Origin: Granulosicoccus antarcticus IMCC3135
Lineage (GTDB): Bacteria; Pseudomonadota; Gammaproteobacteria; Granulosicoccales; Granulosicoccaceae
Assembly: GCF_002215215.1 (NCBI RefSeq)
Contig: NZ_CP018632.1
Span: 3,220,501 to 3,284,500 of the forward strand
Length of the DNA: 64,000 bases
Direction of reading: 5' to 3'
The notes beneath the pieces were generated by a model, which worked only from the letters and a program-made list of their open reading frames with translations, searched no databases and was not told the DNA's origin. Each line of letters opens with the position of its first letter. The first letter of the stretch is position 1. Below are positions 1 through 64,000 of the stretch, one piece after another. A program made the translations under genes and the position numbers.

Positions 1-858
1 GATCCGAATCGAGTGGACGCTGGTATCGAACAGGACTCAGCCGAGATCTGGACTTTTCGCAATGGAGGTAATGGCTGGCATCATCCGATTCACAGTCATT
101 TCACGGAGTTCATTATCCTTGAAAGGGATAGCCAGCCGTTCTTGCATGGCACTATCCAAACCCAGCTCTTCACGCAGGACAGTGAGCTGGTTCAGGCAGC
201 TGCCAGTTTTGTTACACCGCGCAATATGGCGGACCTGTTCCGGCTTGAAGGCTATGAGGGGCAGGAGGCTTATAGTGAAAGCGAACCGGACGCCATGAAG
301 TCGGATTTTCTCGATAACCTCAGTAGGTCTCTGAACGAAGGAGCCGCAGAAAACACCCTGGGTGCGCGCGGTGTGCCAGGTGCCACTACCGTGGAAAGAG
401 TGGATGAACTGATTTCCATGCTGGCGCCGCAGCAGCAGTTGCGTTTGCTGGATGCGCTGCTTCGAGGTGCTTTCGAAGAAACCGAATTCCGCAGCTATGA
501 CTACTTCGCACTGTGGGTTGAACTGTTTCCATTATTGGGGCTGGGGAGCCCAAAAGTGGATCGGTTCCTGGGTGGGCCGCGACGCGATGTGGCTCTGTTG
601 CTGCCGAACACCGAAGTCACCGTTTTTGCCCGCTGGAAGGATTTCATGGGCAAGCATGTGATGCACTGTCATAACGTGGTGCATGAGGATCACGCCATGA
701 TGATCCGCTGGGACATCGTGCCACAAGGGCACGGTTTTGATATCCCGCAGATGTCTGATGAGGTTGCGCATGCCCTGGGTGATGACATCGAAGTCCTGCG
801 ACGCAATCACTACGAGACCCACCCGGAAGGTGGTGCACATCAACCTGACGACAGTTGA
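1..858 (+). CDS. Multicopper oxidase, C-terminal part (5' end outside window)
   Basis: This is the last 285 codons of a multicopper oxidase. The frame is open from base 1, so the true start lies upstream. Numbered from base 1, a trinuclear-site motif HPIHSH lies at residues 28-33. The closing type-1/trinuclear motif HCHNVVHEDHAMM follows at 222-234, with the type-1 copper Cys223, His228 and an axial Met233 ten residues after the Cys. Both resemble bilirubin-oxidase/CotA-type enzymes. About 190 residues separate the two motifs, longer than in compact three-domain oxidases, so this member carries an insertion. It is followed after 12 bases by an SCO-like gene and heads a copper/cytochrome cluster. 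Such neighbourhoods, as I recall them, occur around manganese-oxidising MnxG-type proteins, but the substrate here is unknown. The family call is firm; the specific function is not. Confidence 0.85.
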   Translation, partial: DPNRVDAGIEQDSAEIWTFRNGGNGWHHPIHSHFTEFIILERDSQPFLHGTIQTQLFTQDSELVQAAASFVTPRNMADLFRLEGYEGQEAYSESEPDAMKSDFLDNLSRSLNEGAAENTLGARGVPGATTVERVDELISMLAPQQQLRLLDALLRGAFEETEFRSYDYFALWVELFPLLGLGSPKVDRFLGGPRRDVALLLPNTEVTVFARWKDFMGKHVMHCHNVVHEDHAMMIRWDIVPQGHGFDIPQMSDEVAHALGDDIEVLRRNHYETHPEGGAHQPDDS

Positions 859-870
859 GGGAAGACCGAC

Positions 871-1533
871 ATGCAAACATCCCAAACTTCAAAAGTTCGA
901 GGCGCGACTGTGCGACTCAACCGACGAGCCATCCCCAATGTCTCTGTATTGGCACACGATGGCAGTGTTCACCGTTTCTACGAAGACCTGGTTCGCGATC
1001 AGCTTGTGTTGATTGCATTCATGTCCATCGAGCATGACGCCCATTATCCATGCACGCCACGATTACGGCGAATTCGCGATCTGCTGGATCTTGACCCTGA
1101 CAATCGCGTGCAACTGCTGTCCGTAACAGTGGATCCGGAGCATGACACACCACGCAGATTGTCCGAGTACGCAGCGCTCAATGGTGCGAATGCAGGGCGC
1201 ACACCCTGGCGTTTCCTTACGGCAGCACCGGAGGACATTGATCTGGTGCGGGCCTCGTTGTACGTACACCGAAGCCTTGCACCTGAAGATGGAACTCGCA
1301 AGCTATACGAGCGTGAAAATATTCTGGCGCTACCCCATCACAAGGCTGTCATGGATTGTTCCATGGGGTTGATGCGTTACGGCAACGAGTCTCTGGATAT
1401 CTGGGGTGGTGCGCCGGTGAAGGCTTCCGCCGAGGATGTTGTGGCAAGGCTAAGCTGGCTACGAGGAGACGTCCGGCAAGCGTCATCGAGCACGAAACGC
1501 CGCCGCGGTGGCCCTTTTCGAGTATCCGGATAG
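871..1533 (+). CDS. Degenerate SCO1/SenC-like protein
   Basis: A 220-residue thioredoxin-fold protein of the SCO type. The core strand LVLIAF (about 45-50), the SVTVDPEHDTPRRLSEYA segment and the WRFLT segment (about 112) match the SCO family, and a His pair stands at the usual late copper-ligand position (LPHHKAVMD, about 150). The CxxxC copper motif is broken: only Cys61 remains (AHYPC), and the first Cys position is Ala57. No signal peptide or membrane anchor is visible, unlike normal SCO proteins. The ATG has a GAGG-type ribosome site in TTGAGGGAAG. It lies between a multicopper oxidase and a secreted protein of the same cluster, so a copper-related or redox role is likely. With one Cys it may bind copper differently or not at all. 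A cryptic or mis-called upstream start that would add an export signal was not found. Confidence 0.7.
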   Translation: MQTSQTSKVRGATVRLNRRAIPNVSVLAHDGSVHRFYEDLVRDQLVLIAFMSIEHDAHYPCTPRLRRIRDLLDLDPDNRVQLLSVTVDPEHDTPRRLSEYAALNGANAGRTPWRFLTAAPEDIDLVRASLYVHRSLAPEDGTRKLYERENILALPHHKAVMDCSMGLMRYGNESLDIWGGAPVKASAEDVVARLSWLRGDVRQASSSTKRRRGGPFRVSG

Positions 1534-1542
1534 GAGATAACC

Positions 1543-4044
1543 ATGAGAACTTTCAGGTCATCGAATACCTTGCGATTGGCAACCTCATTACCGCTGGTGT
1601 TCCTTTTGTTCAGCTCAGCAAGTCATGCAGTATGTAATGACGATCAGCCTGATCCACCGCTTTTTCATGCTCAGGACAAGATCCTTGATTTCACCTTGAT
1701 GAGCGAAATTCAACAGGGGCAGGTGCGTGAATTTGACTCATTCCAGGGCATCGATCTACAGCCACCTGGAGTTGCACCTACCGCTTTGGAGGCTGACGAC
1801 AACTATCTGAATCCGATACATCCGGGTGCTCAGCCGGGCGTACCTCAGTCGGCGTGGAAGAGAGTCAATTGCGTGGATGGTATCGAACCGTTCAGCTTCA
1901 AGCGCCCGATGCAGGAAAGCCAGGGAATTCGTTATACGACGCTGCCGGATATCGAGAAACCAAAGCGGACTCGTACCACTTATGTAAAGACGGCACACTC
2001 TCTGTTTCCGTCCGAAGTGGACATGGGCGGAGAGCTTACGGTTGTCGACTCCTTTGCCAATCCCCCGGGTACGAACATGTTGCCGGGAGCTACCCGAAAC
2101 CTTGAAGACAGTCAGGGTGGGGAGATGGTGAATACCTTGCCCTCGTCAAAGAAGCGTCCGTACAATTTGCATGAATCAGATCCCAGCGCCATACGCATCA
2201 ACCCTGAATCGCCGATCGATGATCTGCGCTACATCATGGAAACACTCTATGAGGTGATAGCGGATAAGCCGTATCGTGAGTTGCTGACTCGTCCCGATAA
2301 CGTCACCGTCTCACGGCTTATTGATGATGCTGCGGATGCCACGGATAACATCAAGACAGCACGCAACCTGGTTATGCATGAGTTGCAATGGGCTGTCGAT
2401 CTGATCGAGGGAAATGACAAACCGGGTTCTCATGTGCCGGGTGATCGTGCCTATCGAGGCTATTCGCTGCTTAACCATTCTGGTTTCAACCGGGTAAAAC
2501 GAGTGTTACCGGTATTTGATGCAGATGGTCAGGTCGTCGGTGGGGAGGTGACAGTGGGCCAGTTGTGGTATGGCGGAAACATCAAGTCCGACACCATGTT
2601 CTTCGATTTTGGCTGGGACAAGATAGGTTCACCAGTAACCAATTATGCCAATTGTGGTGGTCCGGGCCAACCCAGTCAGGCAGCGTGCGAAAACGCGGCA
2701 CCGATACCGCCCAACAAACCCTGGACTATTCACTATGAAGTGAATGTACTGAACCGGGGAAATGATGATTTCTCACCCATGACCATGCAGTTTGACTGCC
2801 CGTCAACACTACTCATCGGAGGGGTGAAGCAGGAATGCACGGGCCCCGAAACAAGTCTGCCAACAGGGCCTGTCGATTGGGTCAATGGCGCCCTCTATGC
2901 ATCTCTTGACCAGAGCTTTTTTCCGATGAGCGATGGAACAAAGATGTCCGTGAGCGTCAAGATGGCCCCGCCTCAGTATTTCAATCTCACTTACACATGG
3001 GGCTGGCGTGTACATCCGCCTCGTGCACAGGCGACAGAGAATGGCCAGAAACTTGTGCCTCCCGGCTTGCCTACTGAGGCTATGTTCTGTCATCCAATGC
3101 GTGCTGGAATCATTGATCATGAGCGATTTGCTTTCCTGGGGTTTCCAGGGCCTGCCAGAGTTGATTCAGCACCCGATGCAGAAATGATCCATGCTCTTGG
3201 TCTTGCCTCATTGAATCCCACGCAATTTGAAGCCTGTCTGAAAGGCTTTCGCAAGGTCCAGGGGCAAGCTAAAACACCACTGGATATGATCAATGCGCGC
3301 CTGGGACTTCTCTCCAGGTTATTCCCCAAGCCGGTGCCAGCCTTGGAGACCGAGCGAGAAAAGATGGACTACGCCATCTCCAGGATCAGTGATCTGGCGC
3401 CTGCCAAACGACTGTGGCGTGCATTCAAATTGATGCAGGAAGAAGCTCAGACCGATTACGCGGGTGTGAGCGGGGCAGCTGCACGCGAGCAAAGAGCCGA
3501 ACGCTGGATCAGTTTGCTACTCGACGCACGGGATGCCTACCTGGATTGGCTCGATCGTACCCAGTTGCCTAGCGGCCTGCTGCCAGACCAGGAAACCGAT
3601 CTCACCATGCTGTATGTGAACAACACCATATACGGGCAATTGCGCAAGGGTGGAACCGTTGAATTTCCTGAATGGCGACGCCGTGGTGATGTTGGCAAGA
3701 TCACGTTGCTCAACGGCGACTACTTTCCACATGGCTATCTGAGCGTGGATTTCGGTGGTGCACGCGGCTGGGAGAACCTGTGGCAGTCCACCGTCAAGAA
3801 TGCGGGTTCCGGTCCCTGGTTCAGCTTTGGCCGTTTCCATGCGCGATTCAATACGGTTCCAGGTTCCATCGCTGTCGATGCAGCCAAGCGTAAGGGGGGC
3901 GATGGGTATCTGCAAGCTCCCGATGTCGTGAAGCCTGGGGCGCACCGTTTGATGATTCAGTTCAATTTCGAGCCATCACCTCGATTGCGCTTCTATCAGT
4001 TCGATCCCTTGCATCACGATTCTGCAATCTATTCGATGCATTGA
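1543..4044 (+). CDS. Large secreted protein of unknown function
   Basis: I do not recognise this 833-residue protein. It starts at an ATG preceded by AGGAG at good spacing. Residues 1-29 form a typical Sec signal peptide (basic start, hydrophobic LPLVFLLFSSA, cleavage near ASHA), so it is exported. The mature protein has scattered Cys residues, many aromatic residues, a run of acidic/polar beta-type sequence in the middle (about 310-500) and a helical, Arg/Glu-rich stretch near 590-680. No heme motif, copper His-cluster or known catalytic signature is evident. It sits between two SCO-like genes, and the next gene's likely GTG start is 27 bases after its stop, so it belongs to the copper/cytochrome operon. 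A structural or substrate-binding partner of the multicopper oxidase would fit, but that is inference from position only. Confidence 0.75.
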   Translation: MRTFRSSNTLRLATSLPLVFLLFSSASHAVCNDDQPDPPLFHAQDKILDFTLMSEIQQGQVREFDSFQGIDLQPPGVAPTALEADDNYLNPIHPGAQPGVPQSAWKRVNCVDGIEPFSFKRPMQESQGIRYTTLPDIEKPKRTRTTYVKTAHSLFPSEVDMGGELTVVDSFANPPGTNMLPGATRNLEDSQGGEMVNTLPSSKKRPYNLHESDPSAIRINPESPIDDLRYIMETLYEVIADKPYRELLTRPDNVTVSRLIDDAADATDNIKTARNLVMHELQWAVDLIEGNDKPGSHVPGDRAYRGYSLLNHSGFNRVKRVLPVFDADGQVVGGEVTVGQLWYGGNIKSDTMFFDFGWDKIGSPVTNYANCGGPGQPSQAACENAAPIPPNKPWTIHYEVNVLNRGNDDFSPMTMQFDCPSTLLIGGVKQECTGPETSLPTGPVDWVNGALYASLDQSFFPMSDGTKMSVSVKMAPPQYFNLTYTWGWRVHPPRAQATENGQKLVPPGLPTEAMFCHPMRAGIIDHERFAFLGFPGPARVDSAPDAEMIHALGLASLNPTQFEACLKGFRKVQGQAKTPLDMINARLGLLSRLFPKPVPALETEREKMDYAISRISDLAPAKRLWRAFKLMQEEAQTDYAGVSGAAAREQRAERWISLLLDARDAYLDWLDRTQLPSGLLPDQETDLTMLYVNNTIYGQLRKGGTVEFPEWRRRGDVGKITLLNGDYFPHGYLSVDFGGARGWENLWQSTVKNAGSGPWFSFGRFHARFNTVPGSIAVDAAKRKGGDGYLQAPDVVKPGAHRLMIQFNFEPSPRLRFYQFDPLHHDSAIYSMH

Positions 4045-4071
4045 TTGCATCCATTGACAGAGGATCTCAGC

Positions 4072-4737
4072 GTGAGTATTTCACTTCAACGACGCAACGT
4101 CATAAAAACACTGGGTGCGAGTTTGATCGTGTGCAGCTGTAGCCGGGCTGCTGCACACTCGCAGCATCAGCACAATGATGAACAGATGAGCGACGATGCG
4201 GAGTCAATCCTACAGCCCGATACCGGTAATACCGTAGCCGGGCATTCGCAAATTCAAGCCCGGTATTCGATGCCTCCAGTGTACTTGTTGGATCAGAATG
4301 GCTCATCAGTGGATCTGGCTCGGCAGTTGAATACACCCGGACCGGTGCTGTTGAACTTCATTTTCACCAGTTGCCCGGGGATCTGTCCTATTCTGAGTGC
4401 TGTACTGGCACAAGCCTCACAATTACTGGGCGAGGATCGGCAGCGCGTTAGAATGTGGTCTCTTTCGATAGACCCCGACAACGACCGCCCCGAACAGTTA
4501 CGACAGTATGCCAACGCGTTCAATGCACATGAGCAATGGAGATTCCTGACTGGCAGTGCTGCGGCTGTTATGCAGATCCGTCAGGCCTTTGGTGCTGAGA
4601 GCGACAACAAGATGGCTCACCTGCCGCTTTTTCTGATTCGACAGCAGCACGATGAATGGCTGCGGATGGAAGGTGATGTCACGCCAATGATGCTGGCTAC
4701 CGAGGTGCAGGGCGTCCTGCTGGCATCGCAACAATGA
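4072..4737 (+). CDS. SCO1/SenC family copper protein with Tat-like leader
   Basis: A canonical SCO protein, 221 residues. The motif CPGIC places the copper-binding cysteines at 101 and 105, and His183 (MAHLPLF) is the third ligand. The segment SIDPDNDRPEQL is the family's usual loop. SCO proteins bind copper in the periplasm and metallate or reduce Cu centres, classically Cu-A of cytochrome oxidase. The GTG at 4072 is preferred over an upstream TTG at 4045: AGAGGA lies 7 bases before it, and it gives a clean twin-arginine-like leader (LQRRNVIKTLGASLIV). That leader suggests folded export. A His-rich patch (HSQHQHN, 29-35) follows. The gene overlaps the next one by ATGA, so the two are translationally coupled. 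Its partner is more likely the local oxidase or cytochrome than a distant terminal oxidase. Confidence 0.88.
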   Translation: MSISLQRRNVIKTLGASLIVCSCSRAAAHSQHQHNDEQMSDDAESILQPDTGNTVAGHSQIQARYSMPPVYLLDQNGSSVDLARQLNTPGPVLLNFIFTSCPGICPILSAVLAQASQLLGEDRQRVRMWSLSIDPDNDRPEQLRQYANAFNAHEQWRFLTGSAAAVMQIRQAFGAESDNKMAHLPLFLIRQQHDEWLRMEGDVTPMMLATEVQGVLLASQQ

Positions 4738-6458
4738 GTGTCACGATGCACCGCTCACTGCTCGGCTCGTTGTTGCTGGCGTTATGCTCCGTTGCTGCAG
4801 CCGCGTCTTTACGTGATGGCGAGCGTCTGTATAACGAAGGTGTTCTGCCAGACAACACAGAAGTGATAGCCAGCGTTATGGGGGGAGCTTCGTTAAGCGG
4901 TCAGTTTGCCGCGTGTGTACGCTGTCATCGGCCCAGTGGTTATGGCAGTAGCGAGGGGAATCTGCAGATACCTGCTATTGCCGGCAGCGTACTGTTCAGC
5001 CCGCTGGAGCCGCGTCGTGACAGATTGTTTCGCCAGCTCTATCAGGAGCGTCAGGATGACTTGGCGCGAATGCGCGCAAAAATACCACAGATTCGGCAAG
5101 CTTACGCAAGTGCGGCTGACTTGGGGCTGGCAGTGAATCATGGTCTGGATTCCGAGGCTGAGCCACTGGCGGCCAGTATGCCGCGCTACTCGCTTTCGCC
5201 GGACGCACTGCAGTCTCTGACTTTGTACTTGCAGCAACTGGGTGCTTCGGCGGATCCAGGAGTTGATCAGAATGAGCTACACCTGGCTACTGTGCTAGGC
5301 CCGGGTGTACCGCCTGACAAGGCGAAGGCCATGCTTGAGGTCATGGAGGCATTTGTCACATTGCATAATCGCGAGATAGAACGAGAGTTGACGCATCCCG
5401 GTTTTTCTCCCAATTACAAAGTGCTTTATGCACCGTCTCGACGATTTTGGCATTTGCATGTCTGGAGACTTGAAGGGACTGCAGAAGAATGGCCACAACA
5501 ATTGAACACCTATTATCAGCAGCAACCTGTGTTTGCAATGCTCGGGGGACAGGTTGAGGGAGCATGGTTGCCCATTGATCAGTTCTGTGAATCCATGAAA
5601 TTGCCCTGTTTGTTTCCGTTGACACAAAGGCCAGCAAGTTCTGATGGGCATTTCACCCGGTATCTATCGACAGGACGATCAGGGGAAGTGGAAATGGCCG
5701 TTCGTTACCTTGCTGAGGCAGGTGTACAGGAGCTCAGTATCGTTCGCGATAATCAAGCAGACAGCAAGCAGTTGGCTGATCTGTTTCAAGCGCTCGCACC
5801 CTCAACCCAGCTGCGGCTACAGACATTTGACTGGGCCGCAGCCTTCGAGCCTGTCCTGTCATCCAGTAACGATCGCAGTGACGGTGACTCTGTCTGCCAA
5901 CTTTCAGGTGTTGCAAATCGGTTGTCGGCAGAAAATCAGGCTCTGGTCTTGTTGCTGTCACCTGCACACGCAAGACAGGCTTTGCAGTGTCTTGAGGCTA
6001 GTAGGTATGCAGGCACGCTCCTGCTGATTGGAAGCCAGCTTGCCGATGGTCGTGGTCATCCTGTGCTGAACACAGCGCGGCCGGTGCTGGTCACTTGGCA
6101 AACCGCGGTGCCAGGTCACGAACCGCGTCGGCTCTACCGACTACGCCGCTGGCTGCAGGCAAGGCGTGTCGCAGATATCAATCACGAGCAGCTGCAACTG
6201 AATACCTACCTGGCATTAGACGCCACACGTCACGCGCTGACACATCTGCTTGACCGGTATTCACGAGAGTACTATCTGGAAACCATTGAGCACGAGATCG
6301 AGAACGGCTTGAATCCGGGTACATTCATCCGGCTAAGTCTCGGTCCGGAGCAACGTTATGCCGCCAAGGGCGGGCAGGTGATGCAGTTGCAAACCGATGG
6401 TGCGCTTACAGCAATCGGTGCCAGATCAGATGGACTCCAAGGTCATCGCCGAGAATAG
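4734..6458 (+). CDS. c-type cytochrome fused to a periplasmic-binding-like domain
   Basis: A 574-residue exported protein in two parts. A Sec signal peptide (1-24) is followed by a monoheme cytochrome c region with CVRCH at 61-65 and the following RPSGYGSSEG and IPAIAG segments typical of class I cytochromes. From about 190 to 490 the sequence reads like a type-1 periplasmic-binding fold (Leu/Ile/Val-receptor style): alternating strands and helices such as VFAMLGGQVEGAWLPI, LPCLFPLT, QELSIVRDN and GTLLLIGSQL. The binding domain could sense or dock a ligand while the heme carries electrons, but no ligand can be named. The start overlaps the stop of the SCO gene. The domain pairing is unusual. 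The heme motif is certain; the fold of the second half is a pattern-based judgement. Confidence 0.75.
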   Translation: MSVTMHRSLLGSLLLALCSVAAAASLRDGERLYNEGVLPDNTEVIASVMGGASLSGQFAACVRCHRPSGYGSSEGNLQIPAIAGSVLFSPLEPRRDRLFRQLYQERQDDLARMRAKIPQIRQAYASAADLGLAVNHGLDSEAEPLAASMPRYSLSPDALQSLTLYLQQLGASADPGVDQNELHLATVLGPGVPPDKAKAMLEVMEAFVTLHNREIERELTHPGFSPNYKVLYAPSRRFWHLHVWRLEGTAEEWPQQLNTYYQQQPVFAMLGGQVEGAWLPIDQFCESMKLPCLFPLTQRPASSDGHFTRYLSTGRSGEVEMAVRYLAEAGVQELSIVRDNQADSKQLADLFQALAPSTQLRLQTFDWAAAFEPVLSSSNDRSDGDSVCQLSGVANRLSAENQALVLLLSPAHARQALQCLEASRYAGTLLLIGSQLADGRGHPVLNTARPVLVTWQTAVPGHEPRRLYRLRRWLQARRVADINHEQLQLNTYLALDATRHALTHLLDRYSREYYLETIEHEIENGLNPGTFIRLSLGPEQRYAAKGGQVMQLQTDGALTAIGARSDGLQGHRRE

Positions 6459-6493
6459 CCTTGGCGATAGTGTTCTTCATGGACAGGGGTTAA

Positions 6494-6928
6494 CTAAAAC
6501 CCGCTTTCTTCTGCCATTTTTACTACGCCAACAGTCAGGATCAAATTGGCGAAGCGACGTTGTTCACCGGTTTGAATAATCAACGTGGTGGCAGGTTCTC
6601 TGATCTTGTCATAGAAGGCCCAGCGTTCCATGCTGTCCCAGGTGACATCGCCTAGCAATTTTTTATACGCGTCGTGTATTTCGGCATTTGCATCCGCAGG
6701 CTTTGCCATGACGATTGCGCCTTGAACAGGGCAGACTTCCAGTATGCCTTCCAGCACCGTCAGAGCATCTAACAAGCCCGGACGAAAGTTGAGGTGTACG
6801 GTAGTGGAGTTGGGGCCGGTCATGGCACCGACGGGTAGGTTGCCATCTGCAATGACAACTTGTGCAAAATGGCCTGAACGCGCAAGCGCTTCCATAATGG
6901 TTGGGTGTATTACCGGAGTCTTTAACAC
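6494..6928 (-). CDS. RbsD/FucU family sugar mutarotase
   Basis: A 144-residue member of the RbsD/FucU family, which interconverts anomers of free sugars (ribose pyranase, fucose mutarotase). The start MLKTPVIHPTIMEALARSGH carries the expected catalytic His20, followed by Asp28 in VIADGNLP. The closing ANLILTVGVV matches the family's conserved end. The GTG at 6928 is chosen because AGGAAA lies 7 bases upstream and the resulting length equals the family norm; a longer GTG start at 6967 would add 13 atypical residues. An SDR gene lies upstream on the same strand, with a hairpin between them. The FucU-type tail suggests fucose or a related deoxy sugar, but the rest of a fucose pathway is not in the window. 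Confidence 0.85.
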   Translation of the reverse strand: MLKTPVIHPTIMEALARSGHFAQVVIADGNLPVGAMTGPNSTTVHLNFRPGLLDALTVLEGILEVCPVQGAIVMAKPADANAEIHDAYKKLLGDVTWDSMERWAFYDKIREPATTLIIQTGEQRRFANLILTVGVVKMAEESGF

Positions 6929-6962
6929 AAATAATTTCCTGAAAATCCAAATGGAGACGTAA

Positions 6963-6991
6963 AACACCAGGAGCTAACAGCACCTGGTGTT
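6963..6991 (-). terminator. Hairpin between SDR and mutarotase genes
   Basis: Perfect 9-base arms AACACCAGG and CCTGGTGTT enclose an 11-base loop. Read on the minus strand the right arm runs into TTTTACG, a short T-run, so this is a weak intrinsic terminator or an attenuator between the SDR and the RbsD/FucU gene. It overlaps the 5' side of the mutarotase leader, which leaves room for regulation of the downstream gene. Confidence 0.5.
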
Positions 6992-7052
6992 CTATTATCT
7001 TGCGATCAATTGCCCAGGGTTGATGTTCAACCACAGGCAACTCAACGACTGA

Positions 7053-7820
7053 CTACATATTGTAAACGCCGCCATTGATGTCGAGCGTTGCGCCAGTAAT
7101 AAAGCCATCGTATTCGGATGCCAGATATAAAACCGCTCGCGCGACATCAGCTGCGTTGCCTGCCCGTTGGATAGGAATGCCGGCCGTCGTTGCATCCGCT
7201 GACTCTTTTGAAGTATGCGTGTTGTGAAACGAGGTGCCCAGGATAAGACCGGGAGCTACGGCGTTCACTCGAGTGCCTTGAGGTCCTAGCTCTGCAGAGA
7301 GCGCTCTTGTCAGAGTCAGGATGGCACCTTTACTGGTTGAGTAGGCGAGTGAGCCAGGGTGGCCGCCTTTACGCCCAGCCAGTGATGCCAGGTTGACAAT
7401 ACTGCTGTCCGCATTCTTGGCAAGATAAGGCGAGGCAGCACGCGTCACAAACATCATGGAAGTGAGGTTGATATCCATGACCTTGTGCCAGAATTCAGCT
7501 TCCATCTCATTCAGCATTCTACGCGCGACGAGTGAGCCGGCATTGTTGATCAGGATGTCCAGGCCACCGAGTGCTGCGACTGTTTTTTCGACCAGTGCAT
7601 TGGCATCGTCTTCCTTGGTCAAGTCGCCGCTTATCGCAACCGCTTTTTGACCTTTGCTGTTGGCGTACTCAACCAGTTGGTCGGCGGTATCAGCGCTGGA
7701 AAAATAATGGATGGCAACATTGGCACCGCTATCAATGAAATGTCGGGTGATTGATTCACCAATTCCTTGAGCGCCAGCGGTGATGAGAACGTTTTTGCCG
7801 TTCAATTTATTGGTGTTCAT
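7053..7820 (-). CDS. Short-chain dehydrogenase/reductase (SDR), FabG-like
   Basis: A 255-residue classical SDR using NAD(P). The cofactor loop TAGAQGIG lies at 14-21, the structural NNAG at 92-95, and the catalytic Ser146, Tyr160 and Lys164 (YSTSK) are all present. The C-terminal GATLDINGG is the usual SDR finish. Such sequences are often annotated as 3-oxoacyl-ACP reductase but many act on sugars or alcohols. Here the gene is directly upstream of a fucose-mutarotase-like gene on the same strand, so a sugar dehydrogenase role is a reasonable inference. No acyl carrier or fatty-acid genes accompany it. Substrate cannot be read from the sequence. Confidence 0.85.
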   Translation of the reverse strand: MNTNKLNGKNVLITAGAQGIGESITRHFIDSGANVAIHYFSSADTADQLVEYANSKGQKAVAISGDLTKEDDANALVEKTVAALGGLDILINNAGSLVARRMLNEMEAEFWHKVMDINLTSMMFVTRAASPYLAKNADSSIVNLASLAGRKGGHPGSLAYSTSKGAILTLTRALSAELGPQGTRVNAVAPGLILGTSFHNTHTSKESADATTAGIPIQRAGNAADVARAVLYLASEYDGFITGATLDINGGVYNM

Positions 7821-7913
7821 TTTTTTCCTGAATGAGTAGAGATGGATAATCTTACGATGAAAATGGGAGCTTTCAGCATTTTTCCGCGTATTGCCGTCAG
7901 CAATGGCTCAGGT

Positions 7914-9578
7914 TCAGGTTGAGTGAGCCCTCACCCAGGACGCCAGTGCCTGGATAGGTTGGCCGGACGTATTCCTGAGTCCTGCCAGCACCAAGCCTGC
8001 AAACAGCATCAACCAGCCCACTGAGCCGCCACCTTTGCTCGAACTGCCCGAGGTAGCATTGCCGACCTTCCAGTCAAATGAGCTCGTCACCTGATAATGA
8101 TCGTCTCGCACGTCAACAGTGACGGTGTAGTTGCCGGCTGTTGATGTCTCACCCTGCAGATGCCCGCGAGTATTCATTCTGACACCGGTTGGCAATCCGC
8201 TTGCAGTAAAGGTCAAAATGTCGTTGTCAGGATCCTCGGCGCTCAGATGTCCATGCACGGCATCTCCGGGGTTGTTCTGTTTGGCAATCAAATCGAGTAA
8301 CACCGGTGGGCTGTTGCTGCTTGAGGCAGGTAGTGAGCTGGTTGAAGGCAGCACATTCTGTGGCTGGATCACGAAGCCGTCCCAATGGGTATGCATGTTG
8401 CGCTGATCCTCACTGCGCGGTACATGGTGGAAACCGACGCGATGCCAAAGAACGATATCCTGATCTTCAATGGACTGATCATCGACATACTGCAAGACAT
8501 GATTCAGGCAATCTGGGTTGAAGCGTGCATTCTGACTGGCAAAGCGTTCGCATTCATTAGCCACTGTCACGAACATATCGTAGTCCGAGTAAGGTTCGAT
8601 ATCCGTTCGTTCAAAGCGGTGACCCAGACGTACAGGCTCTATGCGGTAGGCAGGGCTATTCTCGTTGCTGGTGGCACTGATCTGCCAGCTTTGCTGGGTC
8701 TCCGGGCTGATCTGCCGTGCTTGCTCGGTAGTGAAAACCTGTGACTCGCGAACGCGTGTGCCATCCGGCTGCAATACATAACGGGTTTCTGAGAACTGAT
8801 CATCTGTGGCAGATTCGCCAAGATCAAAATCCAGCCGCCAGTAGTAGTTATGCGTGTGTGAGAGCCACAATGAGTCAGAGTCGTTTTGTAAAACACGGCC
8901 GTAGGGCTGCGTAATATCGCTTGAGCTTCTTTGCAGGGCTCCCGTGGCACCTATACCCGGTTCAATGGCCCCGTCATCGTAGAACGTCCAGCTGATGATA
9001 TAGGCGTAGGCGCCTACTTGAGATACCGAAAACAGATTCAGGCTTTCGGCCTTGTTGGTGCGCGACGCGGTGCGATAACCGGCATCGCCCTGGCTACGCC
9101 ATCGACAGATGGCAGGGCGCGTTTGTACGTCCAGAAGCTCGCCGTTGGGGCAATCGGCATCGGTCAGGCTCAGCAGGTAGCCGCCGCCCAATCCATACTG
9201 AGTGACATCATTGTAAGTGACGTTGCTGTCGTCATAAGCCACATGTAGCTGACTAAGCCTGGCAGAGCTCAGTACTCGTAAGGGTTCACCACCGGCGGGG
9301 GTGTAGTGCACGTCGCTGAGTACCAGATTTTCGCGAATGCGCGACTCCCAGCAAAGCTCCCAGCTGGCACCGTTGGAGAAGGTCTCTGTGATACGAGAGT
9401 CGGCCTCGCAGTTGAGCTCGGCTGCGATGACTGATGAGGCGGGCCAGAATAGCGCAAGGCTGGCGATGGCAAACAGAGCCTGTAATAGCCGCCATACTCG
9501 CGTTGAGGCGCGTGCGCTGCCCTTGTCGGTAGTTGATTGATACACGTGGTTGTCAGTGGGTTTGGACACGCGGCTCAT
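7914..9578 (-). CDS. Secreted copper amine oxidase-like enzyme with Ig-like domain and GlyGly-CTERM-like tail
   Basis: A 554-residue exported protein resembling the catalytic domain of copper amine oxidases, which oxidise primary amines using copper and topaquinone. The residues line up well: a candidate base Asp124 (NDVTQYGLG), the quinone-precursor Tyr191, copper ligands His241 and His243 (SHTHNYYWRLDF), and His385 (FHHVPRSED). The usual NYDY/E quinone motif reads AYAY. A signal peptide ends near residue 53. After the oxidase region come a putative cadherin/He-PIG type Ig domain (about 425-510) and GGGSVGWLMLFAGLVLAGLR, a GlyGly-CTERM-like sorting tail followed by 22 extra residues. The large N-terminal domains of ordinary amine oxidases are absent. 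The start overlaps the upstream gene by ATGA. Activity is plausible but unproven. Confidence 0.75.
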   Translation of the reverse strand: MSRVSKPTDNHVYQSTTDKGSARASTRVWRLLQALFAIASLALFWPASSVIAAELNCEADSRITETFSNGASWELCWESRIRENLVLSDVHYTPAGGEPLRVLSSARLSQLHVAYDDSNVTYNDVTQYGLGGGYLLSLTDADCPNGELLDVQTRPAICRWRSQGDAGYRTASRTNKAESLNLFSVSQVGAYAYIISWTFYDDGAIEPGIGATGALQRSSSDITQPYGRVLQNDSDSLWLSHTHNYYWRLDFDLGESATDDQFSETRYVLQPDGTRVRESQVFTTEQARQISPETQQSWQISATSNENSPAYRIEPVRLGHRFERTDIEPYSDYDMFVTVANECERFASQNARFNPDCLNHVLQYVDDQSIEDQDIVLWHRVGFHHVPRSEDQRNMHTHWDGFVIQPQNVLPSTSSLPASSSNSPPVLLDLIAKQNNPGDAVHGHLSAEDPDNDILTFTASGLPTGVRMNTRGHLQGETSTAGNYTVTVDVRDDHYQVTSSFDWKVGNATSGSSSKGGGSVGWLMLFAGLVLAGLRNTSGQPIQALASWVRAHST

Positions 9579-10795
9579 CCGTTCGTCTCAAACGGTGAGG
9601 CGGCTGTCCAGTCGAAAGGTAGCAGATCAAAACCCAGAATCAGATCGCGGATGACAGGCCAGTCCTCGGCGCGTGGGTCCAGCGTGCGTGACTGGCTGTA
9701 CCACAGGACAGGTTGGACCCCTTGCAGGCTCTGGGCGTTGACGAAGTTGTCCAGAGAGCTGCCACAGTTAGTGGTAGAAGAGCTTGATGAAGATTCGCCA
9801 AGGTTGTTTGATGCATGGCGTTCGCATGCATCGTAGGCTGTGATGGCAGCGTCAGCTGCGGCCCAGGGCATTGTCTTGTTGCTGTAGTTGAAACCGTTGT
9901 TGGCGGGGTCCAGATAATAGCCGGCACCCGTTGTATCGACAATTCGCCAGCCACGAAAATTTCCACGATCCACTGTCAGAAACTGCTCGGTATCCAATGC
10001 CGTGACTTGCATGGGGCGACGATTCCCCTCAAGACTTCGCAATGGAAAATCGAACTGTTCGATCCGGTCGATGCCAGGGGTGTCCAGGTTGAACAGGAGC
10101 CGCCAGGTCGTAAACAGGGTGGCGCGTGTCAGTGCCTGGGTGTCCGCAGGAATGCTCTGCCCGAAGCGCGGGTCAGGTTGTGTGTGCGATGCGCGCCCAG
10201 AGAGGCTGATCGCCGGTCGAACCTGACCATCTTCAGCGAATGTAAAGCTGCTGGTCCAGGTGAGGGTGTCGCGTTGAAAGGCACTGCTCAGTTCCAGGCT
10301 GTCGCTTTGTATGCTGGGGCGTTGGGCGTATTTGGCGAGGATGCCGTTGTCTTTGATCCGGCTGCAGATGACGGCTATGCGCCCAGGCACATCCAGAACC
10401 TGCCCCTCGCAGTTACTGGTGTTCATGCTGAGCAGGTCCGAGGAGTCGTCATCGTTGTTCTGGTAGAGGGATGGATCTATCTGTACCTCGGGTTGAGTAC
10501 TATCATGATAGTGCAGCAGCAGTTGCCCCAGATGAGCCTCCTGAATCACTGAACGCAAGGTGTCACCGGGAGCCCGGTAGCTGGCTGAACTGATGGTCAG
10601 GCCATGGGCCTCTTCTACGTTTGCGCACAGTGACCAGGTGGCACCCGATTGGAAGGCATGTTCAATGCGTCTGCCCGAGTCGCATTCACCTTCCTGGGCT
10701 TGCACCGGCGTTGTCAGAAAAGCGCCCGCCAGCGACAATACGCCCAGCAGTAGCCAATGTTCTCGCACTCGTTCTCGCATTCGTCCAGTGCTCAT
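9575..10795 (-). CDS. Copper amine oxidase-like paralog lacking catalytic residues
   Basis: A 406-residue secreted protein (signal peptide about 13-34) that is a divergent paralog of the downstream amine oxidase-like gene. Both begin with a CDSGRRIEHAFQSGATWSLC-like segment, and the DPRAEDWPV motif near the C-terminus matches the family. Every catalytic position I can align is lost. The quinone Tyr is replaced (TLTWTSSFTF against AYAYIISWTF), the HxH copper pair is gone (ATLFTTWRLLF against SHTHNYYWRLDF), and the third His is Leu (RTLDPRAED against FHHVPRSED). It therefore cannot be a standard amine oxidase. It may be a structural partner or binding subunit of the active-looking paralog. Both ends overlap neighbours by four bases, so the trio is co-translated. 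There is no sign of pseudogene decay. Confidence 0.7.
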   Translation of the reverse strand: MSTGRMRERVREHWLLLGVLSLAGAFLTTPVQAQEGECDSGRRIEHAFQSGATWSLCANVEEAHGLTISSASYRAPGDTLRSVIQEAHLGQLLLHYHDSTQPEVQIDPSLYQNNDDDSSDLLSMNTSNCEGQVLDVPGRIAVICSRIKDNGILAKYAQRPSIQSDSLELSSAFQRDTLTWTSSFTFAEDGQVRPAISLSGRASHTQPDPRFGQSIPADTQALTRATLFTTWRLLFNLDTPGIDRIEQFDFPLRSLEGNRRPMQVTALDTEQFLTVDRGNFRGWRIVDTTGAGYYLDPANNGFNYSNKTMPWAAADAAITAYDACERHASNNLGESSSSSSTTNCGSSLDNFVNAQSLQGVQPVLWYSQSRTLDPRAEDWPVIRDLILGFDLLPFDWTAASPFETNG

Positions 10796-11532
10796 CGTTG
10801 TTGCAACAGGCCGATTTGTTGACTGTTCAGAAAGGCGATGGGTTCAATGGAGAAAACCGTACTGCTTGCATCAAATAGCGATAACAAAGCGCAACGTGCA
10901 ATCGCACAAGGATGGTTTGAATCCAGAGGCTCAAAGATGCTGGCTTTGACATCCAGCTCTGATAGAAAATCGAAGGGATGCACGCCGCGATTGGACTGCT
11001 CGGCACGCAATTGTTCGATGATGAGGGCATTGTCCGCCAGCATGGCTATGGCAAAATCGATTTCAGTCTGGTTCAGCGGCAGGTGTACCGAATCAATCGC
11101 TGAAGTGCGAGTCACCGTCTGCTTGTCAAGCTCGATGACCAGCAGGCGTGCAGCCTGGCGGTTGTAATCGTACTGGTAGACTCTTGCCTTGCGCTCTTGA
11201 TCCCTTTTTTTGCTCTCTTGACTTTCGATGAAGAGCGTCTGAGTGCCCAAAGGGTGTGAGACTAGCTTTTGTTCGGATTCTGTCGGCCACAACACCTGGT
11301 TTGACAAGGTCTCAGCCAGCTGCTGCTCAGCAGCGTCTAATCCGCCAGCGTAGCTGGCAACAGGCGAGCACAGGGCCATTGCAAAATGGAAAAAAAGTAC
11401 CACTTTGCAGGGAGAATTTGCGCACCGATGGCGTTCTGGCGGCTCTGTAGAGCGACCGGGGTTACTGCGGCAAGTCTTCAGCACGTAGCCTGCGGTTCCG
11501 TGTAAGCGTATTTTCGTCATACTTTCCATCAT
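10792..11532 (-). CDS. Secreted protein resembling the N-terminal (N3-like) domain of copper amine oxidases
   Basis: A 246-residue protein, first gene of the amine oxidase-like trio. An unusual 45-residue N-terminal stretch precedes a hydrophobic VVLFFHFAMALCSPVASYA, so either the start is downstream or the leader is long. The mature part, especially ARVYQYDYNRQAARLLVIEL followed by TSAIDSVHLPLNQTEIDFA, resembles the small alpha/beta N2/N3 domains that precede the catalytic domain in full-length amine oxidases (VVYD..NKTYEAVVDL.., then PP.TPEEF). I read this as the missing front half of the enzyme supplied as a separate polypeptide. The next gene starts inside its stop codon. The resemblance is by eye and moderate; the gene itself is well supported by context. 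Confidence 0.6.
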   Translation of the reverse strand: MMESMTKIRLHGTAGYVLKTCRSNPGRSTEPPERHRCANSPCKVVLFFHFAMALCSPVASYAGGLDAAEQQLAETLSNQVLWPTESEQKLVSHPLGTQTLFIESQESKKRDQERKARVYQYDYNRQAARLLVIELDKQTVTRTSAIDSVHLPLNQTEIDFAIAMLADNALIIEQLRAEQSNRGVHPFDFLSELDVKASIFEPLDSNHPCAIARCALLSLFDASSTVFSIEPIAFLNSQQIGLLQQR

Positions 11533-11591
11533 GATACGGTGCTTGCGAGCTTCGCGCCCGTGATCTCAACCGCAACTTTCAGACTCTTTTG

Positions 11592-12221
11592 ATGAATACT
11601 GACTGGATTCTCTATTTTGGCTACGGTTCACTGGTAAACCGGAACACCCGACCCGCAGGGGAGGTGGCTCACTCTGCTCGGCTCAGGGGGTGGCAGCGAG
11701 TCTGGGATCATCGTGTGACTGATCCGAATCGTGATAAACAGTGCACCTCTCTGAGTATCGAGCCTGCGCCAGGCATGGCCATCGAGGGTGTCGTGGTCAG
11801 ACTGGAGGCTGACGGCCTTCCCCAGCTTGACGAGCGGGAGTCTGGTTACGATCGACTCTGTCTGTCAGTCTCGGATTTCGATCTGCCTGTTGAACTGATG
11901 GAACAGATGGCGAGTGAAGGTGTGGCCGATTCCATCATGGTTTATCGCAGTCAGCCCCAGAATCGATTCCTGGCCGATACCCATTACTCGATTTTGCAGA
12001 GCTATATCGACTGCGTGATGGCAGGCTATCTATACCGTTTTGGCGAAGAGGGCGTTCAGGATCTGGTCAGAAGCACCCGGGGCTGGGAACGTTCTGTTTG
12101 CAACGATCGGATCGAGCCGTTCTACCCGCGCTGGGTTCAGGTCAGTCAGGCCGACCAGCATTATTTTGACGATAGCGTCAATGCTCATTTGAAGCAGCAA
12201 GGGCAGCAACGTCTGGCTTGA
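11592..12221 (+). CDS. Gamma-glutamylcyclotransferase-like (GGCT) protein
   Basis: A 209-residue protein of the GGCT/AIG2 fold. The hallmark YFGYGSLVN near the N-terminus (8-16) forms the substrate loop, and the acidic DERESGY (about 80) supplies the expected catalytic Glu. Family members cleave gamma-glutamyl amides to 5-oxoproline, for example in glutathione turnover, but many bacterial ones are uncharacterised. The ATG at 11592 is preferred over an adjacent TTG at 11589. The gene is divergent from the amine oxidase trio (56-base intergenic region with both promoters). Its neighbour DUF3581 starts about 110 bases downstream. The sequence YPRWVQVS near the end is typical of longer GGCT members. 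Confidence 0.75.
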   Translation: MNTDWILYFGYGSLVNRNTRPAGEVAHSARLRGWQRVWDHRVTDPNRDKQCTSLSIEPAPGMAIEGVVVRLEADGLPQLDERESGYDRLCLSVSDFDLPVELMEQMASEGVADSIMVYRSQPQNRFLADTHYSILQSYIDCVMAGYLYRFGEEGVQDLVRSTRGWERSVCNDRIEPFYPRWVQVSQADQHYFDDSVNAHLKQQGQQRLA

Positions 12222-12331
12222 TACTGGCGGGTACGCTCAGGCACAAGACTGTTGCAGAGCGGATTGTCATCAAAACCTTGCTAGGTGAAGTCGCGTTTGC
12301 GATCATGCCGGGCTGGACTTCGAGGTCATGT

Positions 12332-13111
12332 ATGGATATTGCACAATATTTCTCTGAAAGCGATGGCGCTGTCTCCTTCTCGGAGGAGCAGGCGAGCGCG
12401 TTCGCCAAGGGCATTGCGGGCGATTTCAACCCCATACATGACCCACAAAGCAAGCGGTTCTGTGTCCCCGGTGATCTGCTGTTTTCTGTTCTGCTGAACC
12501 GCTATGGCGTGGCGCAAAAAACTCGGGTACGGTTTTCCGGCATGCTGGATGGCAGCACACGGATGTTGATGCCGGCCAGTATCGAAAGTGATGCAGATAT
12601 CACCGATGCCAAGGATCGCGCCTTGCTGAGTCTGTCACTGGAGGGCCCTCGTTTTACTGATCCGACGTTTATTGCGCAATTGAGTAATGAGTACGTGCAC
12701 TTTTCCGGACAGACCTTTCCTGACATTCTCGTGCGGCTGATGCGCGAGGCGGACGTCATGATCAACCCTGACCGCCCCCTGGTTATCTACAGGGATATGG
12801 CGATCGAGCTGAATGACTCGGCCGTGGAGATGTTCCTTCCTGCTGCGGACGGTCAGTCAAGCATCTCGTCCGATACCTCCACTTCCCAGCTGTCGCTCAA
12901 GCTTGCAAACACTGATCTGACTGCGAATGGTCGAAAGGGCCTGGTTCGTCTGAATTTCTCCATTGCGGTAGGTGAGACCATCATCGGCACTGGTGAGAAG
13001 AATATGGTTCTGAGTGGCTTGCGAGAGTACGAGGAGTCAGCCATGCAGCAAATCGTGGATCAATACAATTTACGGCGTGAGTCGTATACGGAGAACAAAA
13101 ATGCGTTGTGA
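12332..13111 (+). CDS. DUF3581 family protein
   Basis: A 259-residue protein that I recognise as DUF3581, a family known from Gammaproteobacteria without assigned function. The segment FSEEQASAFAKGIAGDFNPIHD followed by KRFCVPGDLLFSVLL is its signature. AGDFNPIH resembles the active-site motif of MaoC/hot-dog hydratases, so an acyl-thioester-related role is conceivable. The ATG at 12332 is chosen because GAGG lies 6 bases upstream and the family begins just before this point; upstream starts would add about 38 unrelated residues. The following SDR gene overlaps its last 11 bases. That coupling with an HSD10-type acyl-CoA dehydrogenase-like SDR supports, but does not prove, a link to acyl-CoA metabolism. 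Confidence 0.85.
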   Translation: MDIAQYFSESDGAVSFSEEQASAFAKGIAGDFNPIHDPQSKRFCVPGDLLFSVLLNRYGVAQKTRVRFSGMLDGSTRMLMPASIESDADITDAKDRALLSLSLEGPRFTDPTFIAQLSNEYVHFSGQTFPDILVRLMREADVMINPDRPLVIYRDMAIELNDSAVEMFLPAADGQSSISSDTSTSQLSLKLANTDLTANGRKGLVRLNFSIAVGETIIGTGEKNMVLSGLREYEESAMQQIVDQYNLRRESYTENKNAL

Positions 13112-13865
13112 TTCTGAAACGTCGGTCGTTGTAACGGGTGGAGCCTCTGGTCTGGGACGCGGTACGGTCCAGCATTTAAAAGCCATGGGTTGTCCGGTTG
13201 CTGTACTGGATCTGCCTAACGATAAAGCCGCCGAAGAACTGGCTGCTGATGGTGTGCTTTTTATCGCATGTGACATCACCAATGCTGACGCCATTGACAG
13301 TGCTATCAAGCAGGTTATTGCAGCTCACGGTATTCCAGGCGTTATCGTCAATTGTGCAGGCATTGCCCCGGCAGCTCGTTCTGTCAATCGAGAGGGTGCC
13401 CATGATGCCGCTCTGTTTGCAAAGGTTGTCAGTGTCAATCTGACGGGCTCCTTTCTGGTGGCATCGCGCTTCGCAGCCGAAATGGTCAAGGCTGAGCCGG
13501 GTCTGGATAACGAGCGTGGTGTCATCATCAATACAGCCTCGGTTGCCGCTTATGATGGGCAGGTCGGGCAGTGTGCCTATGCCGCCTCCAAGGCCGGTAT
13601 CGTTGGCTTGACACTCCCTATGGCACGCGATCTGTCCTCTATGGGTATTCGTGTATGTGCCATCGCCCCCGGTATTTTCGAAACACCGATGGTGACCGGA
13701 ATGCCTGATGATGTGCAGGAAAGTCTGGCCGCTCAGGTGCCTTTCCCCAAGCGATTGGGCAAGCCATCCGATTATGCGACACTGGTGCAGCAGATCATTG
13801 AGAATCGGATGTTGAACGGCGAAGTTATCCGACTCGATGGCGCTATTCGTATGGGCGCCAAATAG
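13101..13865 (+). CDS. SDR of the 3-hydroxyacyl-CoA dehydrogenase type 2 (HSD10) kind
   Basis: A 254-residue NAD-dependent SDR. The cofactor motif TGGASGLG lies at 12-19, with catalytic Ser147, Tyr160 and Lys164 (YAASK). The stretch APGIFETPMVTGMPDDVQ and the closing VPFPKRLGKPSDYA..IIENRMLNGEVIRLDGAIRM are characteristic of the 3-hydroxyacyl-CoA dehydrogenase type 2 branch, which oxidises short or branched 3-hydroxyacyl-CoA esters, for instance in isoleucine breakdown. The ATG at 13101 has GGAG 7 bases upstream and overlaps the DUF3581 stop, so the two are co-translated. Function at the family level is secure. The exact acyl substrate is not visible. Confidence 0.88.
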   Translation: MRCDSETSVVVTGGASGLGRGTVQHLKAMGCPVAVLDLPNDKAAEELAADGVLFIACDITNADAIDSAIKQVIAAHGIPGVIVNCAGIAPAARSVNREGAHDAALFAKVVSVNLTGSFLVASRFAAEMVKAEPGLDNERGVIINTASVAAYDGQVGQCAYAASKAGIVGLTLPMARDLSSMGIRVCAIAPGIFETPMVTGMPDDVQESLAAQVPFPKRLGKPSDYATLVQQIIENRMLNGEVIRLDGAIRMGAK

Positions 13866-13907
13866 GTCTCTCTTTTTATCACGCACGATATTTCGCACGG
13901 AGGCGAA

Positions 13908-15737
13908 ATGCAGACACATGAAATGACGTCCACAGACGCGCTCGAAATTCTTCAGACAATCTACGGCTTCGATGGTTTTCGAGGCCAGCAACAAGAGATT
14001 GTCGATACGATCATTCGGGGCGAAGACGCCCTGGTATTGATGCCCACAGGCGGCGGTAAGTCCCTGTGCTACCAGATACCCTCCCTGGCCCGTCCGGGTA
14101 CTGGCATCATCGTCTCACCGCTGATTGCCCTGATGCAGGATCAGGTTGATGCGCTGAGGGCGTTGAATCTGAATGCTGCCTTCATCAACTCATCCATGAA
14201 TGCGCAGGATGTGGCCAGAACGGAGCAGGCATTGCTGGACGGGCAGATCGACATGCTCTATGTGGCCCCTGAACGATTGTTGATGTCTGGCATGCTGAGT
14301 CTGCTGGATCGGTGTGAAATCGCGTTGTTTGCGATTGACGAGGCGCACTGTGTATCGCAGTGGGGGCATGATTTCCGCAAGGAATACATGGGCCTGTCCT
14401 TGCTTTCCGAGCGCTATCCGACGGTTCCACGTATTGCACTGACAGCGACTGCCGATGAGCGCACCCGTAAAGAGATTGCCAGTAATCTGCAGCTGACCAC
14501 GGCGGCCAGTTTTGTCAGTAGTTTTGATCGCCCCAATATTCGCTACGCGATTGGCGAGCCGGTCAATCCACGTGATGCCATGCTGCATTTTCTCGATACC
14601 CATCATGAGGGTGAGGCCGGTATTGTCTATTGCCTGTCTCGCAAGAAAGTCGAGCAGACGGCGGAATGGCTGAACAAGCAGGGGCGGACAGCGTTGCCCT
14701 ATCACGCCGGTCTGCCAGCCGAGGAGCGCCAGCATAACCAGACACGTTTTCTGCGTGAAGATGGTCTGATTGTTGTTGCCACCATTGCCTTTGGCATGGG
14801 CATAGACAAGCCTGATGTACGCTTTGTCGTCCACCTTAACCTGCCCAAGAGTGTCGAGGCCTACTACCAGGAAACAGGGCGAGCGGGTCGTGATGGACAG
14901 CCCTCCAATGCCTGGATGGCGTATGGCCTGCAGGATGTCATTAACCTACGTTCCATGATGGCGCAGTCCGATGCAGACGAGCAGCACAAACGGCTCGAGA
15001 ATCACAAGCTGGAAACCATGCTGGGACTGGCTGAGCTGACAACCTGCCGACGTCAGTCATTGCTCAGCTACTTTGGCGATACGCTGGTAGAGCCGTGTGG
15101 CAACTGCGACAACTGTCTGTACCCACCGCATACCTGGGATGCCACGGAGGCTGCCAGAAAGGCGCTCTCTTGTGTCTACCGGACCGGCCAGCGTTTTGGC
15201 GTGACTTACGTGGTCGATGTGCTGATGGGCAAGGTGTCCGAGCGGGTTACCCGATTCGGACACGACCGGCAATCCACCTTTGGCATCGGCAAGGAATACT
15301 CAGCGAACGAATGGCGAAACCTGTTCCGACAGCTTATCGCCAGAGGCCTGCTGGCCGTCGATGTCGAAGGCCACGGCTCGGTCCTGCTGACCGAATCTGC
15401 TCGACCTGTGCTCAAAGGGGAGCAGACTCTGCACCTGCGTGAGCTGGTGGTGGGCGAGGGTAAGAAATCCCGCAGCGTCACTCGCAAGAAAAAAGCCCTG
15501 GAAGATATCGCCGATAACGATCAGCCACTGTGGAACGCGCTAAGAAGCCTGCGCAAGCAGCTCAGTGATGTAGCAGGGGTGCCCGCCTATATCGTGTTCA
15601 ACGACAGCACACTGGTTGACATGATCTCCATCAAGCCTCGCGACAAGAGTGAAATGGCGAGTGTCTCAGGTGTGGGTCAGCACAAGCTAGAGCAGTATGG
15701 TGATGACTTTCTGGATGTGATTCGGGAACATAGTTGA
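13908..15737 (+). CDS. recQ: ATP-dependent DNA helicase RecQ
   Basis: A 609-residue RecQ helicase, which unwinds recombination and replication intermediates 3' to 5'. Walker A (MPTGGGKS) lies near 44-51, the Walker B DEAH box near 144-147 followed by [10 protein letters not shown], the TATAD motif III near 180, and motif [11 protein letters not shown] near 320-328. The RQC zinc cysteines appear as C..CGNCDNC (about 380-403). The last 80 residues form an HRDC domain ending in [15 protein letters not shown]. Length matches E. coli RecQ. The ATG has GGAGG five bases upstream. It stands 42 bases after the SDR gene on the same strand and could be read from the same transcript, though nothing suggests a shared function. 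Confidence 0.97.
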
Positions 15738-15934
15738 GTTTGATGGGGTGGTTGTGGGTTTCAGTTGCTGCTCTGGGTGAGGGCTCGGCAACCTGCTTTG
15801 CGCCGATTCGCATGGCTGCGGGACAGGCAGTCACGTTAACAAGCATCGGGGAAAGGGGAAGGCAAGTACCCTAAGGTAGCATTGACGCCGCTGGCTCAGT
15901 ACGTTCAAATTCACTGTGGAAGTGTGCAGTGGGC
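15738..15934. other. Intergenic region before the NosR-like gene
   Basis: About 200 bases between recQ and the NosR-type gene. I see no gene, no convincing FNR/NNR-type box and no strong hairpin with a T-run. It presumably holds the promoter of the NosR/ApbE pair. Confidence 0.4.
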
Positions 15935-18142
15935 ATGGTTCCCATCACGATCCCCAACCGATGGCGAACAAGTACTCATGACCCGTTCTGGACAGTTTGG
16001 AAGTGTAAGCAGGCAACTCGGATTCCTTCCTTGCGTCTGAGAGCATTACTTCAATACGCCTTATGTGTCTTGGTCTTGTTTGCCACAGCCTCACTGAGTG
16101 CCGCAGAAGAACCTCTGAGCCGAGATGTGCTCGAATCCTATATCGTGGCACCCATGAGCCTTGGCGAGGCTGTCAATGACAAAGGGGTGTGGCAACTGCT
16201 CAACAGCGGTGGCGGGGAGGCCGGGTTTGTTTTCGAGACGGAACCTCTGGCCCCTTTACCCGGCTTTTCCGGTGCGGCGATAAATCTGCTTGTCGTACTC
16301 GATCTGGATGGTCGCTTTATCGACGTTCAACTGATTTCGCATAACGAACCCATATTCGTCTCGGGATTACCTGAACATCTGTTTTTCGACTTTTTCAAGC
16401 AATACCGTGGCCATTCCATTTCGGACTCGTTGGTTGTGGGTACGCCGTATGGGGCTGGCATCGAGGGTTCAGCGCTTGTCTATCTCGATGGGGTCACGAA
16501 GGGCACCGCTTCAGTGCGTATCGCACATGAGAGCATTCTGGCTGCGGCGCTTCAGGTTGCGCGCGAAAAAATGAGTGGCATCACCACTGGCTCGCCCGGG
16601 CTCCCCAAAGCGGACTATGTCGAAGAATTATCATGGGAGGAGCTGGTCGAGCAAGGCATAGTCGTGCGCAAGACTGTGACCAATGCCGAGATTGATGCAG
16701 CCTTTGCTGGCACGCTGTGGGAGGATGATGACCCGGAGGCCAAGGACGATCCAGAGGGGCTTTACCTTGATTTGTGGATCGTGGATGTTGGTGCACCATC
16801 GATTGCTAAAGCTGTATTGAGTGATGAGAGCTTTGAAGGTCTGCAGAGTTTCATGGAGATCAGGGATACGAGCGAGCCAGTTCTGTTGGTTGATGCGGCA
16901 CGGCACGGTTTGGTGACTGAGGAATTCGTACGCAATACCGCTCCCGACTTGATCAGTGCCGAGCAAGGTGGTTTTCCCATTGCCTTTCGTGACAGCGACA
17001 TATTTGTCGAGCTTGATGATGCGGTGCCAGAAGCACTGCATAGCGGGTCCAAGTTGGTCATTCGCACCGATCGCCGACTTGGCTTTGATCCCATTTCAGA
17101 ATGGAAACTTCAGATCAAGGCACTGCGTTCTCATGGATCGTTCAAACCAGAGATCGGCTCCCGGACATTCGACATTGATTATGTTGCGCCCGAGCGTTTC
17201 TTTACGCGTCCTGAAGTGTTCAAGCCAGCACCACCGTGGGTCGATGCATTGCGCAATCGACAAACCGATCTGATCATTCTGGGCGTGTTTCTCGTCGGTC
17301 TTGCAGGCTTGTTGACTTTTTCAATGAATGCCCTGGCAGGCCAGCGCTTCTTTACACCGGTACGCTTGAGTATTCTGGCTTTTGTCGTTGTATTTGTGGG
17401 TTGGTGGGGGCAGGGACAGCTATCCATTGCAACCCCGATTGCTATCGCTCGAACCGCAGTCGAAGGCGGTAGCTTTGGATTTCTTCTCTACGATCCTTTT
17501 TCGCTTGTAATCTGGTTGGCGAGCCTTGTCGGGTTCGTTTTGTGGGGACGTGGGCTCTTCTGCGGTTGGCTGTGTCCGTTCGGTGCCTTGCAGGAATTTG
17601 CGCATCATCTCGGCAGGTTGATTGGCCTGCCACAGATAAAGCCGAACGCTGTCTGGGATGCTCGATTGAAATACCTCAAGTATGTTGTACTGGCGGGTTT
17701 GGTGGCACTGATCTTCACGTTCCCATCAGCGCTGGACAAGGCGATTGAAGTGGAGCCATTCAAGACAGCCATCACCACGTTCTTTGTCCGCGAGTGGTAC
17801 TACGTTGCGTATGCCGTGTCTTTGCTGGTCCTGTCGATGGTCCTGTTCAAGGGTTTTTGCCGTTACTTGTGCCCGCTGGGTGCGGTGATGGCACTAGGGG
17901 GGCTTCTGCGTGCACGTGACTGGATCGAACGGCGTGTTGAATGCGGATCACCGTGTCAATTGTGTCGTGTCAAATGCAACTACGGTGCAATCAAGAAGAC
18001 CGGGGAGATCGAATATTCGGAATGCTTCCAATGTCTCGATTGCGTAACGATCCACGACGATGCCACCCAGTGCGTGCCCCTGATTCTCGAAGCCAAAGGA
18101 CGTCGATCCAGATTAAGCCAGATCAGAGTAGCGGTAGATTGA
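15935..18142 (+). CDS. NosR/NirI-type membrane iron-sulfur flavoprotein
   Basis: A 735-residue protein with the NosR/NirI architecture. A hydrophobic export segment (about 39-57) precedes a periplasmic FMN-binding domain (about 60-190). A long periplasmic linker follows, then polytopic membrane segments from about 440. Two cysteine clusters lie at the membrane face (FCGWLCPFGA and FCRYLCPLGA), followed by ferredoxin-like cysteines (CGSPCQLCRVKC and CFQCLDC). NosR passes electrons to nitrous oxide reductase; NirI serves nitrite reductase. The next gene is ApbE, which attaches FMN to such domains, and overlaps its stop codon. No nosZ, nosD or nir gene lies in the window, so the electron acceptor is unknown. 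The start codon is uncertain; no clear ribosome site precedes the ATG. Confidence 0.88.
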   Translation: MVPITIPNRWRTSTHDPFWTVWKCKQATRIPSLRLRALLQYALCVLVLFATASLSAAEEPLSRDVLESYIVAPMSLGEAVNDKGVWQLLNSGGGEAGFVFETEPLAPLPGFSGAAINLLVVLDLDGRFIDVQLISHNEPIFVSGLPEHLFFDFFKQYRGHSISDSLVVGTPYGAGIEGSALVYLDGVTKGTASVRIAHESILAAALQVAREKMSGITTGSPGLPKADYVEELSWEELVEQGIVVRKTVTNAEIDAAFAGTLWEDDDPEAKDDPEGLYLDLWIVDVGAPSIAKAVLSDESFEGLQSFMEIRDTSEPVLLVDAARHGLVTEEFVRNTAPDLISAEQGGFPIAFRDSDIFVELDDAVPEALHSGSKLVIRTDRRLGFDPISEWKLQIKALRSHGSFKPEIGSRTFDIDYVAPERFFTRPEVFKPAPPWVDALRNRQTDLIILGVFLVGLAGLLTFSMNALAGQRFFTPVRLSILAFVVVFVGWWGQGQLSIATPIAIARTAVEGGSFGFLLYDPFSLVIWLASLVGFVLWGRGLFCGWLCPFGALQEFAHHLGRLIGLPQIKPNAVWDARLKYLKYVVLAGLVALIFTFPSALDKAIEVEPFKTAITTFFVREWYYVAYAVSLLVLSMVLFKGFCRYLCPLGAVMALGGLLRARDWIERRVECGSPCQLCRVKCNYGAIKKTGEIEYSECFQCLDCVTIHDDATQCVPLILEAKGRRSRLSQIRVAVD

Positions 18143-19029
18143 ACATCAACCGTCGACGATTTCTTGCGATTACCGCCTCATTCACCGCAACGGTCGCTTG
18201 CGCGGCAGAGACACACCGTTGGCAAGGGCGTGCTTTTGGCAGCGATGTCAGTCTGATTATTCGTGGGCCTGAAAAAGCTGCGAATGAGGCAATCAGCGAA
18301 GCGCGATCGCTGATCACGCAAACCGAAAAACTGTTCAGCCTTTACGATCCTGAGTCGGCGTTGGTGTGTCTGAACCAGAACGGCGTGCTCCGCCCACAGG
18401 CGCATTTCCTCAAACTTCTGGAGTCAGTCGATCTGGCCTACCACCTTACTCACGGTTTGTTTGATCCCAGTGTTCAACCCATGTGGCGAAATGCAGTAGA
18501 GGGACGTGATCCGGCTGAAGCCTTGCACTTGGTCGGATGGGAAAAGGTTGAATTCAATGATGCCCGTGTCACCTTGGCACCAGGGCAGGCACTAACGTTC
18601 AACGGTATCGCTCAAGGTTTCGCGACAGACCTTGTATCAGAACGGCTCAAGGCGCTCGGCTTTAACCAAACGCTTGTCAACATTGGCGAGTACAGAGGAG
18701 CAGGCGGTCCGTGGGAATTGGGATTGGCAGATCCGAGATACGGGCTGGTCGACACGCACACCATCCAAAATGCAGCCGTTGCCACCTCGAGCCCGATGGC
18801 AACACCGATCGGGCCTGACGGTCATATATTCCTGCCTGCTGTACATGAAAGGAACGTGAGTCGACCTTGGTCTACCGTGTCTGTTGAAGCAGATACAGCG
18901 ACGCTTGCCGATGCACTTTCCACGGGCCTGGTTTGGGCGAATATGACCTTGATTGAAAAGATCAGAAAATCGCCGGGTGTGCACCGCGTGACGTTGGTTG
19001 ATGAGCACGGCGACCTGCTCAATCTATAA
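18139..19029 (+). CDS. apbE: FAD:protein FMN transferase (ApbE/NosX family)
   Basis: A 296-residue ApbE-type enzyme, which covalently transfers FMN from FAD to a Thr of target flavoproteins in the periplasm. Motifs include EKLFSLYDPESALVCLNQNG (about 55-75), FDPSVQPMW (about 110-118) and NGIAQGFATDLVSERLKALG (about 155-174), followed by LVNIGEYRG. These read closest to the NosX/NirX branch. The TTG at 18139 is proposed as start because it overlaps the NosR-like stop (TTGA). It directly gives a twin-arginine leader, INRRRFLAITASFTATVACAA, as in NosX. Longer upstream starts would read through the NosR gene in another frame. The coupling to a NosR-type flavoprotein makes that protein the obvious substrate. 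Confidence 0.9.
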   Translation: MNINRRRFLAITASFTATVACAAETHRWQGRAFGSDVSLIIRGPEKAANEAISEARSLITQTEKLFSLYDPESALVCLNQNGVLRPQAHFLKLLESVDLAYHLTHGLFDPSVQPMWRNAVEGRDPAEALHLVGWEKVEFNDARVTLAPGQALTFNGIAQGFATDLVSERLKALGFNQTLVNIGEYRGAGGPWELGLADPRYGLVDTHTIQNAAVATSSPMATPIGPDGHIFLPAVHERNVSRPWSTVSVEADTATLADALSTGLVWANMTLIEKIRKSPGVHRVTLVDEHGDLLNL

Positions 19030-19330
19030 CGTCATCGGAAGGTATTGCATATTGATGGCAAGGAGGGTCTGGACAGAAGAACAGACTGGCATGTGCCATG
19101 ACAAGGCTGGCAGGAGGATAGTGAAAGTCTGAGAAACACGCCTGCGTTGCATGAAAGTTACCATTGCTTTCAAATCGTTTCTGGCAAAACTCTACGGCTT
19201 CAAGTTCTTTGTCGAAAGCATGAACCGTAAAGCCCTTGCCAAGCAAAAACGCGGTGTCTCGTCCAGCACCACAGCCGCAATCAATGGCCACTGCCGGTAG
19301 CTTGCCAGCTGCCCATGCCGGTGTCCTCGT
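19019..19330 (-). pseudogene. Remnant of a SAM-dependent methyltransferase
   Basis: The minus-strand frame encodes about 100 residues with a clear methyltransferase motif I, LPAVAIDCGCGAGRDT, followed by FTVHAFDKELEAVEFCQKRF and a short ASLFFCPD segment. This is like the middle of TehB-type methyltransferases. No good start exists: the frame opens at a stop (19331-19333), the first usable codon is a GTG at 19291 inside motif I, and there is no ribosome site. It ends after about 90 residues, half the family length, inside the 3' end of apbE. It is wedged between apbE and a TetR gene. I read it as a truncated leftover, not a working gene. Confidence 0.65.
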
Positions 19331-19336
19331 TCAGCT

Positions 19337-19885
19337 CTACGTGGGTATCAAGTCCAATGCGAGTGTGCGGCACACATCAAGCAACTCTTGCGCTAGTGGT
19401 TCATCGGTCAAATTGCGAGAGATCGCAATACCTCCGATCAGTAGAACCGCTTGTTGCATTGCTTGTTTACGATCATCCGAATTTGAATCAGTGCTTTGGC
19501 AATGGCTGACAAAGCCGGCAAAAAGGCGCGTGTACGTATCGCGAACGCTCTGATCTTGCTGAGCAACATCGCTGACCAGGCAGGCCAGCGGACAATTGAT
19601 AGTTTCACTGTTCCGATGCGCATCACTCAGATAATCGAATACGCGATCGCTTGGACACGCCCCCTTCAAGCGCGCCACATTTTCCTGAGCAGCCCAGCTT
19701 AGCGCTTCTGCGTAGAGCTCGCTCTTGGAGGCGAAGTGCGTATAAAAGGCACCTCGCGTCAGACCCGCATGTTCCATCACCTGGTCGATGCTGGCGCCGT
19801 TGAAACCCTGCTGGCTGAACAACACGGCAGCAGACTCCAGGATGCGGTAGCGAGTATGGGATTTGTGGTCTTCATTCCAGGGCAT
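19337..19885 (-). CDS. TetR/AcrR family transcriptional regulator
   Basis: A 182-residue TetR repressor. The N-terminal helix-turn-helix is classic: RILESAAVLFSQQGFNGASI then QVMEHAGLTRGAFYTHF, with KSEL following (about 14-63). The C-terminal ligand domain is variable and Cys/Ser-rich. The ATG at 19885 is chosen for GGAG 8 bases upstream; an upstream TTG would add seven residues. It is divergent from a glutathione S-transferase gene, and a palindrome lies between them at 19934-19949. The expected behaviour is repression of itself and the GST until an electrophile or other ligand binds. The ligand cannot be inferred. Confidence 0.9.
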   Translation of the reverse strand: MPWNEDHKSHTRYRILESAAVLFSQQGFNGASIDQVMEHAGLTRGAFYTHFASKSELYAEALSWAAQENVARLKGACPSDRVFDYLSDAHRNSETINCPLACLVSDVAQQDQSVRDTYTRLFAGFVSHCQSTDSNSDDRKQAMQQAVLLIGGIAISRNLTDEPLAQELLDVCRTLALDLIPT

Positions 19886-19933
19886 CTTTGGTTCTCCAAT
19901 GGACAATCAGATCAGGGTGTCACGAATACACTA

Positions 19934-19949
19934 TATGTTCTTGAACATA
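19934..19949. promoter_or_regulatory. Palindromic operator, TetR-GST intergenic region
   Basis: TATGTTC-tt-GAACATA, perfect 7-base arms around a 2-base spacer, lies between the divergent TetR and GST genes, about 50 bases from each start. Position and symmetry fit the binding site of the adjacent TetR protein. Its core is similar to the GGAACA/TGTTCC centre of the larger palindrome at 21961. Confidence 0.65.
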
Positions 19950-20000
19950 GGGTGGGATGAATTATCCTGACAGTAGGTCCCATACAACAGGAGATTTCAG

Positions 20001-20657
20001 ATGACCAACCAGGCCGTCCATATCGTTGGAATGCAATTCAGTACTTTCGTGCGTAGTGTGCAGCTGTGCTGTGAGGAGAAGGGCATTCCCTACACAGTAG
20101 GAGCTGAGGTAATTGGTCAGTCCATCAAGCCAGGGTCATCTGAGCGTTTTACTTTGCATCCTTTCGGCAAGATTCCGGTGCTGGTGCACGAAGGTCGGCA
20201 TCTGATCGAGACCCCGAGCATCTGCCGTTATCTGGATGCCGCCTTTGCAGGGCCGGCGCTACAGCCGGAAGAGCCTTGGTTGCGAGCCCAGGTTGATCAG
20301 TGGACTGCCATGCTTGCGCTGTATGTTGATCAAGCGATCGTGCGCAGTTATTTGCTGGAATTCGTGTTTCCCAAAGGTCGCGATGGCACAGTACGTCAAG
20401 AGCTTGTCGATGCTGCCACGCCTGAGTTGATGCGCATACTGGCGCTTCTGGAAGATCAGCTTGCCGAAGGCACTTATCTTGTGGGAGACAGTTTCACCAT
20501 CGCCGATGCGATTGCTGCACCGATGCTGGACTATCTATCAGGATTGCCGGCTGCAGAGAATTTCTTTGTCGAACTACCGCGCCTGGTTGCTTATGTAGGC
20601 AGACTTCGAAAGCGCCCGTCTGCGGCGAAGGTGCTTGTGGCGCCGACGTTTGGATGA
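20001..20657 (+). CDS. Glutathione S-transferase family protein
   Basis: A 218-residue GST. The N-terminal thioredoxin-like domain has the expected strand-helix pattern (VHIVGMQFSTFVRSVQLCCEEKGIPYTV) and the cis-Pro motif KIPVLVHEG with ETPSICRYLD after it (about 56-78). The helical domain carries the N-capping motif DSFTIADAIAAPML (about 165-178). GSTs conjugate glutathione to electrophiles or act as isomerases and dehalogenases. The ATG has AGGAG upstream. The gene is divergent from a TetR regulator and separated from it by an operator-like palindrome, so it is probably induced by the regulator's ligand. A Ser or Cys near residues 14-22 would be the catalytic residue; I cannot decide which. 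Confidence 0.88.
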   Translation: MTNQAVHIVGMQFSTFVRSVQLCCEEKGIPYTVGAEVIGQSIKPGSSERFTLHPFGKIPVLVHEGRHLIETPSICRYLDAAFAGPALQPEEPWLRAQVDQWTAMLALYVDQAIVRSYLLEFVFPKGRDGTVRQELVDAATPELMRILALLEDQLAEGTYLVGDSFTIADAIAAPMLDYLSGLPAAENFFVELPRLVAYVGRLRKRPSAAKVLVAPTFG

Positions 20658-20820
20658 AGTTCATCGGTAAGGGTTTCCGAGTAGGGGGCGATCGGAAAGT
20701 CGCCGACCTGCAAGGTCGAGCTGCGGGCTGGCGCTGTGACCTTCCGGAGTGTGCCCAATTGAGTACGGCGATCTGCTCAATCCAAACCGGTACTGATCGC
20801 AGTTGGGGCGACCTTACCAA

Positions 20821-21900
20821 TCAACCTTTGCCCAGTAGCTTGTTGTATTTTGAGAGAAACAGGTCTTTGCCCTTTAATAGGCTTGTCAGAAAGTCGCCTG
20901 CGACGAAAAGCGAGAGAAAGGAGTTGCCTTTCACAGGCCCAAGCGGGACGAGGATGGGGGCCTTCTGGAAAGGTGTGTAAGGCTTGAGGTCTTCAATTTT
21001 CTGACCGTTTACCAAGGCGGTTAACGTCTTTTTCAACCAGGTAAGCTGGCGCGAGGTAGCAACGATTGTCATGGCATCCCCCATCTCGGCGACATCGCCT
21101 GCGGCGAATACGTTGTCATAGGTGGATGGCCGCATCCAGACATCTGTTTTGATACGCTGGTTTCTACCAAGCTTAGCCTCCGGCAAAGCTTCCAACAGAG
21201 TCGATGTTGCCTTTGAGCCGATGACAGGAAAGATCAGGTCAGCGGCAAGACTTTGTCCCGTGGACAGGATCAGGGTGCCACTATAGGGTTCGGTCAGGCT
21301 CTGCAGGTTTTCGGCGCGTGCCCCGAGAACAAGCACAACTCCGGCATGCTCCAGCTTTGCTGCAAGTTTGCGCCCGAGTTTCTCAGGAAAGTTCGCAAAG
21401 AGTTGCGGCTCACTTGAGATCAAATGCACTTTCTTGTCGGGGTAGCCATGTGCGATTTCACCGGCAAGTTCGGTACCCACTGCACCAGCACCGACAATAG
21501 CAACAGTGCTCGCTGTACTCAGTAGGGCATGAACTCTCGCATTGGCGGCGCGCAATGTTTCAATATCAGCCCCGTTGGATTTGAACGGCACAGCGTTGCT
21601 GGATCCTGTGGCAACAACGATGAAATCCGCCTCAAGCTGTTCGCCTGAAGCCAGTGTGACGCCAGTTTCACTGACGCTCTGTGCCCGGTCTTGAATAAGA
21701 CGACCGTGCTTGAGCAAACCATCGTAGGGAATGAGTGCGCGATCCAGTATGTCAGGATCGACAACGGCTCGAATCATGGCTGGGGCGTGCACGAAATGGC
21801 TATTCTGCTCAATCAGCGTCACTTCGGCCGCATCGTCTAGCGACTTGGCTAATTCAGCGCCTATGTAGCCACCACCGATGATGATGATTCGTTTTTTCAT
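20821..21900 (-). CDS. NDH-2/AIF-like FAD-dependent pyridine nucleotide oxidoreductase
   Basis: A 359-residue flavoprotein with two dinucleotide folds. FAD binds at the N-terminal RIIIIGGGYIGAELAKSL (4-21). NAD(P)H binds at VAIVGAGAVGTELAGEI (about 133-149). ATG-type contact is seen in VVATGS, and the second FAD contact is NVFAAGDVAEMGD (about 265-277). Length and pattern match the small AIF/Nde1-like group of type II NADH dehydrogenases and ferredoxin reductases. The final FLSKYNKLLGKG is basic and amphipathic and could rest on the membrane. It is divergent from a TetR gene with a very long palindrome between, so it is probably repressed by that regulator. The physiological electron acceptor is unknown. 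Confidence 0.85.
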   Translation of the reverse strand: MKKRIIIIGGGYIGAELAKSLDDAAEVTLIEQNSHFVHAPAMIRAVVDPDILDRALIPYDGLLKHGRLIQDRAQSVSETGVTLASGEQLEADFIVVATGSSNAVPFKSNGADIETLRAANARVHALLSTASTVAIVGAGAVGTELAGEIAHGYPDKKVHLISSEPQLFANFPEKLGRKLAAKLEHAGVVLVLGARAENLQSLTEPYSGTLILSTGQSLAADLIFPVIGSKATSTLLEALPEAKLGRNQRIKTDVWMRPSTYDNVFAAGDVAEMGDAMTIVATSRQLTWLKKTLTALVNGQKIEDLKPYTPFQKAPILVPLGPVKGNSFLSLFVAGDFLTSLLKGKDLFLSKYNKLLGKG

Positions 21901-21960
21901 GGAATGTCATGCTTCAATTGTAGGACGAGGTCGCTCTGGAATTCTTGATAAGAAGCGAAT

Positions 21961-21996
21961 CTTGAAATTATGGAACATGTGTTCCATAATTTCAAG
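21961..21996. promoter_or_regulatory. 36-base perfect palindrome between TetR and FAD oxidoreductase genes
   Basis: Arms CTTGAAATTATGGAACA and TGTTCCATAATTTCAAG are exact reverse complements over 17 bases with a 2-base TG spacer. The site lies 61 bases upstream of the oxidoreductase and 37 bases upstream of the TetR start. It is most likely the operator of that TetR protein, controlling both directions. Confidence 0.75.
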
Positions 21997-22032
21997 GGCT
22001 ATTAGATTATTTACAAGGTAGGGAACGTAGAA

Positions 22033-22599
22033 ATGACCGACGCGCGTCAAATACGAACAAAGCAGGCCATTCTGGATACCTTGGACAGCATGTTGTCTGA
22101 AATGCCGTATGGCGATGTCCAGGTGAAAGAGCTTGCAGGCCGTGCCGGAATTGGACGGCAGACGTTTTATCGCCATTTTGACAGTGTTGATGCCGTGATA
22201 TATGAGCGTCTCAGAGCTGATCTTGCCGATCAGATGGCATTCGCTCTTGAACATGTCCAAGCGCATAATCCCGAAGAGTGGCTACTGGAGGTCACAAGGT
22301 TTGCCTTTGAGAAAGTAGCGACCCAACCGCATCTTGCCCGCATCTTGTTGAGCGGTGAAGCCGGTCCTGATGTTCTGCGGCTTTTCCGTGAGCAGATTCT
22401 GGAGCTATGGAGAGTAGGAAAGGCTGACAGTCTGATGGCCTCTGTTGAGCTGGAGCTCAGACCTTTTGCAGCAAGCTTCAAAGCGGGTGCGCTCTGCGGC
22501 ATTCTGCTGCACTGGATAGAAGCCGGATGCTCGCCAGATGCGCGAACGATGAGCCGCTTGTTCCACGATCTGGCCATGCCTGCAACCCAAGGCAGTTGA
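22033..22599 (+). CDS. TetR/AcrR family transcriptional regulator
   Basis: A 188-residue TetR repressor with the DNA-binding domain at about 5-55 (TKQAILDTLDSMLSEMPYGDVQVKELAGRAGIGRQTFYRHF). The C-terminal half looks like the TetR_C family with conserved FKAGALCGILLHWIEAG near 150-166, seen in regulators of small-molecule oxidoreductases. It is divergent from the NDH-2-like gene and faces the 36-base palindrome. Autorepression and repression of the oxidoreductase are the natural expectation. Nothing in the sequence identifies the inducer. Confidence 0.9.
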   Translation: MTDARQIRTKQAILDTLDSMLSEMPYGDVQVKELAGRAGIGRQTFYRHFDSVDAVIYERLRADLADQMAFALEHVQAHNPEEWLLEVTRFAFEKVATQPHLARILLSGEAGPDVLRLFREQILELWRVGKADSLMASVELELRPFAASFKAGALCGILLHWIEAGCSPDARTMSRLFHDLAMPATQGS

Positions 22600-22907
22600 T
22601 GCGATAACACATCTCTCGCTATATCGACTGCTCGATAACCAGGTAGCTGTAGTCGTTGACTGATTTCGATTTAATAATGCAACTGTGGCTGACGTGGAAG
22701 TTTCTTATGGACATCGTATAGGGGAAATTATGCGATGAGAGCAAAACTCCCGCCTTGAAAAGTAATTAGCAATATTGGTATACATTTGTTTGGCAACTCT
22801 CAATCAAACATGTATATTGATTTGAAAATGTATACCAACCCAAGTGACCCTCTAGTGGTTTCAGTGGTTGAGTAGCAATTTCATGGAGAGAGGAGATCAT
22901 CACTATC
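22600..22907. promoter_or_regulatory. Promoter region of the FadL/MpaB operon with three GTATAC-type sites
   Basis: This 308-base region has no gene. Its downstream half holds three operator-like sites. TTGGTATACATTT (22775-22787) is matched by its exact reverse complement AAATGTATACCAA (22826-22838). Between them is a degenerate CATGTATATTGA (centre 22814). The same motif precedes the aldehyde dehydrogenase, the VOC operon and the GntR gene. FCD-type GntR proteins, such as VanR relatives, bind TGTATACA-like palindromes, so the regulator at 31624 is the candidate binder. A ribosome site AGGAG precedes the FadL-like ATG. Confidence 0.65.
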
Positions 22908-23960
22908 ATGCTCAACAGAGAAGCACTCGCGTGCGCGGTCGGAATGTTTATTGTCAGTGGAAATACAGTGGCAGGTGGAATTGACTTAAGTGGTATGAGC
23001 GTGGTCAGGTTGTTTGATCCAGGAACGTTCATTGAAGCGACATATACCGATATCTCGCTGGATATGACGGGTGAAGATGTTGGTGGATTTGAAACAGGGG
23101 ATGTCAAGGATGATTTTTCTGATTTATCTCTGGTGTTCAAACACGATATCAATGAGAAGTATTCGCTTGCGGTGCTGAAAGACACGCCGTTCTATGCTCA
23201 AACAACGCATAAAACGGGTGTGTTTGCCGGGCTCGCTAATAAGGTGGAAACAGAAGGTATTACGGGGCTGCTGCGATACAAGTTTGACAAGAATGTTGCA
23301 GTTCATGGTGGTGTCAGTGCCCATAAGATGGACGCACTGACTGTTGTCCCTGCTGCCTATATTCCACCAGATGGCTATAGGCTTGAATCTGAAGGTGAAG
23401 CAAGTTATGGATATGTTATTGGTGTTACCTATGAAGTGCCTGATTTTCATGCACTTGTCGGACTTACCTATTTTTCAGAAGTTGATAACACACTAAAAGC
23501 CAATGAAAACGGTGTGGATACAGGTGACCTTGAATTGACTACACCTGAGTCTGTGAACCTGGATTTTCGAGTTCCGGTAAGTCCAGGCAATATTATTTTC
23601 GGAGGAATAAGGTGGACTGGCTGGGATGGCTACAAGGTTACTGCACCTTCAGGGTTTGAAGTTGCCAGCGTGACTGAGGATACGGTGACGTATCAGTTGG
23701 GTGCAGCCCACGTGTTTTCACCTGAATTCATAGTGTTTGCCAGAGGTAGCTATGAGGCAGGTCCGAAAGCAGATCAAGATCCTGATAATTTTTACGGCGC
23801 AATAAAACAAGTTGGTGTTGGCTTTGCTTTTACAAAAAGCAAGACTACGGTGACAGGCTTGATAAATCGGGTTACCACCGATGCTAAAACGGGAGCTATT
23901 GGCGAATTTGATGATGGTACCGCCTTGGCGCTGTCACTATCGCTCAAACAAAATTTCTGA
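22908..23960 (+). CDS. FadL/OmpP1-like outer-membrane channel
   Basis: A 350-residue outer-membrane beta-barrel candidate. It has a short signal peptide (about 1-22), many alternating amphipathic strands rich in Gly, Tyr and Thr, and a terminal SLKQNF with the C-terminal Phe typical of barrel proteins. The pattern, including a short N-terminal hatch-like region and strands such as YGYVIGVTYEVPDFHALVGLTY, resembles the FadL/OmpP1/TodX family. That family lets hydrophobic molecules (fatty acids, aromatic hydrocarbons) enter. It heads a two-gene operon with an MpaB/rubber-oxygenase-like enzyme and carries GTATAC operators upstream. That context implies uptake of a lipophilic growth substrate. 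The family call is by pattern; it is shorter than E. coli FadL. Confidence 0.75.
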   Translation: MLNREALACAVGMFIVSGNTVAGGIDLSGMSVVRLFDPGTFIEATYTDISLDMTGEDVGGFETGDVKDDFSDLSLVFKHDINEKYSLAVLKDTPFYAQTTHKTGVFAGLANKVETEGITGLLRYKFDKNVAVHGGVSAHKMDALTVVPAAYIPPDGYRLESEGEASYGYVIGVTYEVPDFHALVGLTYFSEVDNTLKANENGVDTGDLELTTPESVNLDFRVPVSPGNIIFGGIRWTGWDGYKVTAPSGFEVASVTEDTVTYQLGAAHVFSPEFIVFARGSYEAGPKADQDPDNFYGAIKQVGVGFAFTKSKTTVTGLINRVTTDAKTGAIGEFDDGTALALSLSLKQNF

Positions 23961-23985
23961 TGGTCTGTTATTTAGCTGATCAAGG

Positions 23986-24000
23986 TACGCCACTGGCGTA
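23986..24000 (+). terminator. Small hairpin between FadL-like and MpaB-like genes
   Basis: TACGCC-act-GGCGTA followed by GAAATATTTT forms a 6-base stem with a 3-base loop and a broken T-run. It is weak and could attenuate transcription into the downstream oxygenase gene. I include it as a possible partial terminator only. Confidence 0.3.
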
Positions 24001-24092
24001 GAAATATTTTGAACATGTAAGTGCTTGTGCACGGGTTCAGAGCTCAAGCCTCTTATGACATGTATTGGAACTATATTTAGAGAGAGTTGTTA

Positions 24093-25400
24093 ATGAAGTT
24101 ACTTACTGAAAAAAATCTGGAAGCAGAAATTGCGATAGATAAAAAAATGTTGACCTTGGCTGAGGGTAGAACAACTCCTCCCGAAGATATGACCATTGCG
24201 CCTTTTGATGGTAATCCGAATAAGGAACAAGCGGCTTCCATTATCAAGCTTTTGTTCGGTGTTGTTCCCAAGTATGACCCTGAGCTTTCAAAGAGGCTTT
24301 GTATGTCGAATTGGACAGGCGATCCATTGTCAGATGTCGCAATCCTCAAGATTCGTCGCAGGGGAGACGAGCCGCACCAGATCATCGAGCAATTTCTGGA
24401 GGGCGGAATTGATGCCGTTGAGAACCCACCGCCAGAGCTGGAAGCGATTTGGAAAGATGTGTCAGAAGATCCCGAGTGGTTGGATTGGGACAAGTTAGAG
24501 TTGGGAGCAAAAGCCTATCGGGGCTACGGTGTTTATGGATTTCAATTCCAGGGCATCGCTACTTTGGACGGTTATCGTAGTCGTAATATTGCACGCACTC
24601 TGATGTCTACGGGGCAGTATTCAGATGAGACTGCTTTCAAACGCTTCTTGTTGACTTGTAACTTCTGGACTGAAGTCTCCGAGACAGGTGGTATGCGCAC
24701 CTTCGGCGATGGTTGGAAGGTAGCGCTGCGTGTGCGTCTGCTTCATACGTTGATTCGTCGAGCGGTTTTTAGTAGTGAGCGTTGGGAGCCTGACGTCTTT
24801 GGCATGCCAATAAATCAGTTAGGGTTGTTAGGTGCGCCCGTCATTAGCTCACTGGTGATGGGCGTCTCTTCTCGTAAGCTCGGTTGGAAGCTAAGCGACG
24901 AAGAGATAGAAGGGATAATGCACCTGTGGCGCTATGTTTCACATGTCATGGGCTATGACAATAGTGTCGTGCCATTTCCTGAAACGATTGAAGAAGGCCG
25001 CCATCTTTTCTACCAATTATTGCTTCAGACCAAGTTGTCAGATGACCCGGATGGTATTCGTTTGTGTAAATCATTCATGGATTGTTTTGAGCCACCCAAG
25101 GAGTTCAAGGGGCTTGAAAAATTCAAGCGTTGGTGGGAGTACAAGGCGAACCTTGCCATGACTCTGCTATTTGTAAGCCCGGAGACGCGCAAGGTTGCCG
25201 AGATTCGAGCAGGAAAATTCTGGGGTATTGTTTATTTCATCATAACAGTACCCATGAATATCATTCGTTCCAAGCGAAGGCTGAAAAATCCTGCGTATGC
25301 AGAAAAGCTGGATAAGAAGATCAGCAAGGAAAGGCGAGAGTGGGTTGAAAAGCAGCTTGGTGAAGCAGATCTTGTCTACCGTCCAAAGTCGAAATACTAA
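24093..25400 (+). CDS. MpaB/rubber oxygenase (Lcp)-like DUF2236 family protein
   Basis: A 435-residue protein of the DUF2236 family, which includes latex-clearing protein (a heme b dioxygenase cleaving polyisoprene) and fungal MpaB (cleaving the farnesyl chain of a mycophenolic acid precursor). Family features are the GVYGFQFQGIATLDGYRSRN segment (about 145-165), TGGMRTFGDGWKVALRVRLLHTLIRR (about 195-220) with a His that matches the heme-ligand position of the family (R..LLH), and INQLGLLGAPVISSLVMG. The ATG at 24093 has AGAGAG upstream and is better than a TTG six bases earlier. No signal peptide is seen, so it would act inside the cell, like MpaB-type members. It follows a FadL-like gene under GTATAC control. 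Oxidative C=C cleavage of an isoprenoid-like compound is the inferred role. Confidence 0.72.
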   Translation: MKLLTEKNLEAEIAIDKKMLTLAEGRTTPPEDMTIAPFDGNPNKEQAASIIKLLFGVVPKYDPELSKRLCMSNWTGDPLSDVAILKIRRRGDEPHQIIEQFLEGGIDAVENPPPELEAIWKDVSEDPEWLDWDKLELGAKAYRGYGVYGFQFQGIATLDGYRSRNIARTLMSTGQYSDETAFKRFLLTCNFWTEVSETGGMRTFGDGWKVALRVRLLHTLIRRAVFSSERWEPDVFGMPINQLGLLGAPVISSLVMGVSSRKLGWKLSDEEIEGIMHLWRYVSHVMGYDNSVVPFPETIEEGRHLFYQLLLQTKLSDDPDGIRLCKSFMDCFEPPKEFKGLEKFKRWWEYKANLAMTLLFVSPETRKVAEIRAGKFWGIVYFIITVPMNIIRSKRRLKNPAYAEKLDKKISKERREWVEKQLGEADLVYRPKSKY

Positions 25401-25458
25401 AAAACAGCGATAAAAATGGTCTAAGGGTTCATGAAATAGTTAATTGTTTCACGAGCTA

Positions 25459-25500
25459 CTAGTAGTCCAACCGGAAAATATCTTCCGGTTGGACTGCTAG
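25459..25500. repeat. 18-bp inverted repeat (stable hairpin)
   Basis: Left arm CTAGTAGTCCAACCGGAA and right arm TTCCGGTTGGACTGCTAG pair over 18 positions with one T.G wobble and a 6-base loop (AATATC). There is no T-run after either arm, so it is not a standard terminator. It may protect the 3' end of one of the two convergent transcripts or bind a protein. Confidence 0.7.
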
Positions 25501-25564
25501 GTACAATCATCTATTGATATCGCAGTATCGGCACATTTAGAGAAAGCCCTTCTGGAGGAAGTTC

Positions 25565-25591
25565 AAGGTCGCGCAGGTTGCGACCTTTTTT
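25565..25591 (+). terminator. Intrinsic terminator after the MpaB-like gene
   Basis: AAGGTCGC-gcaggtt-GCGACCTT followed by a run of six T bases in total (GCGACCTTTTTT) is a good Rho-independent terminator on the plus strand. It closes the FadL/MpaB transcript about 165 bases after the stop codon. Confidence 0.8.
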
Positions 25592-25683
25592 GGATAAAAT
25601 ACAAAGGGGTAAAACGAAGCCGTTGATTATTGAATACATCAACAGCTGATGATGCCACTAGTGGGTGAGGGTCGGTCGGCCTG

Positions 25684-27207
25684 CTAGTGAGGGTTGATTC
25701 TCGTTACTACCGATTTTGTTTCCAGATATCCACCCAGGCCTTCTGCTCCAAGGTCCCGACCAATACCCGACTGTCGGAATCCGCCCAGTGTCATCGCTGC
25801 AGGTGGAACAGGGCCTGTATTGACAAACACAGTGCCTGTGCGCAAGTCACGAATAGCCGATTGGATTTTACCGTGATCAGAGCCGAACAGGAAAGAGCAC
25901 AGACCAAAGTCAGCTGCGTTGGTTTCTTCAATCACTTCATTGATATCTTCATAGGTTTCAATGGTTATCACAGGGCCAAATATTTCTTCTTTCAGCAAAG
26001 GACTATCTTTGGGAAGGTCTGTGATCACAGTAGGCTGGATGTAATATCCATTGCTTTTCAATGCTTCACCACCGGCGATGACGCGGCCCTGAGCGGCGCC
26101 TTTTTGAATGTAGTTCATGACACGGTCGAATTGTGCTTTCGAGCAGACTGGGCCAATTACGCTGCCTTCTACAAGTGCAGGGCCAACCGGTAGTGCTTCT
26201 GCAAATGTCTTTAATGATTGAGCAAGACGTTCTGCCACAGAAACATGGGCAACTACCTTCGAACCGGACACGCATATTTGCCCCGCGTTAGGGAACGTCG
26301 ACATTGCGATCGCTGGAGTGATTGCTTCTATATCGGCATCTTCCATCACGATCATCGGGTTTTTGCCGCCAAGCTCAAGACTTAAGCGAACCAGGCGCTC
26401 TGCACCTGCTCTATAGATATGCTTGCCAACTTCGCATGAGCCAGTGAAAGCGAATTTGTCAACATCCTTATTGTTCAGTAAAGACTGGCCAGCGCTTTCT
26501 CCACGACCCGTGACAATGTTCAGGACACCGGCTGGGAAGCCCACTTGACGTGCAAGCTCGATGACGCGAAGTGTGGCCAGGCAGGCATCTTCTGCTGGTT
26601 TTAGGACCATTGTGCAGCCAGCGGCCAGTGCTGGTGCTATTTTCCAGCTGGTTACCATGACAGGGGCATTCCAGGGTGTGATGGCGCCTACAACGCCAAC
26701 AGGTTCTTTGCTTGTGTAGGCAAAGAATTCACCGCCAGTTTTATAATCAGGGCTCAGGTCAATGGTTTCGCCTTTTATTTTTGTGGCAAAACCGGCGTAA
26801 TAGCGGAACGTTTCAATGGCCTTGGGTATTTCGAATCCGCTGGCGATAGCCTTGGTGGTGCCCAGATCTGCAGCAATCAGATCGCTAAGAACATCCGTGT
26901 CAGCTTCGATGGCGTCTGCGAGTTTCAAGATCAGATTCTGACGTTTATCCGGACCGCATCGACGCCATTCGCTGCCTGTTGCAAAAGCGGCTTTTGCCGC
27001 GGCTACTGCGCGGTCAACATCGCTTTTGGTCGAGTCTATGATTTGCCCGATGATCGTGCCGCTTGATGGGTCTACAACGTCGAGGAAGTCGTTGCCGTCT
27101 GATCCTTGCCAGGTTCCATTGATAAACAGACCAGGCTTGCTCTGGATAAAGTCGCGCGCCTCTTTTGAGCACAGCTCGAGTGAAGATGGTGCAGTAAGAA
27201 TATTCAT
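25684..27207 (-). CDS. Aldehyde dehydrogenase family protein
   Basis: A 507-residue NAD(P)-dependent aldehyde dehydrogenase. The fold landmarks are all present: PWNAPVMVTSWKIAPALAAG (about 175-195), the cofactor turn FTGSCEVGKHI (about 253), the general-base Glu in SLELGGKNP (about 277), and the catalytic Cys312 in NAGQICVSGSK. The C-terminal GGFRQSGIGRDLGAEGLGGYLETKSV is typical. It has its own promoter region with two GTATAC sites. By family it oxidises an aldehyde to a carboxylate (or acyl-CoA). Given the MpaB/Lcp-like oxygenase in the same apparent regulon, an aldehyde released by oxidative chain cleavage is the likely substrate. That link is inference. Confidence 0.92.
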   Translation of the reverse strand: MNILTAPSSLELCSKEARDFIQSKPGLFINGTWQGSDGNDFLDVVDPSSGTIIGQIIDSTKSDVDRAVAAAKAAFATGSEWRRCGPDKRQNLILKLADAIEADTDVLSDLIAADLGTTKAIASGFEIPKAIETFRYYAGFATKIKGETIDLSPDYKTGGEFFAYTSKEPVGVVGAITPWNAPVMVTSWKIAPALAAGCTMVLKPAEDACLATLRVIELARQVGFPAGVLNIVTGRGESAGQSLLNNKDVDKFAFTGSCEVGKHIYRAGAERLVRLSLELGGKNPMIVMEDADIEAITPAIAMSTFPNAGQICVSGSKVVAHVSVAERLAQSLKTFAEALPVGPALVEGSVIGPVCSKAQFDRVMNYIQKGAAQGRVIAGGEALKSNGYYIQPTVITDLPKDSPLLKEEIFGPVITIETYEDINEVIEETNAADFGLCSFLFGSDHGKIQSAIRDLRTGTVFVNTGPVPPAAMTLGGFRQSGIGRDLGAEGLGGYLETKSVVTRINPH

Positions 27208-27485
27208 TATTTTCTCAAAAAATGGATGACTGATTTCTTTGCCGCAGATTTTTCCTAGTGCTTCCTCCTGAAAAACACTTGGAAATCTGTAGTGGTATAC
27301 AATTAATCAGTTTCTATGTTCCAAGTCAATAGTCAAGACGAAAAATGTATACATTGTTGGTTGCATGTTACAACTAGATTCCGAATATCCAGACTCAGTC
27401 ATTCAGGCAATACGAATACATCGATACACCAGTATTAATACAAGTAGTAGCAGAAGCGCGTAGAAAACCCGAGACCTGGCAAGTC
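27208..27485. promoter_or_regulatory. Aldehyde dehydrogenase promoter region with two GTATAC sites
   Basis: This 278-base region has no gene. It carries TGGTATACAA (centre 27297) and a perfect 12-base palindrome AATGTATACATT at 27344-27355, both facing the divergent-strand aldehyde dehydrogenase start. These match the sites upstream of the FadL-like, VOC and GntR genes and mark this gene as a regulon member. The part next to the lyase gene shows nothing notable. Confidence 0.65.
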
Positions 27486-28406
27486 TCAAAGCAAAGGTAG
27501 TTTGCCCCTCGGTACCGTTCGCAGATGTCCTCCCATACTCGTGCCGGGAAGCTCTGCGATGCGATCAGCAACTTCAAGCAACGCTGCCAGGTCGACGGCA
27601 CACCCTGCATTGGAACCCCGTGCGGCAAACACCAGGTCCTCGGTCGCGGTGTTTCCGGTTGCGCCCGGGGCAAAGGGACACCCGCCCAGACCACCGGCGC
27701 TGGTGTCGATCACAGCCACGCCCGCGCGGTTGGCTGCCATGGCATTGGCAATGCCCATTCCATAAGTGTCATGCCCATGAAACGCCCAGGTGTTGTTACT
27801 CAGAGCCTCCATGGTCATGACTTTTTGAAAACGCTCGGCGACTTCAAAGGGGTTGGCTCGACCGGTGGTATCGCAAAGTGCAATTTCGGAGGTGGGTGCA
27901 AGCTGGGCTATGTGCTCGAGAGCATGCAGCACAGCATCCATCGGAACAGTTCCATCGAAGGGGCAATCAAAAGCTGTCGCAAGATCGACACGCAGAGCGA
28001 TGTCTGCACCTGAGATGGCTTGGCAGACATCCGCAAGGCCCTGGATCGACTGAGAGATCGGGGCGCCTACATTCGACAGGTTATGCGCTTCTGAGGCTGA
28101 AAACACATAGACAATCTCTTGGACACCGTTTTTCAAGGCCAGCTCTGCACCCCTGACATTGGGTACCAGCGCTGCAAGACGCGCTCGAGTGTCAGTACGG
28201 AAATGCTGCGCGATTTCGATCATATCGACCATCTGCGGTATGGCTCGCGGACTGACAAACGAGCCGAATTCGATACGTGTGAGGCCTGCTGCAATCAGAG
28301 CCTCAATGATCTGAATCTTGATGCCGGTGGCGATAGGTTCGTTGATGGATTGAAAGCCATCTCGCGGTGCGACCTCAACAATCTCGATGGGTGTTGTCTG
28401 TATCAC
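27486..28406 (-). CDS. HMG-CoA lyase-like enzyme
   Basis: A 306-residue member of the hydroxymethylglutaryl-CoA lyase (DRE-TIM) family. The N-terminal VEVAPRDGFQSINEPI carries the metal/catalytic Arg-Asp, HGHDTYGMGIAN carries the metal-binding His pair, and GGLGGCPFAPGATGNTATEDL contains the catalytic Cys signature. Family enzymes split 3-hydroxy-3-methylacyl-CoA esters to acetyl-CoA plus a keto acid. It starts at a GTG that shares one base with the stop of the upstream CoA-transferase gene. The pairing suggests that the transferase makes its CoA ester. The acceptor could be HMG itself, citramalate or a longer branched hydroxy-acid. This is the last gene of the VOC-hydrolase-transferase-lyase operon. 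Confidence 0.88.
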   Translation of the reverse strand: MIQTTPIEIVEVAPRDGFQSINEPIATGIKIQIIEALIAAGLTRIEFGSFVSPRAIPQMVDMIEIAQHFRTDTRARLAALVPNVRGAELALKNGVQEIVYVFSASEAHNLSNVGAPISQSIQGLADVCQAISGADIALRVDLATAFDCPFDGTVPMDAVLHALEHIAQLAPTSEIALCDTTGRANPFEVAERFQKVMTMEALSNNTWAFHGHDTYGMGIANAMAANRAGVAVIDTSAGGLGGCPFAPGATGNTATEDLVFAARGSNAGCAVDLAALLEVADRIAELPGTSMGGHLRTVPRGKLPLL

Positions 28407-29599
28407 TAGATAGTGCCACTTTCACGTAGTAAGTCCACCTGTTGGTCCGATAAGCCAAGTAGGTTGGTCAGGGTCTCGACTGTATGCTCTCCCAGTGTTG
28501 GTCCGGTGTGGCGGATTTGTCCTGTGGTGTCGTTCAGGCGAGGGAAAACGTTTTGCATCGCAATCTTGTCGCCCTGTGCGTCGGCGACATGGATGATGCT
28601 CTCGCGTTCCTGGTAATGCGGATCGGCCAGCATTTCCACGGCGGTAAATTCCAATCCAACAGGAACGCCGGCATCGCTCAGTATCTTTACGACCTCTTCA
28701 GCTGTGTGGGTCTGTGTCCATTGGCCGATGATGTCATCGAGTTCTTCGGCATTGGCACCGCGTGAGCGGTGACTGTCGAATCTTGGATCTGTGGCCAGTT
28801 CGGGTTGGTCCATGGCAGTACACATGCGTTTGTATACGGTGTCCTGGTTGGCCCCGATGATCACATCGCGTTCATTACTACAGGGGTAGGCATTGGAAGG
28901 GGCGATGCCGGGCAGGGAGGGTCCTGTGCGCGATCGGATATGTCCGCCGCGATCATATTCGGCAACGATGGCTTCGGTCATGGCAAGTGAGGACTCGTAG
29001 ATCGAACTGTCGACGATTTGTCCCCTGCCGGTCACATGACGGGCCTGAAGGGCCAGAAGCGCCCCCATGGCGCCGAAGACACCAGCTAGTGAGTCGCCGA
29101 TGGAAATGCCCGAACGTACCGATGGTCTGTCGGGGTAGCCAGCGATGTGCCGCAACCCTCCCATGGCTTCGCAAACCGAGGCAAAGCCGGCTCGTTCTGC
29201 ATAGGGGCCTGTTTGACCAAAGCCAGAGATGCGCACCATGATCAGTCTGGGGTTGATTCTCGACAGTTCTTCATAGCTCAATCCCCAGCGCTCCATGGTG
29301 CCGGGGCGGAAATTTTCGATCAGTACATCGGCGTCTGCGACGAGCTGTTTCAGGATGTCCTGTCCTGCAGCCAGTCTCAGGTTCAGGGTCACAGACTTTT
29401 TATTGCGCGCAATGACTGACCACCAGATAGGTTTGCCATTGTCATCTGAGCGGCCCCATTCGCGCATCGCGTCACCGGTTTTCGGAGGCTCGATCTTCAG
29501 AACTTCTGCACCATTGTCAGCCAGTAGCTGACCGCAAAAAGGCCCGGCAATCAGTTGGCCGAGTTCGAGAACGCGAATGCCATCAAGAGCTCCGTTCAT
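28406..29599 (-). CDS. Family III (CaiB/BaiF) CoA-transferase
   Basis: A 397-residue family III CoA-transferase. The N-terminus GIRVLELGQLIAGPFCGQLLADNGAEVLKIEPP is the family fingerprint, and the catalytic Asp169 (GISIGDS) stands at the same number as in formyl-CoA transferase. NKKSVTLNL and the FRPGTMERWGL stretch are also typical. These dimers move CoA between two carboxylic acids. Human SUGCT of this family uses succinyl-CoA with glutarate or hydroxymethylglutarate. Here the coupled downstream gene is HMG-CoA-lyase-like, so activation of a 3-hydroxy-3-methyl dicarboxylate is a good hypothesis. The start lies one base after the stop of the alpha/beta hydrolase gene. Confidence 0.9.
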   Translation of the reverse strand: MNGALDGIRVLELGQLIAGPFCGQLLADNGAEVLKIEPPKTGDAMREWGRSDDNGKPIWWSVIARNKKSVTLNLRLAAGQDILKQLVADADVLIENFRPGTMERWGLSYEELSRINPRLIMVRISGFGQTGPYAERAGFASVCEAMGGLRHIAGYPDRPSVRSGISIGDSLAGVFGAMGALLALQARHVTGRGQIVDSSIYESSLAMTEAIVAEYDRGGHIRSRTGPSLPGIAPSNAYPCSNERDVIIGANQDTVYKRMCTAMDQPELATDPRFDSHRSRGANAEELDDIIGQWTQTHTAEEVVKILSDAGVPVGLEFTAVEMLADPHYQERESIIHVADAQGDKIAMQNVFPRLNDTTGQIRHTGPTLGEHTVETLTNLLGLSDQQVDLLRESGTI

Positions 29600-29600
29600 G

Positions 29601-30779
29601 TCATGTGACCTTTTGTTGTGTCCAATGGGTGATTAGCGCAACCACCTGGTTTTGTTGTTCGGGCTGTTCTCGGTAGTAATGCGTAGCCTTGTCGATCCGG
29701 CAATATTGCTTGTCTGTCGAGCCGGCCGCGTTGAACACTCGTTCCAGGTGTGCCACAGGAACGCAGTCATCAGCGGTATTTTCGATCACCAGGAGCGGGC
29801 AGCTGATATTCACGACGCATGCTTCGGCATCGGCGCGCGAGTGATCAAGCGACCACTGCGACATCCAGGCCCGCAGAGTCGAGAATCGTGCCAGGCCAAC
29901 GGGCCCGGTATTGACGGTTTCAGGTAGGCCCAGGTAGCACCAGTCCGCTTGTCGATCATTCGGCTCTAGTGAGGCGTCCAGAAAGCGCGGATCGGCCATG
30001 GTTCGATGAACGATAAAGGGGCGTTCCTGGCCGTTGCCTTTAGAGCTTTTCAACCGTTCCAGATGCGCTTGCACGGTCGCTGTAATCTTATTGCTACGGG
30101 CTTGTTGGCGTGCGCGGAACTGTGCGATGAATTCGTCGCTGAACGGAGGTTTGGGCCCATTCACGGCATATAGGTCAAATGCCGTGTCGCGATTCTCTGG
30201 CTCATCTTCATCAATGACGGATGGGTCGATCCATTCACTGAGAATGTGTGCGCGGCCAATGTGTGCCGCAACAAACAAAGCGGCATTCGCCACCGGCAAA
30301 TCAGCGCGGGCAAGATCATAAGGATCGCCCGCGGGCGTATGTGTGATGGTTGGATTTTCCGCCTGGCTCTGGTAGAACATCGCCAGCGAACCACCGCCGC
30401 TCCAGCCGCACAGTACAACCTTGGAATAGCCCAGAACATCTCGAGCGTGGCGGATATAGGCCCCAAGGTCCACAGCAACCTTCTCCATGATCAGAGCAGT
30501 GTCATTCTTGGCATAGCGAGAGCCGCAGCAAAGCACGTGGTGGCCTGCCTCTGCCAGTGCCACAGGCAGAGGCATGAGGTTCAACGTGGAGGCCGGGTGC
30601 ATGAATACAAAAACCGTGTCCGATGGTAGATTTTCTGGAAGGATCTGCTGGCCTTCCAGAAATACCCGGCCCTGGCTTCCCGTGAACCCATAGGTCTCGG
30701 TGAAGGCGGCGGTTTCAACAAAGGACACGATGACCGGTATGCGTACAATCTGGTGAAGCTCGGGCGTATGGGGGCTCAT
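29601..30779 (-). CDS. Alpha/beta hydrolase
   Basis: A 392-residue alpha/beta hydrolase. The nucleophile elbow GWSGGG places Ser127. VFVFMHPASTLNLMPLPVALAEAG (about 56-79) is the usual first strand and oxyanion region. ENTADDCVP (about 340) and KATHYY (about 370) provide the acid and His of the triad. Length and the insertion between strand 6 and the acid suggest a lid domain. The ATG at 30779 is favoured: GAAGG lies about 10 bases upstream and the previous gene's stop is 13 bases away. A longer reading frame back to 30914 would overlap the VOC gene deeply. It could cleave an ester, lactone or C-C bond. The substrate is unknown. Confidence 0.82.
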   Translation of the reverse strand: MSPHTPELHQIVRIPVIVSFVETAAFTETYGFTGSQGRVFLEGQQILPENLPSDTVFVFMHPASTLNLMPLPVALAEAGHHVLCCGSRYAKNDTALIMEKVAVDLGAYIRHARDVLGYSKVVLCGWSGGGSLAMFYQSQAENPTITHTPAGDPYDLARADLPVANAALFVAAHIGRAHILSEWIDPSVIDEDEPENRDTAFDLYAVNGPKPPFSDEFIAQFRARQQARSNKITATVQAHLERLKSSKGNGQERPFIVHRTMADPRFLDASLEPNDRQADWCYLGLPETVNTGPVGLARFSTLRAWMSQWSLDHSRADAEACVVNISCPLLVIENTADDCVPVAHLERVFNAAGSTDKQYCRIDKATHYYREQPEQQNQVVALITHWTQQKVT

Positions 30780-30792
30780 GTCAGGCATGCCT

Positions 30793-31320
30793 TCAGGCTT
30801 TCTCTGTCTTGAAGGCGGCGACATCTGGCGCACGTTTGGTCTTGTCCCACTCTTCAAGCAGTGGTTGTGCCTGGATGAGAAGTGCTTCAGCCATTTCCGG
30901 GATGATGGTATCAACTGTCAATTCCATGCGGTGACCGTTCGGATCGAAGAAGTAGATCGACTGGCAAACCTTGTGATCCGTAGGGCCAACAACATCGACG
31001 CCTCCGGCGATCAGACGTTTTTTTGCTGTAACAAGCGATTCCATATCAGGTACTTTCAGCGCAAGATGTTGCACCCAGTCGGGTGTGTTCTGATCGAGCT
31101 CCATCTCTGGCGATTCGGGTAGCTCGAAAAAGGCAAGGTAGGAGCCGTCCTGCATTTTAAGAAAGATGTGGACATGCGGTGACCATTCCCCGGTTGAGGG
31201 GACCTTGTTCTCAGCAATGGCGATGGTCAGATCGAGATTCAGGTACTGCTTGTAGAACTCGGCGGTGAGTTTGGCATTCCGGCAGCGGTATGCAACGTGA
31301 TGAAGTCCCTGGACGTTCAT
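30793..31320 (-). CDS. VOC (glyoxalase/extradiol dioxygenase) superfamily protein
   Basis: A 175-residue single VOC unit pair. The metal-binding positions of the fold appear as LHHVAYRC (6-13), LAFFELPESP (Glu near 66), WVQHLALKV (His near 84) and HRMELT (Glu near 135). The superfamily includes glyoxalases, epimerases, ring-cleaving dioxygenases and resistance proteins, so the chemistry is open. The start ATG has AGGA eight bases upstream. It opens the minus-strand operon hydrolase-CoA-transferase-lyase and faces the GntR regulator across a region with several GTATAC sites. An epimerase or isomerase step on a CoA or keto intermediate, or an O2-dependent cleavage, would all fit. Confidence 0.8.
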   Translation of the reverse strand: MNVQGLHHVAYRCRNAKLTAEFYKQYLNLDLTIAIAENKVPSTGEWSPHVHIFLKMQDGSYLAFFELPESPEMELDQNTPDWVQHLALKVPDMESLVTAKKRLIAGGVDVVGPTDHKVCQSIYFFDPNGHRMELTVDTIIPEMAEALLIQAQPLLEEWDKTKRAPDVAAFKTEKA

Positions 31321-31623
31321 GACTTTCTTCCTCTCAACGATGGGTGGGTATGGTTCTTGGTATACATTCTAACCTGTTTTTTTCAATAATTGGTTCGTTG
31401 AGGTTCATTTTAGGGGTATATGGTGAGTCCATTATATTAAATGTATACTTTAATTCTCGGACAAGGTGGTACAGCCCGGAATTCGATGCCGGTTGTTTAG
31501 TTCGAAACCTTGATTGGTGGTTTACAATATTTGTCATAAGTGCCCCATAAGTGAAATTGATGGACATTCATGGGGTTGAGGTGTTTACGGATATAATATT
31601 ATGTATACATTCAATATCAGATC
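31321..31623. promoter_or_regulatory. Divergent control region with three GTATAC sites
   Basis: No gene lies in these 303 bases between the VOC operon and the GntR gene. Sites: TTGGTATACATTC (31357-31369) near the VOC start, AAATGTATACTTT (31439-31451) in the middle, and the perfect palindrome ATGTATACAT (31601-31610) just 14 bases before the regulator ATG. The last would block or tune the regulator's own expression. The region is A/T-rich, with a TATAAT-like box at 31592-31597. Confidence 0.7.
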
Positions 31624-32280
31624 ATGACGTTAGCAGAGCAAGCAACAGATCGCCTCAAGCATGCCCTTTTGTCCGGGGAGATATCTGGCGGTAAAGCCAT
31701 GACAGAGCGCAACGTTTGCGAGTATCTGGGCATGTCGCGCACCCCGGTAAGAGCAGCCTTACAGGCCCTTGCTGCGGAAGGCGTGTTGACGTATCAGGCG
31801 CAGCGTGGCTACCAGATGCGTGAGTTCGATAAACAAGCTGTGCTGGATGCTTATCAGGTGCGTGCCGTGCTGGAAGGGCAGGCATGTCGGGAGATTGCCA
31901 TGTGTGGGCTCTCGGAGAGCACTCAGGAGACCTTGTTGGCCTGCGTGGTAAAGGGTAAAAAGCTCCTGGCAGAGGACCGGAAATCGTTTGTGCATGAGCA
32001 CTGGCGTGAAATGAACAGTTGCTTCCATCATGCATTGCTTGATGCTTTGAGCAACGAGACGTTGAAAGAGATGCTTTTGCATATCGAGAAACGCCCGATG
32101 CTCTCTTTTCAGGTGATTGCAAAGCTGGGGGTAAAACCGGATTTCAGCCTACTGAGTGTTGCCCAGACCGACCATGAGCGTGTCCTGAAATATCTGCAAG
32201 CGGGTGATGCCGAGCGCGCCTCAAACGCCATGGTCGAGCATGTGAGGGTGGCGGGCGATCTTTTACTCGAAGGTTGGTAA
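31624..32280 (+). CDS. GntR family regulator, FCD subfamily
   Basis: A 218-residue regulator. The winged helix-turn-helix lies at about 5-70 (LKHALLSGEISGGKAMTERNVCEYLGMSRTPVRAALQALAAEGVL). An all-helical FCD ligand domain follows (about 80-215), with metal-ligand type residues such as the His pair in CFHHALLDAL (about 141) and the later HERVL and VEHVR. FCD regulators usually repress catabolic genes for organic acids, sugar acids or aromatic acids and release DNA on ligand binding. A TGTATACA palindrome lies directly before its start, and the same motif precedes three other transcription units from 22.8 to 31.4 kb. It is therefore the likely master regulator of this locus. Confidence 0.9.
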   Translation: MTLAEQATDRLKHALLSGEISGGKAMTERNVCEYLGMSRTPVRAALQALAAEGVLTYQAQRGYQMREFDKQAVLDAYQVRAVLEGQACREIAMCGLSESTQETLLACVVKGKKLLAEDRKSFVHEHWREMNSCFHHALLDALSNETLKEMLLHIEKRPMLSFQVIAKLGVKPDFSLLSVAQTDHERVLKYLQAGDAERASNAMVEHVRVAGDLLLEGW

Positions 32281-32303
32281 TCGATCTACAGATCGCCAAT
32301 CCA

Positions 32304-33323
32304 TCACGCCGCCTTCTTCACCTCAACACCAGCCACCATCTTCTGCGCATCATCACGCGTCCGCCATAGCGAATACACCACTCCCCCAACAAGAATGAAA
32401 GCGGTCACTGAGAGCGACAACGCCGCGGGTACCTTGTCGATACCAAGCAGATGGGCAATGACAACTTTACCGCCGATGAAAACGAGTACCAGTGACAGGG
32501 CAGTTTGCAAATAGGCAAATCGGTGCAGCATGGCGGACAAGGCAAAAAAGAGGGCTCGCAAACCGAGGATGGCAAATATATTGGAGGTAAAGATTATGTA
32601 GGGATCGGTGGTGAGCGCGAAGATAGCAGGGATGGAGTCCACTGCGAAAATCACATCGGCCAGCTCCACCATGACCAGAGCCAGAAGTAGGGGTGTTATG
32701 AACAAAGCCATCTGGCCGGTTACAGGATCCGGCTGGCGTACAAAGAAGTGATCGCTTTCAATGCTATCGGTTACCCGAAACCGGCGGCGCATGAATCGCA
32801 GCACAGGATTCGTCGAGACGTCGTATTCACTATCGTCGCTCATCAGCATCTTCACGCCGGTGAATATCAGAAAGGCTGCGAACAGAAGCAGTACCCATTC
32901 GAATCGGGCAACCACAGCAGCGCCCGCGCCGATCATGATGCCGCGCAGCAGAATGACGCCAATAATGCCGAACACCAGTACGCGGTGCTGATAAATTCTT
33001 GGGACACCAAAGTAGGTGAAGATCAGCGCCATGACGAAGATGTTGTCCAGAGACAGACTCTTCTCGACGACGAAGCCGGTCAGGTACAGCATCGCTGCTG
33101 ACTGACCCATGAAGTACCAGATCCAGACTGAGAATGACACACCGATCGTGATGTAGAACGCGGAGAGCATAAGGCTTTCGCGTACACCGATCTCATGTGT
33201 CTTACGGTTCAAGATACCCAGATCAAAGGCCAACAGGCCAGCGACCAACAATAGAAATCCCAACCAGCTCCATAGCGGTTTGCCGAGAAAGTCCGAGAAC
33301 AGAATGTCCAACGTTTGTACCAT
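32304..33323 (-). CDS. TerC/Alx family membrane protein
   Basis: A 339-residue polytopic protein of the TerC family, with about eight to nine membrane segments. The family fingerprint is clear: EKSLSLDNIFVMALIF (about 85-100) and VELADVIFAVDSIPAIFALTTDPYIIFTSNIFAILGLRALFF (about 215-255), both with the buried acidic residues that bind metal. TerC/Alx proteins are linked to manganese export, metalation of exported enzymes and tellurite or alkaline stress. The reading frame extends to a TTG at 33419. I prefer the ATG at 33323 because family members begin shortly before the first membrane helix, but no strong ribosome site marks either. I looked for a yybP-ykoY manganese riboswitch upstream and did not see one. 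Confidence 0.85.
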   Translation of the reverse strand: MVQTLDILFSDFLGKPLWSWLGFLLLVAGLLAFDLGILNRKTHEIGVRESLMLSAFYITIGVSFSVWIWYFMGQSAAMLYLTGFVVEKSLSLDNIFVMALIFTYFGVPRIYQHRVLVFGIIGVILLRGIMIGAGAAVVARFEWVLLLFAAFLIFTGVKMLMSDDSEYDVSTNPVLRFMRRRFRVTDSIESDHFFVRQPDPVTGQMALFITPLLLALVMVELADVIFAVDSIPAIFALTTDPYIIFTSNIFAILGLRALFFALSAMLHRFAYLQTALSLVLVFIGGKVVIAHLLGIDKVPAALSLSVTAFILVGGVVYSLWRTRDDAQKMVAGVEVKKAA

Positions 33324-33493
33324 CCAAAAGAAGCGCTCACGGCGCAAAGCCTTCGGTAACACACGCGGTGTTTGCCGAAGGGTCAGACTGTTAGTCGGGG
33401 CAATATGCTCCCAATCCAAGCACTTTAATAGTTACTTCTCAGAGAGCTGATTGGCTGATTTTTCTTTGTCTACTATGTAACTTTCGAGGGATT

Positions 33494-33526
33494 GCGCAGG
33501 CGTACAATTCGCGCGTTCGCCTGCGC
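33494..33526. repeat. GC-rich inverted repeat between terC-type and secF genes
   Basis: Perfect 9-base arms GCGCAGGCG and CGCCTGCGC enclose 15 bases. The element lies in the divergent control region of the TerC-like gene and secF, and would form a hairpin in either leader RNA. No T-run follows, so it is not a terminator. Its role is unknown. Confidence 0.55.
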
Positions 33527-33662
33527 TCCTGTGGGCGTTGATACCCGCCTCTGCGCGAAGACCAGGACAAAAATGTACAAGGTTCAACCTCCTCGATTGT
33601 TGATGACATTTCGCCAGAATTGGAAGTGGAAAAAAGGCTGCGATCCTGATCGTAGTGTCAAA

Positions 33663-34601
33663 ATGCACAGTCTGTTTGAGGGCACGAATTTTGATTTCAT
33701 GGGCCGGCAGAAACTGGCCACATGGTTTTCTGGCATCACGATGGTGCTGTCGTTTGTCGCCATCTTTGGCATGGGTCTGAACCTGGGTGTCGATTTCACC
33801 GGCGGCTATACCATGGAGCTGGCCTATCAGGAATCCCCCGATCTGCCCACCATCCGGACTGCACTTGAAACTGCTGAACTGGGCGATACTCTGGTGCAGA
33901 ATTTTGGAACTGCAAAATCCGTTCTGGTTCGGATCGCACCCCAGGAGGGGCTTGCCGCCAATACCATTTCCCAGACGGTATTAACGGCCCTGAAAACCAC
34001 CAGCGATTCATCCATCAGTGTGCGCAGTGTCGATTTTGTAGGGCCTCAGGTTGGCGAGGAGCTGCGGGAGAAGGGCGGACTGTCTATCCTGATCGCGTTG
34101 GGCGCTATCGCTGTCTATGTGTGGATGCGTTATGAGAAGAAGTTTGCGGTAGGGGCCATCCTTGCAACCGTGCACGACATCATCGTGACCATTGGCTTTT
34201 TCGCCTTGTTCGGCATCGAGTTCAACCTGACGGTTCTGGCAGCCTTGCTGGCGGTCATTGGCTACTCGCTGAACGATACCATCGTGGTGTATGACCGTAT
34301 TCGCGAGAATTTTCGCAAAATAAGAGATGCCAGCCCCGAGCAAGTCATGAACGATGCGATCAACCAGACGCTGTCTCGTACCCTGATCACGTCAGGCACC
34401 ACGTTGATGGTGGTAGTGTCCATGTTGCTGCTTGGTGGACCGACCATTCATGGTTTCGCCCTTGCACTGCTGATAGGGATTGGTTATGGAACCTATTCGT
34501 CCATCTTTGTTGCCAGTATGACGGTCAAGGCCATGGGCATCTCACGTGAGGATCTGTTGCCGGTAGAAAAAGAAGGTACCGAATTGGATAGTTTGCCTTA
34601 G
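33663..34601 (+). CDS. secF: Protein translocase subunit SecF (solitary gene)
   Basis: A 312-residue SecF, partner of SecD in proton-driven protein export across the inner membrane. The first helix leads into LGVDFTGGYTMEL (about 40-52), the P1 periplasmic region follows, and helices 4-6 contain GYSLNDTIVVYDRIRENFRK (about 200-219) with the conserved Asp and Arg. The C-terminal LITSGTTLMVVVSMLLLGG and GIGYGTYSSIFVA are standard. The ATG at 33663 gives the usual length. The frame continues upstream to 33492, including an ATG at 33573, but the extra residues are not SecF-like. Unusually, no secD or yajC lies next to it: the upstream neighbour is the divergent TerC gene. SecD must be elsewhere, or this is a second copy. 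Confidence 0.9.
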   Translation: MHSLFEGTNFDFMGRQKLATWFSGITMVLSFVAIFGMGLNLGVDFTGGYTMELAYQESPDLPTIRTALETAELGDTLVQNFGTAKSVLVRIAPQEGLAANTISQTVLTALKTTSDSSISVRSVDFVGPQVGEELREKGGLSILIALGAIAVYVWMRYEKKFAVGAILATVHDIIVTIGFFALFGIEFNLTVLAALLAVIGYSLNDTIVVYDRIRENFRKIRDASPEQVMNDAINQTLSRTLITSGTTLMVVVSMLLLGGPTIHGFALALLIGIGYGTYSSIFVASMTVKAMGISREDLLPVEKEGTELDSLP

Positions 34602-34660
34602 ACATCGGCATTTATCCCTGCACGCTGACCCCGTGATTTGCGAGTCGGATGACCTTCCTC

Positions 34661-34960
34661 TTAATGAAGATAATCCTCTGTCTTGCGCCTCGAATACCGC
34701 ACTTCACGATCCAGCATTTCACCGGAGAGGGAGAACCTCTCCCAGCCAACTTGCTTGCGATAGGGCGGCTTGAGTAGCTGGTTGGTCCAGGTCCGAAAAC
34801 GGCCTACCAGCCGATCATTCGGATCGTATTCATCCAGCCAGCGGACCTCGTAACTCGTACCGTTGCGAGTGGTCTTGCGGCTCCCGGATTCTGCCAGACG
34901 ATTGCCGGCTGCAAGCGCAAACAGCTTGGCGTAGTCGGGCATGGTTTTGCTGGTATTCAT
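34661..34960 (-). CDS. Small protein of unknown function
   Basis: A 99-residue soluble protein rich in Arg, Lys, Tyr and Trp. The core SYEVRWLDEYDPNDRLVGRFRTWTNQLLKPPYRKQVGWERFSL looks like a compact beta-type domain and I do not recognise a family. No signal peptide or membrane segment is present. The ATG at 34960 is chosen because the frame before it overlaps the 3' end of the acyltransferase gene and looks non-coding. It lies 46 bases after that gene on the same strand. Biased, conserved-looking composition suggests a real gene, but this is a modest call. Confidence 0.55.
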   Translation of the reverse strand: MNTSKTMPDYAKLFALAAGNRLAESGSRKTTRNGTSYEVRWLDEYDPNDRLVGRFRTWTNQLLKPPYRKQVGWERFSLSGEMLDREVRYSRRKTEDYLH

Positions 34961-35006
34961 ATCTGGCAGTGTAGCGCCAGTGGTGAGCTCAGCACGGCGA
35001 TCACCA

Positions 35007-36023
35007 TCACGCTTTACTGGTAGCAGGCGTCTCTTTGTGCGCCCAGCTGAGCCTTTCGTGTCGCAATAGCCAGTTGTCGACGTATTTGTGAATGACAACG
35101 CTGACCAGGGTGCAGACAATCAGTGAGATGAGCACGAAAAGGTAGGCCGCCATTTCTCCGGTTCCCAGGTGCGGTGCTACAAATTTGCGCAATACGCCGA
35201 GCGTGAAAATATGACTCAGATACAGAGCGTAGGAGGCATCGCCGAGTAGCACCGCCCAACGGTGCTCACCAATCTTGACGTAAAGACAGGCCATGACCAC
35301 CAGAAAGGAGGGGATGCCGTATTCGAAAATACGTGGCAGCGGCAGTTTTATCAGCAATACGCAACTGGCGAGCAGTAGCAACCAGGCCGCGGTTGCAGGA
35401 GGGAGTCGAAAGCCGCGTTTAAAGGCGACCGCCAGTAGCATGCCCAGTATGAATTCGAATACCAGAGACTTGCTGAAAAACTCCGCTATGGCTGACTGGC
35501 CATCATTGAGTACGGTTGCAATCAGAAAGACAGCCGTGATAACCAATGTGATGAAAGCTATACGGAATCGCTGTGCACAGAAAAGCGACACGGCGAAAAT
35601 CAGATAGAAATACATCTCGAAGTTCAGGGACCAGCCGGGAGCCACGATAGGCCAGGCTTCCGTTGTATGGGCCAGGCTCCAGTGTGGAATGAAAGCCAGG
35701 CTCAGGAACATTGCCTTCACATCGAAAACGGTGTTTTTGAAGACGCTGGGCATCGCCAGTAATATGGCTGCCATCAACAGAGTGAAAAACCAGTACATCG
35801 GCGCTACGCGACGGATCCGGTGGATAAAGAAATTTACAGGAGTATCGCTCGGCTTTGCAATATAGATCATGATGAAGCCGGAAATGACGAAGAAAATATC
35901 AACTCCGAAACTTCCGGCATCAGTCAGATATTGCTGATAGTCCGCTACCTGGATAACCGTATGGCTATACACCACGGCTAACGCCGCTACAGCTCGCAGG
36001 TACTGGAGTGCATGCAGTCTCAT
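35007..36023 (-). CDS. Acyltransferase-3 family membrane protein
   Basis: A 338-residue polytopic enzyme of the acyltransferase-3 family (OafA/ExoZ/NodX type), with about ten membrane helices. The N-terminal LRAVAALAVVYSHTVI carries the family's essential Arg and His. FGVDIFFVISGFIM is the second signature, and FFIHRIRRVAPMYWF the third. These proteins acetylate or succinylate sugars of lipopolysaccharide, exopolysaccharide or small molecules at the inner membrane. Two SASA-type carbohydrate esterase lipoproteins are encoded just upstream on the same strand, so the neighbourhood handles acylated glycans. The exact acceptor is unknown. Confidence 0.9.
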   Translation of the reverse strand: MRLHALQYLRAVAALAVVYSHTVIQVADYQQYLTDAGSFGVDIFFVISGFIMIYIAKPSDTPVNFFIHRIRRVAPMYWFFTLLMAAILLAMPSVFKNTVFDVKAMFLSLAFIPHWSLAHTTEAWPIVAPGWSLNFEMYFYLIFAVSLFCAQRFRIAFITLVITAVFLIATVLNDGQSAIAEFFSKSLVFEFILGMLLAVAFKRGFRLPPATAAWLLLLASCVLLIKLPLPRIFEYGIPSFLVVMACLYVKIGEHRWAVLLGDASYALYLSHIFTLGVLRKFVAPHLGTGEMAAYLFVLISLIVCTLVSVVIHKYVDNWLLRHERLSWAHKETPATSKA

Positions 36024-36140
36024 GAAAGGATTATCGGCAATGTACGGCTATGGTGAAGTTATAGCAGCTGAAAGAAGTCACTCGGGAAAACTTGTGTCAC
36101 AACTTTCAGGTGCTTGAGCAAGCGCTACGAGCAGAGCTGC

Positions 36141-37526
36141 TCAGGGAGCGGTTCTGAGTAATGCATCGTAGTAGCGATTGCCCATCTCACGCAAAGCTGC
36201 GGCACCAAAGTGTACGCAGGTGGTATTGCCACAAGGATAACCGTTTGCCGGTGTCAGGTCATCATGGTTAGACAGTTCGGTGAAGGGGATGTTGGCAGGC
36301 AAGTTCTGCAGAGCCAGGCTGACCAGCTCCTTGTCCGGTGGAAAGACTGACAGATCGCCGCGCTCATCGCTGCCACGTGACATGGTTCCAACGATGAAAG
36401 GTATGTTGCTGTCGGCTTGGCGCAAGCTGGCACCACGTCGGTCCGGATCGATACTGACACGAAGTTGTGTGACCAGTTTTTCGAGATTATCTGAGTAGAA
36501 TTGTGCACAGCGCTCATTGGAATCCGACTCTCCCTGATGCCACAGGATGCCGCGCAGAATGCCGCCGGTTTCAGCCAGTGCCAGGTTGGCGCGAGTAACC
36601 GCACGATCAAACAGCCAGGTGTTTCCCAGTTCCGGGTTATCGGTGGGTTCGGCATTCCACTGTCCATTGGGGCCGTCGTCATTGGTGCAAAAGGCCGAGC
36701 CGGACCAGGCCGCAGGAACCAGAACGATTTCCTTGGTGGTATCGAGCAGCGCACGTTTGGCAAAACTCAGTCCCAGACCGATGTATTCCAGGTCTTTGCC
36801 GGAGTCATTGGATGGATCCAGTGGCACATGTAGCGGATCTTCGGCCGTTGTTATGCTGGGTGGAACCACGTTGAGTGTCGGTGAGGTGAAATCCGCTTCC
36901 GACAGGAACAAGGTTTCCCGATCGTTCTTGCTGACATTCAGTTGTCGGATTCGTGGATTGGTCTCATCGAGACCACCAGGCAAAGCTTCGCGAGTTCCAT
37001 CGCCACTGAAGCCAACCATGTTGCTCTGGCCTACGAGCAAGTAGACATCGGGCGCATCGACAGGTTCGACATTGATCTCTAGCAGCAATTCGTCGCTATT
37101 CGTACCATCGCTTGCCGTGATGATAAAGCTGCGTTGCTGGGGCATGAGAGGCTGATCAGCGATGGCAAGGTTCAACACCATTTCGCTGTTGTCTTCGCTG
37201 GGCGTCAGTGTCAGGCGTGTGAAGCTGCTGCTGATAAAGGCTGCATCGGCGGTTGAGACGCCCATGATGCTCAGATCGACAGCGTCGTCGTGCTCGTCGT
37301 TGCGGTCCAGTTCCAGCGGTATTCGCAGTCCGGCCTCGTCACCTTCAACCAGTGTCAGCTGTGTTGCCAGGGAGCGTAATTCGAAGTTATCGTTGGATAG
37401 TAGACCGCTATCGTCTGTATCGACATCGTCGTCGGTGCAGCCAGCCAGCAGAAACAGACTGGCTAGCAGTACGGCTATTCGCGATTTATTGGAAAATTGG
37501 GTAAAGGTAGTAATCACACTATTCAT
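36141..37526 (-). CDS. SASA-type (sialate O-acetylesterase-like) carbohydrate esterase lipoprotein
   Basis: A 461-residue predicted lipoprotein: the lipobox LLAGC puts the lipidated Cys at 30, followed by an acidic linker. Residues about 50-155 look like a Calx-beta/Ig-type domain (VEGDEAGLRIPLELDRNDE). The catalytic SASA/CE6-like SGNH domain begins at VYLLVGQSNMVG with the nucleophile Ser, continues with ILWHQGESDS, and ends with HFGAAALREMGNRY, which supplies the late His. Such enzymes remove O-acetyl groups from xylan or sialic acid-like sugars. A closely similar gene lies immediately upstream, evidence of tandem duplication. The polymer attacked is not identifiable. Confidence 0.85.
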   Translation of the reverse strand: MNSVITTFTQFSNKSRIAVLLASLFLLAGCTDDDVDTDDSGLLSNDNFELRSLATQLTLVEGDEAGLRIPLELDRNDEHDDAVDLSIMGVSTADAAFISSSFTRLTLTPSEDNSEMVLNLAIADQPLMPQQRSFIITASDGTNSDELLLEINVEPVDAPDVYLLVGQSNMVGFSGDGTREALPGGLDETNPRIRQLNVSKNDRETLFLSEADFTSPTLNVVPPSITTAEDPLHVPLDPSNDSGKDLEYIGLGLSFAKRALLDTTKEIVLVPAAWSGSAFCTNDDGPNGQWNAEPTDNPELGNTWLFDRAVTRANLALAETGGILRGILWHQGESDSNERCAQFYSDNLEKLVTQLRVSIDPDRRGASLRQADSNIPFIVGTMSRGSDERGDLSVFPPDKELVSLALQNLPANIPFTELSNHDDLTPANGYPCGNTTCVHFGAAALREMGNRYYDALLRTAP

Positions 37527-37780
37527 CAGATCAGTTAAGCAAGCAGCACGCCGGTTGCTTGCGGGTGAGGACGTAACTGGCGTGCAGGGTGCATTCGTTT
37601 GGCACAGTTAGCGGCCAAGCCATCGTGAGCTTTCATTACGCTCTCAATAAGCCTGCGGCGAGCTTTCAGCGGAGCCTATTGCCGACTTGCGCTGACAGTG
37701 GTAATCCACGTCAGCTTGTGGGGAAAAGATCAGACTCGCGCTCAGATGATAGAAGTTTTTGTGACGTCTGCCACAAGAAC
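37527..37780. other. Intergenic spacer between the two esterase paralogs
   Basis: About 250 bases with no gene and no clear terminator or operator. The length suggests that the downstream paralog has its own promoter. Confidence 0.4.
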
Positions 37781-39211
37781 TTACTGCATTAATTCGAATA
37801 ACTGTTGATAGTAACGGTTACCCATTTCCCGGTAGGCCGCTGCCCCAAAGTGGATGCAAGAGCCTTCGCCGCAAGGATAGGCGTCAGGTATCAGGTCGTC
37901 ATTATTCACAACATCAGACAGTGGGATCAGGTTGGCGATATTGCGGTGAGTATCGTCGACGAGTTGTTTGAGGTCTGAAAACGGTGTCTGGTCACTGAAG
38001 GCATCAGAGCCCATCGACATGGTGCCGACGATGAAGGGCAGTTCAGCATTGGGGCCGCGTGCGACGGCACCGCGTGCATCCTGGTCAATGTTGGTGCGTA
38101 ATGCTGTGACAAGCTCCATCAGGTTGTCTGCATAGGTCTCTGCACAACCTGCATCATCGGAATCCGCTTCACCCTGGTGCCATAGAATGGCTCGTAAAAC
38201 ACCATCGGTTTCAGCCAGTGCAACATTGGCGCGCAGGACAGCGCGCTCATAGAGTAGTGTGCCGGCAAGTGCTGCATTGTTTTTGGCTGTAGCGTTCCAG
38301 CCAACGCCTGGCAGGCGATTGGTATCGCGCTTGCAAAATCCGGTATCTGACCAGGCAGCTGGTACCAGTACGATTTCAGCGGTTGTATCAAGCAGTGCCC
38401 GTTTGGCGAATGACAATGCAGGCCCGATGCGCTGGCCGCTCTTGCCTTCGATGTTCGTATCATAGCCATCGTGCAGCGGATCGACAGCAGGCGACACGGG
38501 CATACCTTCGTTGAACACGCTGGCAGCCGTGGTGAAGTCTGCAGCGGTGGCGAAATTCTCGCCATCGTTACCAGTTACATTCAACTGTTTGATGCGTGCG
38601 TTTGGAGCATCCAGACCGCCAGTACTTGCCAGCTTGGAGGCATCTTCGCTGAAGCCGACCATGTTGCTTTGGCCAACCAGCAAATAGACATCAGGTCGAT
38701 TAGTCGGAGTCACTGCAATATCGACGTCAGTGCTGAGTACTGGCGAGCCGTCAATGGAGGCTGTTACGGTCAAGCTGCGTGTCTGTGCCTGAATCGGAAG
38801 TGCATCGATTGCCAGTTGCAGGGACAGGCTGGTTGAGGATTCGTCAGCGGCCAGTTGGGCCTGCGAAAATGTGGCGGTCATCTGATTCTCATCAGAAGCA
38901 CTGGCGCCTGTAACACTAAGCTCTACGACCCCTGTGGAGGCGGCGCTGCGGGTAACGCTGACCGGGACGCTGATGGCATCTTCACCCTCTGTCAGTGTTA
39001 TCTGGCCGTCACCGACCTGCAGGCTCAGGCTACTATTGCTGGTACCACCGCCGGCGCCGGTTGAGGGTACAACAACCGGCGTACCCGTGGTTGGAGTGCT
39101 GCTGGTCTGCAGGTCGCTGTCGCAGCTGACCAGGGCCAGGCTGACGCCTGCAAGCAGCAAAAGTTGCTGAGATAGTCGAGTGGGTGTGCGAACAAATTCA
39201 GAAATAGGCAT
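37781..39211 (-). CDS. SASA-type carbohydrate esterase lipoprotein (paralog)
   Basis: A 476-residue predicted lipoprotein and paralog of the gene at 36141. With the ATG at 39211 the signal runs to a Cys at position 30 (LALVSC), then a Ser/Thr/Gly-rich linker. A Calx-beta-like domain follows (SLQVGDGQITLTEGEDAISV onwards, about 60-160). The SASA domain repeats the same motifs: VYLLVGQSNMVG, RALLDTTAEIVLVPAAWS, ILWHQGEADS and HFGAAAYREMGNRYY. The paralog shares whole phrases such as RALLDTT.EIVLVPAAWS, so the pair is a recent duplication. A longer frame back to 39271 lacks a signal at its front and is rejected. Cell-surface deacetylation of polysaccharide is the likely role. Confidence 0.85.
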   Translation of the reverse strand: MPISEFVRTPTRLSQQLLLLAGVSLALVSCDSDLQTSSTPTTGTPVVVPSTGAGGGTSNSSLSLQVGDGQITLTEGEDAISVPVSVTRSAASTGVVELSVTGASASDENQMTATFSQAQLAADESSTSLSLQLAIDALPIQAQTRSLTVTASIDGSPVLSTDVDIAVTPTNRPDVYLLVGQSNMVGFSEDASKLASTGGLDAPNARIKQLNVTGNDGENFATAADFTTAASVFNEGMPVSPAVDPLHDGYDTNIEGKSGQRIGPALSFAKRALLDTTAEIVLVPAAWSDTGFCKRDTNRLPGVGWNATAKNNAALAGTLLYERAVLRANVALAETDGVLRAILWHQGEADSDDAGCAETYADNLMELVTALRTNIDQDARGAVARGPNAELPFIVGTMSMGSDAFSDQTPFSDLKQLVDDTHRNIANLIPLSDVVNNDDLIPDAYPCGEGSCIHFGAAAYREMGNRYYQQLFELMQ

Positions 39212-39604
39212 TGGCTTTATTTTTAAAACGAATTGAGTGTTGGCCAAAGGACGTTGCCTGTGAACCTGCAAAAGATGGGTCAGGTGAGACTGAATCTCGA
39301 TAAGAATCGGCTTACGTACTAGACTAGTGGGTGGCGCTTAAGTTCATGAAAAGGCATGGGTTGCCGACAACTAGTTTATCGCCGTCGAGTAACCATTGAT
39401 GGCGGCGAGTCTAGCAGAGAGCGATGCTTTTTCTGGGGGTCAAACTACCCAACTATCTACACTGCAACAGATTATTACGTTCTTCTGACACTATGGCCGC
39501 CGATTTGTGGTGGACACCGACATGCAGCTTTGCCACGGTGTCATGATAGAGTTGGAACCATGCAGTGCTTCACACTATTTTTTATCAACCATTAGCTTAG
39601 CTTC
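39212..39604. other. Intergenic region before the Mrp cluster
   Basis: About 390 bases between the divergent esterase lipoprotein and mrpE. I see no convincing gene; a 79-codon frame at 39356-39595 has no ribosome site or recognisable features. The promoter of the Mrp operon should lie here. No strong palindrome stands out. Confidence 0.45.
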
Positions 39605-40102
39605 ATGACACAAACATTAAGGCTGACTGCGACGATGGCGTGCCTCTGGCTATTACTGTCAGGCATGTTCAAGCCGATGCTGTTGATTCTCGGAGTTCTC
39701 TCTGTCGCTGTGGTGGTCTGGTTGGCCGTCCGGATGCGAGTGCTGGAACATCGCGGACAACCCATCTATTTCCGTTTCTTGCACATCCTGGAGTATTGGG
39801 CCTGGCTGGTCTGGCAGATCTTCCTCAGTAATGTGGATGTCACGCGCCGTGTCTGGTCGCGCAAACTGGATATCAAACCTACCTTGCGTCGCGTAGCGGC
39901 CACACCAGATACCGAGCTGGGGCGAGTCATCTACGCAAACTCCATCACTCTGACGCCCGGAACCACCACCATCAACTTTACTCCCAATGACGAAATTCTG
40001 GTGCATGCCCTGCACGAGGACAGTCTGGCGGAGCTCGAAAAAGGTGATATGGCTGCGCACATCCGGGACGTGGAACCTCACCTGCATTTCAGGAACCGCT
40101 GA
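39605..40102 (+). CDS. mrpE: Mrp-type Na+/H+ antiporter subunit E
   Basis: A 165-residue MrpE/MnhE protein and first gene of the antiporter operon. Two N-terminal membrane helices (about 8-45) and the conserved domain follow: YWAWLVWQIFLSNVDVTRRVW, then RVIYANSITLTPGTTTINF and the cytoplasmic tail ILVHALHEDSL. The TLTPGT motif is diagnostic. MrpE supports assembly and activity of the multi-subunit sodium/proton exchanger. One base separates it from mrpF. Confidence 0.93.
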   Translation: MTQTLRLTATMACLWLLLSGMFKPMLLILGVLSVAVVVWLAVRMRVLEHRGQPIYFRFLHILEYWAWLVWQIFLSNVDVTRRVWSRKLDIKPTLRRVAATPDTELGRVIYANSITLTPGTTTINFTPNDEILVHALHEDSLAELEKGDMAAHIRDVEPHLHFRNR

Positions 40103-40103
40103 T

Positions 40104-40385
40104 ATGTTCATTGCTGTAACGATAGCGCTGCTGATTACCATGGCGCTGACACTGACCCGTGCGCTGCTGGGACCTACGTTGTTCGATCGTCTGTTGGCGG
40201 TCAACTCGTTCGGAACCAAGACTGTTTTGCTGATATCCGTGCACGGATTCATGACTGGGAGGCCGGAGTTTCTGGATATTGCGCTGGTCTACTCCCTGAT
40301 CAATTTCGTCGGAACCATCGCCGTGCTCAAGTTTTTCGAGTACGACGACCTGGGAAGTGGCGCTTATCAGGAGGATGATTTCTGA
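40104..40385 (+). CDS. mrpF: Mrp-type Na+/H+ antiporter subunit F
   Basis: A 93-residue MrpF with three membrane helices. The signature RALLGPTLFDRLLAVNSFGTK (about 19-39) and FLDIALVYSLINFVGTIAVLKF (about 56-78) are conserved in the family, including the Asp of the first motif. The ATG at 40104 follows the mrpE stop directly. Its stop overlaps the start of mrpG by one base, indicating coupled translation. MrpF is one of the small subunits of the antiporter's central module. Confidence 0.92.
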   Translation: MFIAVTIALLITMALTLTRALLGPTLFDRLLAVNSFGTKTVLLISVHGFMTGRPEFLDIALVYSLINFVGTIAVLKFFEYDDLGSGAYQEDDF

Positions 40386-40858
40386 TGATTGACTGGATTG
40401 TTTGGAGCGTAAGCTGGGTACTTCTACTCATCGGTTGTGTGTTTGTCGTAACCGGTGCGGTTGGCATGATTCGCATGCCGGATCTGTACACCCGACTGCA
40501 TGCGGGCAGTGTTACTGATACAGGTGGGGCGATCTTCATATCGCTAGCACTAATATTGCAATCAGTTTTCGTGTTTGGCAGTGCCATGGCAGCTATCAAG
40601 GTGTTGCTGATCATGTTCTTCACGCTATTCACTGCACCGACAGCGTCGCACGCGTTGGCAAAGACCGCTTTGTTGAGTGGACTGGTACCGGTAGACATAG
40701 ATGGCAAGCCCATCCTCGATTCACCCGAAGAGGCAACCTTGATGGCCCGTTCGCGAACAGCAGACTACCAATCGGGTCAGGATGCTGAAGTCATACTCGA
40801 AGAGACGCGCAAACACAGAAAGACGCGCTCGTCTCATTCAGATGGAGGTAACAGCTGA
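40385..40858 (+). CDS. mrpG: Mrp-type Na+/H+ antiporter subunit G
   Basis: A 157-residue MrpG. Three membrane helices precede residue 90, with the family signature GAVGMIRMPDLYTRLHAGSVTDTGGAIF (about 25-52) and FTLFTAPTASHALAKTAL (about 79-96). The C-terminal 60 residues form a longer charged cytoplasmic tail (SRTADYQSGQDAEVILEETRKHRKTRSS) than in short MrpG proteins. It overlaps the next gene by one base. MrpG with MrpF and the MrpA C-terminal region corresponds to the part of the complex thought to carry the sodium path. Confidence 0.92.
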   Translation: MIDWIVWSVSWVLLLIGCVFVVTGAVGMIRMPDLYTRLHAGSVTDTGGAIFISLALILQSVFVFGSAMAAIKVLLIMFFTLFTAPTASHALAKTALLSGLVPVDIDGKPILDSPEEATLMARSRTADYQSGQDAEVILEETRKHRKTRSSHSDGGNS

Positions 40859-41472
40859 TGGATACCTTCATCATTATTGTCCTGCTGACGTTTCTGGCTA
40901 TTATCGCCATTGGCATCATCGTTTTGCGTGATCTGCTCGGGGCCGTTATCTTGCTCGGTGCATATAGTCTGACGGCTGCGAGTGCCTTCGTTGTCATGGA
41001 TGCCGTGGATGTGGCCTTTACCGAGGCGGCGGTCGGTTCGGGGGTCTCCACGATCCTGTTCCTGGGCGCCTTGTCGTTTACCAAACATGAGCAGAAGCCA
41101 CGCGGTCACGATAGTTGGCTGGCGCTGGTTTTTGTCGTGGTCACTGGTGGACTTTTGATATACGGCACCCTGGATATGCCGCACTTTGGTAGTGCAATCT
41201 CGGCGGCGCAGACTCATCCGGATCTGGCTGTGCGTTTTCTTGAGCAATCAGGTGCCGAAGTGGGTCCACCAAACATTGTCACCTCCGTACTGGCCAGCTA
41301 CCGGGGTTACGACACCCTGGGTGAAACCCTGGTGGTCTTCGCTGCCGGAGTTGCGGTGCTCAGTCTGCTGGGTCTCAAGCGCCGACGCCCTGAAGATGAC
41401 GCCCCCGAACATGCTCCCGGCGACACGCCAGCCCCTGACTCTGACGATTTTCTCGCAGAAAGGGCTGAGTAA
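40858..41472 (+). CDS. Mrp subunit: stand-alone MrpA C-terminal region (MbhD/MbhE-like, DUF4040)
   Basis: A 204-residue membrane protein corresponding to the C-terminal part of MrpA. Residues 1-85 match DUF4040/MbhD (VLRDLLGAVILLGAYSLTAAS then DVAFTEAAVGSGVSTILFLGAL), including the conserved Glu of FTEAAVG. Residues 95-175 resemble MbhE, with GTPPNIVTS-like VGPPNIVTSVLASYRGYDTLGETLVVFAAGVAVLSLLG. In classical seven-gene Mrp operons these domains are fused behind a NuoL-like pump. Here they stand alone, as in archaeal Mbh/Mbs complexes. An acidic tail ends the protein. Confidence 0.85.
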   Translation: MDTFIIIVLLTFLAIIAIGIIVLRDLLGAVILLGAYSLTAASAFVVMDAVDVAFTEAAVGSGVSTILFLGALSFTKHEQKPRGHDSWLALVFVVVTGGLLIYGTLDMPHFGSAISAAQTHPDLAVRFLEQSGAEVGPPNIVTSVLASYRGYDTLGETLVVFAAGVAVLSLLGLKRRRPEDDAPEHAPGDTPAPDSDDFLAERAE

Positions 41473-41502
41473 CTCTAACAAGGTTAATACAGAGCAACAC
41501 TC

Positions 41503-41931
41503 GTGAAACTTTATCCTCGACAGCGCCATCGTGTACTGCAGGTAGTGACCAAACTGGTCATACCGTTCGTGCTCATGTTTGGCCTCTATGTTCAATTCCA
41601 CGGGGACTATGGTCCTGGTGGTGGTTTTCAGGCAGGCGTGATTTTCGCCAGTGCCTTTATTCTGCATGGGTTGATTTTCGGCCTGCAGAGAACCCGCGCC
41701 GTACTTTCGCCGACTGTCCTGCGCTTCATGATGGCATCCGGTGTCCTGTTGTATGCCGGAACGGGGTTGGTCACCATGTTGTTCGGCGGCACCTTGCTCG
41801 ACTACGACGTGCTGGCTCACGATCCCTTGCACGGACAGCACTGGGGAATTTTTGCTGTTGAGCTGGGTGTGGGTATTACCGTGACGGCTGTCATGGTGAC
41901 CCTGTTTTACGGATTCGCCAGCAAACGATGA
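41503..41931 (+). CDS. mrpB: Mrp-type Na+/H+ antiporter subunit B
   Basis: A 142-residue MrpB with four membrane helices. The signature YVQFHGDYGPGGGFQAGVIFASAFIL (about 24-49) is diagnostic, and the EVGVGITVTAVMVTLFYGF-like end (ELGVGITVTAVMVTLFYGF) is standard. It begins at a GTG 30 bases after the MrpA-C-terminal gene, the largest gap in the operon. It overlaps mrpC by ATGA. Confidence 0.92.
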   Translation: MKLYPRQRHRVLQVVTKLVIPFVLMFGLYVQFHGDYGPGGGFQAGVIFASAFILHGLIFGLQRTRAVLSPTVLRFMMASGVLLYAGTGLVTMLFGGTLLDYDVLAHDPLHGQHWGIFAVELGVGITVTAVMVTLFYGFASKR

Positions 41932-42296
41932 GTAATCTTATCGGACTCTACAGCTACTGGATTGTCATTGTGCTGATGATGGCAGGCCTGTACATCATGA
42001 TTGCACGCTACAACCTGGTTAAGAAAATCATCGGTCTGGGTTTGTTTCAGACATCCATCTTCTACTTGTACATCACGATGGGCAAGGTTGATGGCGGCAC
42101 GGCTCCCATACTGATGGACGAGCCAGGAGTCGTGTACAGCAACCCGCTGCCACATGTACTTATTCTGACGGCAATTGTGGTGGGAGTAGCCACCACGGCT
42201 GTTGCGTTGGCACTGATCGTACGTATTTACGAAGCGTACGGAACCATTGAGGAAGATGAGATTAAAGTCATCGAAGCCGCGGAGCCAGACGCTTGA
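41928..42296 (+). CDS. mrpC: Mrp-type Na+/H+ antiporter subunit C
   Basis: A 122-residue MrpC, homologous to NuoK, with three membrane helices. GLYIMIARYNLVKKIIGLGLFQTSIFYLYITMG (about 20-53) and NPLPHVLILTAIVVGVATTAVALALIVRIY (about 71-100) are the family's conserved segments. The Glu-rich tail is typical. Both ends overlap neighbouring genes (ATGA), so mrpB, mrpC and the first mrpD are co-translated. Confidence 0.93.
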   Translation: MSNLIGLYSYWIVIVLMMAGLYIMIARYNLVKKIIGLGLFQTSIFYLYITMGKVDGGTAPILMDEPGVVYSNPLPHVLILTAIVVGVATTAVALALIVRIYEAYGTIEEDEIKVIEAAEPDA

Positions 42297-43786
42297 CTAT
42301 CGAACAGTTACCCGCGCTGCAGATCATGGTCACCCTGGTCGCAGCCCCGATTTGCGTCATGGTCCGCAATCCCAGGGGAGCCTGGGCTATTGCCATGGTT
42401 GCCAATGCGTTTGTCTTCATCAACGCCATTCTGTTATTGAATCAGGTGCTCGACACCGGTGTCATCCGCTATGCGCTGGGTGGCTGGGCAGCCCCTACAG
42501 GTATTGAATACTATATAGATGCCATGAACGCGGCCATGCTGGTGCTGATATCCGGCATCAGTGCGCTGGTACTGAGCTATGCCTACCGCAGCGTGGGCAA
42601 GGTCGTACCGCTGGGCAAGCAGTACCTGTTTTATTCCGCCTGGATGATGTGTGTCACCGGACTGATGGGTATCGTGATAACCGGTGATGCATTCAATGTG
42701 TTTGTCTTCCTGGAAATCAGCTCTCTGGCCATGTATACGCTGATCTCCTTCGGGCAGGACAAGCGGGCGCTGACGGCCAGCTTTCGCTATCTGGTGCTGG
42801 GCAGTGTCGGAGCATCCTTCATTCTTATCGGGATCGGCTTTTTGTACGCCGCCACCGGCACGCTGAACATGATTGATCTTGCTGCACGCATTCCCGAGAG
42901 CGAATCGCAGCGAGCCGTGCTGGTTGCCTTCAGCTTCATTACTCTGGGTGTGCTCATCAAGTCGGCGGTGTTTCCTCTGCATGCCTGGCTGCCAAACTCC
43001 TATACTTACGCACCCATTGCTGCGACAGCTTTTCTGGCGGGTACCGCCACGAAGGTCTCTCTCTATATTTTACTGAGGTTCTTTTTCAGTATCTTTGGCA
43101 CGCAGTACAGCTTCGGTCAGCATCTGCTCAACGGTGTGTTACTGCCAGCAGCAGTGGCAGGTTTTGTCCTGATGTCGCTGGTCGCGATGTTCCAGACAGA
43201 TCTGCGACGCATGCTTGCCTATTCAAGTGTCGCCCAGATCGGGTACATGGTGGCAGGCTTCTCTCTGGCAACCCAGGCAGGCCTGACAGCTGGGATCGTG
43301 CACGTCATCAATCATGCAATGGTCAAGACGAGCCTGTTCATGGCGGTGGGTTGCATCCTTTATCAAGTCGGACACACGCATACACCGTCGCTGGACAATC
43401 TGATGAAGAAAATGCCCTTTACGTGCGTGGCTTTCATCATCTCTGGCCTGGGGTTGATCGGTGTGCCTCTGACCGTCGGCTTCGTCAGCAAGTTCACGCT
43501 GATTGAGGCTTCCATGGAGAAGGGCTGGTGGGGCATTGCTGCCCTGATTCTGATCAGTTCTCTGATGGCGGTGATCTATATCGGTCGCGTCATCGAGGTC
43601 ATGCTGTTTCGCAAGTCACGGGAAGGCGCGCCAGAGTCGACGACCGGCATGAGTGAGGCACCGTTAAGTATGCTGGTGCCCATGTATGTGCTGGTAATAG
43701 TCGGTCTCTATTTCGGTATCAACGGCGGTGCCACTCTTGAGGTGGCTGGACAGGCTGCCTCTCAGCTACTCGGTGGTTTTCGATGA
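42293..43786 (+). CDS. mrpD: Mrp-type Na+/H+ antiporter subunit D (proton-pumping, first copy)
   Basis: A 497-residue, about 14-helix member of the NuoL/M/N-MrpA/D family. The key Glu lies in FVFLEISSLAMYTLISFG (about 135-152), and the Lys helix is GVLIKSAVFPLHAWLPNSYTYAPIAATAFLAGTATKVSLYILLRFFF (about 220-266). The later MLAYSSVAQIGYMVAGF and HAMVKTSLFMAVG segments are also typical of a working proton channel. It follows mrpC in the normal order and is the best match to MrpD proper. It overlaps the next pump gene by four bases. Confidence 0.92.
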   Translation: MTIEQLPALQIMVTLVAAPICVMVRNPRGAWAIAMVANAFVFINAILLLNQVLDTGVIRYALGGWAAPTGIEYYIDAMNAAMLVLISGISALVLSYAYRSVGKVVPLGKQYLFYSAWMMCVTGLMGIVITGDAFNVFVFLEISSLAMYTLISFGQDKRALTASFRYLVLGSVGASFILIGIGFLYAATGTLNMIDLAARIPESESQRAVLVAFSFITLGVLIKSAVFPLHAWLPNSYTYAPIAATAFLAGTATKVSLYILLRFFFSIFGTQYSFGQHLLNGVLLPAAVAGFVLMSLVAMFQTDLRRMLAYSSVAQIGYMVAGFSLATQAGLTAGIVHVINHAMVKTSLFMAVGCILYQVGHTHTPSLDNLMKKMPFTCVAFIISGLGLIGVPLTVGFVSKFTLIEASMEKGWWGIAALILISSLMAVIYIGRVIEVMLFRKSREGAPESTTGMSEAPLSMLVPMYVLVIVGLYFGINGGATLEVAGQAASQLLGGFR

Positions 43787-45246
43787 ATCCGCTCTGGACA
43801 CTGTTGCCGCCTCTGGCGGTTATCCCTTTCATCATCTATTTCGGTGAAGGGCGCAAGAACCTGCGTGAAGCCTCGATCATCATTGCCGGTCTGGTTTTGC
43901 TACTGCTGAATAGTCGTATCTACAGCGATGTGACTGCCGGTATTCCGGTGGAGAGTGGCGAGTTGGCCATGCTGGCCGATTTTTCACTGAAACTGTCGGC
44001 CGAACCCATGGGCGTCATTTTCGGTCTGCTGGCCAGCTTCCTGTGGGTGGTCACAACCGTCTACAGCATTGGCTATATGCGCGGGCATCACGAGATCAAC
44101 CAGACACGCTTCTATGTCTGCTTTGCTCTGGCTCTGGCAGCGGTCATGGGAGCGGCTTATGCCGATAACCTGCTGACTCTTTTCGTCGCCTACGAGGTGA
44201 TCACCATATCAACCTTCCCACTGGTGACCCATGCCGGTGGGGATGACGCACGCAAGGCCGGACGACTTTATCTGGGCATCCTGATGTCAACTTCGATCGG
44301 TTTTCTGCTGCCGGCCATCATCTGGGTCGCAGCGGCGGCAGGCACTCTGGACTTTGTTCCCGGTGGTGTGCTGGCGGACTCAGGGCTGAGTAAAGGCGCA
44401 TTGGCTGTGATGATGGCGTTGTTCGTCTTTGGTATTGCCAAGGCCGGCATCATGCCTTTTCATCGCTGGCTGCCAGCGGCCATGGTCGCACCGACTCCCG
44501 TCAGTGCCTTGTTGCACGCGGTGGCTGTCGTCAAGACCGGTGTATTCAGTGTCCTGAAAATCGTCACTTATACCTTTGGTATCGATACGGTGAGCATCAG
44601 TGGTGCCGCTTACTGGTTATTGCCAGTGGCCGGGTTCACCGTGCTGGCAGCGTCCATCGTCGCCTTCACCAAGGACAACCTGAAAGCACGACTGGCCTAT
44701 TCGACCATCAGTCAGCTGTCCTACATCATCATGGCAGCCTTACTGGCGACCGTCATGTCGGTCAGCGGTGGGGTCCTGCATATAGTCATGCATGCCTTTG
44801 GCAAGATCACGCTGTTCTTCTGTGCCGGGGCCATCATGGTCGCTCTGCACAAGACCGAGATATCCAAGATGGATGGTATCGGGCGTCGCATGCCATTGAC
44901 GATGGGAGCCTTCTTTATCGGTGCTCTCAGCATTATCGGTTTGCCACCTGCAGGCGGGGCCTGGAGTAAATTGATGATTGCCGGAGGCTCTCTGGATAGC
45001 GGTACGCTTATCTGGATAGGCGTGCTGATGCTCAGTACCTTGCTTAATATCGCCTATCTGCTGCCCATTCCTCTACGGGCATTCTTCAAGCCTGATCCGG
45101 ATCTTGCACCCGGTGAAACAGCGACCTGGCAGGAAGCTCCCTATGCCTGTCTCTGGGCAATCGCTCTGACTGCAACCACCTGTGTTGTGCTCTTCCTCTT
45201 CCCACGGCCGCTGACCGAACTGATCGGACTGATTCAATGGCGATGA
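43783..45246 (+). CDS. Mrp-type proton-pumping subunit (second NuoM/MrpD-like copy)
   Basis: A 487-residue member of the same NuoL/M/N-MrpA/D family. The conserved Glu appears in LLTLFVAYEVITISTFPLV (about 127-145) and the Lys in GIAKAGIMPFHRWLPAAMVAPTPVSALLHAVAVVKTGVFSVLKI (about 215-258). LKARLAYSTISQLSYIIMA and HAFGKITLFFCAGAIM follow. It is clearly a paralog of the neighbouring pumps rather than a duplicate: its helix sequences differ throughout. A second MrpD-type subunit next to the first is seen in some proteobacterial and archaeal-like clusters. It may correspond to an extra proton path. Confidence 0.9.
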   Translation: MNPLWTLLPPLAVIPFIIYFGEGRKNLREASIIIAGLVLLLLNSRIYSDVTAGIPVESGELAMLADFSLKLSAEPMGVIFGLLASFLWVVTTVYSIGYMRGHHEINQTRFYVCFALALAAVMGAAYADNLLTLFVAYEVITISTFPLVTHAGGDDARKAGRLYLGILMSTSIGFLLPAIIWVAAAAGTLDFVPGGVLADSGLSKGALAVMMALFVFGIAKAGIMPFHRWLPAAMVAPTPVSALLHAVAVVKTGVFSVLKIVTYTFGIDTVSISGAAYWLLPVAGFTVLAASIVAFTKDNLKARLAYSTISQLSYIIMAALLATVMSVSGGVLHIVMHAFGKITLFFCAGAIMVALHKTEISKMDGIGRRMPLTMGAFFIGALSIIGLPPAGGAWSKLMIAGGSLDSGTLIWIGVLMLSTLLNIAYLLPIPLRAFFKPDPDLAPGETATWQEAPYACLWAIALTATTCVVLFLFPRPLTELIGLIQWR

Positions 45247-45701
45247 CAACAGACAAACACACTGACTCCGGTGCGGATACGCCGGAGTCGGTGGCGCCGC
45301 TAGCCCGCTACTTTCTCTGGGCCGATTCAGCCTCCGGTGTAGACCGGTTCATCAAGTACCTGGTGTGGTTGGGCGTGTTCCTGTTCCTGATGGATTTCGT
45401 CTGGCACCGGCACGTCAAGGTGCCGGGTGAGGGCTTTTACGGCTTTCATGCCATTGCCGGTTTTCTATCTTTTACTGTCATCGTGATTGGTGCGCGTGCA
45501 TTGCGACTGCTCATTCGACGGGATGAAAATTTTTACGCACCTGATGGTGTCGATTCGGAAGAATACCCTGAGGCGGGTACCGAACGATTGTCGCATGCCG
45601 ATAGGACACAGGAATCCCTGATGACTTTGCGTGATGAAATGCTGGGGCGCAAGCCAAAGAGTGAAAGTCAGGATAACGGCCAGGGAGGTGCGTCATCATG
45701 A
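45243..45701 (+). CDS. Small two-helix membrane protein in the Mrp operon
   Basis: A protein of about 152 residues that I do not recognise as a classical Mrp subunit. Two membrane helices lie at about 40-57 (YLVWLGVFLFLMDFVWH) and 66-90 (GFYGFHAIAGFLSFTVIVIGARALRL). A long acidic, Glu/Asp-rich soluble tail follows. Of two possible ATGs (45237 and 45243), the second gives an ATGA overlap with the previous stop, as elsewhere in the operon. It also overlaps the following pump gene. Placed between two proton-pump subunits, it is probably an accessory or linker subunit of the complex. Confidence 0.75.
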   Translation: MTTDKHTDSGADTPESVAPLARYFLWADSASGVDRFIKYLVWLGVFLFLMDFVWHRHVKVPGEGFYGFHAIAGFLSFTVIVIGARALRLLIRRDENFYAPDGVDSEEYPEAGTERLSHADRTQESLMTLRDEMLGRKPKSESQDNGQGGASS

Positions 45702-47389
45702 GTACCATAATGGCTCCGCCGTTCATCTATCTGCTGGCGGCTCTGATCTGTCCGTTCTTGCCGTCTCGATTGCGAGCGCTGTTGTTGCTGGGTGTGCCGA
45801 TTTTTGGCCTGATGGTCATTCTTGCCTACCCGATGGGCGATCACGCTGTGTTGTCAGTCGTCGGCTTCGATCTGACCTTCATGCGAATAGACAAACTATC
45901 GCTGATATTCAGCATTATTTTCTCGATAGCCGCTTTTCTGGGCGGTCTGTATGCCTGGCATGTGCGCGACACTATCCAGCAAGTAGCCACACTGGCTTAT
46001 GCCGGTTCGGCCATCGGTGGTGTGTTTGCCGGTGATCTGATCAGTCTGTTTCTATGGTGGGAGGGCACAGCTGTTGCCTCCGTATTTCTGATCTGGGCTA
46101 GACGTACACCTGCGGCCTATTCAACGGGTATGCGCTATCTCATTATCCAGGTGCTTTCTGGCGTCTTGCTACTGGCAGGATTGCTGGTGCATTACAACGA
46201 CACCGGTTCAATAGCATTTGAGCACTTGGGTCTGGTCAGTACGGGCACCTTCCTTATTTTCCTCTCTTTTGGAATCAAGTGTGCGTTCCCGCTCATGCAC
46301 AACTGGTTGCAGGATGCGTATCCGGCTGCCACCGTTACCGGCACGGTCATACTGTCCTCGTTTACAACCAAGATGGCGATCTATGCGCTCGCTCGTGGCT
46401 ATGCCGGCACTGAAATCCTGATCTACATCGGTGCCATCATGACGTTGTTCCCGATATTCTTTGCAGAAATCGAGAACGATCTGCGGCGCGTTCTGGCTTA
46501 CAGCCTTAACAACCAGCTTGGATTCATGGTGGTGGGTATCGGTATCGGAACCGAGCTTGCCATTAATGGTACGGCGGCGCATGCCTTTGCCCACATACTC
46601 TATAAATCACTGTTGTTCATGACTGTGGGGGCTGTCTTGTATCGAACAGGCACCTCCAAGGCCTCGGAACTAGGGGGGCTGTACAAGACGATGCCTGTCA
46701 CCATGGTGTGTTGTCTGGTCGGAGCCGCATCGATATCGGCGTTCCCACTGTTCAGTGGCTTCGTCTCCAAATCGCTGATTCTTGATGCTTCTGCTTCCAA
46801 TGGTTATTACGTGGTGTGGCTAGCCTTGCTGGTAGCCTCTGCAGGTGTCATGAGTCACTCGGGTATCAAGATTCCGTACTTCACTTTCTTTGCTCACGAC
46901 AGTGGCAAGCGACCGGCTGAAGCACCGATTCATATGCGAATTGCCATGATCGTGACAGCCGCGCTGTGCATCATCATCGGTGTCTTTCCAGGGCTGCTGT
47001 ATGCACTGTTGCCATACGAAATTGAATATCAGCCGTACACGGTTGATCATGTGCTGGTGCAAATGCAATTGCTGATATTTGCGTTACTGGCCTTTGTGTT
47101 CCTCATGAAGAAGCGAATTCATCCACCTGAGGTTCGGGCGACGAATATCGATTCGGATGTGGTCTATCGCAAATGGATACCGTCCTTGCTGCCAGCGGTG
47201 GTCGAGAGTGTGGTGAGCTTGAACTTGCGAGCTCGTCAGGTACTGCTGTCGATCGTGGGAGCAAGCTGTGGTGCCATCGAGCGCCTGGCTCGGCCGGGTG
47301 CACCGTTGGCTCGTGGCTGGAGTGTTGCCAGCATGATGTTTGTTGTCATCATCTTCATGTGTGCGGTGCTGGTGCTCAATCTGTTATAG
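45698..47389 (+). CDS. Mrp-type proton-pumping subunit (third copy, MrpA/NuoL-like)
   Basis: A 563-residue pump subunit, the longest of three. The Glu motif is SLFLWWEGTAVASVFLIWA (about 117-135) and the Lys segment is SFGIKCAFPLMHNWLQDAYPAATVTGTVILSSFTTKMAIYALARG (about 190-235). DLRRVLAYSLNNQLGFMVVG and HAFAHILYKSLLFMTVGAVLY follow. The extra C-terminal helices (about 475-563) give it the layout expected of the NuoL-like half of MrpA. I therefore read MrpA as split, with this gene as its N-terminal half and the gene at 40858 as its C-terminal half. It closes the operon. Confidence 0.88.
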   Translation: MSTIMAPPFIYLLAALICPFLPSRLRALLLLGVPIFGLMVILAYPMGDHAVLSVVGFDLTFMRIDKLSLIFSIIFSIAAFLGGLYAWHVRDTIQQVATLAYAGSAIGGVFAGDLISLFLWWEGTAVASVFLIWARRTPAAYSTGMRYLIIQVLSGVLLLAGLLVHYNDTGSIAFEHLGLVSTGTFLIFLSFGIKCAFPLMHNWLQDAYPAATVTGTVILSSFTTKMAIYALARGYAGTEILIYIGAIMTLFPIFFAEIENDLRRVLAYSLNNQLGFMVVGIGIGTELAINGTAAHAFAHILYKSLLFMTVGAVLYRTGTSKASELGGLYKTMPVTMVCCLVGAASISAFPLFSGFVSKSLILDASASNGYYVVWLALLVASAGVMSHSGIKIPYFTFFAHDSGKRPAEAPIHMRIAMIVTAALCIIIGVFPGLLYALLPYEIEYQPYTVDHVLVQMQLLIFALLAFVFLMKKRIHPPEVRATNIDSDVVYRKWIPSLLPAVVESVVSLNLRARQVLLSIVGASCGAIERLARPGAPLARGWSVASMMFVVIIFMCAVLVLNLL

Positions 47390-47420
47390 ATTTACATGAC
47401 CTGAATTGAGTTCAACCGTC

Positions 47421-48047
47421 ATGTTGCACAGAAAGCTGTTTGGTCACCCTGACTCCGGTCATGCGTTCAAAGTGCGTCTATGCCTGTGTGTTGCAGGCAT
47501 AGAGCACGACTATGAATACGTGGATATTTTCAAACCACGTGATCAGCGCTCTGAGCAATTTCGCAAGCACTCACGCTTTGGTGAAGTACCTGTGCTTGTG
47601 GAGCAGGGCAAAGCCTATGTGCAATCAAATGCCATATTGCTGCACCTTGCCCGGCAGACGGGTTTGCTGGGTGGTGAAGACAGCGAGACGCTCAATGCCT
47701 GTGCCGAGTGGCTGGTGTGGGAGGCCAATCGGATTGGCATGTGCTTGCCGCAGCTGCGTGTCCTGCAGAAGTTCGACGCTGATGCGTCACTGGAAGGTGC
47801 TGCAGCCTGGTTGATGTCACGCTATGAGCAGGACGTCAACATGCTGGAAACGAGCTTGCAGGATGGGCGAGACTGGATGCTGGGCGGGGATGCCCCTACC
47901 ATTGCTGACTTTTGCCTGTGCGGCTACCTTGTTTTTGCCGATGAGGCCAAGGTTACTGTGCCACCGGCAGTGCAGGCCTGGCTGCAGAGAATTGCTTCTC
48001 TGGATGGGTGGCAGCACCCTTATCAGCTACTGGCGGCGCCAGAGTGA
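47421..48047 (+). CDS. Glutathione S-transferase family protein
   Basis: A 208-residue GST-like protein. The thioredoxin-like domain (KLFGHPDSGHAFKVRLCLCVAGIEHDYEYVDIF, then FGEVPVLVEQGKAYVQSNAILLHLA) and the C-terminal helical domain with DAPTIADFCLCGYL (about 165) are standard. The Ser/His at the N-terminus (DSGHAFKVR) marks the glutathione-contact site. The ATG at 47421 is preferred to a TTG at 47406. It starts about 30 bases after the last Mrp gene on the same strand and may be read from the same transcript. It is not related in an obvious way to the GST at 20001. Substrate unknown. Confidence 0.85.
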   Translation: MLHRKLFGHPDSGHAFKVRLCLCVAGIEHDYEYVDIFKPRDQRSEQFRKHSRFGEVPVLVEQGKAYVQSNAILLHLARQTGLLGGEDSETLNACAEWLVWEANRIGMCLPQLRVLQKFDADASLEGAAAWLMSRYEQDVNMLETSLQDGRDWMLGGDAPTIADFCLCGYLVFADEAKVTVPPAVQAWLQRIASLDGWQHPYQLLAAPE

Positions 48048-48108
48048 TCAAGGTATCAGGACTTTTTTCTGAGTTGCCCTCCGTATAGAGGGCAAAGCGC
48101 TTGGCGTC

Positions 48109-48429
48109 TTACATGAAGTCCTGACGCATCGGTGTAAAGGTATCAATCAGAGTGCCGGCTTTCAGGCAGCGGCAACCGTGCATGATATTGGGTTCCTTGT
48201 ACATGGTGTCGCCGGCCGTGACCACTTGGGTTTCATCACCAATCGTGAACTCGAACTCACCGGACAGTACATACGTTAGCTGTTCGTGCGGGTGGTTGTG
48301 CATTGCGCCAACAGCACCTTCTTCAAAATAGACTTCTACAGACATCATGTTGTCTGTATGGGCCAGAACTTTACGGCTGACACCATCGCCCAGGTCATCC
48401 AGTGCTACATCTTTATTATGTACAAACAT
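48109..48429 (-). CDS. kdgF: KdgF-type cupin, unsaturated uronate linearisation
   Basis: A 106-residue single cupin. DLGDGVSRKVLAHTDNMMSVEVYFEEGAVGAMHNHPHEQLTYVLSG, then GDTMYKEPNIMHGCRCLKAGTLIDTFTPMRQDF, matches KdgF closely. The metal ligands are the HNHPHEQ motif (about 44-50) and the later His of IMHGC. KdgF speeds ring opening of 4,5-unsaturated galacturonate and mannuronate/guluronate monomers released by pectate or alginate lyases. The ATG has GGAG five bases upstream. A beta-hydroxyacid dehydrogenase gene lies upstream on the same strand and could reduce the resulting keto-uronate. The Entner-Doudoroff genes near 62 kb could finish such a pathway. No lyase of certain family is in the window. 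Confidence 0.8.
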   Translation of the reverse strand: MFVHNKDVALDDLGDGVSRKVLAHTDNMMSVEVYFEEGAVGAMHNHPHEQLTYVLSGEFEFTIGDETQVVTAGDTMYKEPNIMHGCRCLKAGTLIDTFTPMRQDFM

Positions 48430-48470
48430 TGTTTCTCTCCGAGTGATTCAGCCATTTACAGCAGATTTTG

Positions 48471-48508
48471 GATCCCGCGCTTCAGCCCCTGAATGGGAGC
48501 GCGGGATC
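48471..48508. repeat. Hairpin between the dehydrogenase and kdgF genes
   Basis: Perfect 10-base arms GATCCCGCGC and GCGCGGGATC enclose 18 bases in the 97-base spacer. There is no T-run on either side, so it is not a standard terminator. It may stabilise the 3' end of the upstream dehydrogenase message or act in RNA processing within the operon. Confidence 0.6.
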
Positions 48509-48526
48509 ACTAAGTCATTGTATGAC

Positions 48527-49408
48527 TTATTTCTTGAGCTTGAGAAAGTAGTCGAATATTTCCGGTACGTTGCCATTGCCCATGCCAGCTTCAACAGCAG
48601 CTTTCAGGTTGGATGAAGTACCTTCAGCGATCTCGGTACGTGTGTCCAGGTCCTTGGCCATCTCGAGGAAATAACCGATATCCTTGTTAGCGTTGGCAAT
48701 GGAGAAACCCAGATCACTCACGCCGTCTACTGCGTAGTTTTTGCAGAATTGCATGAACGGGGAGTTGGACGGACCCGTAGACATGATTTCGAAGAGTTGT
48801 TGACGGTCAACACCGGCGCGATCAGCAACGGCGAATGCCTGTGACATGGTGCAGACGGTGGTCATGCCCATGAAGTTGTTGATCAGCTTGGTTGTGTGAC
48901 CGGCACCGAGTGCGCCCAGATAGAAGATGTTCTCGCCCTGGACGTCAAGAACCGGCTTCACTTTGTCGAAAGTTGTCTTGTCGCCAGCTGCCATGATGTT
49001 GAGCAGTCCATCTTTTGCATGGGCAGGTGTACGACCCAGTGGAGCATCGATCATGCCTGCGCCTTTCTTGGCAAGGTCTGCGCCGATCTTGCGAGTAGAG
49101 GCAGGGATGGATGTACCGAAGTCGATCAGCACGCTGCCTTCTTTAATGCCAGCCAGAATGCCATCATCGGCATAGATCAGCTTTTCAACGACTTCAGAGG
49201 TAGTGAGGCAAAGCATGACGATGTCACTGGCTGCAGCCAGTTCGGCAGGCGAGGTGACTTCAGTGGCGCCACCGCGGGCGACAACGGCTGCAACGGCATC
49301 CTTGTTGAGGTCCATTACATTCAGTTCGAAGCCGTTCTTTTGCAGGCATTCGACCATGTTGCTGCCCATGAGGCCGAGGCCGATAAAACCGATAACTGGT
49401 TTGGACAT
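48527..49408 (-). CDS. Beta-hydroxyacid dehydrogenase (3-hydroxyisobutyrate / tartronate semialdehyde reductase family)
   Basis: A 293-residue NAD(P)-dependent dehydrogenase. The N-terminal IGFIGLGLMGSNMVECLQKNG (5-25) is the cofactor fold. DAPLGRTPAHAKDGLLNIMAAG (about 117-138) is the substrate-binding region. GAGHTTKLINNFMG (about 166-179) carries the catalytic Lys. The family includes 3-hydroxyisobutyrate dehydrogenase, tartronate semialdehyde reductase and some reductases of alginate- or pectin-derived keto-uronates. The adjacency to kdgF favours a uronate or sugar-acid role over valine breakdown. CAGGAG stands seven bases before the ATG. The choice of substrate remains inference. Confidence 0.85.
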   Translation of the reverse strand: MSKPVIGFIGLGLMGSNMVECLQKNGFELNVMDLNKDAVAAVVARGGATEVTSPAELAAASDIVMLCLTTSEVVEKLIYADDGILAGIKEGSVLIDFGTSIPASTRKIGADLAKKGAGMIDAPLGRTPAHAKDGLLNIMAAGDKTTFDKVKPVLDVQGENIFYLGALGAGHTTKLINNFMGMTTVCTMSQAFAVADRAGVDRQQLFEIMSTGPSNSPFMQFCKNYAVDGVSDLGFSIANANKDIGYFLEMAKDLDTRTEIAEGTSSNLKAAVEAGMGNGNVPEIFDYFLKLKK

Positions 49409-49620
49409 AACTGACTCCTGAAGGTGTGGTGTAAACTAGTATGGTAGATTAGAGTGCAGAGTATACACATGTTTGCGCTCAGGCAATCACTGTGAGCCTT
49501 TTGATTGAAGGTTACTATGAGTACAGCATCGATTAGCCAGATTAGATGGTTTCTTCAACCTGGCTCGCGCGGCGTGTTTGAGCTGATAGGGCTTGAATCA
49601 AATCGCTTTGGTCGCGAATT
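49409..49620. other. Intergenic region upstream of the dehydrogenase gene
   Basis: About 210 bases with the promoter of the dehydrogenase/kdgF pair and the 3' flank of the beta-helix lipoprotein. A lone GTATAC lies at 49461 without the A/T flanks seen in the 22-32 kb sites. No gene or terminator is evident. Confidence 0.4.
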
Positions 49621-51681
49621 TCAAGGTCGATACTCGAAAGCGCCAATATCATACTCCGCGGTCCCATCTCCATTGCCGTCAACCGGCTGAATAACCGCCT
49701 CCGGTCCGGGTTGTGGGTAGTCCGTTTCCGAGAATTCAGGTTCGTCGTAAAATCCTGCACAATTGATGGGTCTTGAGCTTATGCAGAATATGGCCTCTTT
49801 CAGCCAACGGTATTCACCAGGGAACGTACCTGCATCGAGAGCGGGGGAGAAGGCAGCCAATCGGTAATCGCTATTTGCCGGATCAATGAAATGAGGGTCG
49901 GCATGCAAGTCAGGTAACTCGACGAAAACTCGAGGCAGGGTGGCCTGTCTTGCATTGAGCATTGTTTCAGCGCCATTTTTCCACAGCAGGTTATTTGAAG
50001 TCAAAAGCCAAGGTCGCTGCTCCTCATCATCAAGCAGTTCATCACTGATATCCAGCAGTACATCAGTGCCGGTCACAATGTTGTTCCGAAACACCAGTGT
50101 ACGCCATGTTTCGGGGTCGCCAGCCAGGCGGATTAGCTTCGGGTTATCAACGAAGGTGTTGTTGGTGGCGTACAACCACACATTGTCCCTATCATTGGAA
50201 AAATCGCCTGGAAGCAACGTGGATTCGATCAATATGTCGCAAACGTTGTTTTCGAACAGGTTGTGTTGCAGGTATAAGGCTGCACGATGCATCGTGACTT
50301 CAAGCAGTCGGTGACAGGTGCCTGATTCTGTCGAACCCCAGTGATGTATCGTATTGTTCAACAGTCGCAACGATGTTGGGTTGTGGGGAGCCACCAGTCC
50401 ATCTGGCAGGGAGTGTATATCGGGCAGCGCCGGTTCTATCACGCTATTGGCCAATGTGAAGTTTGCACCTACCAAACCAATTATCGGTGCGCCGAACGAG
50501 CGCATCTCTAGCCCGGACCAGGTGGTCCGCGGACCTGCTCCGACGAGTAGGGGTGCCTCGATGCCTGCCAGCAGAACCGTCGGCTCGTCTCCCGCAGCAC
50601 CGTTCACATTGAGACGCTTCCCATGTCCATCCAGCGCACCGCCGAAAACACCTGGCGGTAACACGACCGTGCTGCCGGCTTCGGCATTGTCCAGAATAGC
50701 CTGGATAACGAGCATCGAGCGAACGTGTTCGACGTGAATATCCCGTCTTGCAACAGGGTCGCCAGCATCAGGATTGACGTTTGCGAAGCTGAGGCGAATC
50801 GGATCTGTGCTCTGTGCGCTGGCGAGCAAGTGTAGCTCTACCTGATAGTTGATATCGGGCTTGATGTTGGACACATCGCAGATAACTGCAACGCCAAAGT
50901 TGCAGTCAATCGGTGCGTATGTTTCTTCGGAGACATTCGTTTCTCTTGCCACCTGCGCTGATGTCGCTGCCATTTGATCTGGCAAGTCGATGATCAGCTG
51001 TGCATCGCGTGGATACGCGTTGGCTGGTTGTGTCAGAAGGATGGATAGCATCACTGACTCGTCGGGATGGCTGAGTATGGCTATGGGTGCGTCGATGCCG
51101 AATGCAGCGGTCGGATTCTCAACGTGCGAGATACTGACGCTGGCAAAGTTGTCGGATGGCGTGCGATCGGTCTCGGTGGCACCATAGGCAATATCCACAA
51201 GGATCTCGGCATCAATAGGTGTATCGATGAAGAGCGGGTGGAAGAAGATCTGATCAGAGCCTTCAACGGAGAGCCCCGAATACGTGTTGTCGAAGGGGTT
51301 CATGCAACGCAGGGTGTTACCTGTGGGGTCATCTTCGAGAATTTCACATCCATTGGGGCGTGCATGTGTCGACCAGCTTGCATTGCCGCTCAGGACAGCG
51401 TCATACCAGTCCTGAATCGGCGCTTGGTCATATTGATAACGTCTGCCTCTAACTACAACGGCTGTGGCTACCACGTCGTCACGTGCCTCTATTTCGAGAG
51501 ACTGATTTATATTTGCGGCACTTTCGGCGTTACCCGGGTTGGATGATTGATTCTGATTTTCGGGGGCATTGTTGTCACTGGTCTGGCCAGTTGTGTGAGT
51601 GTTGTCCGGGCCATTCGAACTGCCTGATCCACAGGCTGTCAGTGTCAGGCTGAGCAGTGTGATGATGCTGAGGTGTTTCAA
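49621..51681 (-). CDS. Secreted lipoprotein with a right-handed parallel beta-helix
   Basis: A 686-residue predicted lipoprotein: the signal ends at LTLTAC with Cys17, then a long Asn/Ser/Gly/Gln-rich linker. Residues about 60-330 form one or two beta-type domains of unknown family. From about 340 to 640 the pattern is that of a right-handed parallel beta-helix as in pectate lyases, chondroitinase B and CE8 esterases: VVLPPGVFGGALDGHGKRLNVNG, then repeated NNTIHHWG, HNLFENNVCDI, NNTFVDNP and FRNNIVTG turns with Asn ladders. The end, TAEYDIGAFEY, is a common finish of such proteins. A polysaccharide lyase role is plausible beside kdgF, but no catalytic set can be assigned. Confidence 0.75.
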   Translation of the reverse strand: MKHLSIITLLSLTLTACGSGSSNGPDNTHTTGQTSDNNAPENQNQSSNPGNAESAANINQSLEIEARDDVVATAVVVRGRRYQYDQAPIQDWYDAVLSGNASWSTHARPNGCEILEDDPTGNTLRCMNPFDNTYSGLSVEGSDQIFFHPLFIDTPIDAEILVDIAYGATETDRTPSDNFASVSISHVENPTAAFGIDAPIAILSHPDESVMLSILLTQPANAYPRDAQLIIDLPDQMAATSAQVARETNVSEETYAPIDCNFGVAVICDVSNIKPDINYQVELHLLASAQSTDPIRLSFANVNPDAGDPVARRDIHVEHVRSMLVIQAILDNAEAGSTVVLPPGVFGGALDGHGKRLNVNGAAGDEPTVLLAGIEAPLLVGAGPRTTWSGLEMRSFGAPIIGLVGANFTLANSVIEPALPDIHSLPDGLVAPHNPTSLRLLNNTIHHWGSTESGTCHRLLEVTMHRAALYLQHNLFENNVCDILIESTLLPGDFSNDRDNVWLYATNNTFVDNPKLIRLAGDPETWRTLVFRNNIVTGTDVLLDISDELLDDEEQRPWLLTSNNLLWKNGAETMLNARQATLPRVFVELPDLHADPHFIDPANSDYRLAAFSPALDAGTFPGEYRWLKEAIFCISSRPINCAGFYDEPEFSETDYPQPGPEAVIQPVDGNGDGTAEYDIGAFEYRP

Positions 51682-52081
51682 TATGTGAATTTGCTCTGAT
51701 CGCTCGTCACTTTTTCCACGCTTTTTGCGACATGCAAGATCACCCTGAGGGTGTTCTGCTCATGCGGTAGATATCGGCAACCTCAGTAATGGCTTGAGCG
51801 CTTGTCTGTTCTGGAGTGGGCAGTGGATGGTCACGCTCCTGCGGAATCAGCACTCAGTGCCGGGCAAGACCGCTAAACATTGAAAGCCGTCATGTCGCTT
51901 CTGTGTTCGCCCACTGTTTGCCGACTCGCAACTGTTCACTCACTTTCTGCTGGTTCGCGGGTTCGTTTCCAAAAGCCTCTGGTCAATACATAGATCCAAA
52001 GAAACCAGTTTTGTGTATTGCGTCGACAAATTTTTATTTCATCATCTTGACATCGTCCAGAATTGGCCTTATGATTGAATC
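51682..52081. promoter_or_regulatory. Divergent control region, lipoprotein and Fur/katG genes
   Basis: About 400 bases without a convincing gene. The last bases hold ATGATT-G-AATCAT (52071-52083), a perfect 13-base palindrome overlapping the regulator's start codon. I see nothing else of note; both divergent promoters should lie here. Confidence 0.5.

Positions 52082-52083
<2 letters not shown>
52071..52083. promoter_or_regulatory. Palindrome over the Fur-family start codon
   Basis: ATGATT-G-AATCAT is a perfect inverted repeat with 6-base arms. It covers the first two bases of the regulator's ATG. Fur-type boxes are A/T-rich inverted repeats with similar half-sites, so this is a candidate autoregulatory operator of the Fur-family protein, which would also control katG. 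It is short, so chance occurrence is possible. Confidence 0.45.
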
Positions 52084-54770
<2,687 letters not shown>

Positions 54771-54780
54771 GTCGTAACGA

Positions 54781-54808
54781 AAGAGCCGCTCCTACCGGGG
54801 CGGCTCTT
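54781..54808 (+). terminator. Intrinsic terminator after katG
   Basis: AAGAGCCGCTCC-tacc-GGGGCGGCTCTT forms a 12-base stem (one T.G pair) with a 4-base loop, followed by a short TTGTAT. It starts ten bases after the katG stop and probably ends the Fur-katG transcript. The cyanophycin operon converges from the other side and may use it too. Confidence 0.7.
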
Positions 54809-54860
54809 GTATCGAGTAGTGAGTCAGGAGACGGCGCCCGTGCCGGTTTCAATACGAGCT

Positions 54861-56570
54861 TTAGTTCGCTGCGGATAGTGCTGAGAGTTCATCTTGAATC
54901 AACTGGCTATCTGCCAGTGCCAGCATCACGACAAGATCGCCCGGTTCGGCGCACTGAAGCGCAAAATGCAGGGCATCGAGCTCTTCATCAAAGTGGCTCA
55001 CCTGCTCCTTTTGTGCGCCACAGCGCAACAGCTCATCCTGAATGATGGCAAACACTTCACCGTGATTTCTGCCGCGATGGTAGTGAGCCAATTCCGACAC
55101 AATCACCTTGTCAGGTTGCATTTTCCAGGCAGCTCGGGTGAGTTCTCTGATGAGTGAGTCAGGTCGATCACCGGGTTGGCTGAACGCGAGGAGTGTACGC
55201 GCCGCTTTTTGAGCCTGGGCAAACTGAGCCATGGCTTGCATGCCTGCAGGGTTATGGGCATAGTCCACCACAACAGTCACGCCTTCCACCGTGTAAAGAT
55301 TGAGTCTGCCAGGGTTGTTCTTGAGGGACATCGACTGCAGTCCCTGCTTGATGGCTGAATCGGTGATACCCAGTTGTGATGCCATGGCAACCGCTGCAAG
55401 TGCATTGGCGACATTGTGCCTGGCCTTGCCGCCGAGAGTCAGTGGGATGGTCTCAACAGCGCAGATGATGTCAGTGCCCGAGCTTTGCATGCGCACAAGG
55501 TTTTGCTCGTCTTGTACATAGGCGATGCCACCGTTTTTGATGTGTTGACGCACCTGTAAATTGTCAGCAAAAAGACTGAACCACACAATAGTTCCGTTAA
55601 ACCCGGATGCCTTGTTGACTAGTAGCGGGTCATCGGCATTGAGTATCAGCACTCCGCTGTCTGCAACTGTCTGGCTGATCATCCATTTTATGGTCAGCAG
55701 TTCCTGCAGGTTCTCGGAACCAAAATCGCCAAGATGATCTTCGCTGATATTGGTGATGAGTGCGACGTTGGCGTGATCAACACCGAGTCCACGTCTGAGC
55801 AAGCCGCCACGCGCTGCCTCGAGTATGGCGATGTCGAGCTCAGTCTGGCGAAGCAGCAAGCGCGCACCGCCGGGACCAGACCAGTCGCCTGAATCGATTT
55901 TATTCTCATTCACCATAATGCCATCGGTAGATGAGAAACCTGCGCTGTGCCCTGCGCCTTTGAGGATGTGGCTGATGAGCCTGACAGTCGTGGTCTTGCC
56001 ATTGGTTCCCGTCACAATGCCGACAGGAATATCATCATATGTTGACCAAGGCAGCGATTGTGGATCTGGCAAAGCATTGACTGGCCAGACGCTGGCGTTT
56101 TTCCCCAGGCCCAACGATACTTCATCGTCGTCCCACAACATTGATACCTGTTCTTCGCTTGCCATCGCTGCTAGCTGGATCAAACGAGGATTGGCTTCCA
56201 GTGCCAAGGCCTGATGAATGACTTTGAGTTGTTCTTCAAGATCCAGCACGACAGAGTTGCCTTCAGCGTTGGCATACGGTACGCCAAGCTCGATGGCGCA
56301 ACGGGCATAGCACCATTCGTTGATTTCAGCGGCGGTGTACAAGGCGTCAAGCGGCGCAGTAAAGGCCAGGCTGATACCACTGAAGCGTTTTGTGCAGGCG
56401 ACTGTCTCGCCTGTCCAATCCAGACGCGTCAGTATCTGTCTAACCTTTTTCTCCCAGAGAGGGAGAAGGGTGCGAGCTTGTTCGTCGGTGCAGCGCACGT
56501 CAAGTACAGTGCCTGCGCCGTTCAAGACAAGGTTGGGGCCCGTCAAACGACGGGTGTCTAGCAGTTCCAT
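54861..56570 (-). CDS. Mur-ligase-only cyanophycin synthetase paralog (CphA'-like)
   Basis: A 569-residue protein with a cyanophycin-synthetase-like N-terminal region (about 1-150) joined directly to a Mur-ligase domain. The Walker A GTNGKTTT lies near 187-194, followed by FSSTDGIMVNENKIDSGDWSGPGGARLLL and ILEAARGGLLRRGLG, all as in CphA. VVDYAHNPAGMQAM and AFSQPGDRPDSLI mark the C-terminal Mur domain. The ATP-grasp domain of full CphA, which adds Asp, is absent. It could add Arg or another residue to a side chain, or work with CphA as a partner. It is the last gene of the operon, 17 bases after cphA. Additional short CphA versions are known in proteobacteria, but the role is unclear. Confidence 0.8.
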   Translation of the reverse strand: MELLDTRRLTGPNLVLNGAGTVLDVRCTDEQARTLLPLWEKKVRQILTRLDWTGETVACTKRFSGISLAFTAPLDALYTAAEINEWCYARCAIELGVPYANAEGNSVVLDLEEQLKVIHQALALEANPRLIQLAAMASEEQVSMLWDDDEVSLGLGKNASVWPVNALPDPQSLPWSTYDDIPVGIVTGTNGKTTTVRLISHILKGAGHSAGFSSTDGIMVNENKIDSGDWSGPGGARLLLRQTELDIAILEAARGGLLRRGLGVDHANVALITNISEDHLGDFGSENLQELLTIKWMISQTVADSGVLILNADDPLLVNKASGFNGTIVWFSLFADNLQVRQHIKNGGIAYVQDEQNLVRMQSSGTDIICAVETIPLTLGGKARHNVANALAAVAMASQLGITDSAIKQGLQSMSLKNNPGRLNLYTVEGVTVVVDYAHNPAGMQAMAQFAQAQKAARTLLAFSQPGDRPDSLIRELTRAAWKMQPDKVIVSELAHYHRGRNHGEVFAIIQDELLRCGAQKEQVSHFDEELDALHFALQCAEPGDLVVMLALADSQLIQDELSALSAAN

Positions 56571-56587
56571 ATTGTCGCTACCCTGTG

Positions 56588-59371
56588 TCAGTCGCCTGTC
56601 TCTCGTGCTATCCGAACGCCCCGTTCGTCGCTGATGATTTCAAGATCATCATCCAGATCGAATTCCATTGCCGGGATGTCGGCGCGCACAGGTGCCGCTG
56701 AGGGTTTGGCTTCCATGGAGGCGTCAGCGTTGAAATAGATGATCTGTTTCCAGGTTCGTTTGACTGAATCGGCGAGTACGAGTAGTAAATCGCCAGGTGT
56801 TGCCATATTGAGTGCGGCGCTGGTGGCGAGTTGTTCGTCTGCAATCACCGTGATCTGTTCGGCTGTGATGCCATCTTTCAGCAGCTGATCTTTGAGCATA
56901 TTCGCAACTTCATCTTCGCCACGACCGCGACGATTATCATCACATCGGCAAATAAAATGATCAAAGTGTGAGGCAGCGATATGTGCAATCTCGAAAATAT
57001 CCTCATCGCGACGATCACCCGGAGCTGACAGCACAACGAGTTTTCGGTTGTCAGCGCCCAAGCGCTCAACCAGCTCGCACATGGCCTTTACCGCCGCAGG
57101 GTTGTGGGCGTAGTCCATAACTACCTTGAACGGATGTTCGTTGTAGATGTTCATACGTCCCGGTGTTTGAAAGAAAGACGTATCGAATGTGCGCAAGCCC
57201 TGGCGGATATGATCCAGGCTTGTATTCTGGTTGTAGGCTAGGGCTGCTGCAAACATGGCGTTTTGAACGTTGTGCAATGCACGGCCTTCAAGGGTTGCTG
57301 GAATCAGATGGGCCCAGAGTAGTGGTACATGCACTTCATTGTCATAAAGCGTAATCATTTGCCCGTTCATGCCCTGTTCCAGCACCACGGCCTGGCCGCC
57401 TGCCTGAATATGGCGTTTGACGAGTGGGTGTGCAGGATTCATCGTGACATAACACAGTGTTTTTGCCTCTGTGTAGTCAGCCATTTGCAAGCACAGAACG
57501 TCGTCTGCGTTTAGCACGGCCGCATCGGTGGCAACCTCAATCGGTACTCTTTTCAGTTCGGCCAGTTGTTCCAGGGTATCGATTCCCTTTAGCCCTAAAT
57601 GATCTGAAGAGATATTGAGGCACACCGCCACATTGCATGTCTGGAAGCCCAATCCGCTGCGCAGCATACCGCCACGCGCGGTCTCCATCACGGCCGCATC
57701 AATCGATGGGTCGCGCAGGATTATTTTTGCCGAGATAGGTCCGGTCATATCGCCCGACACACTGAGTTGTCCATCAATGTAGACACCGTCGGTAGAGGTG
57801 AGACCTACGGTGTACCCTCGCATTTTGAGAATATGCGCAAGCATGCGTGAGGTCGTGGTCTTTCCATTTGTGCCGGTAATGGCGGCGATGGGAATGCTGC
57901 TGGGCGCGCCTTCGGGGAAGAGCATATCCAGCACAGGTCCGGCAACATCGCGTGGTGTGCCTTCGCTTGGGGCTACGTGCATTCGGAACCCGGGGCCGGC
58001 ATTGACTTCGCAGATGCCGCCGCCGGCTTCCCGATAGGATTGCGTGATGTCCTTGGTCAGAAAGTCCACGCCACCAATATCCAGACCAATAGCCTTGATC
58101 GTGCGTTCGGCCATGGCGATATTGTCGGGATGAATACTGTCGGTGACATCGATCGCTATGCCGCCGGTTGACAGATTGGCGGTTGCGCGCAGGAAGACAA
58201 TTTCGTCGACGGGCGGCACGGTGTGCAGGTCGTAACCGGACAGGCTCAACAATTTCTCGGCCTGTTCGTCCAGCTCGAGTCGAGTCAGTACTTTCTCGTG
58301 ACCAATGCCACGGCGTGGGTCTTGATTCACGATCGCGACCAATTCTTCGACGGTGTGTTTTCCATCACCGATGACATGGCCTGGCATGCGTTTGGCTGCG
58401 GCAACCAGTTTTCCATCCACGACCAGCAAACGATGGTCAAAACCTTCGATAAAACTCTCAACCACGATATTGCGACCGTGTTGTGACGCCTTCTCGAAAG
58501 CCGCTTCGATTTCCTCATCCGTTTTCAGGTTGACTGAAACACCGCGACCATGGTTGCCGGACAGTGGCTTCATGACAACCGGTACTCCTATTCGCCGGGC
58601 TGCACGTTTTGCATCGCTCGATGAGCGGACGATACGTTGATCAGGAACAGGTAATCCCAGATCGCGCAAGATGGCATTGGTCTCTTCCTTGTCGGAAGCC
58701 AGCTCTACCGCAATATTGCTGGTCTTCGATGTCGTGGTTGCCTGTATGCGTTGCTGGTGACGTCCATGTCCGAACTGGACGAGGCTTTGGCTGTTTAACC
58801 GAATCCAGGGTATGCCACGCTCTTCGGCGGCTCGCACCAAAGAGGCGGTGCTGGGGCCAAATGCGCGCCGTTGGGCGCGATGCACGAAGGCTTCGAGTTC
58901 GTCGGTGAAGTTCCACTGCGAATCGGGCTTGTTGTCGGTTTGCAGCTCCGCTGGTAACAGGCTGTGCAGAAACCTTAGTGAGAGTTGGCTGGCCTCTCGA
59001 GCCACATCGACGTCCAGATACTGAAACACCATATTGTAGTGGCCGGGTTTGCCGTCGATTGAACGGGTCCGACCGAAGCTGACATCTGCTCCGGCTACGT
59101 TCTGGAGTTCGATAGCGACGTGCTCCATGACATGACCCAGCCAGGTGCCTTCGTCTTCACGCAGGCGACGTTCAAATCCACCCGCTGTCCGGTAGGAGCA
59201 ACCGTGCTCCTTGAGGCCCGGAAGATGGCTCAGGAGCGCGTCGATATAGGTTGTGCCAAGCCGGGCTGTGGGCCATTGCTCCAGCTCGCCCAGATCCAGC
59301 ACGTGGCGCATGACGGGAAAATGCGCGTAAATATTCGGTCCGGTGTAAGCATTGGTACTGATGATCTTCAT
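56588..59371 (-). CDS. cphA: Cyanophycin synthetase
   Basis: A 927-residue cyanophycin synthetase, which builds the Asp backbone with Arg side chains without a ribosome. The N-terminal domain (about 1-160) starts with NAYTGPNIYAHFPVMRHVLDLG and holds GTWLGHVMEHVAIELQ. The ATP-grasp domain (about 215-480) has VPVVMKPLSGNHGRGVSVNL and GGICEVNAGPGFRMH. The Mur-ligase domain has GTNGKTTTSRMLAH (near 498), TSTDGVYIDG and METARGGMLRSGLGF. The last 50 residues go slightly beyond the usual 875-residue length. It is flanked by cyanophycinase and a second synthetase-like gene on the same strand. Expression together with both degradative enzymes suggests a dynamic nitrogen/carbon store. Confidence 0.95.
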   Translation of the reverse strand: MKIISTNAYTGPNIYAHFPVMRHVLDLGELEQWPTARLGTTYIDALLSHLPGLKEHGCSYRTAGGFERRLREDEGTWLGHVMEHVAIELQNVAGADVSFGRTRSIDGKPGHYNMVFQYLDVDVAREASQLSLRFLHSLLPAELQTDNKPDSQWNFTDELEAFVHRAQRRAFGPSTASLVRAAEERGIPWIRLNSQSLVQFGHGRHQQRIQATTTSKTSNIAVELASDKEETNAILRDLGLPVPDQRIVRSSSDAKRAARRIGVPVVMKPLSGNHGRGVSVNLKTDEEIEAAFEKASQHGRNIVVESFIEGFDHRLLVVDGKLVAAAKRMPGHVIGDGKHTVEELVAIVNQDPRRGIGHEKVLTRLELDEQAEKLLSLSGYDLHTVPPVDEIVFLRATANLSTGGIAIDVTDSIHPDNIAMAERTIKAIGLDIGGVDFLTKDITQSYREAGGGICEVNAGPGFRMHVAPSEGTPRDVAGPVLDMLFPEGAPSSIPIAAITGTNGKTTTSRMLAHILKMRGYTVGLTSTDGVYIDGQLSVSGDMTGPISAKIILRDPSIDAAVMETARGGMLRSGLGFQTCNVAVCLNISSDHLGLKGIDTLEQLAELKRVPIEVATDAAVLNADDVLCLQMADYTEAKTLCYVTMNPAHPLVKRHIQAGGQAVVLEQGMNGQMITLYDNEVHVPLLWAHLIPATLEGRALHNVQNAMFAAALAYNQNTSLDHIRQGLRTFDTSFFQTPGRMNIYNEHPFKVVMDYAHNPAAVKAMCELVERLGADNRKLVVLSAPGDRRDEDIFEIAHIAASHFDHFICRCDDNRRGRGEDEVANMLKDQLLKDGITAEQITVIADEQLATSAALNMATPGDLLLVLADSVKRTWKQIIYFNADASMEAKPSAAPVRADIPAMEFDLDDDLEIISDERGVRIARETGD

Positions 59372-59391
59372 AAGAGAATTCTCAACGGTAA

Positions 59392-60213
59392 TCAGCTGGC
59401 GAAGGCTTGGCGGGCAGCGATATCAAATCGGCCCCCGGAAATCAGGATGTGCAATTTAACGCCAATAAGACTCACCGGCTGGCCACGGCGTGCTTTGTCC
59501 ATTGATGAGTATTCAAGGTCTCGCGGATCCACAATGGTGATGCCGCCACTGCCGACCACTTCCAGGCTATCGCCAGGTTTGATGAAGGCTGCGGTATCTT
59601 CATCCAGACCAATACCCACTGCGAAGGGGTTGTAAGCTAGTGCGGTCAGCAATCGACCGAGTCGATCGCGCTGGCGAAAATGCTGATCGATAATGAAATT
59701 GTTGGTCAAGCCTAACCCGGGAGCCAAGGTGACCATATCGGGTCTGGGGGTGCTGCCTTCTGAACCGCCAGCAATCATATGTTCTGGCATGAAGGCTGCC
59801 CCTGCCGATGTGCCGGCAACATGCATGCCTGCTGCATTGCGTCGTCGAATGAGTTGAGCCACTGGTGTGCCGCCCAGGGTTGTCGACAGACGCAATTGGT
59901 TTCCACCGGTCATGAATACGCCATCAGCTGCTTCAATGACGTCGAGGTACTGGTCAGACTGGCAGTCTTCGCGAGTAATGAACGGTAATACCTGCGCATG
60001 CGGAATGCCCAATTTGCGAAAGAGTGTTTCGTAGCGGCTACCCGTGTCTTCAAGCTTGGATGCTGTCGGTATGATGGCGATTCGGGCGCTGCCGCCACCA
60101 CAGACTTCGACAAACCGATCCAGAATGGCGGGATTGTTGAGCTTTTCTTCAGCGCCACCAATCGGAATTATATAACCACGTTCACTATGGTCTGTATCGG
60201 CTGAGGGGCTCAT
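59392..60213 (-). CDS. cphB: Cyanophycinase
   Basis: A 273-residue serine peptidase of the peptidase S51 family, which cuts cyanophycin to beta-Asp-Arg dipeptides. IIPIGGAEEKLN (15-26) opens the fold. MTGGNQLRLSTTLGGT (about 101-116) and the nucleophile elbow AGTSAGAA with Ser136 are diagnostic, followed by IIDQHFRQRDRLGRLL and GIGLDEDTA. The ATG at 60213 overlaps the stop of the isoaspartyl dipeptidase (ATGA), so it is preferred over an upstream start inside that gene. No signal peptide, consistent with attack on intracellular granules. Its product is the substrate of the upstream dipeptidase. Confidence 0.94.
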   Translation of the reverse strand: MSPSADTDHSERGYIIPIGGAEEKLNNPAILDRFVEVCGGGSARIAIIPTASKLEDTGSRYETLFRKLGIPHAQVLPFITREDCQSDQYLDVIEAADGVFMTGGNQLRLSTTLGGTPVAQLIRRRNAAGMHVAGTSAGAAFMPEHMIAGGSEGSTPRPDMVTLAPGLGLTNNFIIDQHFRQRDRLGRLLTALAYNPFAVGIGLDEDTAAFIKPGDSLEVVGSGGITIVDPRDLEYSSMDKARRGQPVSLIGVKLHILISGGRFDIAARQAFAS

Positions 60214-61451
60214 GATTTGTTTGTCGCTGTTGTGTTTTCGAAGGTGCCATGGATGCACTGTTTTTGATTGGAGACATGCCAGTTGCCTCCTGCCATGACA
60301 TCGCTAATGGCGTTTTGATCATTGATAACGATGAGGTCGGCATCGTTGTTAGGCGCAATTCTGCCTTTGTGAGGCAAGCGCAGAATATCGGCGACATTGC
60401 TGGTAAAGGCGGGCAGGGCACGCTCAAGCGGTACGCTCTGGGCAAGCAATGCCTGTAATGTCTCAAACAGGCTCGATGGGTGTCCGACATCCATATGCAC
60501 CATCTCTCCCTGTTCATTCCACGTTGGCAGGCATCCACCACCATCAGAGCTGATAGTGACGTTAGTGTCCGGGTGGCCGGATTCCAGATACTTGATCAAT
60601 GCTGTGTCAGCCCGCCAGGCATCCTCATCATCGGCCACCGGGAAAGCGGTGATGTCGATTGTGCAGCCACGCCCGGCCAGCTCCAGAGCTTCGTCAAACA
60701 AAGCCTTGCGACGATTGACATGTGTCGGGTTGAATACCCGTGCCGGTAGTTCGCTGGTATCCAGTGCCTGACGAACCAGCTCCAGGCCGCGCATACCATC
60801 ACCCAGGTGCAGGTGAATAATGCCGGCTTTGCCGCTGATCAGTCCTGCCACATGGGCATCACTTGCGAGGCGTAGCAGGTCAGGCAGAGTTGGTTGGCTG
60901 GATCGGTGATCACTGAGTGCAATCTCGCCGACACCAATGATCGGATCTATGAAGACTATGTCATCACGAACCTTTCCGGTGATGGTCACGGGTGGTAGGT
61001 GATAACCGCCAGTATGGCACCAGGCGCTGAGTCCTTCCTCTCGCAGGGCGTAGGCGTGAGCGACTAGCGATCGAGTGTCGCGAGTGGTGTCATCGGTGCC
61101 CAGTACCCCCACCACGCTGGTCACACCAGCTGATGTAAAGTGAGAAAGCGGCACGCTCGGTACCCGGCTTTTAAAACCTGATTCGCCGCCACCGCCTGTC
61201 AGATGGGCATGGCCGTCAATGAAGCCGGGCAAGACACGTTGTCCCTGTAAATCAACCTGTTCAACGGGTACGCCGTTGAATGAAGGTAGAGAGGCGCCCA
61301 TCCAGAGAATTTTACCCGCTGCCACGAGAATATGTTGTATGCCGATGTCATCTGGTGCGTAGACATGGGCGTTTGTGATGAGTTTCAACGGGGCAGGAGG
61401 GGTTGGGGCTGGTTTCCATTGTAAGGCCTTAGCATCAGCAATGGTTAACAA
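60210..61451 (-). CDS. iadA: Isoaspartyl dipeptidase (beta-aspartyl-peptidase)
   Basis: A 413-residue amidohydrolase-fold metalloenzyme that splits beta-aspartyl dipeptides. The metal-binding HAH motif is His81/His83 (FIDGHAHLTGGGGESG). GTDDTTRDTRSL, then IIHLHLGDG and NPTHVNR, supply further metal ligands, and TISSDGGGCLP contains the catalytic Asp. The proposed start is a TTG with AGGGG eight bases upstream. No better ATG is near, and the next ones would remove the N-terminal strand. Its place directly before cphB and cphA indicates that it hydrolyses the beta-Asp-Arg dipeptides released by cyanophycinase to free Asp and Arg. First gene of the operon. Confidence 0.92.
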   Translation of the reverse strand: MLTIADAKALQWKPAPTPPAPLKLITNAHVYAPDDIGIQHILVAAGKILWMGASLPSFNGVPVEQVDLQGQRVLPGFIDGHAHLTGGGGESGFKSRVPSVPLSHFTSAGVTSVVGVLGTDDTTRDTRSLVAHAYALREEGLSAWCHTGGYHLPPVTITGKVRDDIVFIDPIIGVGEIALSDHRSSQPTLPDLLRLASDAHVAGLISGKAGIIHLHLGDGMRGLELVRQALDTSELPARVFNPTHVNRRKALFDEALELAGRGCTIDITAFPVADDEDAWRADTALIKYLESGHPDTNVTISSDGGGCLPTWNEQGEMVHMDVGHPSSLFETLQALLAQSVPLERALPAFTSNVADILRLPHKGRIAPNNDADLIVINDQNAISDVMAGGNWHVSNQKQCIHGTFENTTATNKS

Positions 61452-61638
61452 AACTACAACCCCTGAAAAACGGCTTGTCTTTATATTCTACGAGTCTTGA
61501 AAGCGTCCGTGATCATCCTCGAATTTCCGGGGTGGCAGTCGCATTTTGTACCCAGGCCGCGCCCTTGGATTGTTGCCAAGGGCACGGACTTAATGTATAG
61601 CTTCCTGGTCTGTTGGCGAGCCGAGGCCCGCCATCAAC
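61452..61638. other. Spacer between eda and the cyanophycin operon
   Basis: No gene. GCCCTTGG-attgttg-CCAAGGGC (61561-61583) is an 8-base-stem hairpin 56 bases after the eda stop, without a T-run on the minus strand, so at best a weak terminator. The rest should contain the promoter of the cyanophycin operon. Confidence 0.45.
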
Positions 61639-62256
61639 TCAGCGCAGTGAGTCGCAGGCCTTGGCAAGCTTGGTAATGCCTTCCCAGTCGCCAGCGTTAA
61701 CCATGGCCGCAGGGGCGACCCATGAGCCACCGACACACAGAACATTGGGTATGGACAGGTAATCCTTGGCCGTGTCGGCAGTGATGCCTCCGGTAGGGCA
61801 GAACTTGACTTCACCGAAAGGTCCGGTCAGAGCTTTTAGAAAAGGCGCTCCTCCGGCATGTGATGCAGGGAAGAATTTCAGCGCATCGAATCCGCCATCA
61901 AGCGCACGCATGATGTCAGCTGGCGTCATGATGCCTGGCAGTAAAGGCATGTTCATGGCGTTAGCAGCCGCTCCCAGCTCGATGGTGAAGCCCGGACTGA
62001 CAGCAAAAGTGGCGCCGTGGTCTTGCGCGCGTTTCAAGTCATCGCCATTCAGCGCCGTTCCCACACCAACGATAGCGCCAGGTACATCGGCCATGGCTTT
62101 CATGGCTTCCAGAGCAACGGGTGTGCGCAGCGTTACTTCCAGTACTCGCAATCCACCAGCGACCAGAGCTTCGGCCAGAGGCTTTGCTTTGCTGACGTCG
62201 TCGATAACCAAAACCGGAATGACCGGTGCAACCTGCATGAGTTCACGAACTTTCAT
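61639..62256 (-). CDS. eda: KDPG aldolase (2-dehydro-3-deoxyphosphogluconate aldolase)
   Basis: A 205-residue class I aldolase that splits 2-keto-3-deoxy-6-phosphogluconate to pyruvate and glyceraldehyde 3-phosphate, the last step of the Entner-Doudoroff route and of uronate breakdown. VIPVLVIDD (12-20), LEVTLRTP with the catalytic Glu40, GVGTALN, FAVSPGF and the Schiff-base Lys in DALKFFPAS (about 128) are all present, then CPTGGI. The ATG at 62256 is used. A frame extending to 62322 starts at a TTG overlapping the edd stop and adds 22 residues not usual for the family. It is downstream of edd on the same strand. Confidence 0.94.
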
Positions 62257-62318
62257 GATGCCTGGGTGGCTCCTTTTGTTGTTGTAACTGAGTGGACTGC
62301 TGTTGATGATGCCACGAT

Positions 62319-64000
62319 TCAATCGTCAAACAAACTGACGGCACCTAGCTCGGCGCTGCAGACATTGTGTCGGAAGCCGGAGAAAAGTTCTCGTCCCATG
62401 TTGACGGTCTTGCGACTGAGATCAGGCAGGGTGATCGTACGTGCATCCCATTCAGCTGCATCAACCTGTGCGTTCAAGATGCCTGATTCTGCATCAAGAA
62501 GTATCATGTCGCCGGTTTTGACCTTGGCCAGAGGTCCGTCCAGGAAGCATTCGGGTGAAACGTGAATGGCGGCTGGTACCTTGCCTGAAGCGCCTGACAT
62601 CCGGCCATCAGTCACAAGGCCTACCTTGAAGCCACGATCGAGCAGCACGCCCAGGATGGGGGTCATCTTATGCAGTTCAGGCATGCCATTGGCACGAGGG
62701 CCCTGGTAGGCGACTACGGCGATGAAGTCACGTTCCAGTTCGCCATTGTCAAAAGCGATGCGCAGAGCATCCTGAGAGGTGAAGACAATGGCTGGTGCTT
62801 CAATGATGCGGTGTTCGAGCTTGACCGCAGAGGTCTTGATTACAGCGCGGCCAAGATTGCCCGCCATCAGGCGCAGTCCGCCATCTGCCGAAAAGGGGGT
62901 TTTGACGGTGCCGATAATGGAATCGTCTACCGATTTTTTCAGGCCATCGCGCCATGCCAGGACGCCCTCGTCGAGCCAAGGCTCCTGCGTATACTGATAA
63001 AGCCCGGTGTTGCCAGCGATGGTTTGCACATCGTCGTGCAGCAAGCCTGCATCGAGCAATTCGCGGATGACCAGTGCCATGCCGCCAGCGGCGTGGAACT
63101 GGTTAACGTCAGCCTGACCGCTAGGGTAGACATGCGTCAGCAGTGGGATGGCGTGGCTGAGCTGGTCGAAATCATCCCAGTTGATGATGATTCCGGCAGT
63201 TCTGGCGATGGCAACCAGATGCAGAGTGTGATTGGTTGAGCCGCCAGTAGCCAGCAAGCCGATAATGGCGTTGACGATAGCTTTTTCATCAATCATGCGG
63301 CCCAGGGGCGTGTATTCCTTGCCACGAGCCGTGATGGCCAGAGCGCGTTGTGCAGCGGCAACCGTCAGTGAGGATCGCAGTTCAGTGCCGGGGTTGATAA
63401 AGGCTGAGCCTGGCATGTGCAGACCCATGATTTCCATCATCATCTGGTTGCTGTTGGCTGTGCCGTAGAAAGTACAGGTACCCGGGCCGTGATAGGAGGC
63501 GCTTTCAGAGGCGAGCAGGTCTTCACGAGTGGCCTTGCCTTCTGCAAAAAGCTGACGTGTCCGTGCCTTGTCCTTGTTGGGTATGCCGGTTGTCATGGGG
63601 CCGGCCGGGATGAATACGGCGGGCAGATGACCGAACGACAAGGCGCCCATCAGCAGGCCGGGGACAATCTTGTCGCAGATGCCGAGGAATACACCCGCAT
63701 CGAACACATTGTGAGACAGGGCGATAGCCGTCGACATGGCGATGACATCACGGCTGAACAGGGACAGTTCCATGCCCAGCTGGCCTTGTGTAACACCGTC
63801 ACACATGGCAGGGGTGCCGCCGGCTACCTGAGCCGTTGCGCCAACAGCACGAGCTGCTTCGCGAATTTTCTCTGGCGCATGCTCATAAGGCTGGTGTGCC
63901 GAAAGCATGTCGTTGTAGGAAGTAACGATCGCCAGGTTGGGCGCACGCTCGGCGTGTAAGACGATTTTGTCACGTTCTGGGGCTGCCGCAAAGGCGTGGG
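62319..64000 (-). CDS. edd: 6-phosphogluconate dehydratase, partial (5' end outside window)
   Basis: The C-terminal 560 or so codons of Edd, an iron-sulfur dehydratase of the IlvD/Edd family. The open frame continues to the window edge ([22 protein letters not shown] across 63908), so the ATG at 63908 is internal. [54 protein letters not shown] and [10 protein letters not shown] carry the cluster cysteines and family signatures. [23 protein letters not shown] is the conserved C-terminal part. The sequence [10 protein letters not shown] favours Edd over IlvD. It lies next to eda, forming an Entner-Doudoroff operon. The window contains no zwf or pgl. Confidence 0.93.

What the first reader, a model, noticed from the sequence alone, without database searches (positions are those of the whole stretch)
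22600..32280. Possible undescribed GntR-controlled regulon for uptake and oxidative cleavage of a hydrophobic, perhaps isoprenoid, compound
Seen: a FadL-like channel, a DUF2236 (MpaB/latex-clearing-like) protein, an aldehyde dehydrogenase, and a coupled operon of VOC protein, alpha/beta hydrolase, family III CoA-transferase and HMG-CoA-lyase-like enzyme lie within 10 kb with an FCD regulator. All four transcription units carry the same GTATAC operator. Known: DUF2236 enzymes cut isoprenoid C=C bonds to carbonyl products; ALDH makes acids; SUGCT-type transferases and HMG-CoA lyases process 3-hydroxy-3-methyl acids, which is what branched isoprenoid residues yield. Inference: import, C=C cleavage, aldehyde oxidation, CoA transfer and lyase cleavage form one new pathway.
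Basis: partly seen in the sequence, partly recalled or inferred. Interest (0 to 1): 0.85.

Follow-up and report, generated by a model that had tools for sequence, protein, structure and literature searches.

The report
Probable prenyl-hydroquinone degradation gene island
A marine bacterium carries a jointly regulated gene island that probably takes up an oily ring compound with an unsaturated tail, cuts the tail off and then opens the ring for food; in one other genome the tail-cutting and ring-opening genes sit in a row.

Summary
FadL, MpaB/Lcp oxygenase, ALDH, VOC, alpha/beta hydrolase (ABH), CaiB, HMG-CoA-lyase-like and FCD genes lie where stated, with seven GTATAC sites in their promoters (7 of 20 genome-wide matches in about 0.1% of the genome).

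The interpretation needs changing. The VOC protein is 48% identical to a solved homogentisate 1,2-dioxygenase. Of 21 plasmid loci examined that carry its relatives, 11 have a fumarylacetoacetase-type or maleylacetoacetate isomerase gene nearby, 9 the ABH, 1 neither, none both. In an uncultured gammaproteobacterium the order is ALDH–MpaB–VOC–FahA–MaiA. All four ALDHs beside MpaB match phenylacetaldehyde dehydrogenase best, below its cut-off.

Best reading: MpaB cuts the first side-chain C=C of an alkenyl (prenyl-type) hydroquinone, ALDH makes a homogentisate-type acid, VOC opens the ring, ABH hydrolyses the product, and CaiB plus lyase finish a diacid. Reactions and substrate are inferred. Only one of five other MpaB loci has VOC, and none has the lyase. 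Unexcluded rivals: a purely isoprenoid route, or two pathways sharing a regulator. My searches of an open-licence library listed no paper on this linkage.

The parts
20821..21900 (-). FSP1/AIFM2-like FAD reductase (quinone reduction inferred); possible accessory, no GTATAC operator
   Evidence: phmmer against PDB: FSP1 (tetrapod ancestor) E 1.2e-31, AIFM2 7.7e-27; a 43% identical homologue directly follows MpaB in Trinickia locus L052
22778..22835 (.). Two GTATAC sites 52 bp apart on either side of the fadL promoter-like match
   Evidence: promoter-like match TTGGCA-17-TATATT at 22790-22818
22908..23960 (+). FadL/TodX-family outer-membrane channel, 350 aa
   Evidence: PF03349 E 9.9e-8, 31.3 bits against cut-off 29.7
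24093..25400 (+). MpaB/Lcp-type oxygenase (DUF2236), proposed to cut the side-chain C=C; no obvious signal peptide by eye
   Evidence: PF09995 E 2.2e-10; Lcp is the only PDB family matched significantly by sequence profile and by fold; Lcp active-site R164, T168, H198 align with invariant R184, T188, H218
25684..27207 (-). Aldehyde dehydrogenase, nearest to phenylacetaldehyde dehydrogenases
   Evidence: Aldedh E 1.4e-151; best NCBIfam StyD 463.9 bits, below cut-off 850; best PDB 4o5h phenylacetaldehyde dehydrogenase E 6.9e-122
27295..27352 (.). Two GTATAC sites 52 bp apart before the ALDH gene
27486..28406 (-). HMG-CoA-lyase-like acyl-CoA lyase
   Evidence: NF004283 HMG-CoA lyase subfamily 270.4 bits against cut-off 246; PDB HMG-CoA lyases down to E 1.8e-55
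28406..29599 (-). Family III (CaiB/BaiF) CoA-transferase, substrate open
   Evidence: PF02515 E 2.4e-124; below the cut-off of all 7 NCBIfam families matched
29601..30788 (-). Alpha/beta hydrolase (395 aa), proposed to hydrolyse the ring-fission product in place of fumarylacetoacetase
   Evidence: 6273 relatives at E <= 0.001 among 7998 candidates scored; stands beside VOC where FahA stands elsewhere; serine nucleophile motif GWSGG read by eye
30793..31320 (-). VOC-fold protein, proposed ring-cleavage dioxygenase of homogentisate type
   Evidence: 48% identical to PDB 9u42, titled Homogentisate 1,2-Dioxygenase from Acinetobacter
31360..31448 (.). Two GTATAC sites 83 bp apart before the VOC operon
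31603..31608 (.). GTATAC site just upstream of the FCD regulator gene (autoregulation inferred)
31624..32280 (+). GntR-family FCD regulator proposed to bind the GTATAC sites
   Evidence: PF07729 E 3.5e-14 and PF00392 E 6.9e-14; binding not tested

Best explanation
A probably acquired, FCD/GntR-controlled catabolic island for a hydrophobic hydroquinone or benzoquinone with an alkenyl (prenyl-type) side chain. Proposed route: FadL takes the compound in; an FSP1-like reductase may keep it as hydroquinone; MpaB splits the first side-chain double bond, Ar-CH2-CH=C(CH3)R, into the arylacetaldehyde Ar-CH2-CHO and a ketone; ALDH oxidises the aldehyde to a homogentisate-type acid (2,5-dihydroxyphenylacetate or a ring-methylated form); VOC cleaves the ring; ABH, a non-homologous stand-in for fumarylacetoacetase, hydrolyses the C-C bond of the product; CaiB and the HMGL-like lyase turn the resulting diacid (a branched one such as citramalate if the ring carried a methyl group) into acetyl-CoA and a keto acid. 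Shown: families, active-site residues, shared operator-like sites, and recurrence of ALDH-MpaB, VOC-ABH and ABH-CaiB-HMGL in other genomes. Inferred: every reaction, the order of steps, the regulator-site link and the substrate.
For: Locus L051 (uncultured gammaproteobacterial MAG) has ALDH-MpaB-VOC-FahA-MaiA in one direction, 14-55 bases between ORFs as called; its FahA and MaiA pass curated NCBIfam equivalog cut-offs; a FadL-family gene and two CoA-transferase subunits lie upstream in other units. VOC matches a solved homogentisate dioxygenase. Plasmid VOC loci examined, 14 fetched through VOC and 7 through ABH: FAH-type or MaiA within about 6 kb in 11 of 21, ABH in 9 of 21, neither in 1, both in 0; 4-hydroxyphenylpyruvate dioxygenase adjacent in 3 (several loci are near-identical pairs). 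ABH-chosen plasmid loci: VOC in 7 of 13, FahA-type in 0 of 13, CaiB plus HMGL in 3 of 13, LeuC-LeuD as well in 2 of 13. All 4 ALDHs beside MpaB (window, L050, L051, L052) score best against phenylacetaldehyde dehydrogenase. The FSP1-like reductase directly follows MpaB in L052. The own genome also has a canonical HgmA, so VOC is not needed for ordinary homogentisate. Leucothrix sargassi has MpaB (75%) and VOC (72%) each on a contig of 587,707 bp, very probably the same one.
Against: Only one other locus (L051) shows MpaB and VOC in one operon; 4 of 5 other MpaB loci lack VOC, and the two Rhodobacterales loci have an AMP ligase-enoyl-CoA hydratase-SDR-TRAP-transporter context with no ALDH match. 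HMGL and CaiB were not found beside MpaB elsewhere (0 of 5). The ALDHs are below the StyD cut-off and the family is broad. No hydratase (LeuCD) is near the island among the genes examined, although the genome has others. fadL/MpaB (45.5-47% GC) and HMGL-CaiB-ABH (56% GC) differ in composition, so the two halves may have arrived separately. ABH as a C-C hydrolase rests on neighbourhood alone, and in 2 of 4 chromosomal ABH loci (L075, L077) a FAH-type gene lies within about 7 kb as well, so the two are not strictly exclusive. FahA- and ABH-partnered VOCs do not sort cleanly in the tree (L102/L109 group with L070). The free-living seawater origin of the recalled source species (PMC9238374) does not point to algae.
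Confidence: 0.5

Rival explanations
1. Two pathways under one regulator or merely adjacent: FadL-MpaB-ALDH act on an unrelated hydrophobic alkene, and VOC-ABH-CaiB-HMGL on a homogentisate-like acid from another source.
For: ALDH-MpaB without VOC in L050 and L052, whose genomes have no VOC match at E <= 0.001; ABH-CaiB-HMGL without MpaB in L067-L069; different GC of the two halves.
Against: Shared operator-like sites and the L051 operon that joins ALDH-MpaB to VOC-FahA-MaiA.
Confidence: 0.25
2. One reading: an isoprenoid (terpene, squalene, carotenoid or polyisoprene) is cut by MpaB, and HMGL and CaiB handle 3-hydroxy-3-methyl acids from the chain; VOC and ABH are accessory.
For: Lcp and MpaB cut isoprenoid C=C bonds (PMC5522427, PMC12724181, passages); the lyase passes the HMG-CoA lyase subfamily cut-off.
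Against: VOC is of homogentisate-dioxygenase type; MpaB plus HMGL not seen elsewhere (0 of 5); HMGL-CaiB travel with ABH, VOC and LeuCD in two related Sphingobium plasmid clusters without MpaB.
Confidence: 0.12
3. The substrate is an aryl alkene without isoprenoid nature (allyl- or alkenyl-phenol or hydroquinone); otherwise as in the best explanation.
For: A passage in PMC12724181 cites Purwani et al. for bacterial haem oxygenases that cleave alkene double bonds; the ALDH resembles phenylacetaldehyde dehydrogenase.
Against: FadL/OmpW channels and the FSP1-like reductase suggest larger, lipid-like substrates (inference); no direct test.
Confidence: 0.13

Closest known systems
Homogentisate lower pathway (HgmA, MaiA, FahA)
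   Same: VOC matches a solved VOC-fold homogentisate 1,2-dioxygenase (9u42), and relatives stand beside FahA-type or MaiA genes in 11 of the 21 plasmid VOC loci examined
   Different: In the window ABH stands in place of FahA, no MaiA is beside it, CaiB and HMGL are added, and MpaB-ALDH take the place of 4-hydroxyphenylpyruvate dioxygenase as the proposed source of the arylacetate
Latex clearing protein (Lcp) and fungal MpaB
   Same: PF09995, Lcp fold (only significant PDB match), invariant R/T/H of the haem site
   Different: Distal Lys167 is Leu here; no obvious signal peptide by eye; catabolic context; bacterial clade of 23 relatives at 41-75% identity among the candidates scored
Styrene lower pathway (StyD phenylacetaldehyde dehydrogenase)
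   Same: An alkene oxidised to an arylacetaldehyde and then to an arylacetate (proposed)
   Different: No styrene monooxygenase or isomerase among the genes of the island; all four ALDHs below the StyD cut-off
CaiB-HMGL-LeuCD-VOC-ABH clusters of Sphingobium sp. TKS pTK2 and MI1205 pMI1
   Same: All four operon families present: ABH 58-59%, HMGL 47%, CaiB 40-41%, VOC 39% identity
   Different: No MpaB; includes LeuCD, P450 and thiolase; LuxR-type regulator

Membership tests
MPAB_Lcp (PF09995) haem oxygenases | Family profile above gathering score | tested here: met
   41.4 bits against 23
MPAB_Lcp (PF09995) haem oxygenases | Proximal His198 with active-site Arg164 and Thr168 of LcpK30 | tested here: met
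   H218, R184 and T188 are invariant in 22 sequences and align with them; residue roles from passages of PMC5522427
MPAB_Lcp (PF09995) haem oxygenases | Distal Lys167 | tested here: not met
   Leu187 at that place; the paper gives Lys167 as conserved in 59% of Lcps, so not defining
MPAB_Lcp (PF09995) haem oxygenases | Lcp fold | tested here: met
   pLDDT 88.9; 5o1l/5o1m chains the only PDB matches with E <= 0.001, TM 0.55-0.70
MPAB_Lcp (PF09995) haem oxygenases | Haem b and C=C cleavage | not testable with these tools
   needs protein
VOC-fold homogentisate 1,2-dioxygenase (9u42 type) | Full-length similarity to the solved enzyme | tested here: met
   E 1.2e-54, 48% identity over 170 columns; the predicted model used has only pLDDT 76.8
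VOC-fold homogentisate 1,2-dioxygenase (9u42 type) | His/His/Glu metal site (VOC ligand pattern recalled) | tested here: met
   H7, H8, H85, Y123 and E133 invariant in 26 sequences and shared with 9u42
VOC-fold homogentisate 1,2-dioxygenase (9u42 type) | Groups with FahA-partnered members in a tree | tested here: inconclusive
   The window protein falls with Leucothrix and metagenome relatives, next to a FahA-partnered clade, with modest support; partners do not sort cleanly overall
VOC-fold homogentisate 1,2-dioxygenase (9u42 type) | Homogentisate ring cleavage | not testable with these tools
   needs assay
Fumarylacetoacetase (FahA) | FAA_hydrolase domain | tested here: not met
   ABH has only weak alpha/beta-hydrolase matches; it may work like FahA but is not one
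HMG-CoA lyase (NF004283 subfamily) | Curated cut-off | tested here: met
   270.4 against 246; substrate not determined
SUGCT-type CoA-transferase (NF052585) | Curated cut-off | tested here: not met
   263.3 against 750
Phenylacetaldehyde dehydrogenase StyD (NF045735) | Curated cut-off | tested here: not met
   463.9 against 850, though it is the best-scoring family
FSP1/AIFM2 quinone reductase | Full-length similarity to FSP1 structures | tested here: inconclusive
   E 1.2e-31 over nearly full length; quinone reduction untested and no GTATAC site at the gene

The most novel reading that the evidence does not exclude
A complete bacterial pathway for mineralising prenylated quinones or hydroquinones of algae (plastoquinol, tocotrienols, tetraprenyl-toluquinols): an MpaB-type haem oxygenase clips the prenyl chain next to the ring and so makes (methyl)homogentisate, which enters a homogentisate-type lower pathway. 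In the ring-methylated variant a new C-C hydrolase family replaces fumarylacetoacetase, and CaiB plus an HMGL-type citramalyl-CoA lyase finish the methylated diacid.
Probability: 0.3. Interest if true: 0.82.

Novelty: new variant of a known kind. Interest (0 to 1): 0.62.

Why it matters
Prenylated quinones and hydroquinones are made by plants and algae (general knowledge), yet the listings of my searches (and the 20 of 73 papers shown) showed no bacterial route for degrading them; the library holds open-licence papers only. The proposed route would link a double-bond-cutting haem oxygenase to homogentisate-type ring opening, give a role to a large alpha/beta-hydrolase family as a fumarylacetoacetase substitute, and yield direct single-enzyme tests.

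Tried and rejected
Considered: rubber degradation, disfavoured because MpaB shows no obvious signal peptide by eye and sits beside FadL. A regulon reaching other genome sites: the only other paired GTATAC site lies between what I read as malonyl-CoA-decarboxylase-like and thiolase genes (L016/L104; no family search was run on them); noted but not claimed. LeuCD under the same regulator: two extra aconitase-type loci lie 4.5-5 kb from operator-like sites, too far to claim. The GST gene at 20001-20657 as a maleylacetoacetate isomerase: no NCBIfam match at 1e-20 and 20% identity to the L051 MaiA. Distant MpaB homologues (27-30% identity) as a control: 0 of 5 loci had any partner gene at E <= 1e-6. 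MpaB in relatives: of the 35 other same-genus or same-family genomes one had a match, at 25% identity; 2 further genomes of 369 in the class sample at E <= 1e-40, later seen to be 27-30% identical; only the carrier itself among 348 genomes of the Pseudomonas carrier's family (E <= 1e-60) and 398 of the Trinickia carrier's (E <= 1e-70); 3 of 390 in the MAG's order, the carrier included. ABH: 0 of 56 other relatives at E <= 1e-40. Second contig-length coincidence (MpaB P0008 and VOC P0161, both 9,395 bp): could be chance, not used. That the source genome is Granulosicoccus antarcticus is my recall from its size; no call names it.
A bias to know: the 14 VOC loci fetched through VOC (of 35 records, 30 listed) were picked by me and left out records already seen through ABH, so counts for those 14 alone (FAH-type 10, MaiA only 1, ABH 2, neither 1) understate ABH; hence the combined 21. 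Near-identical pairs among them: L096/L106, L101/L108, L102/L109, L107/L111, L067/L068.


Full report
What is there. Four transcription units are inferred: fadL-MpaB (22908-25400, +), ALDH (25684-27207, -), VOC-ABH-CaiB-HMGL (27486-31320, -) and the FCD regulator (31624-32280, +). GTATAC occurs 12 times in the window (4.49 expected; 0 of 100 shuffles reached 12). Seven sites are in the promoter regions of these units and one lies inside the CaiB gene. Two pairs have the same spacing, 52 bp, and the fadL pair lies on either side of a promoter-like match. Genome-wide, 7 of 20 matches to GTATACAWTY fall here (the pattern was drawn from these sites). These seven lie outside the ORFs my script selected, whereas 11 of the other 13 lie inside one. 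Binding by the FCD protein is inferred.

The oxygenase. The MpaB protein passes the PF09995 cut-off. Lcp is the only PDB family matched by its profile at a significant E-value (calmodulins follow at E 0.16 and above) and the only fold match with E <= 0.001. LcpK30 His198, Arg164 and Thr168, called crucial in passages of PMC5522427, align with residues invariant in 22 relatives; distal Lys167 is Leu. The close clade is small (23 relatives at 41-75% identity among the candidates scored) and sporadic: among the 35 other genomes of the genus and family only a 25% match was found, and ABH is absent at E <= 1e-40 from the 56 other relatives searched. The island was probably acquired, perhaps in two parts, since GC is 45.5-47% for fadL/MpaB and 56% for HMGL-CaiB-ABH, against 53.4% for the window.

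Neighbours of MpaB elsewhere. Four loci came from GTDB genomes and one from a plasmid. ALDH (48-55% identical to the window's) directly precedes MpaB in 3 of 5 (L050, L051, L052). A FadL-family gene is in L050 and L051 and OmpW in L052. L050 has FMO-like flavoprotein and Abhydrolase_3 genes before the ALDH; read as Baeyer-Villiger monooxygenase and esterase (my inference) they would suit the ketone product. L052 has an FSP1-like reductase homologous to the one at 20821-21900 of the window (43%). L051 continues MpaB-VOC-FahA-MaiA, with FahA and MaiA above curated cut-offs; two CoA-transferase subunits and the FadL-family gene lie upstream in other units. The two Rhodobacterales loci (L049, L053, with the same gene row) have an AMP ligase, enoyl-CoA hydratase, SDR, TRAP transporter and thiolase instead. 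None of the 5 has HMGL or CaiB in the DNA held. Of 5 loci of distant MpaB homologues (27-30%), none had a partner gene, so the association belongs to the close clade.

The VOC protein and the ABH. The VOC protein is 48% identical to 9u42, titled Crystal Structure of Homogentisate 1,2-Dioxygenase from Acinetobacter. A search for that entry code found no paper; the listings (1 and 5 papers) showed none that treats a VOC-fold homogentisate dioxygenase. I examined 21 plasmid loci with a VOC relative: 14 fetched through VOC (of 35 records) and 7 of the 13 fetched through ABH (of 38 records). A FahA/FAH-type gene lies within about 6 kb in 10, MaiA alone in 1, ABH in 9, neither in 1, and FAH-type plus ABH in none; 4-hydroxyphenylpyruvate dioxygenase is adjacent in 3. 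Several are near-identical pairs, and I picked the 14 by hand. Among the 13 ABH-chosen loci VOC is present in 7 and FahA-type in 0; CaiB plus HMGL in 3, with LeuCD too in 2. A Rhodococcus plasmid has a cupin protein (28% to an HgmA-like protein) directly before ABH (L073). ABH as a substitute for fumarylacetoacetase is an inference from position only. A tree puts the window VOC next to a FahA-partnered clade that holds the Acinetobacter relatives, but FahA- and ABH-partnered proteins mix elsewhere in it. The genome has a canonical HgmA elsewhere.

Mechanism. Cutting Ar-CH2-CH=C(CH3)R next to the ring yields an arylacetaldehyde, and all four ALDHs beside MpaB match phenylacetaldehyde dehydrogenase best, though below its cut-off. 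Oxidation gives a homogentisate-type acid, the substrate type of VOC. With an unmethylated ring the L051 set (FahA, MaiA, CoA-transferase) suffices. With a ring methyl group hydrolysis would give methyl-maleate or mesaconate, for which a hydratase (LeuCD in the Sphingobium clusters), a CoA-transferase and an HMG-CoA-lyase-like citramalyl-CoA lyase are a natural finish; this last part is reasoned chemistry with no test here, and no hydratase is in the island. Candidate substrates are plastoquinol, tocotrienols and brown-algal toluquinols. Leucothrix sargassi, by its name from Sargassum (recalled), has MpaB and VOC each on a 587,707-bp contig, very probably the same. The probable genus Granulosicoccus (recalled) is the most abundant kelp-blade bacterium in PMC9238374 (passages); the same passages call the type strain of G. 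antarcticus free-living and say isolates came from seawater, seagrass and kelp.

Literature. Listings (20 of 131 papers; 20 of 73; 12 of 1,545) and 118 were seen; passages of PMC5522427, PMC12724181, PMC4708987 and PMC9238374. None of the listings shows an MpaB-to-homogentisate route. The library holds open-licence papers only.

Verdict. The clustered operator-like sites are real as sequence; the most probable function is the degradation of an alkenyl hydroquinone through a homogentisate-type acid (0.5). Single enzymes are of known kinds; the combination is new as far as searched.

Noticed in passing
window 29601-30788 and relatives L070, L082, L085, L101, L108: The ABH family (6273 relatives at E <= 0.001 among 7998 candidates scored) pairs with VOC proteins where others have fumarylacetoacetase; a possible non-homologous replacement worth testing on its own.
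   Followed up: partly
L104 6467-6620 (genome 4,392,514): Only other paired GTATAC site, between genes read by eye as malonyl-CoA-decarboxylase-like and thiolase; could be a distant member of the regulon or the site of another FCD protein.
   Followed up: partly
L103 11940-14107 and L104 10918-12942: Two aconitase/LeuCD-type gene pairs besides the one at 6.02 Mb (L105); possible hydratases for a methylated diacid, 4.5-5 kb from operator-like sites.
   Followed up: partly
window 20001-22599: GST, FSP1-like reductase and TetR genes just upstream of the island, without GTATAC sites.
   Followed up: partly
L049 6509-14692 and L053 8606-16772: A conserved AMP ligase-enoyl-CoA hydratase-SDR-MpaB-TRAP gene row in two Rhodobacterales, one on a Sulfitobacter plasmid; a different use of the same MpaB clade.
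   Followed up: partly
L050 5477-8371: Abhydrolase_3 and FMO-like genes directly before ALDH-MpaB-FadL in Pseudomonas sp. RGM2987; read as esterase and Baeyer-Villiger-type monooxygenase they would fit processing of the methyl ketone left by C=C cleavage.
   Followed up: no
L043, L045 and L046: A CaiB-HMGL pair (with an FCD-type regulator in L043 and L046, and an isochorismatase-like gene beside CaiB in L043 and L045) without MpaB, VOC or ABH matches in relatives of the source genome.
   Followed up: partly
window 15929-19029: A 737-aa Fer4_5 protein and an ApbE-family protein side by side, resembling nitrous-oxide-reduction accessory genes (recalled).
   Followed up: no
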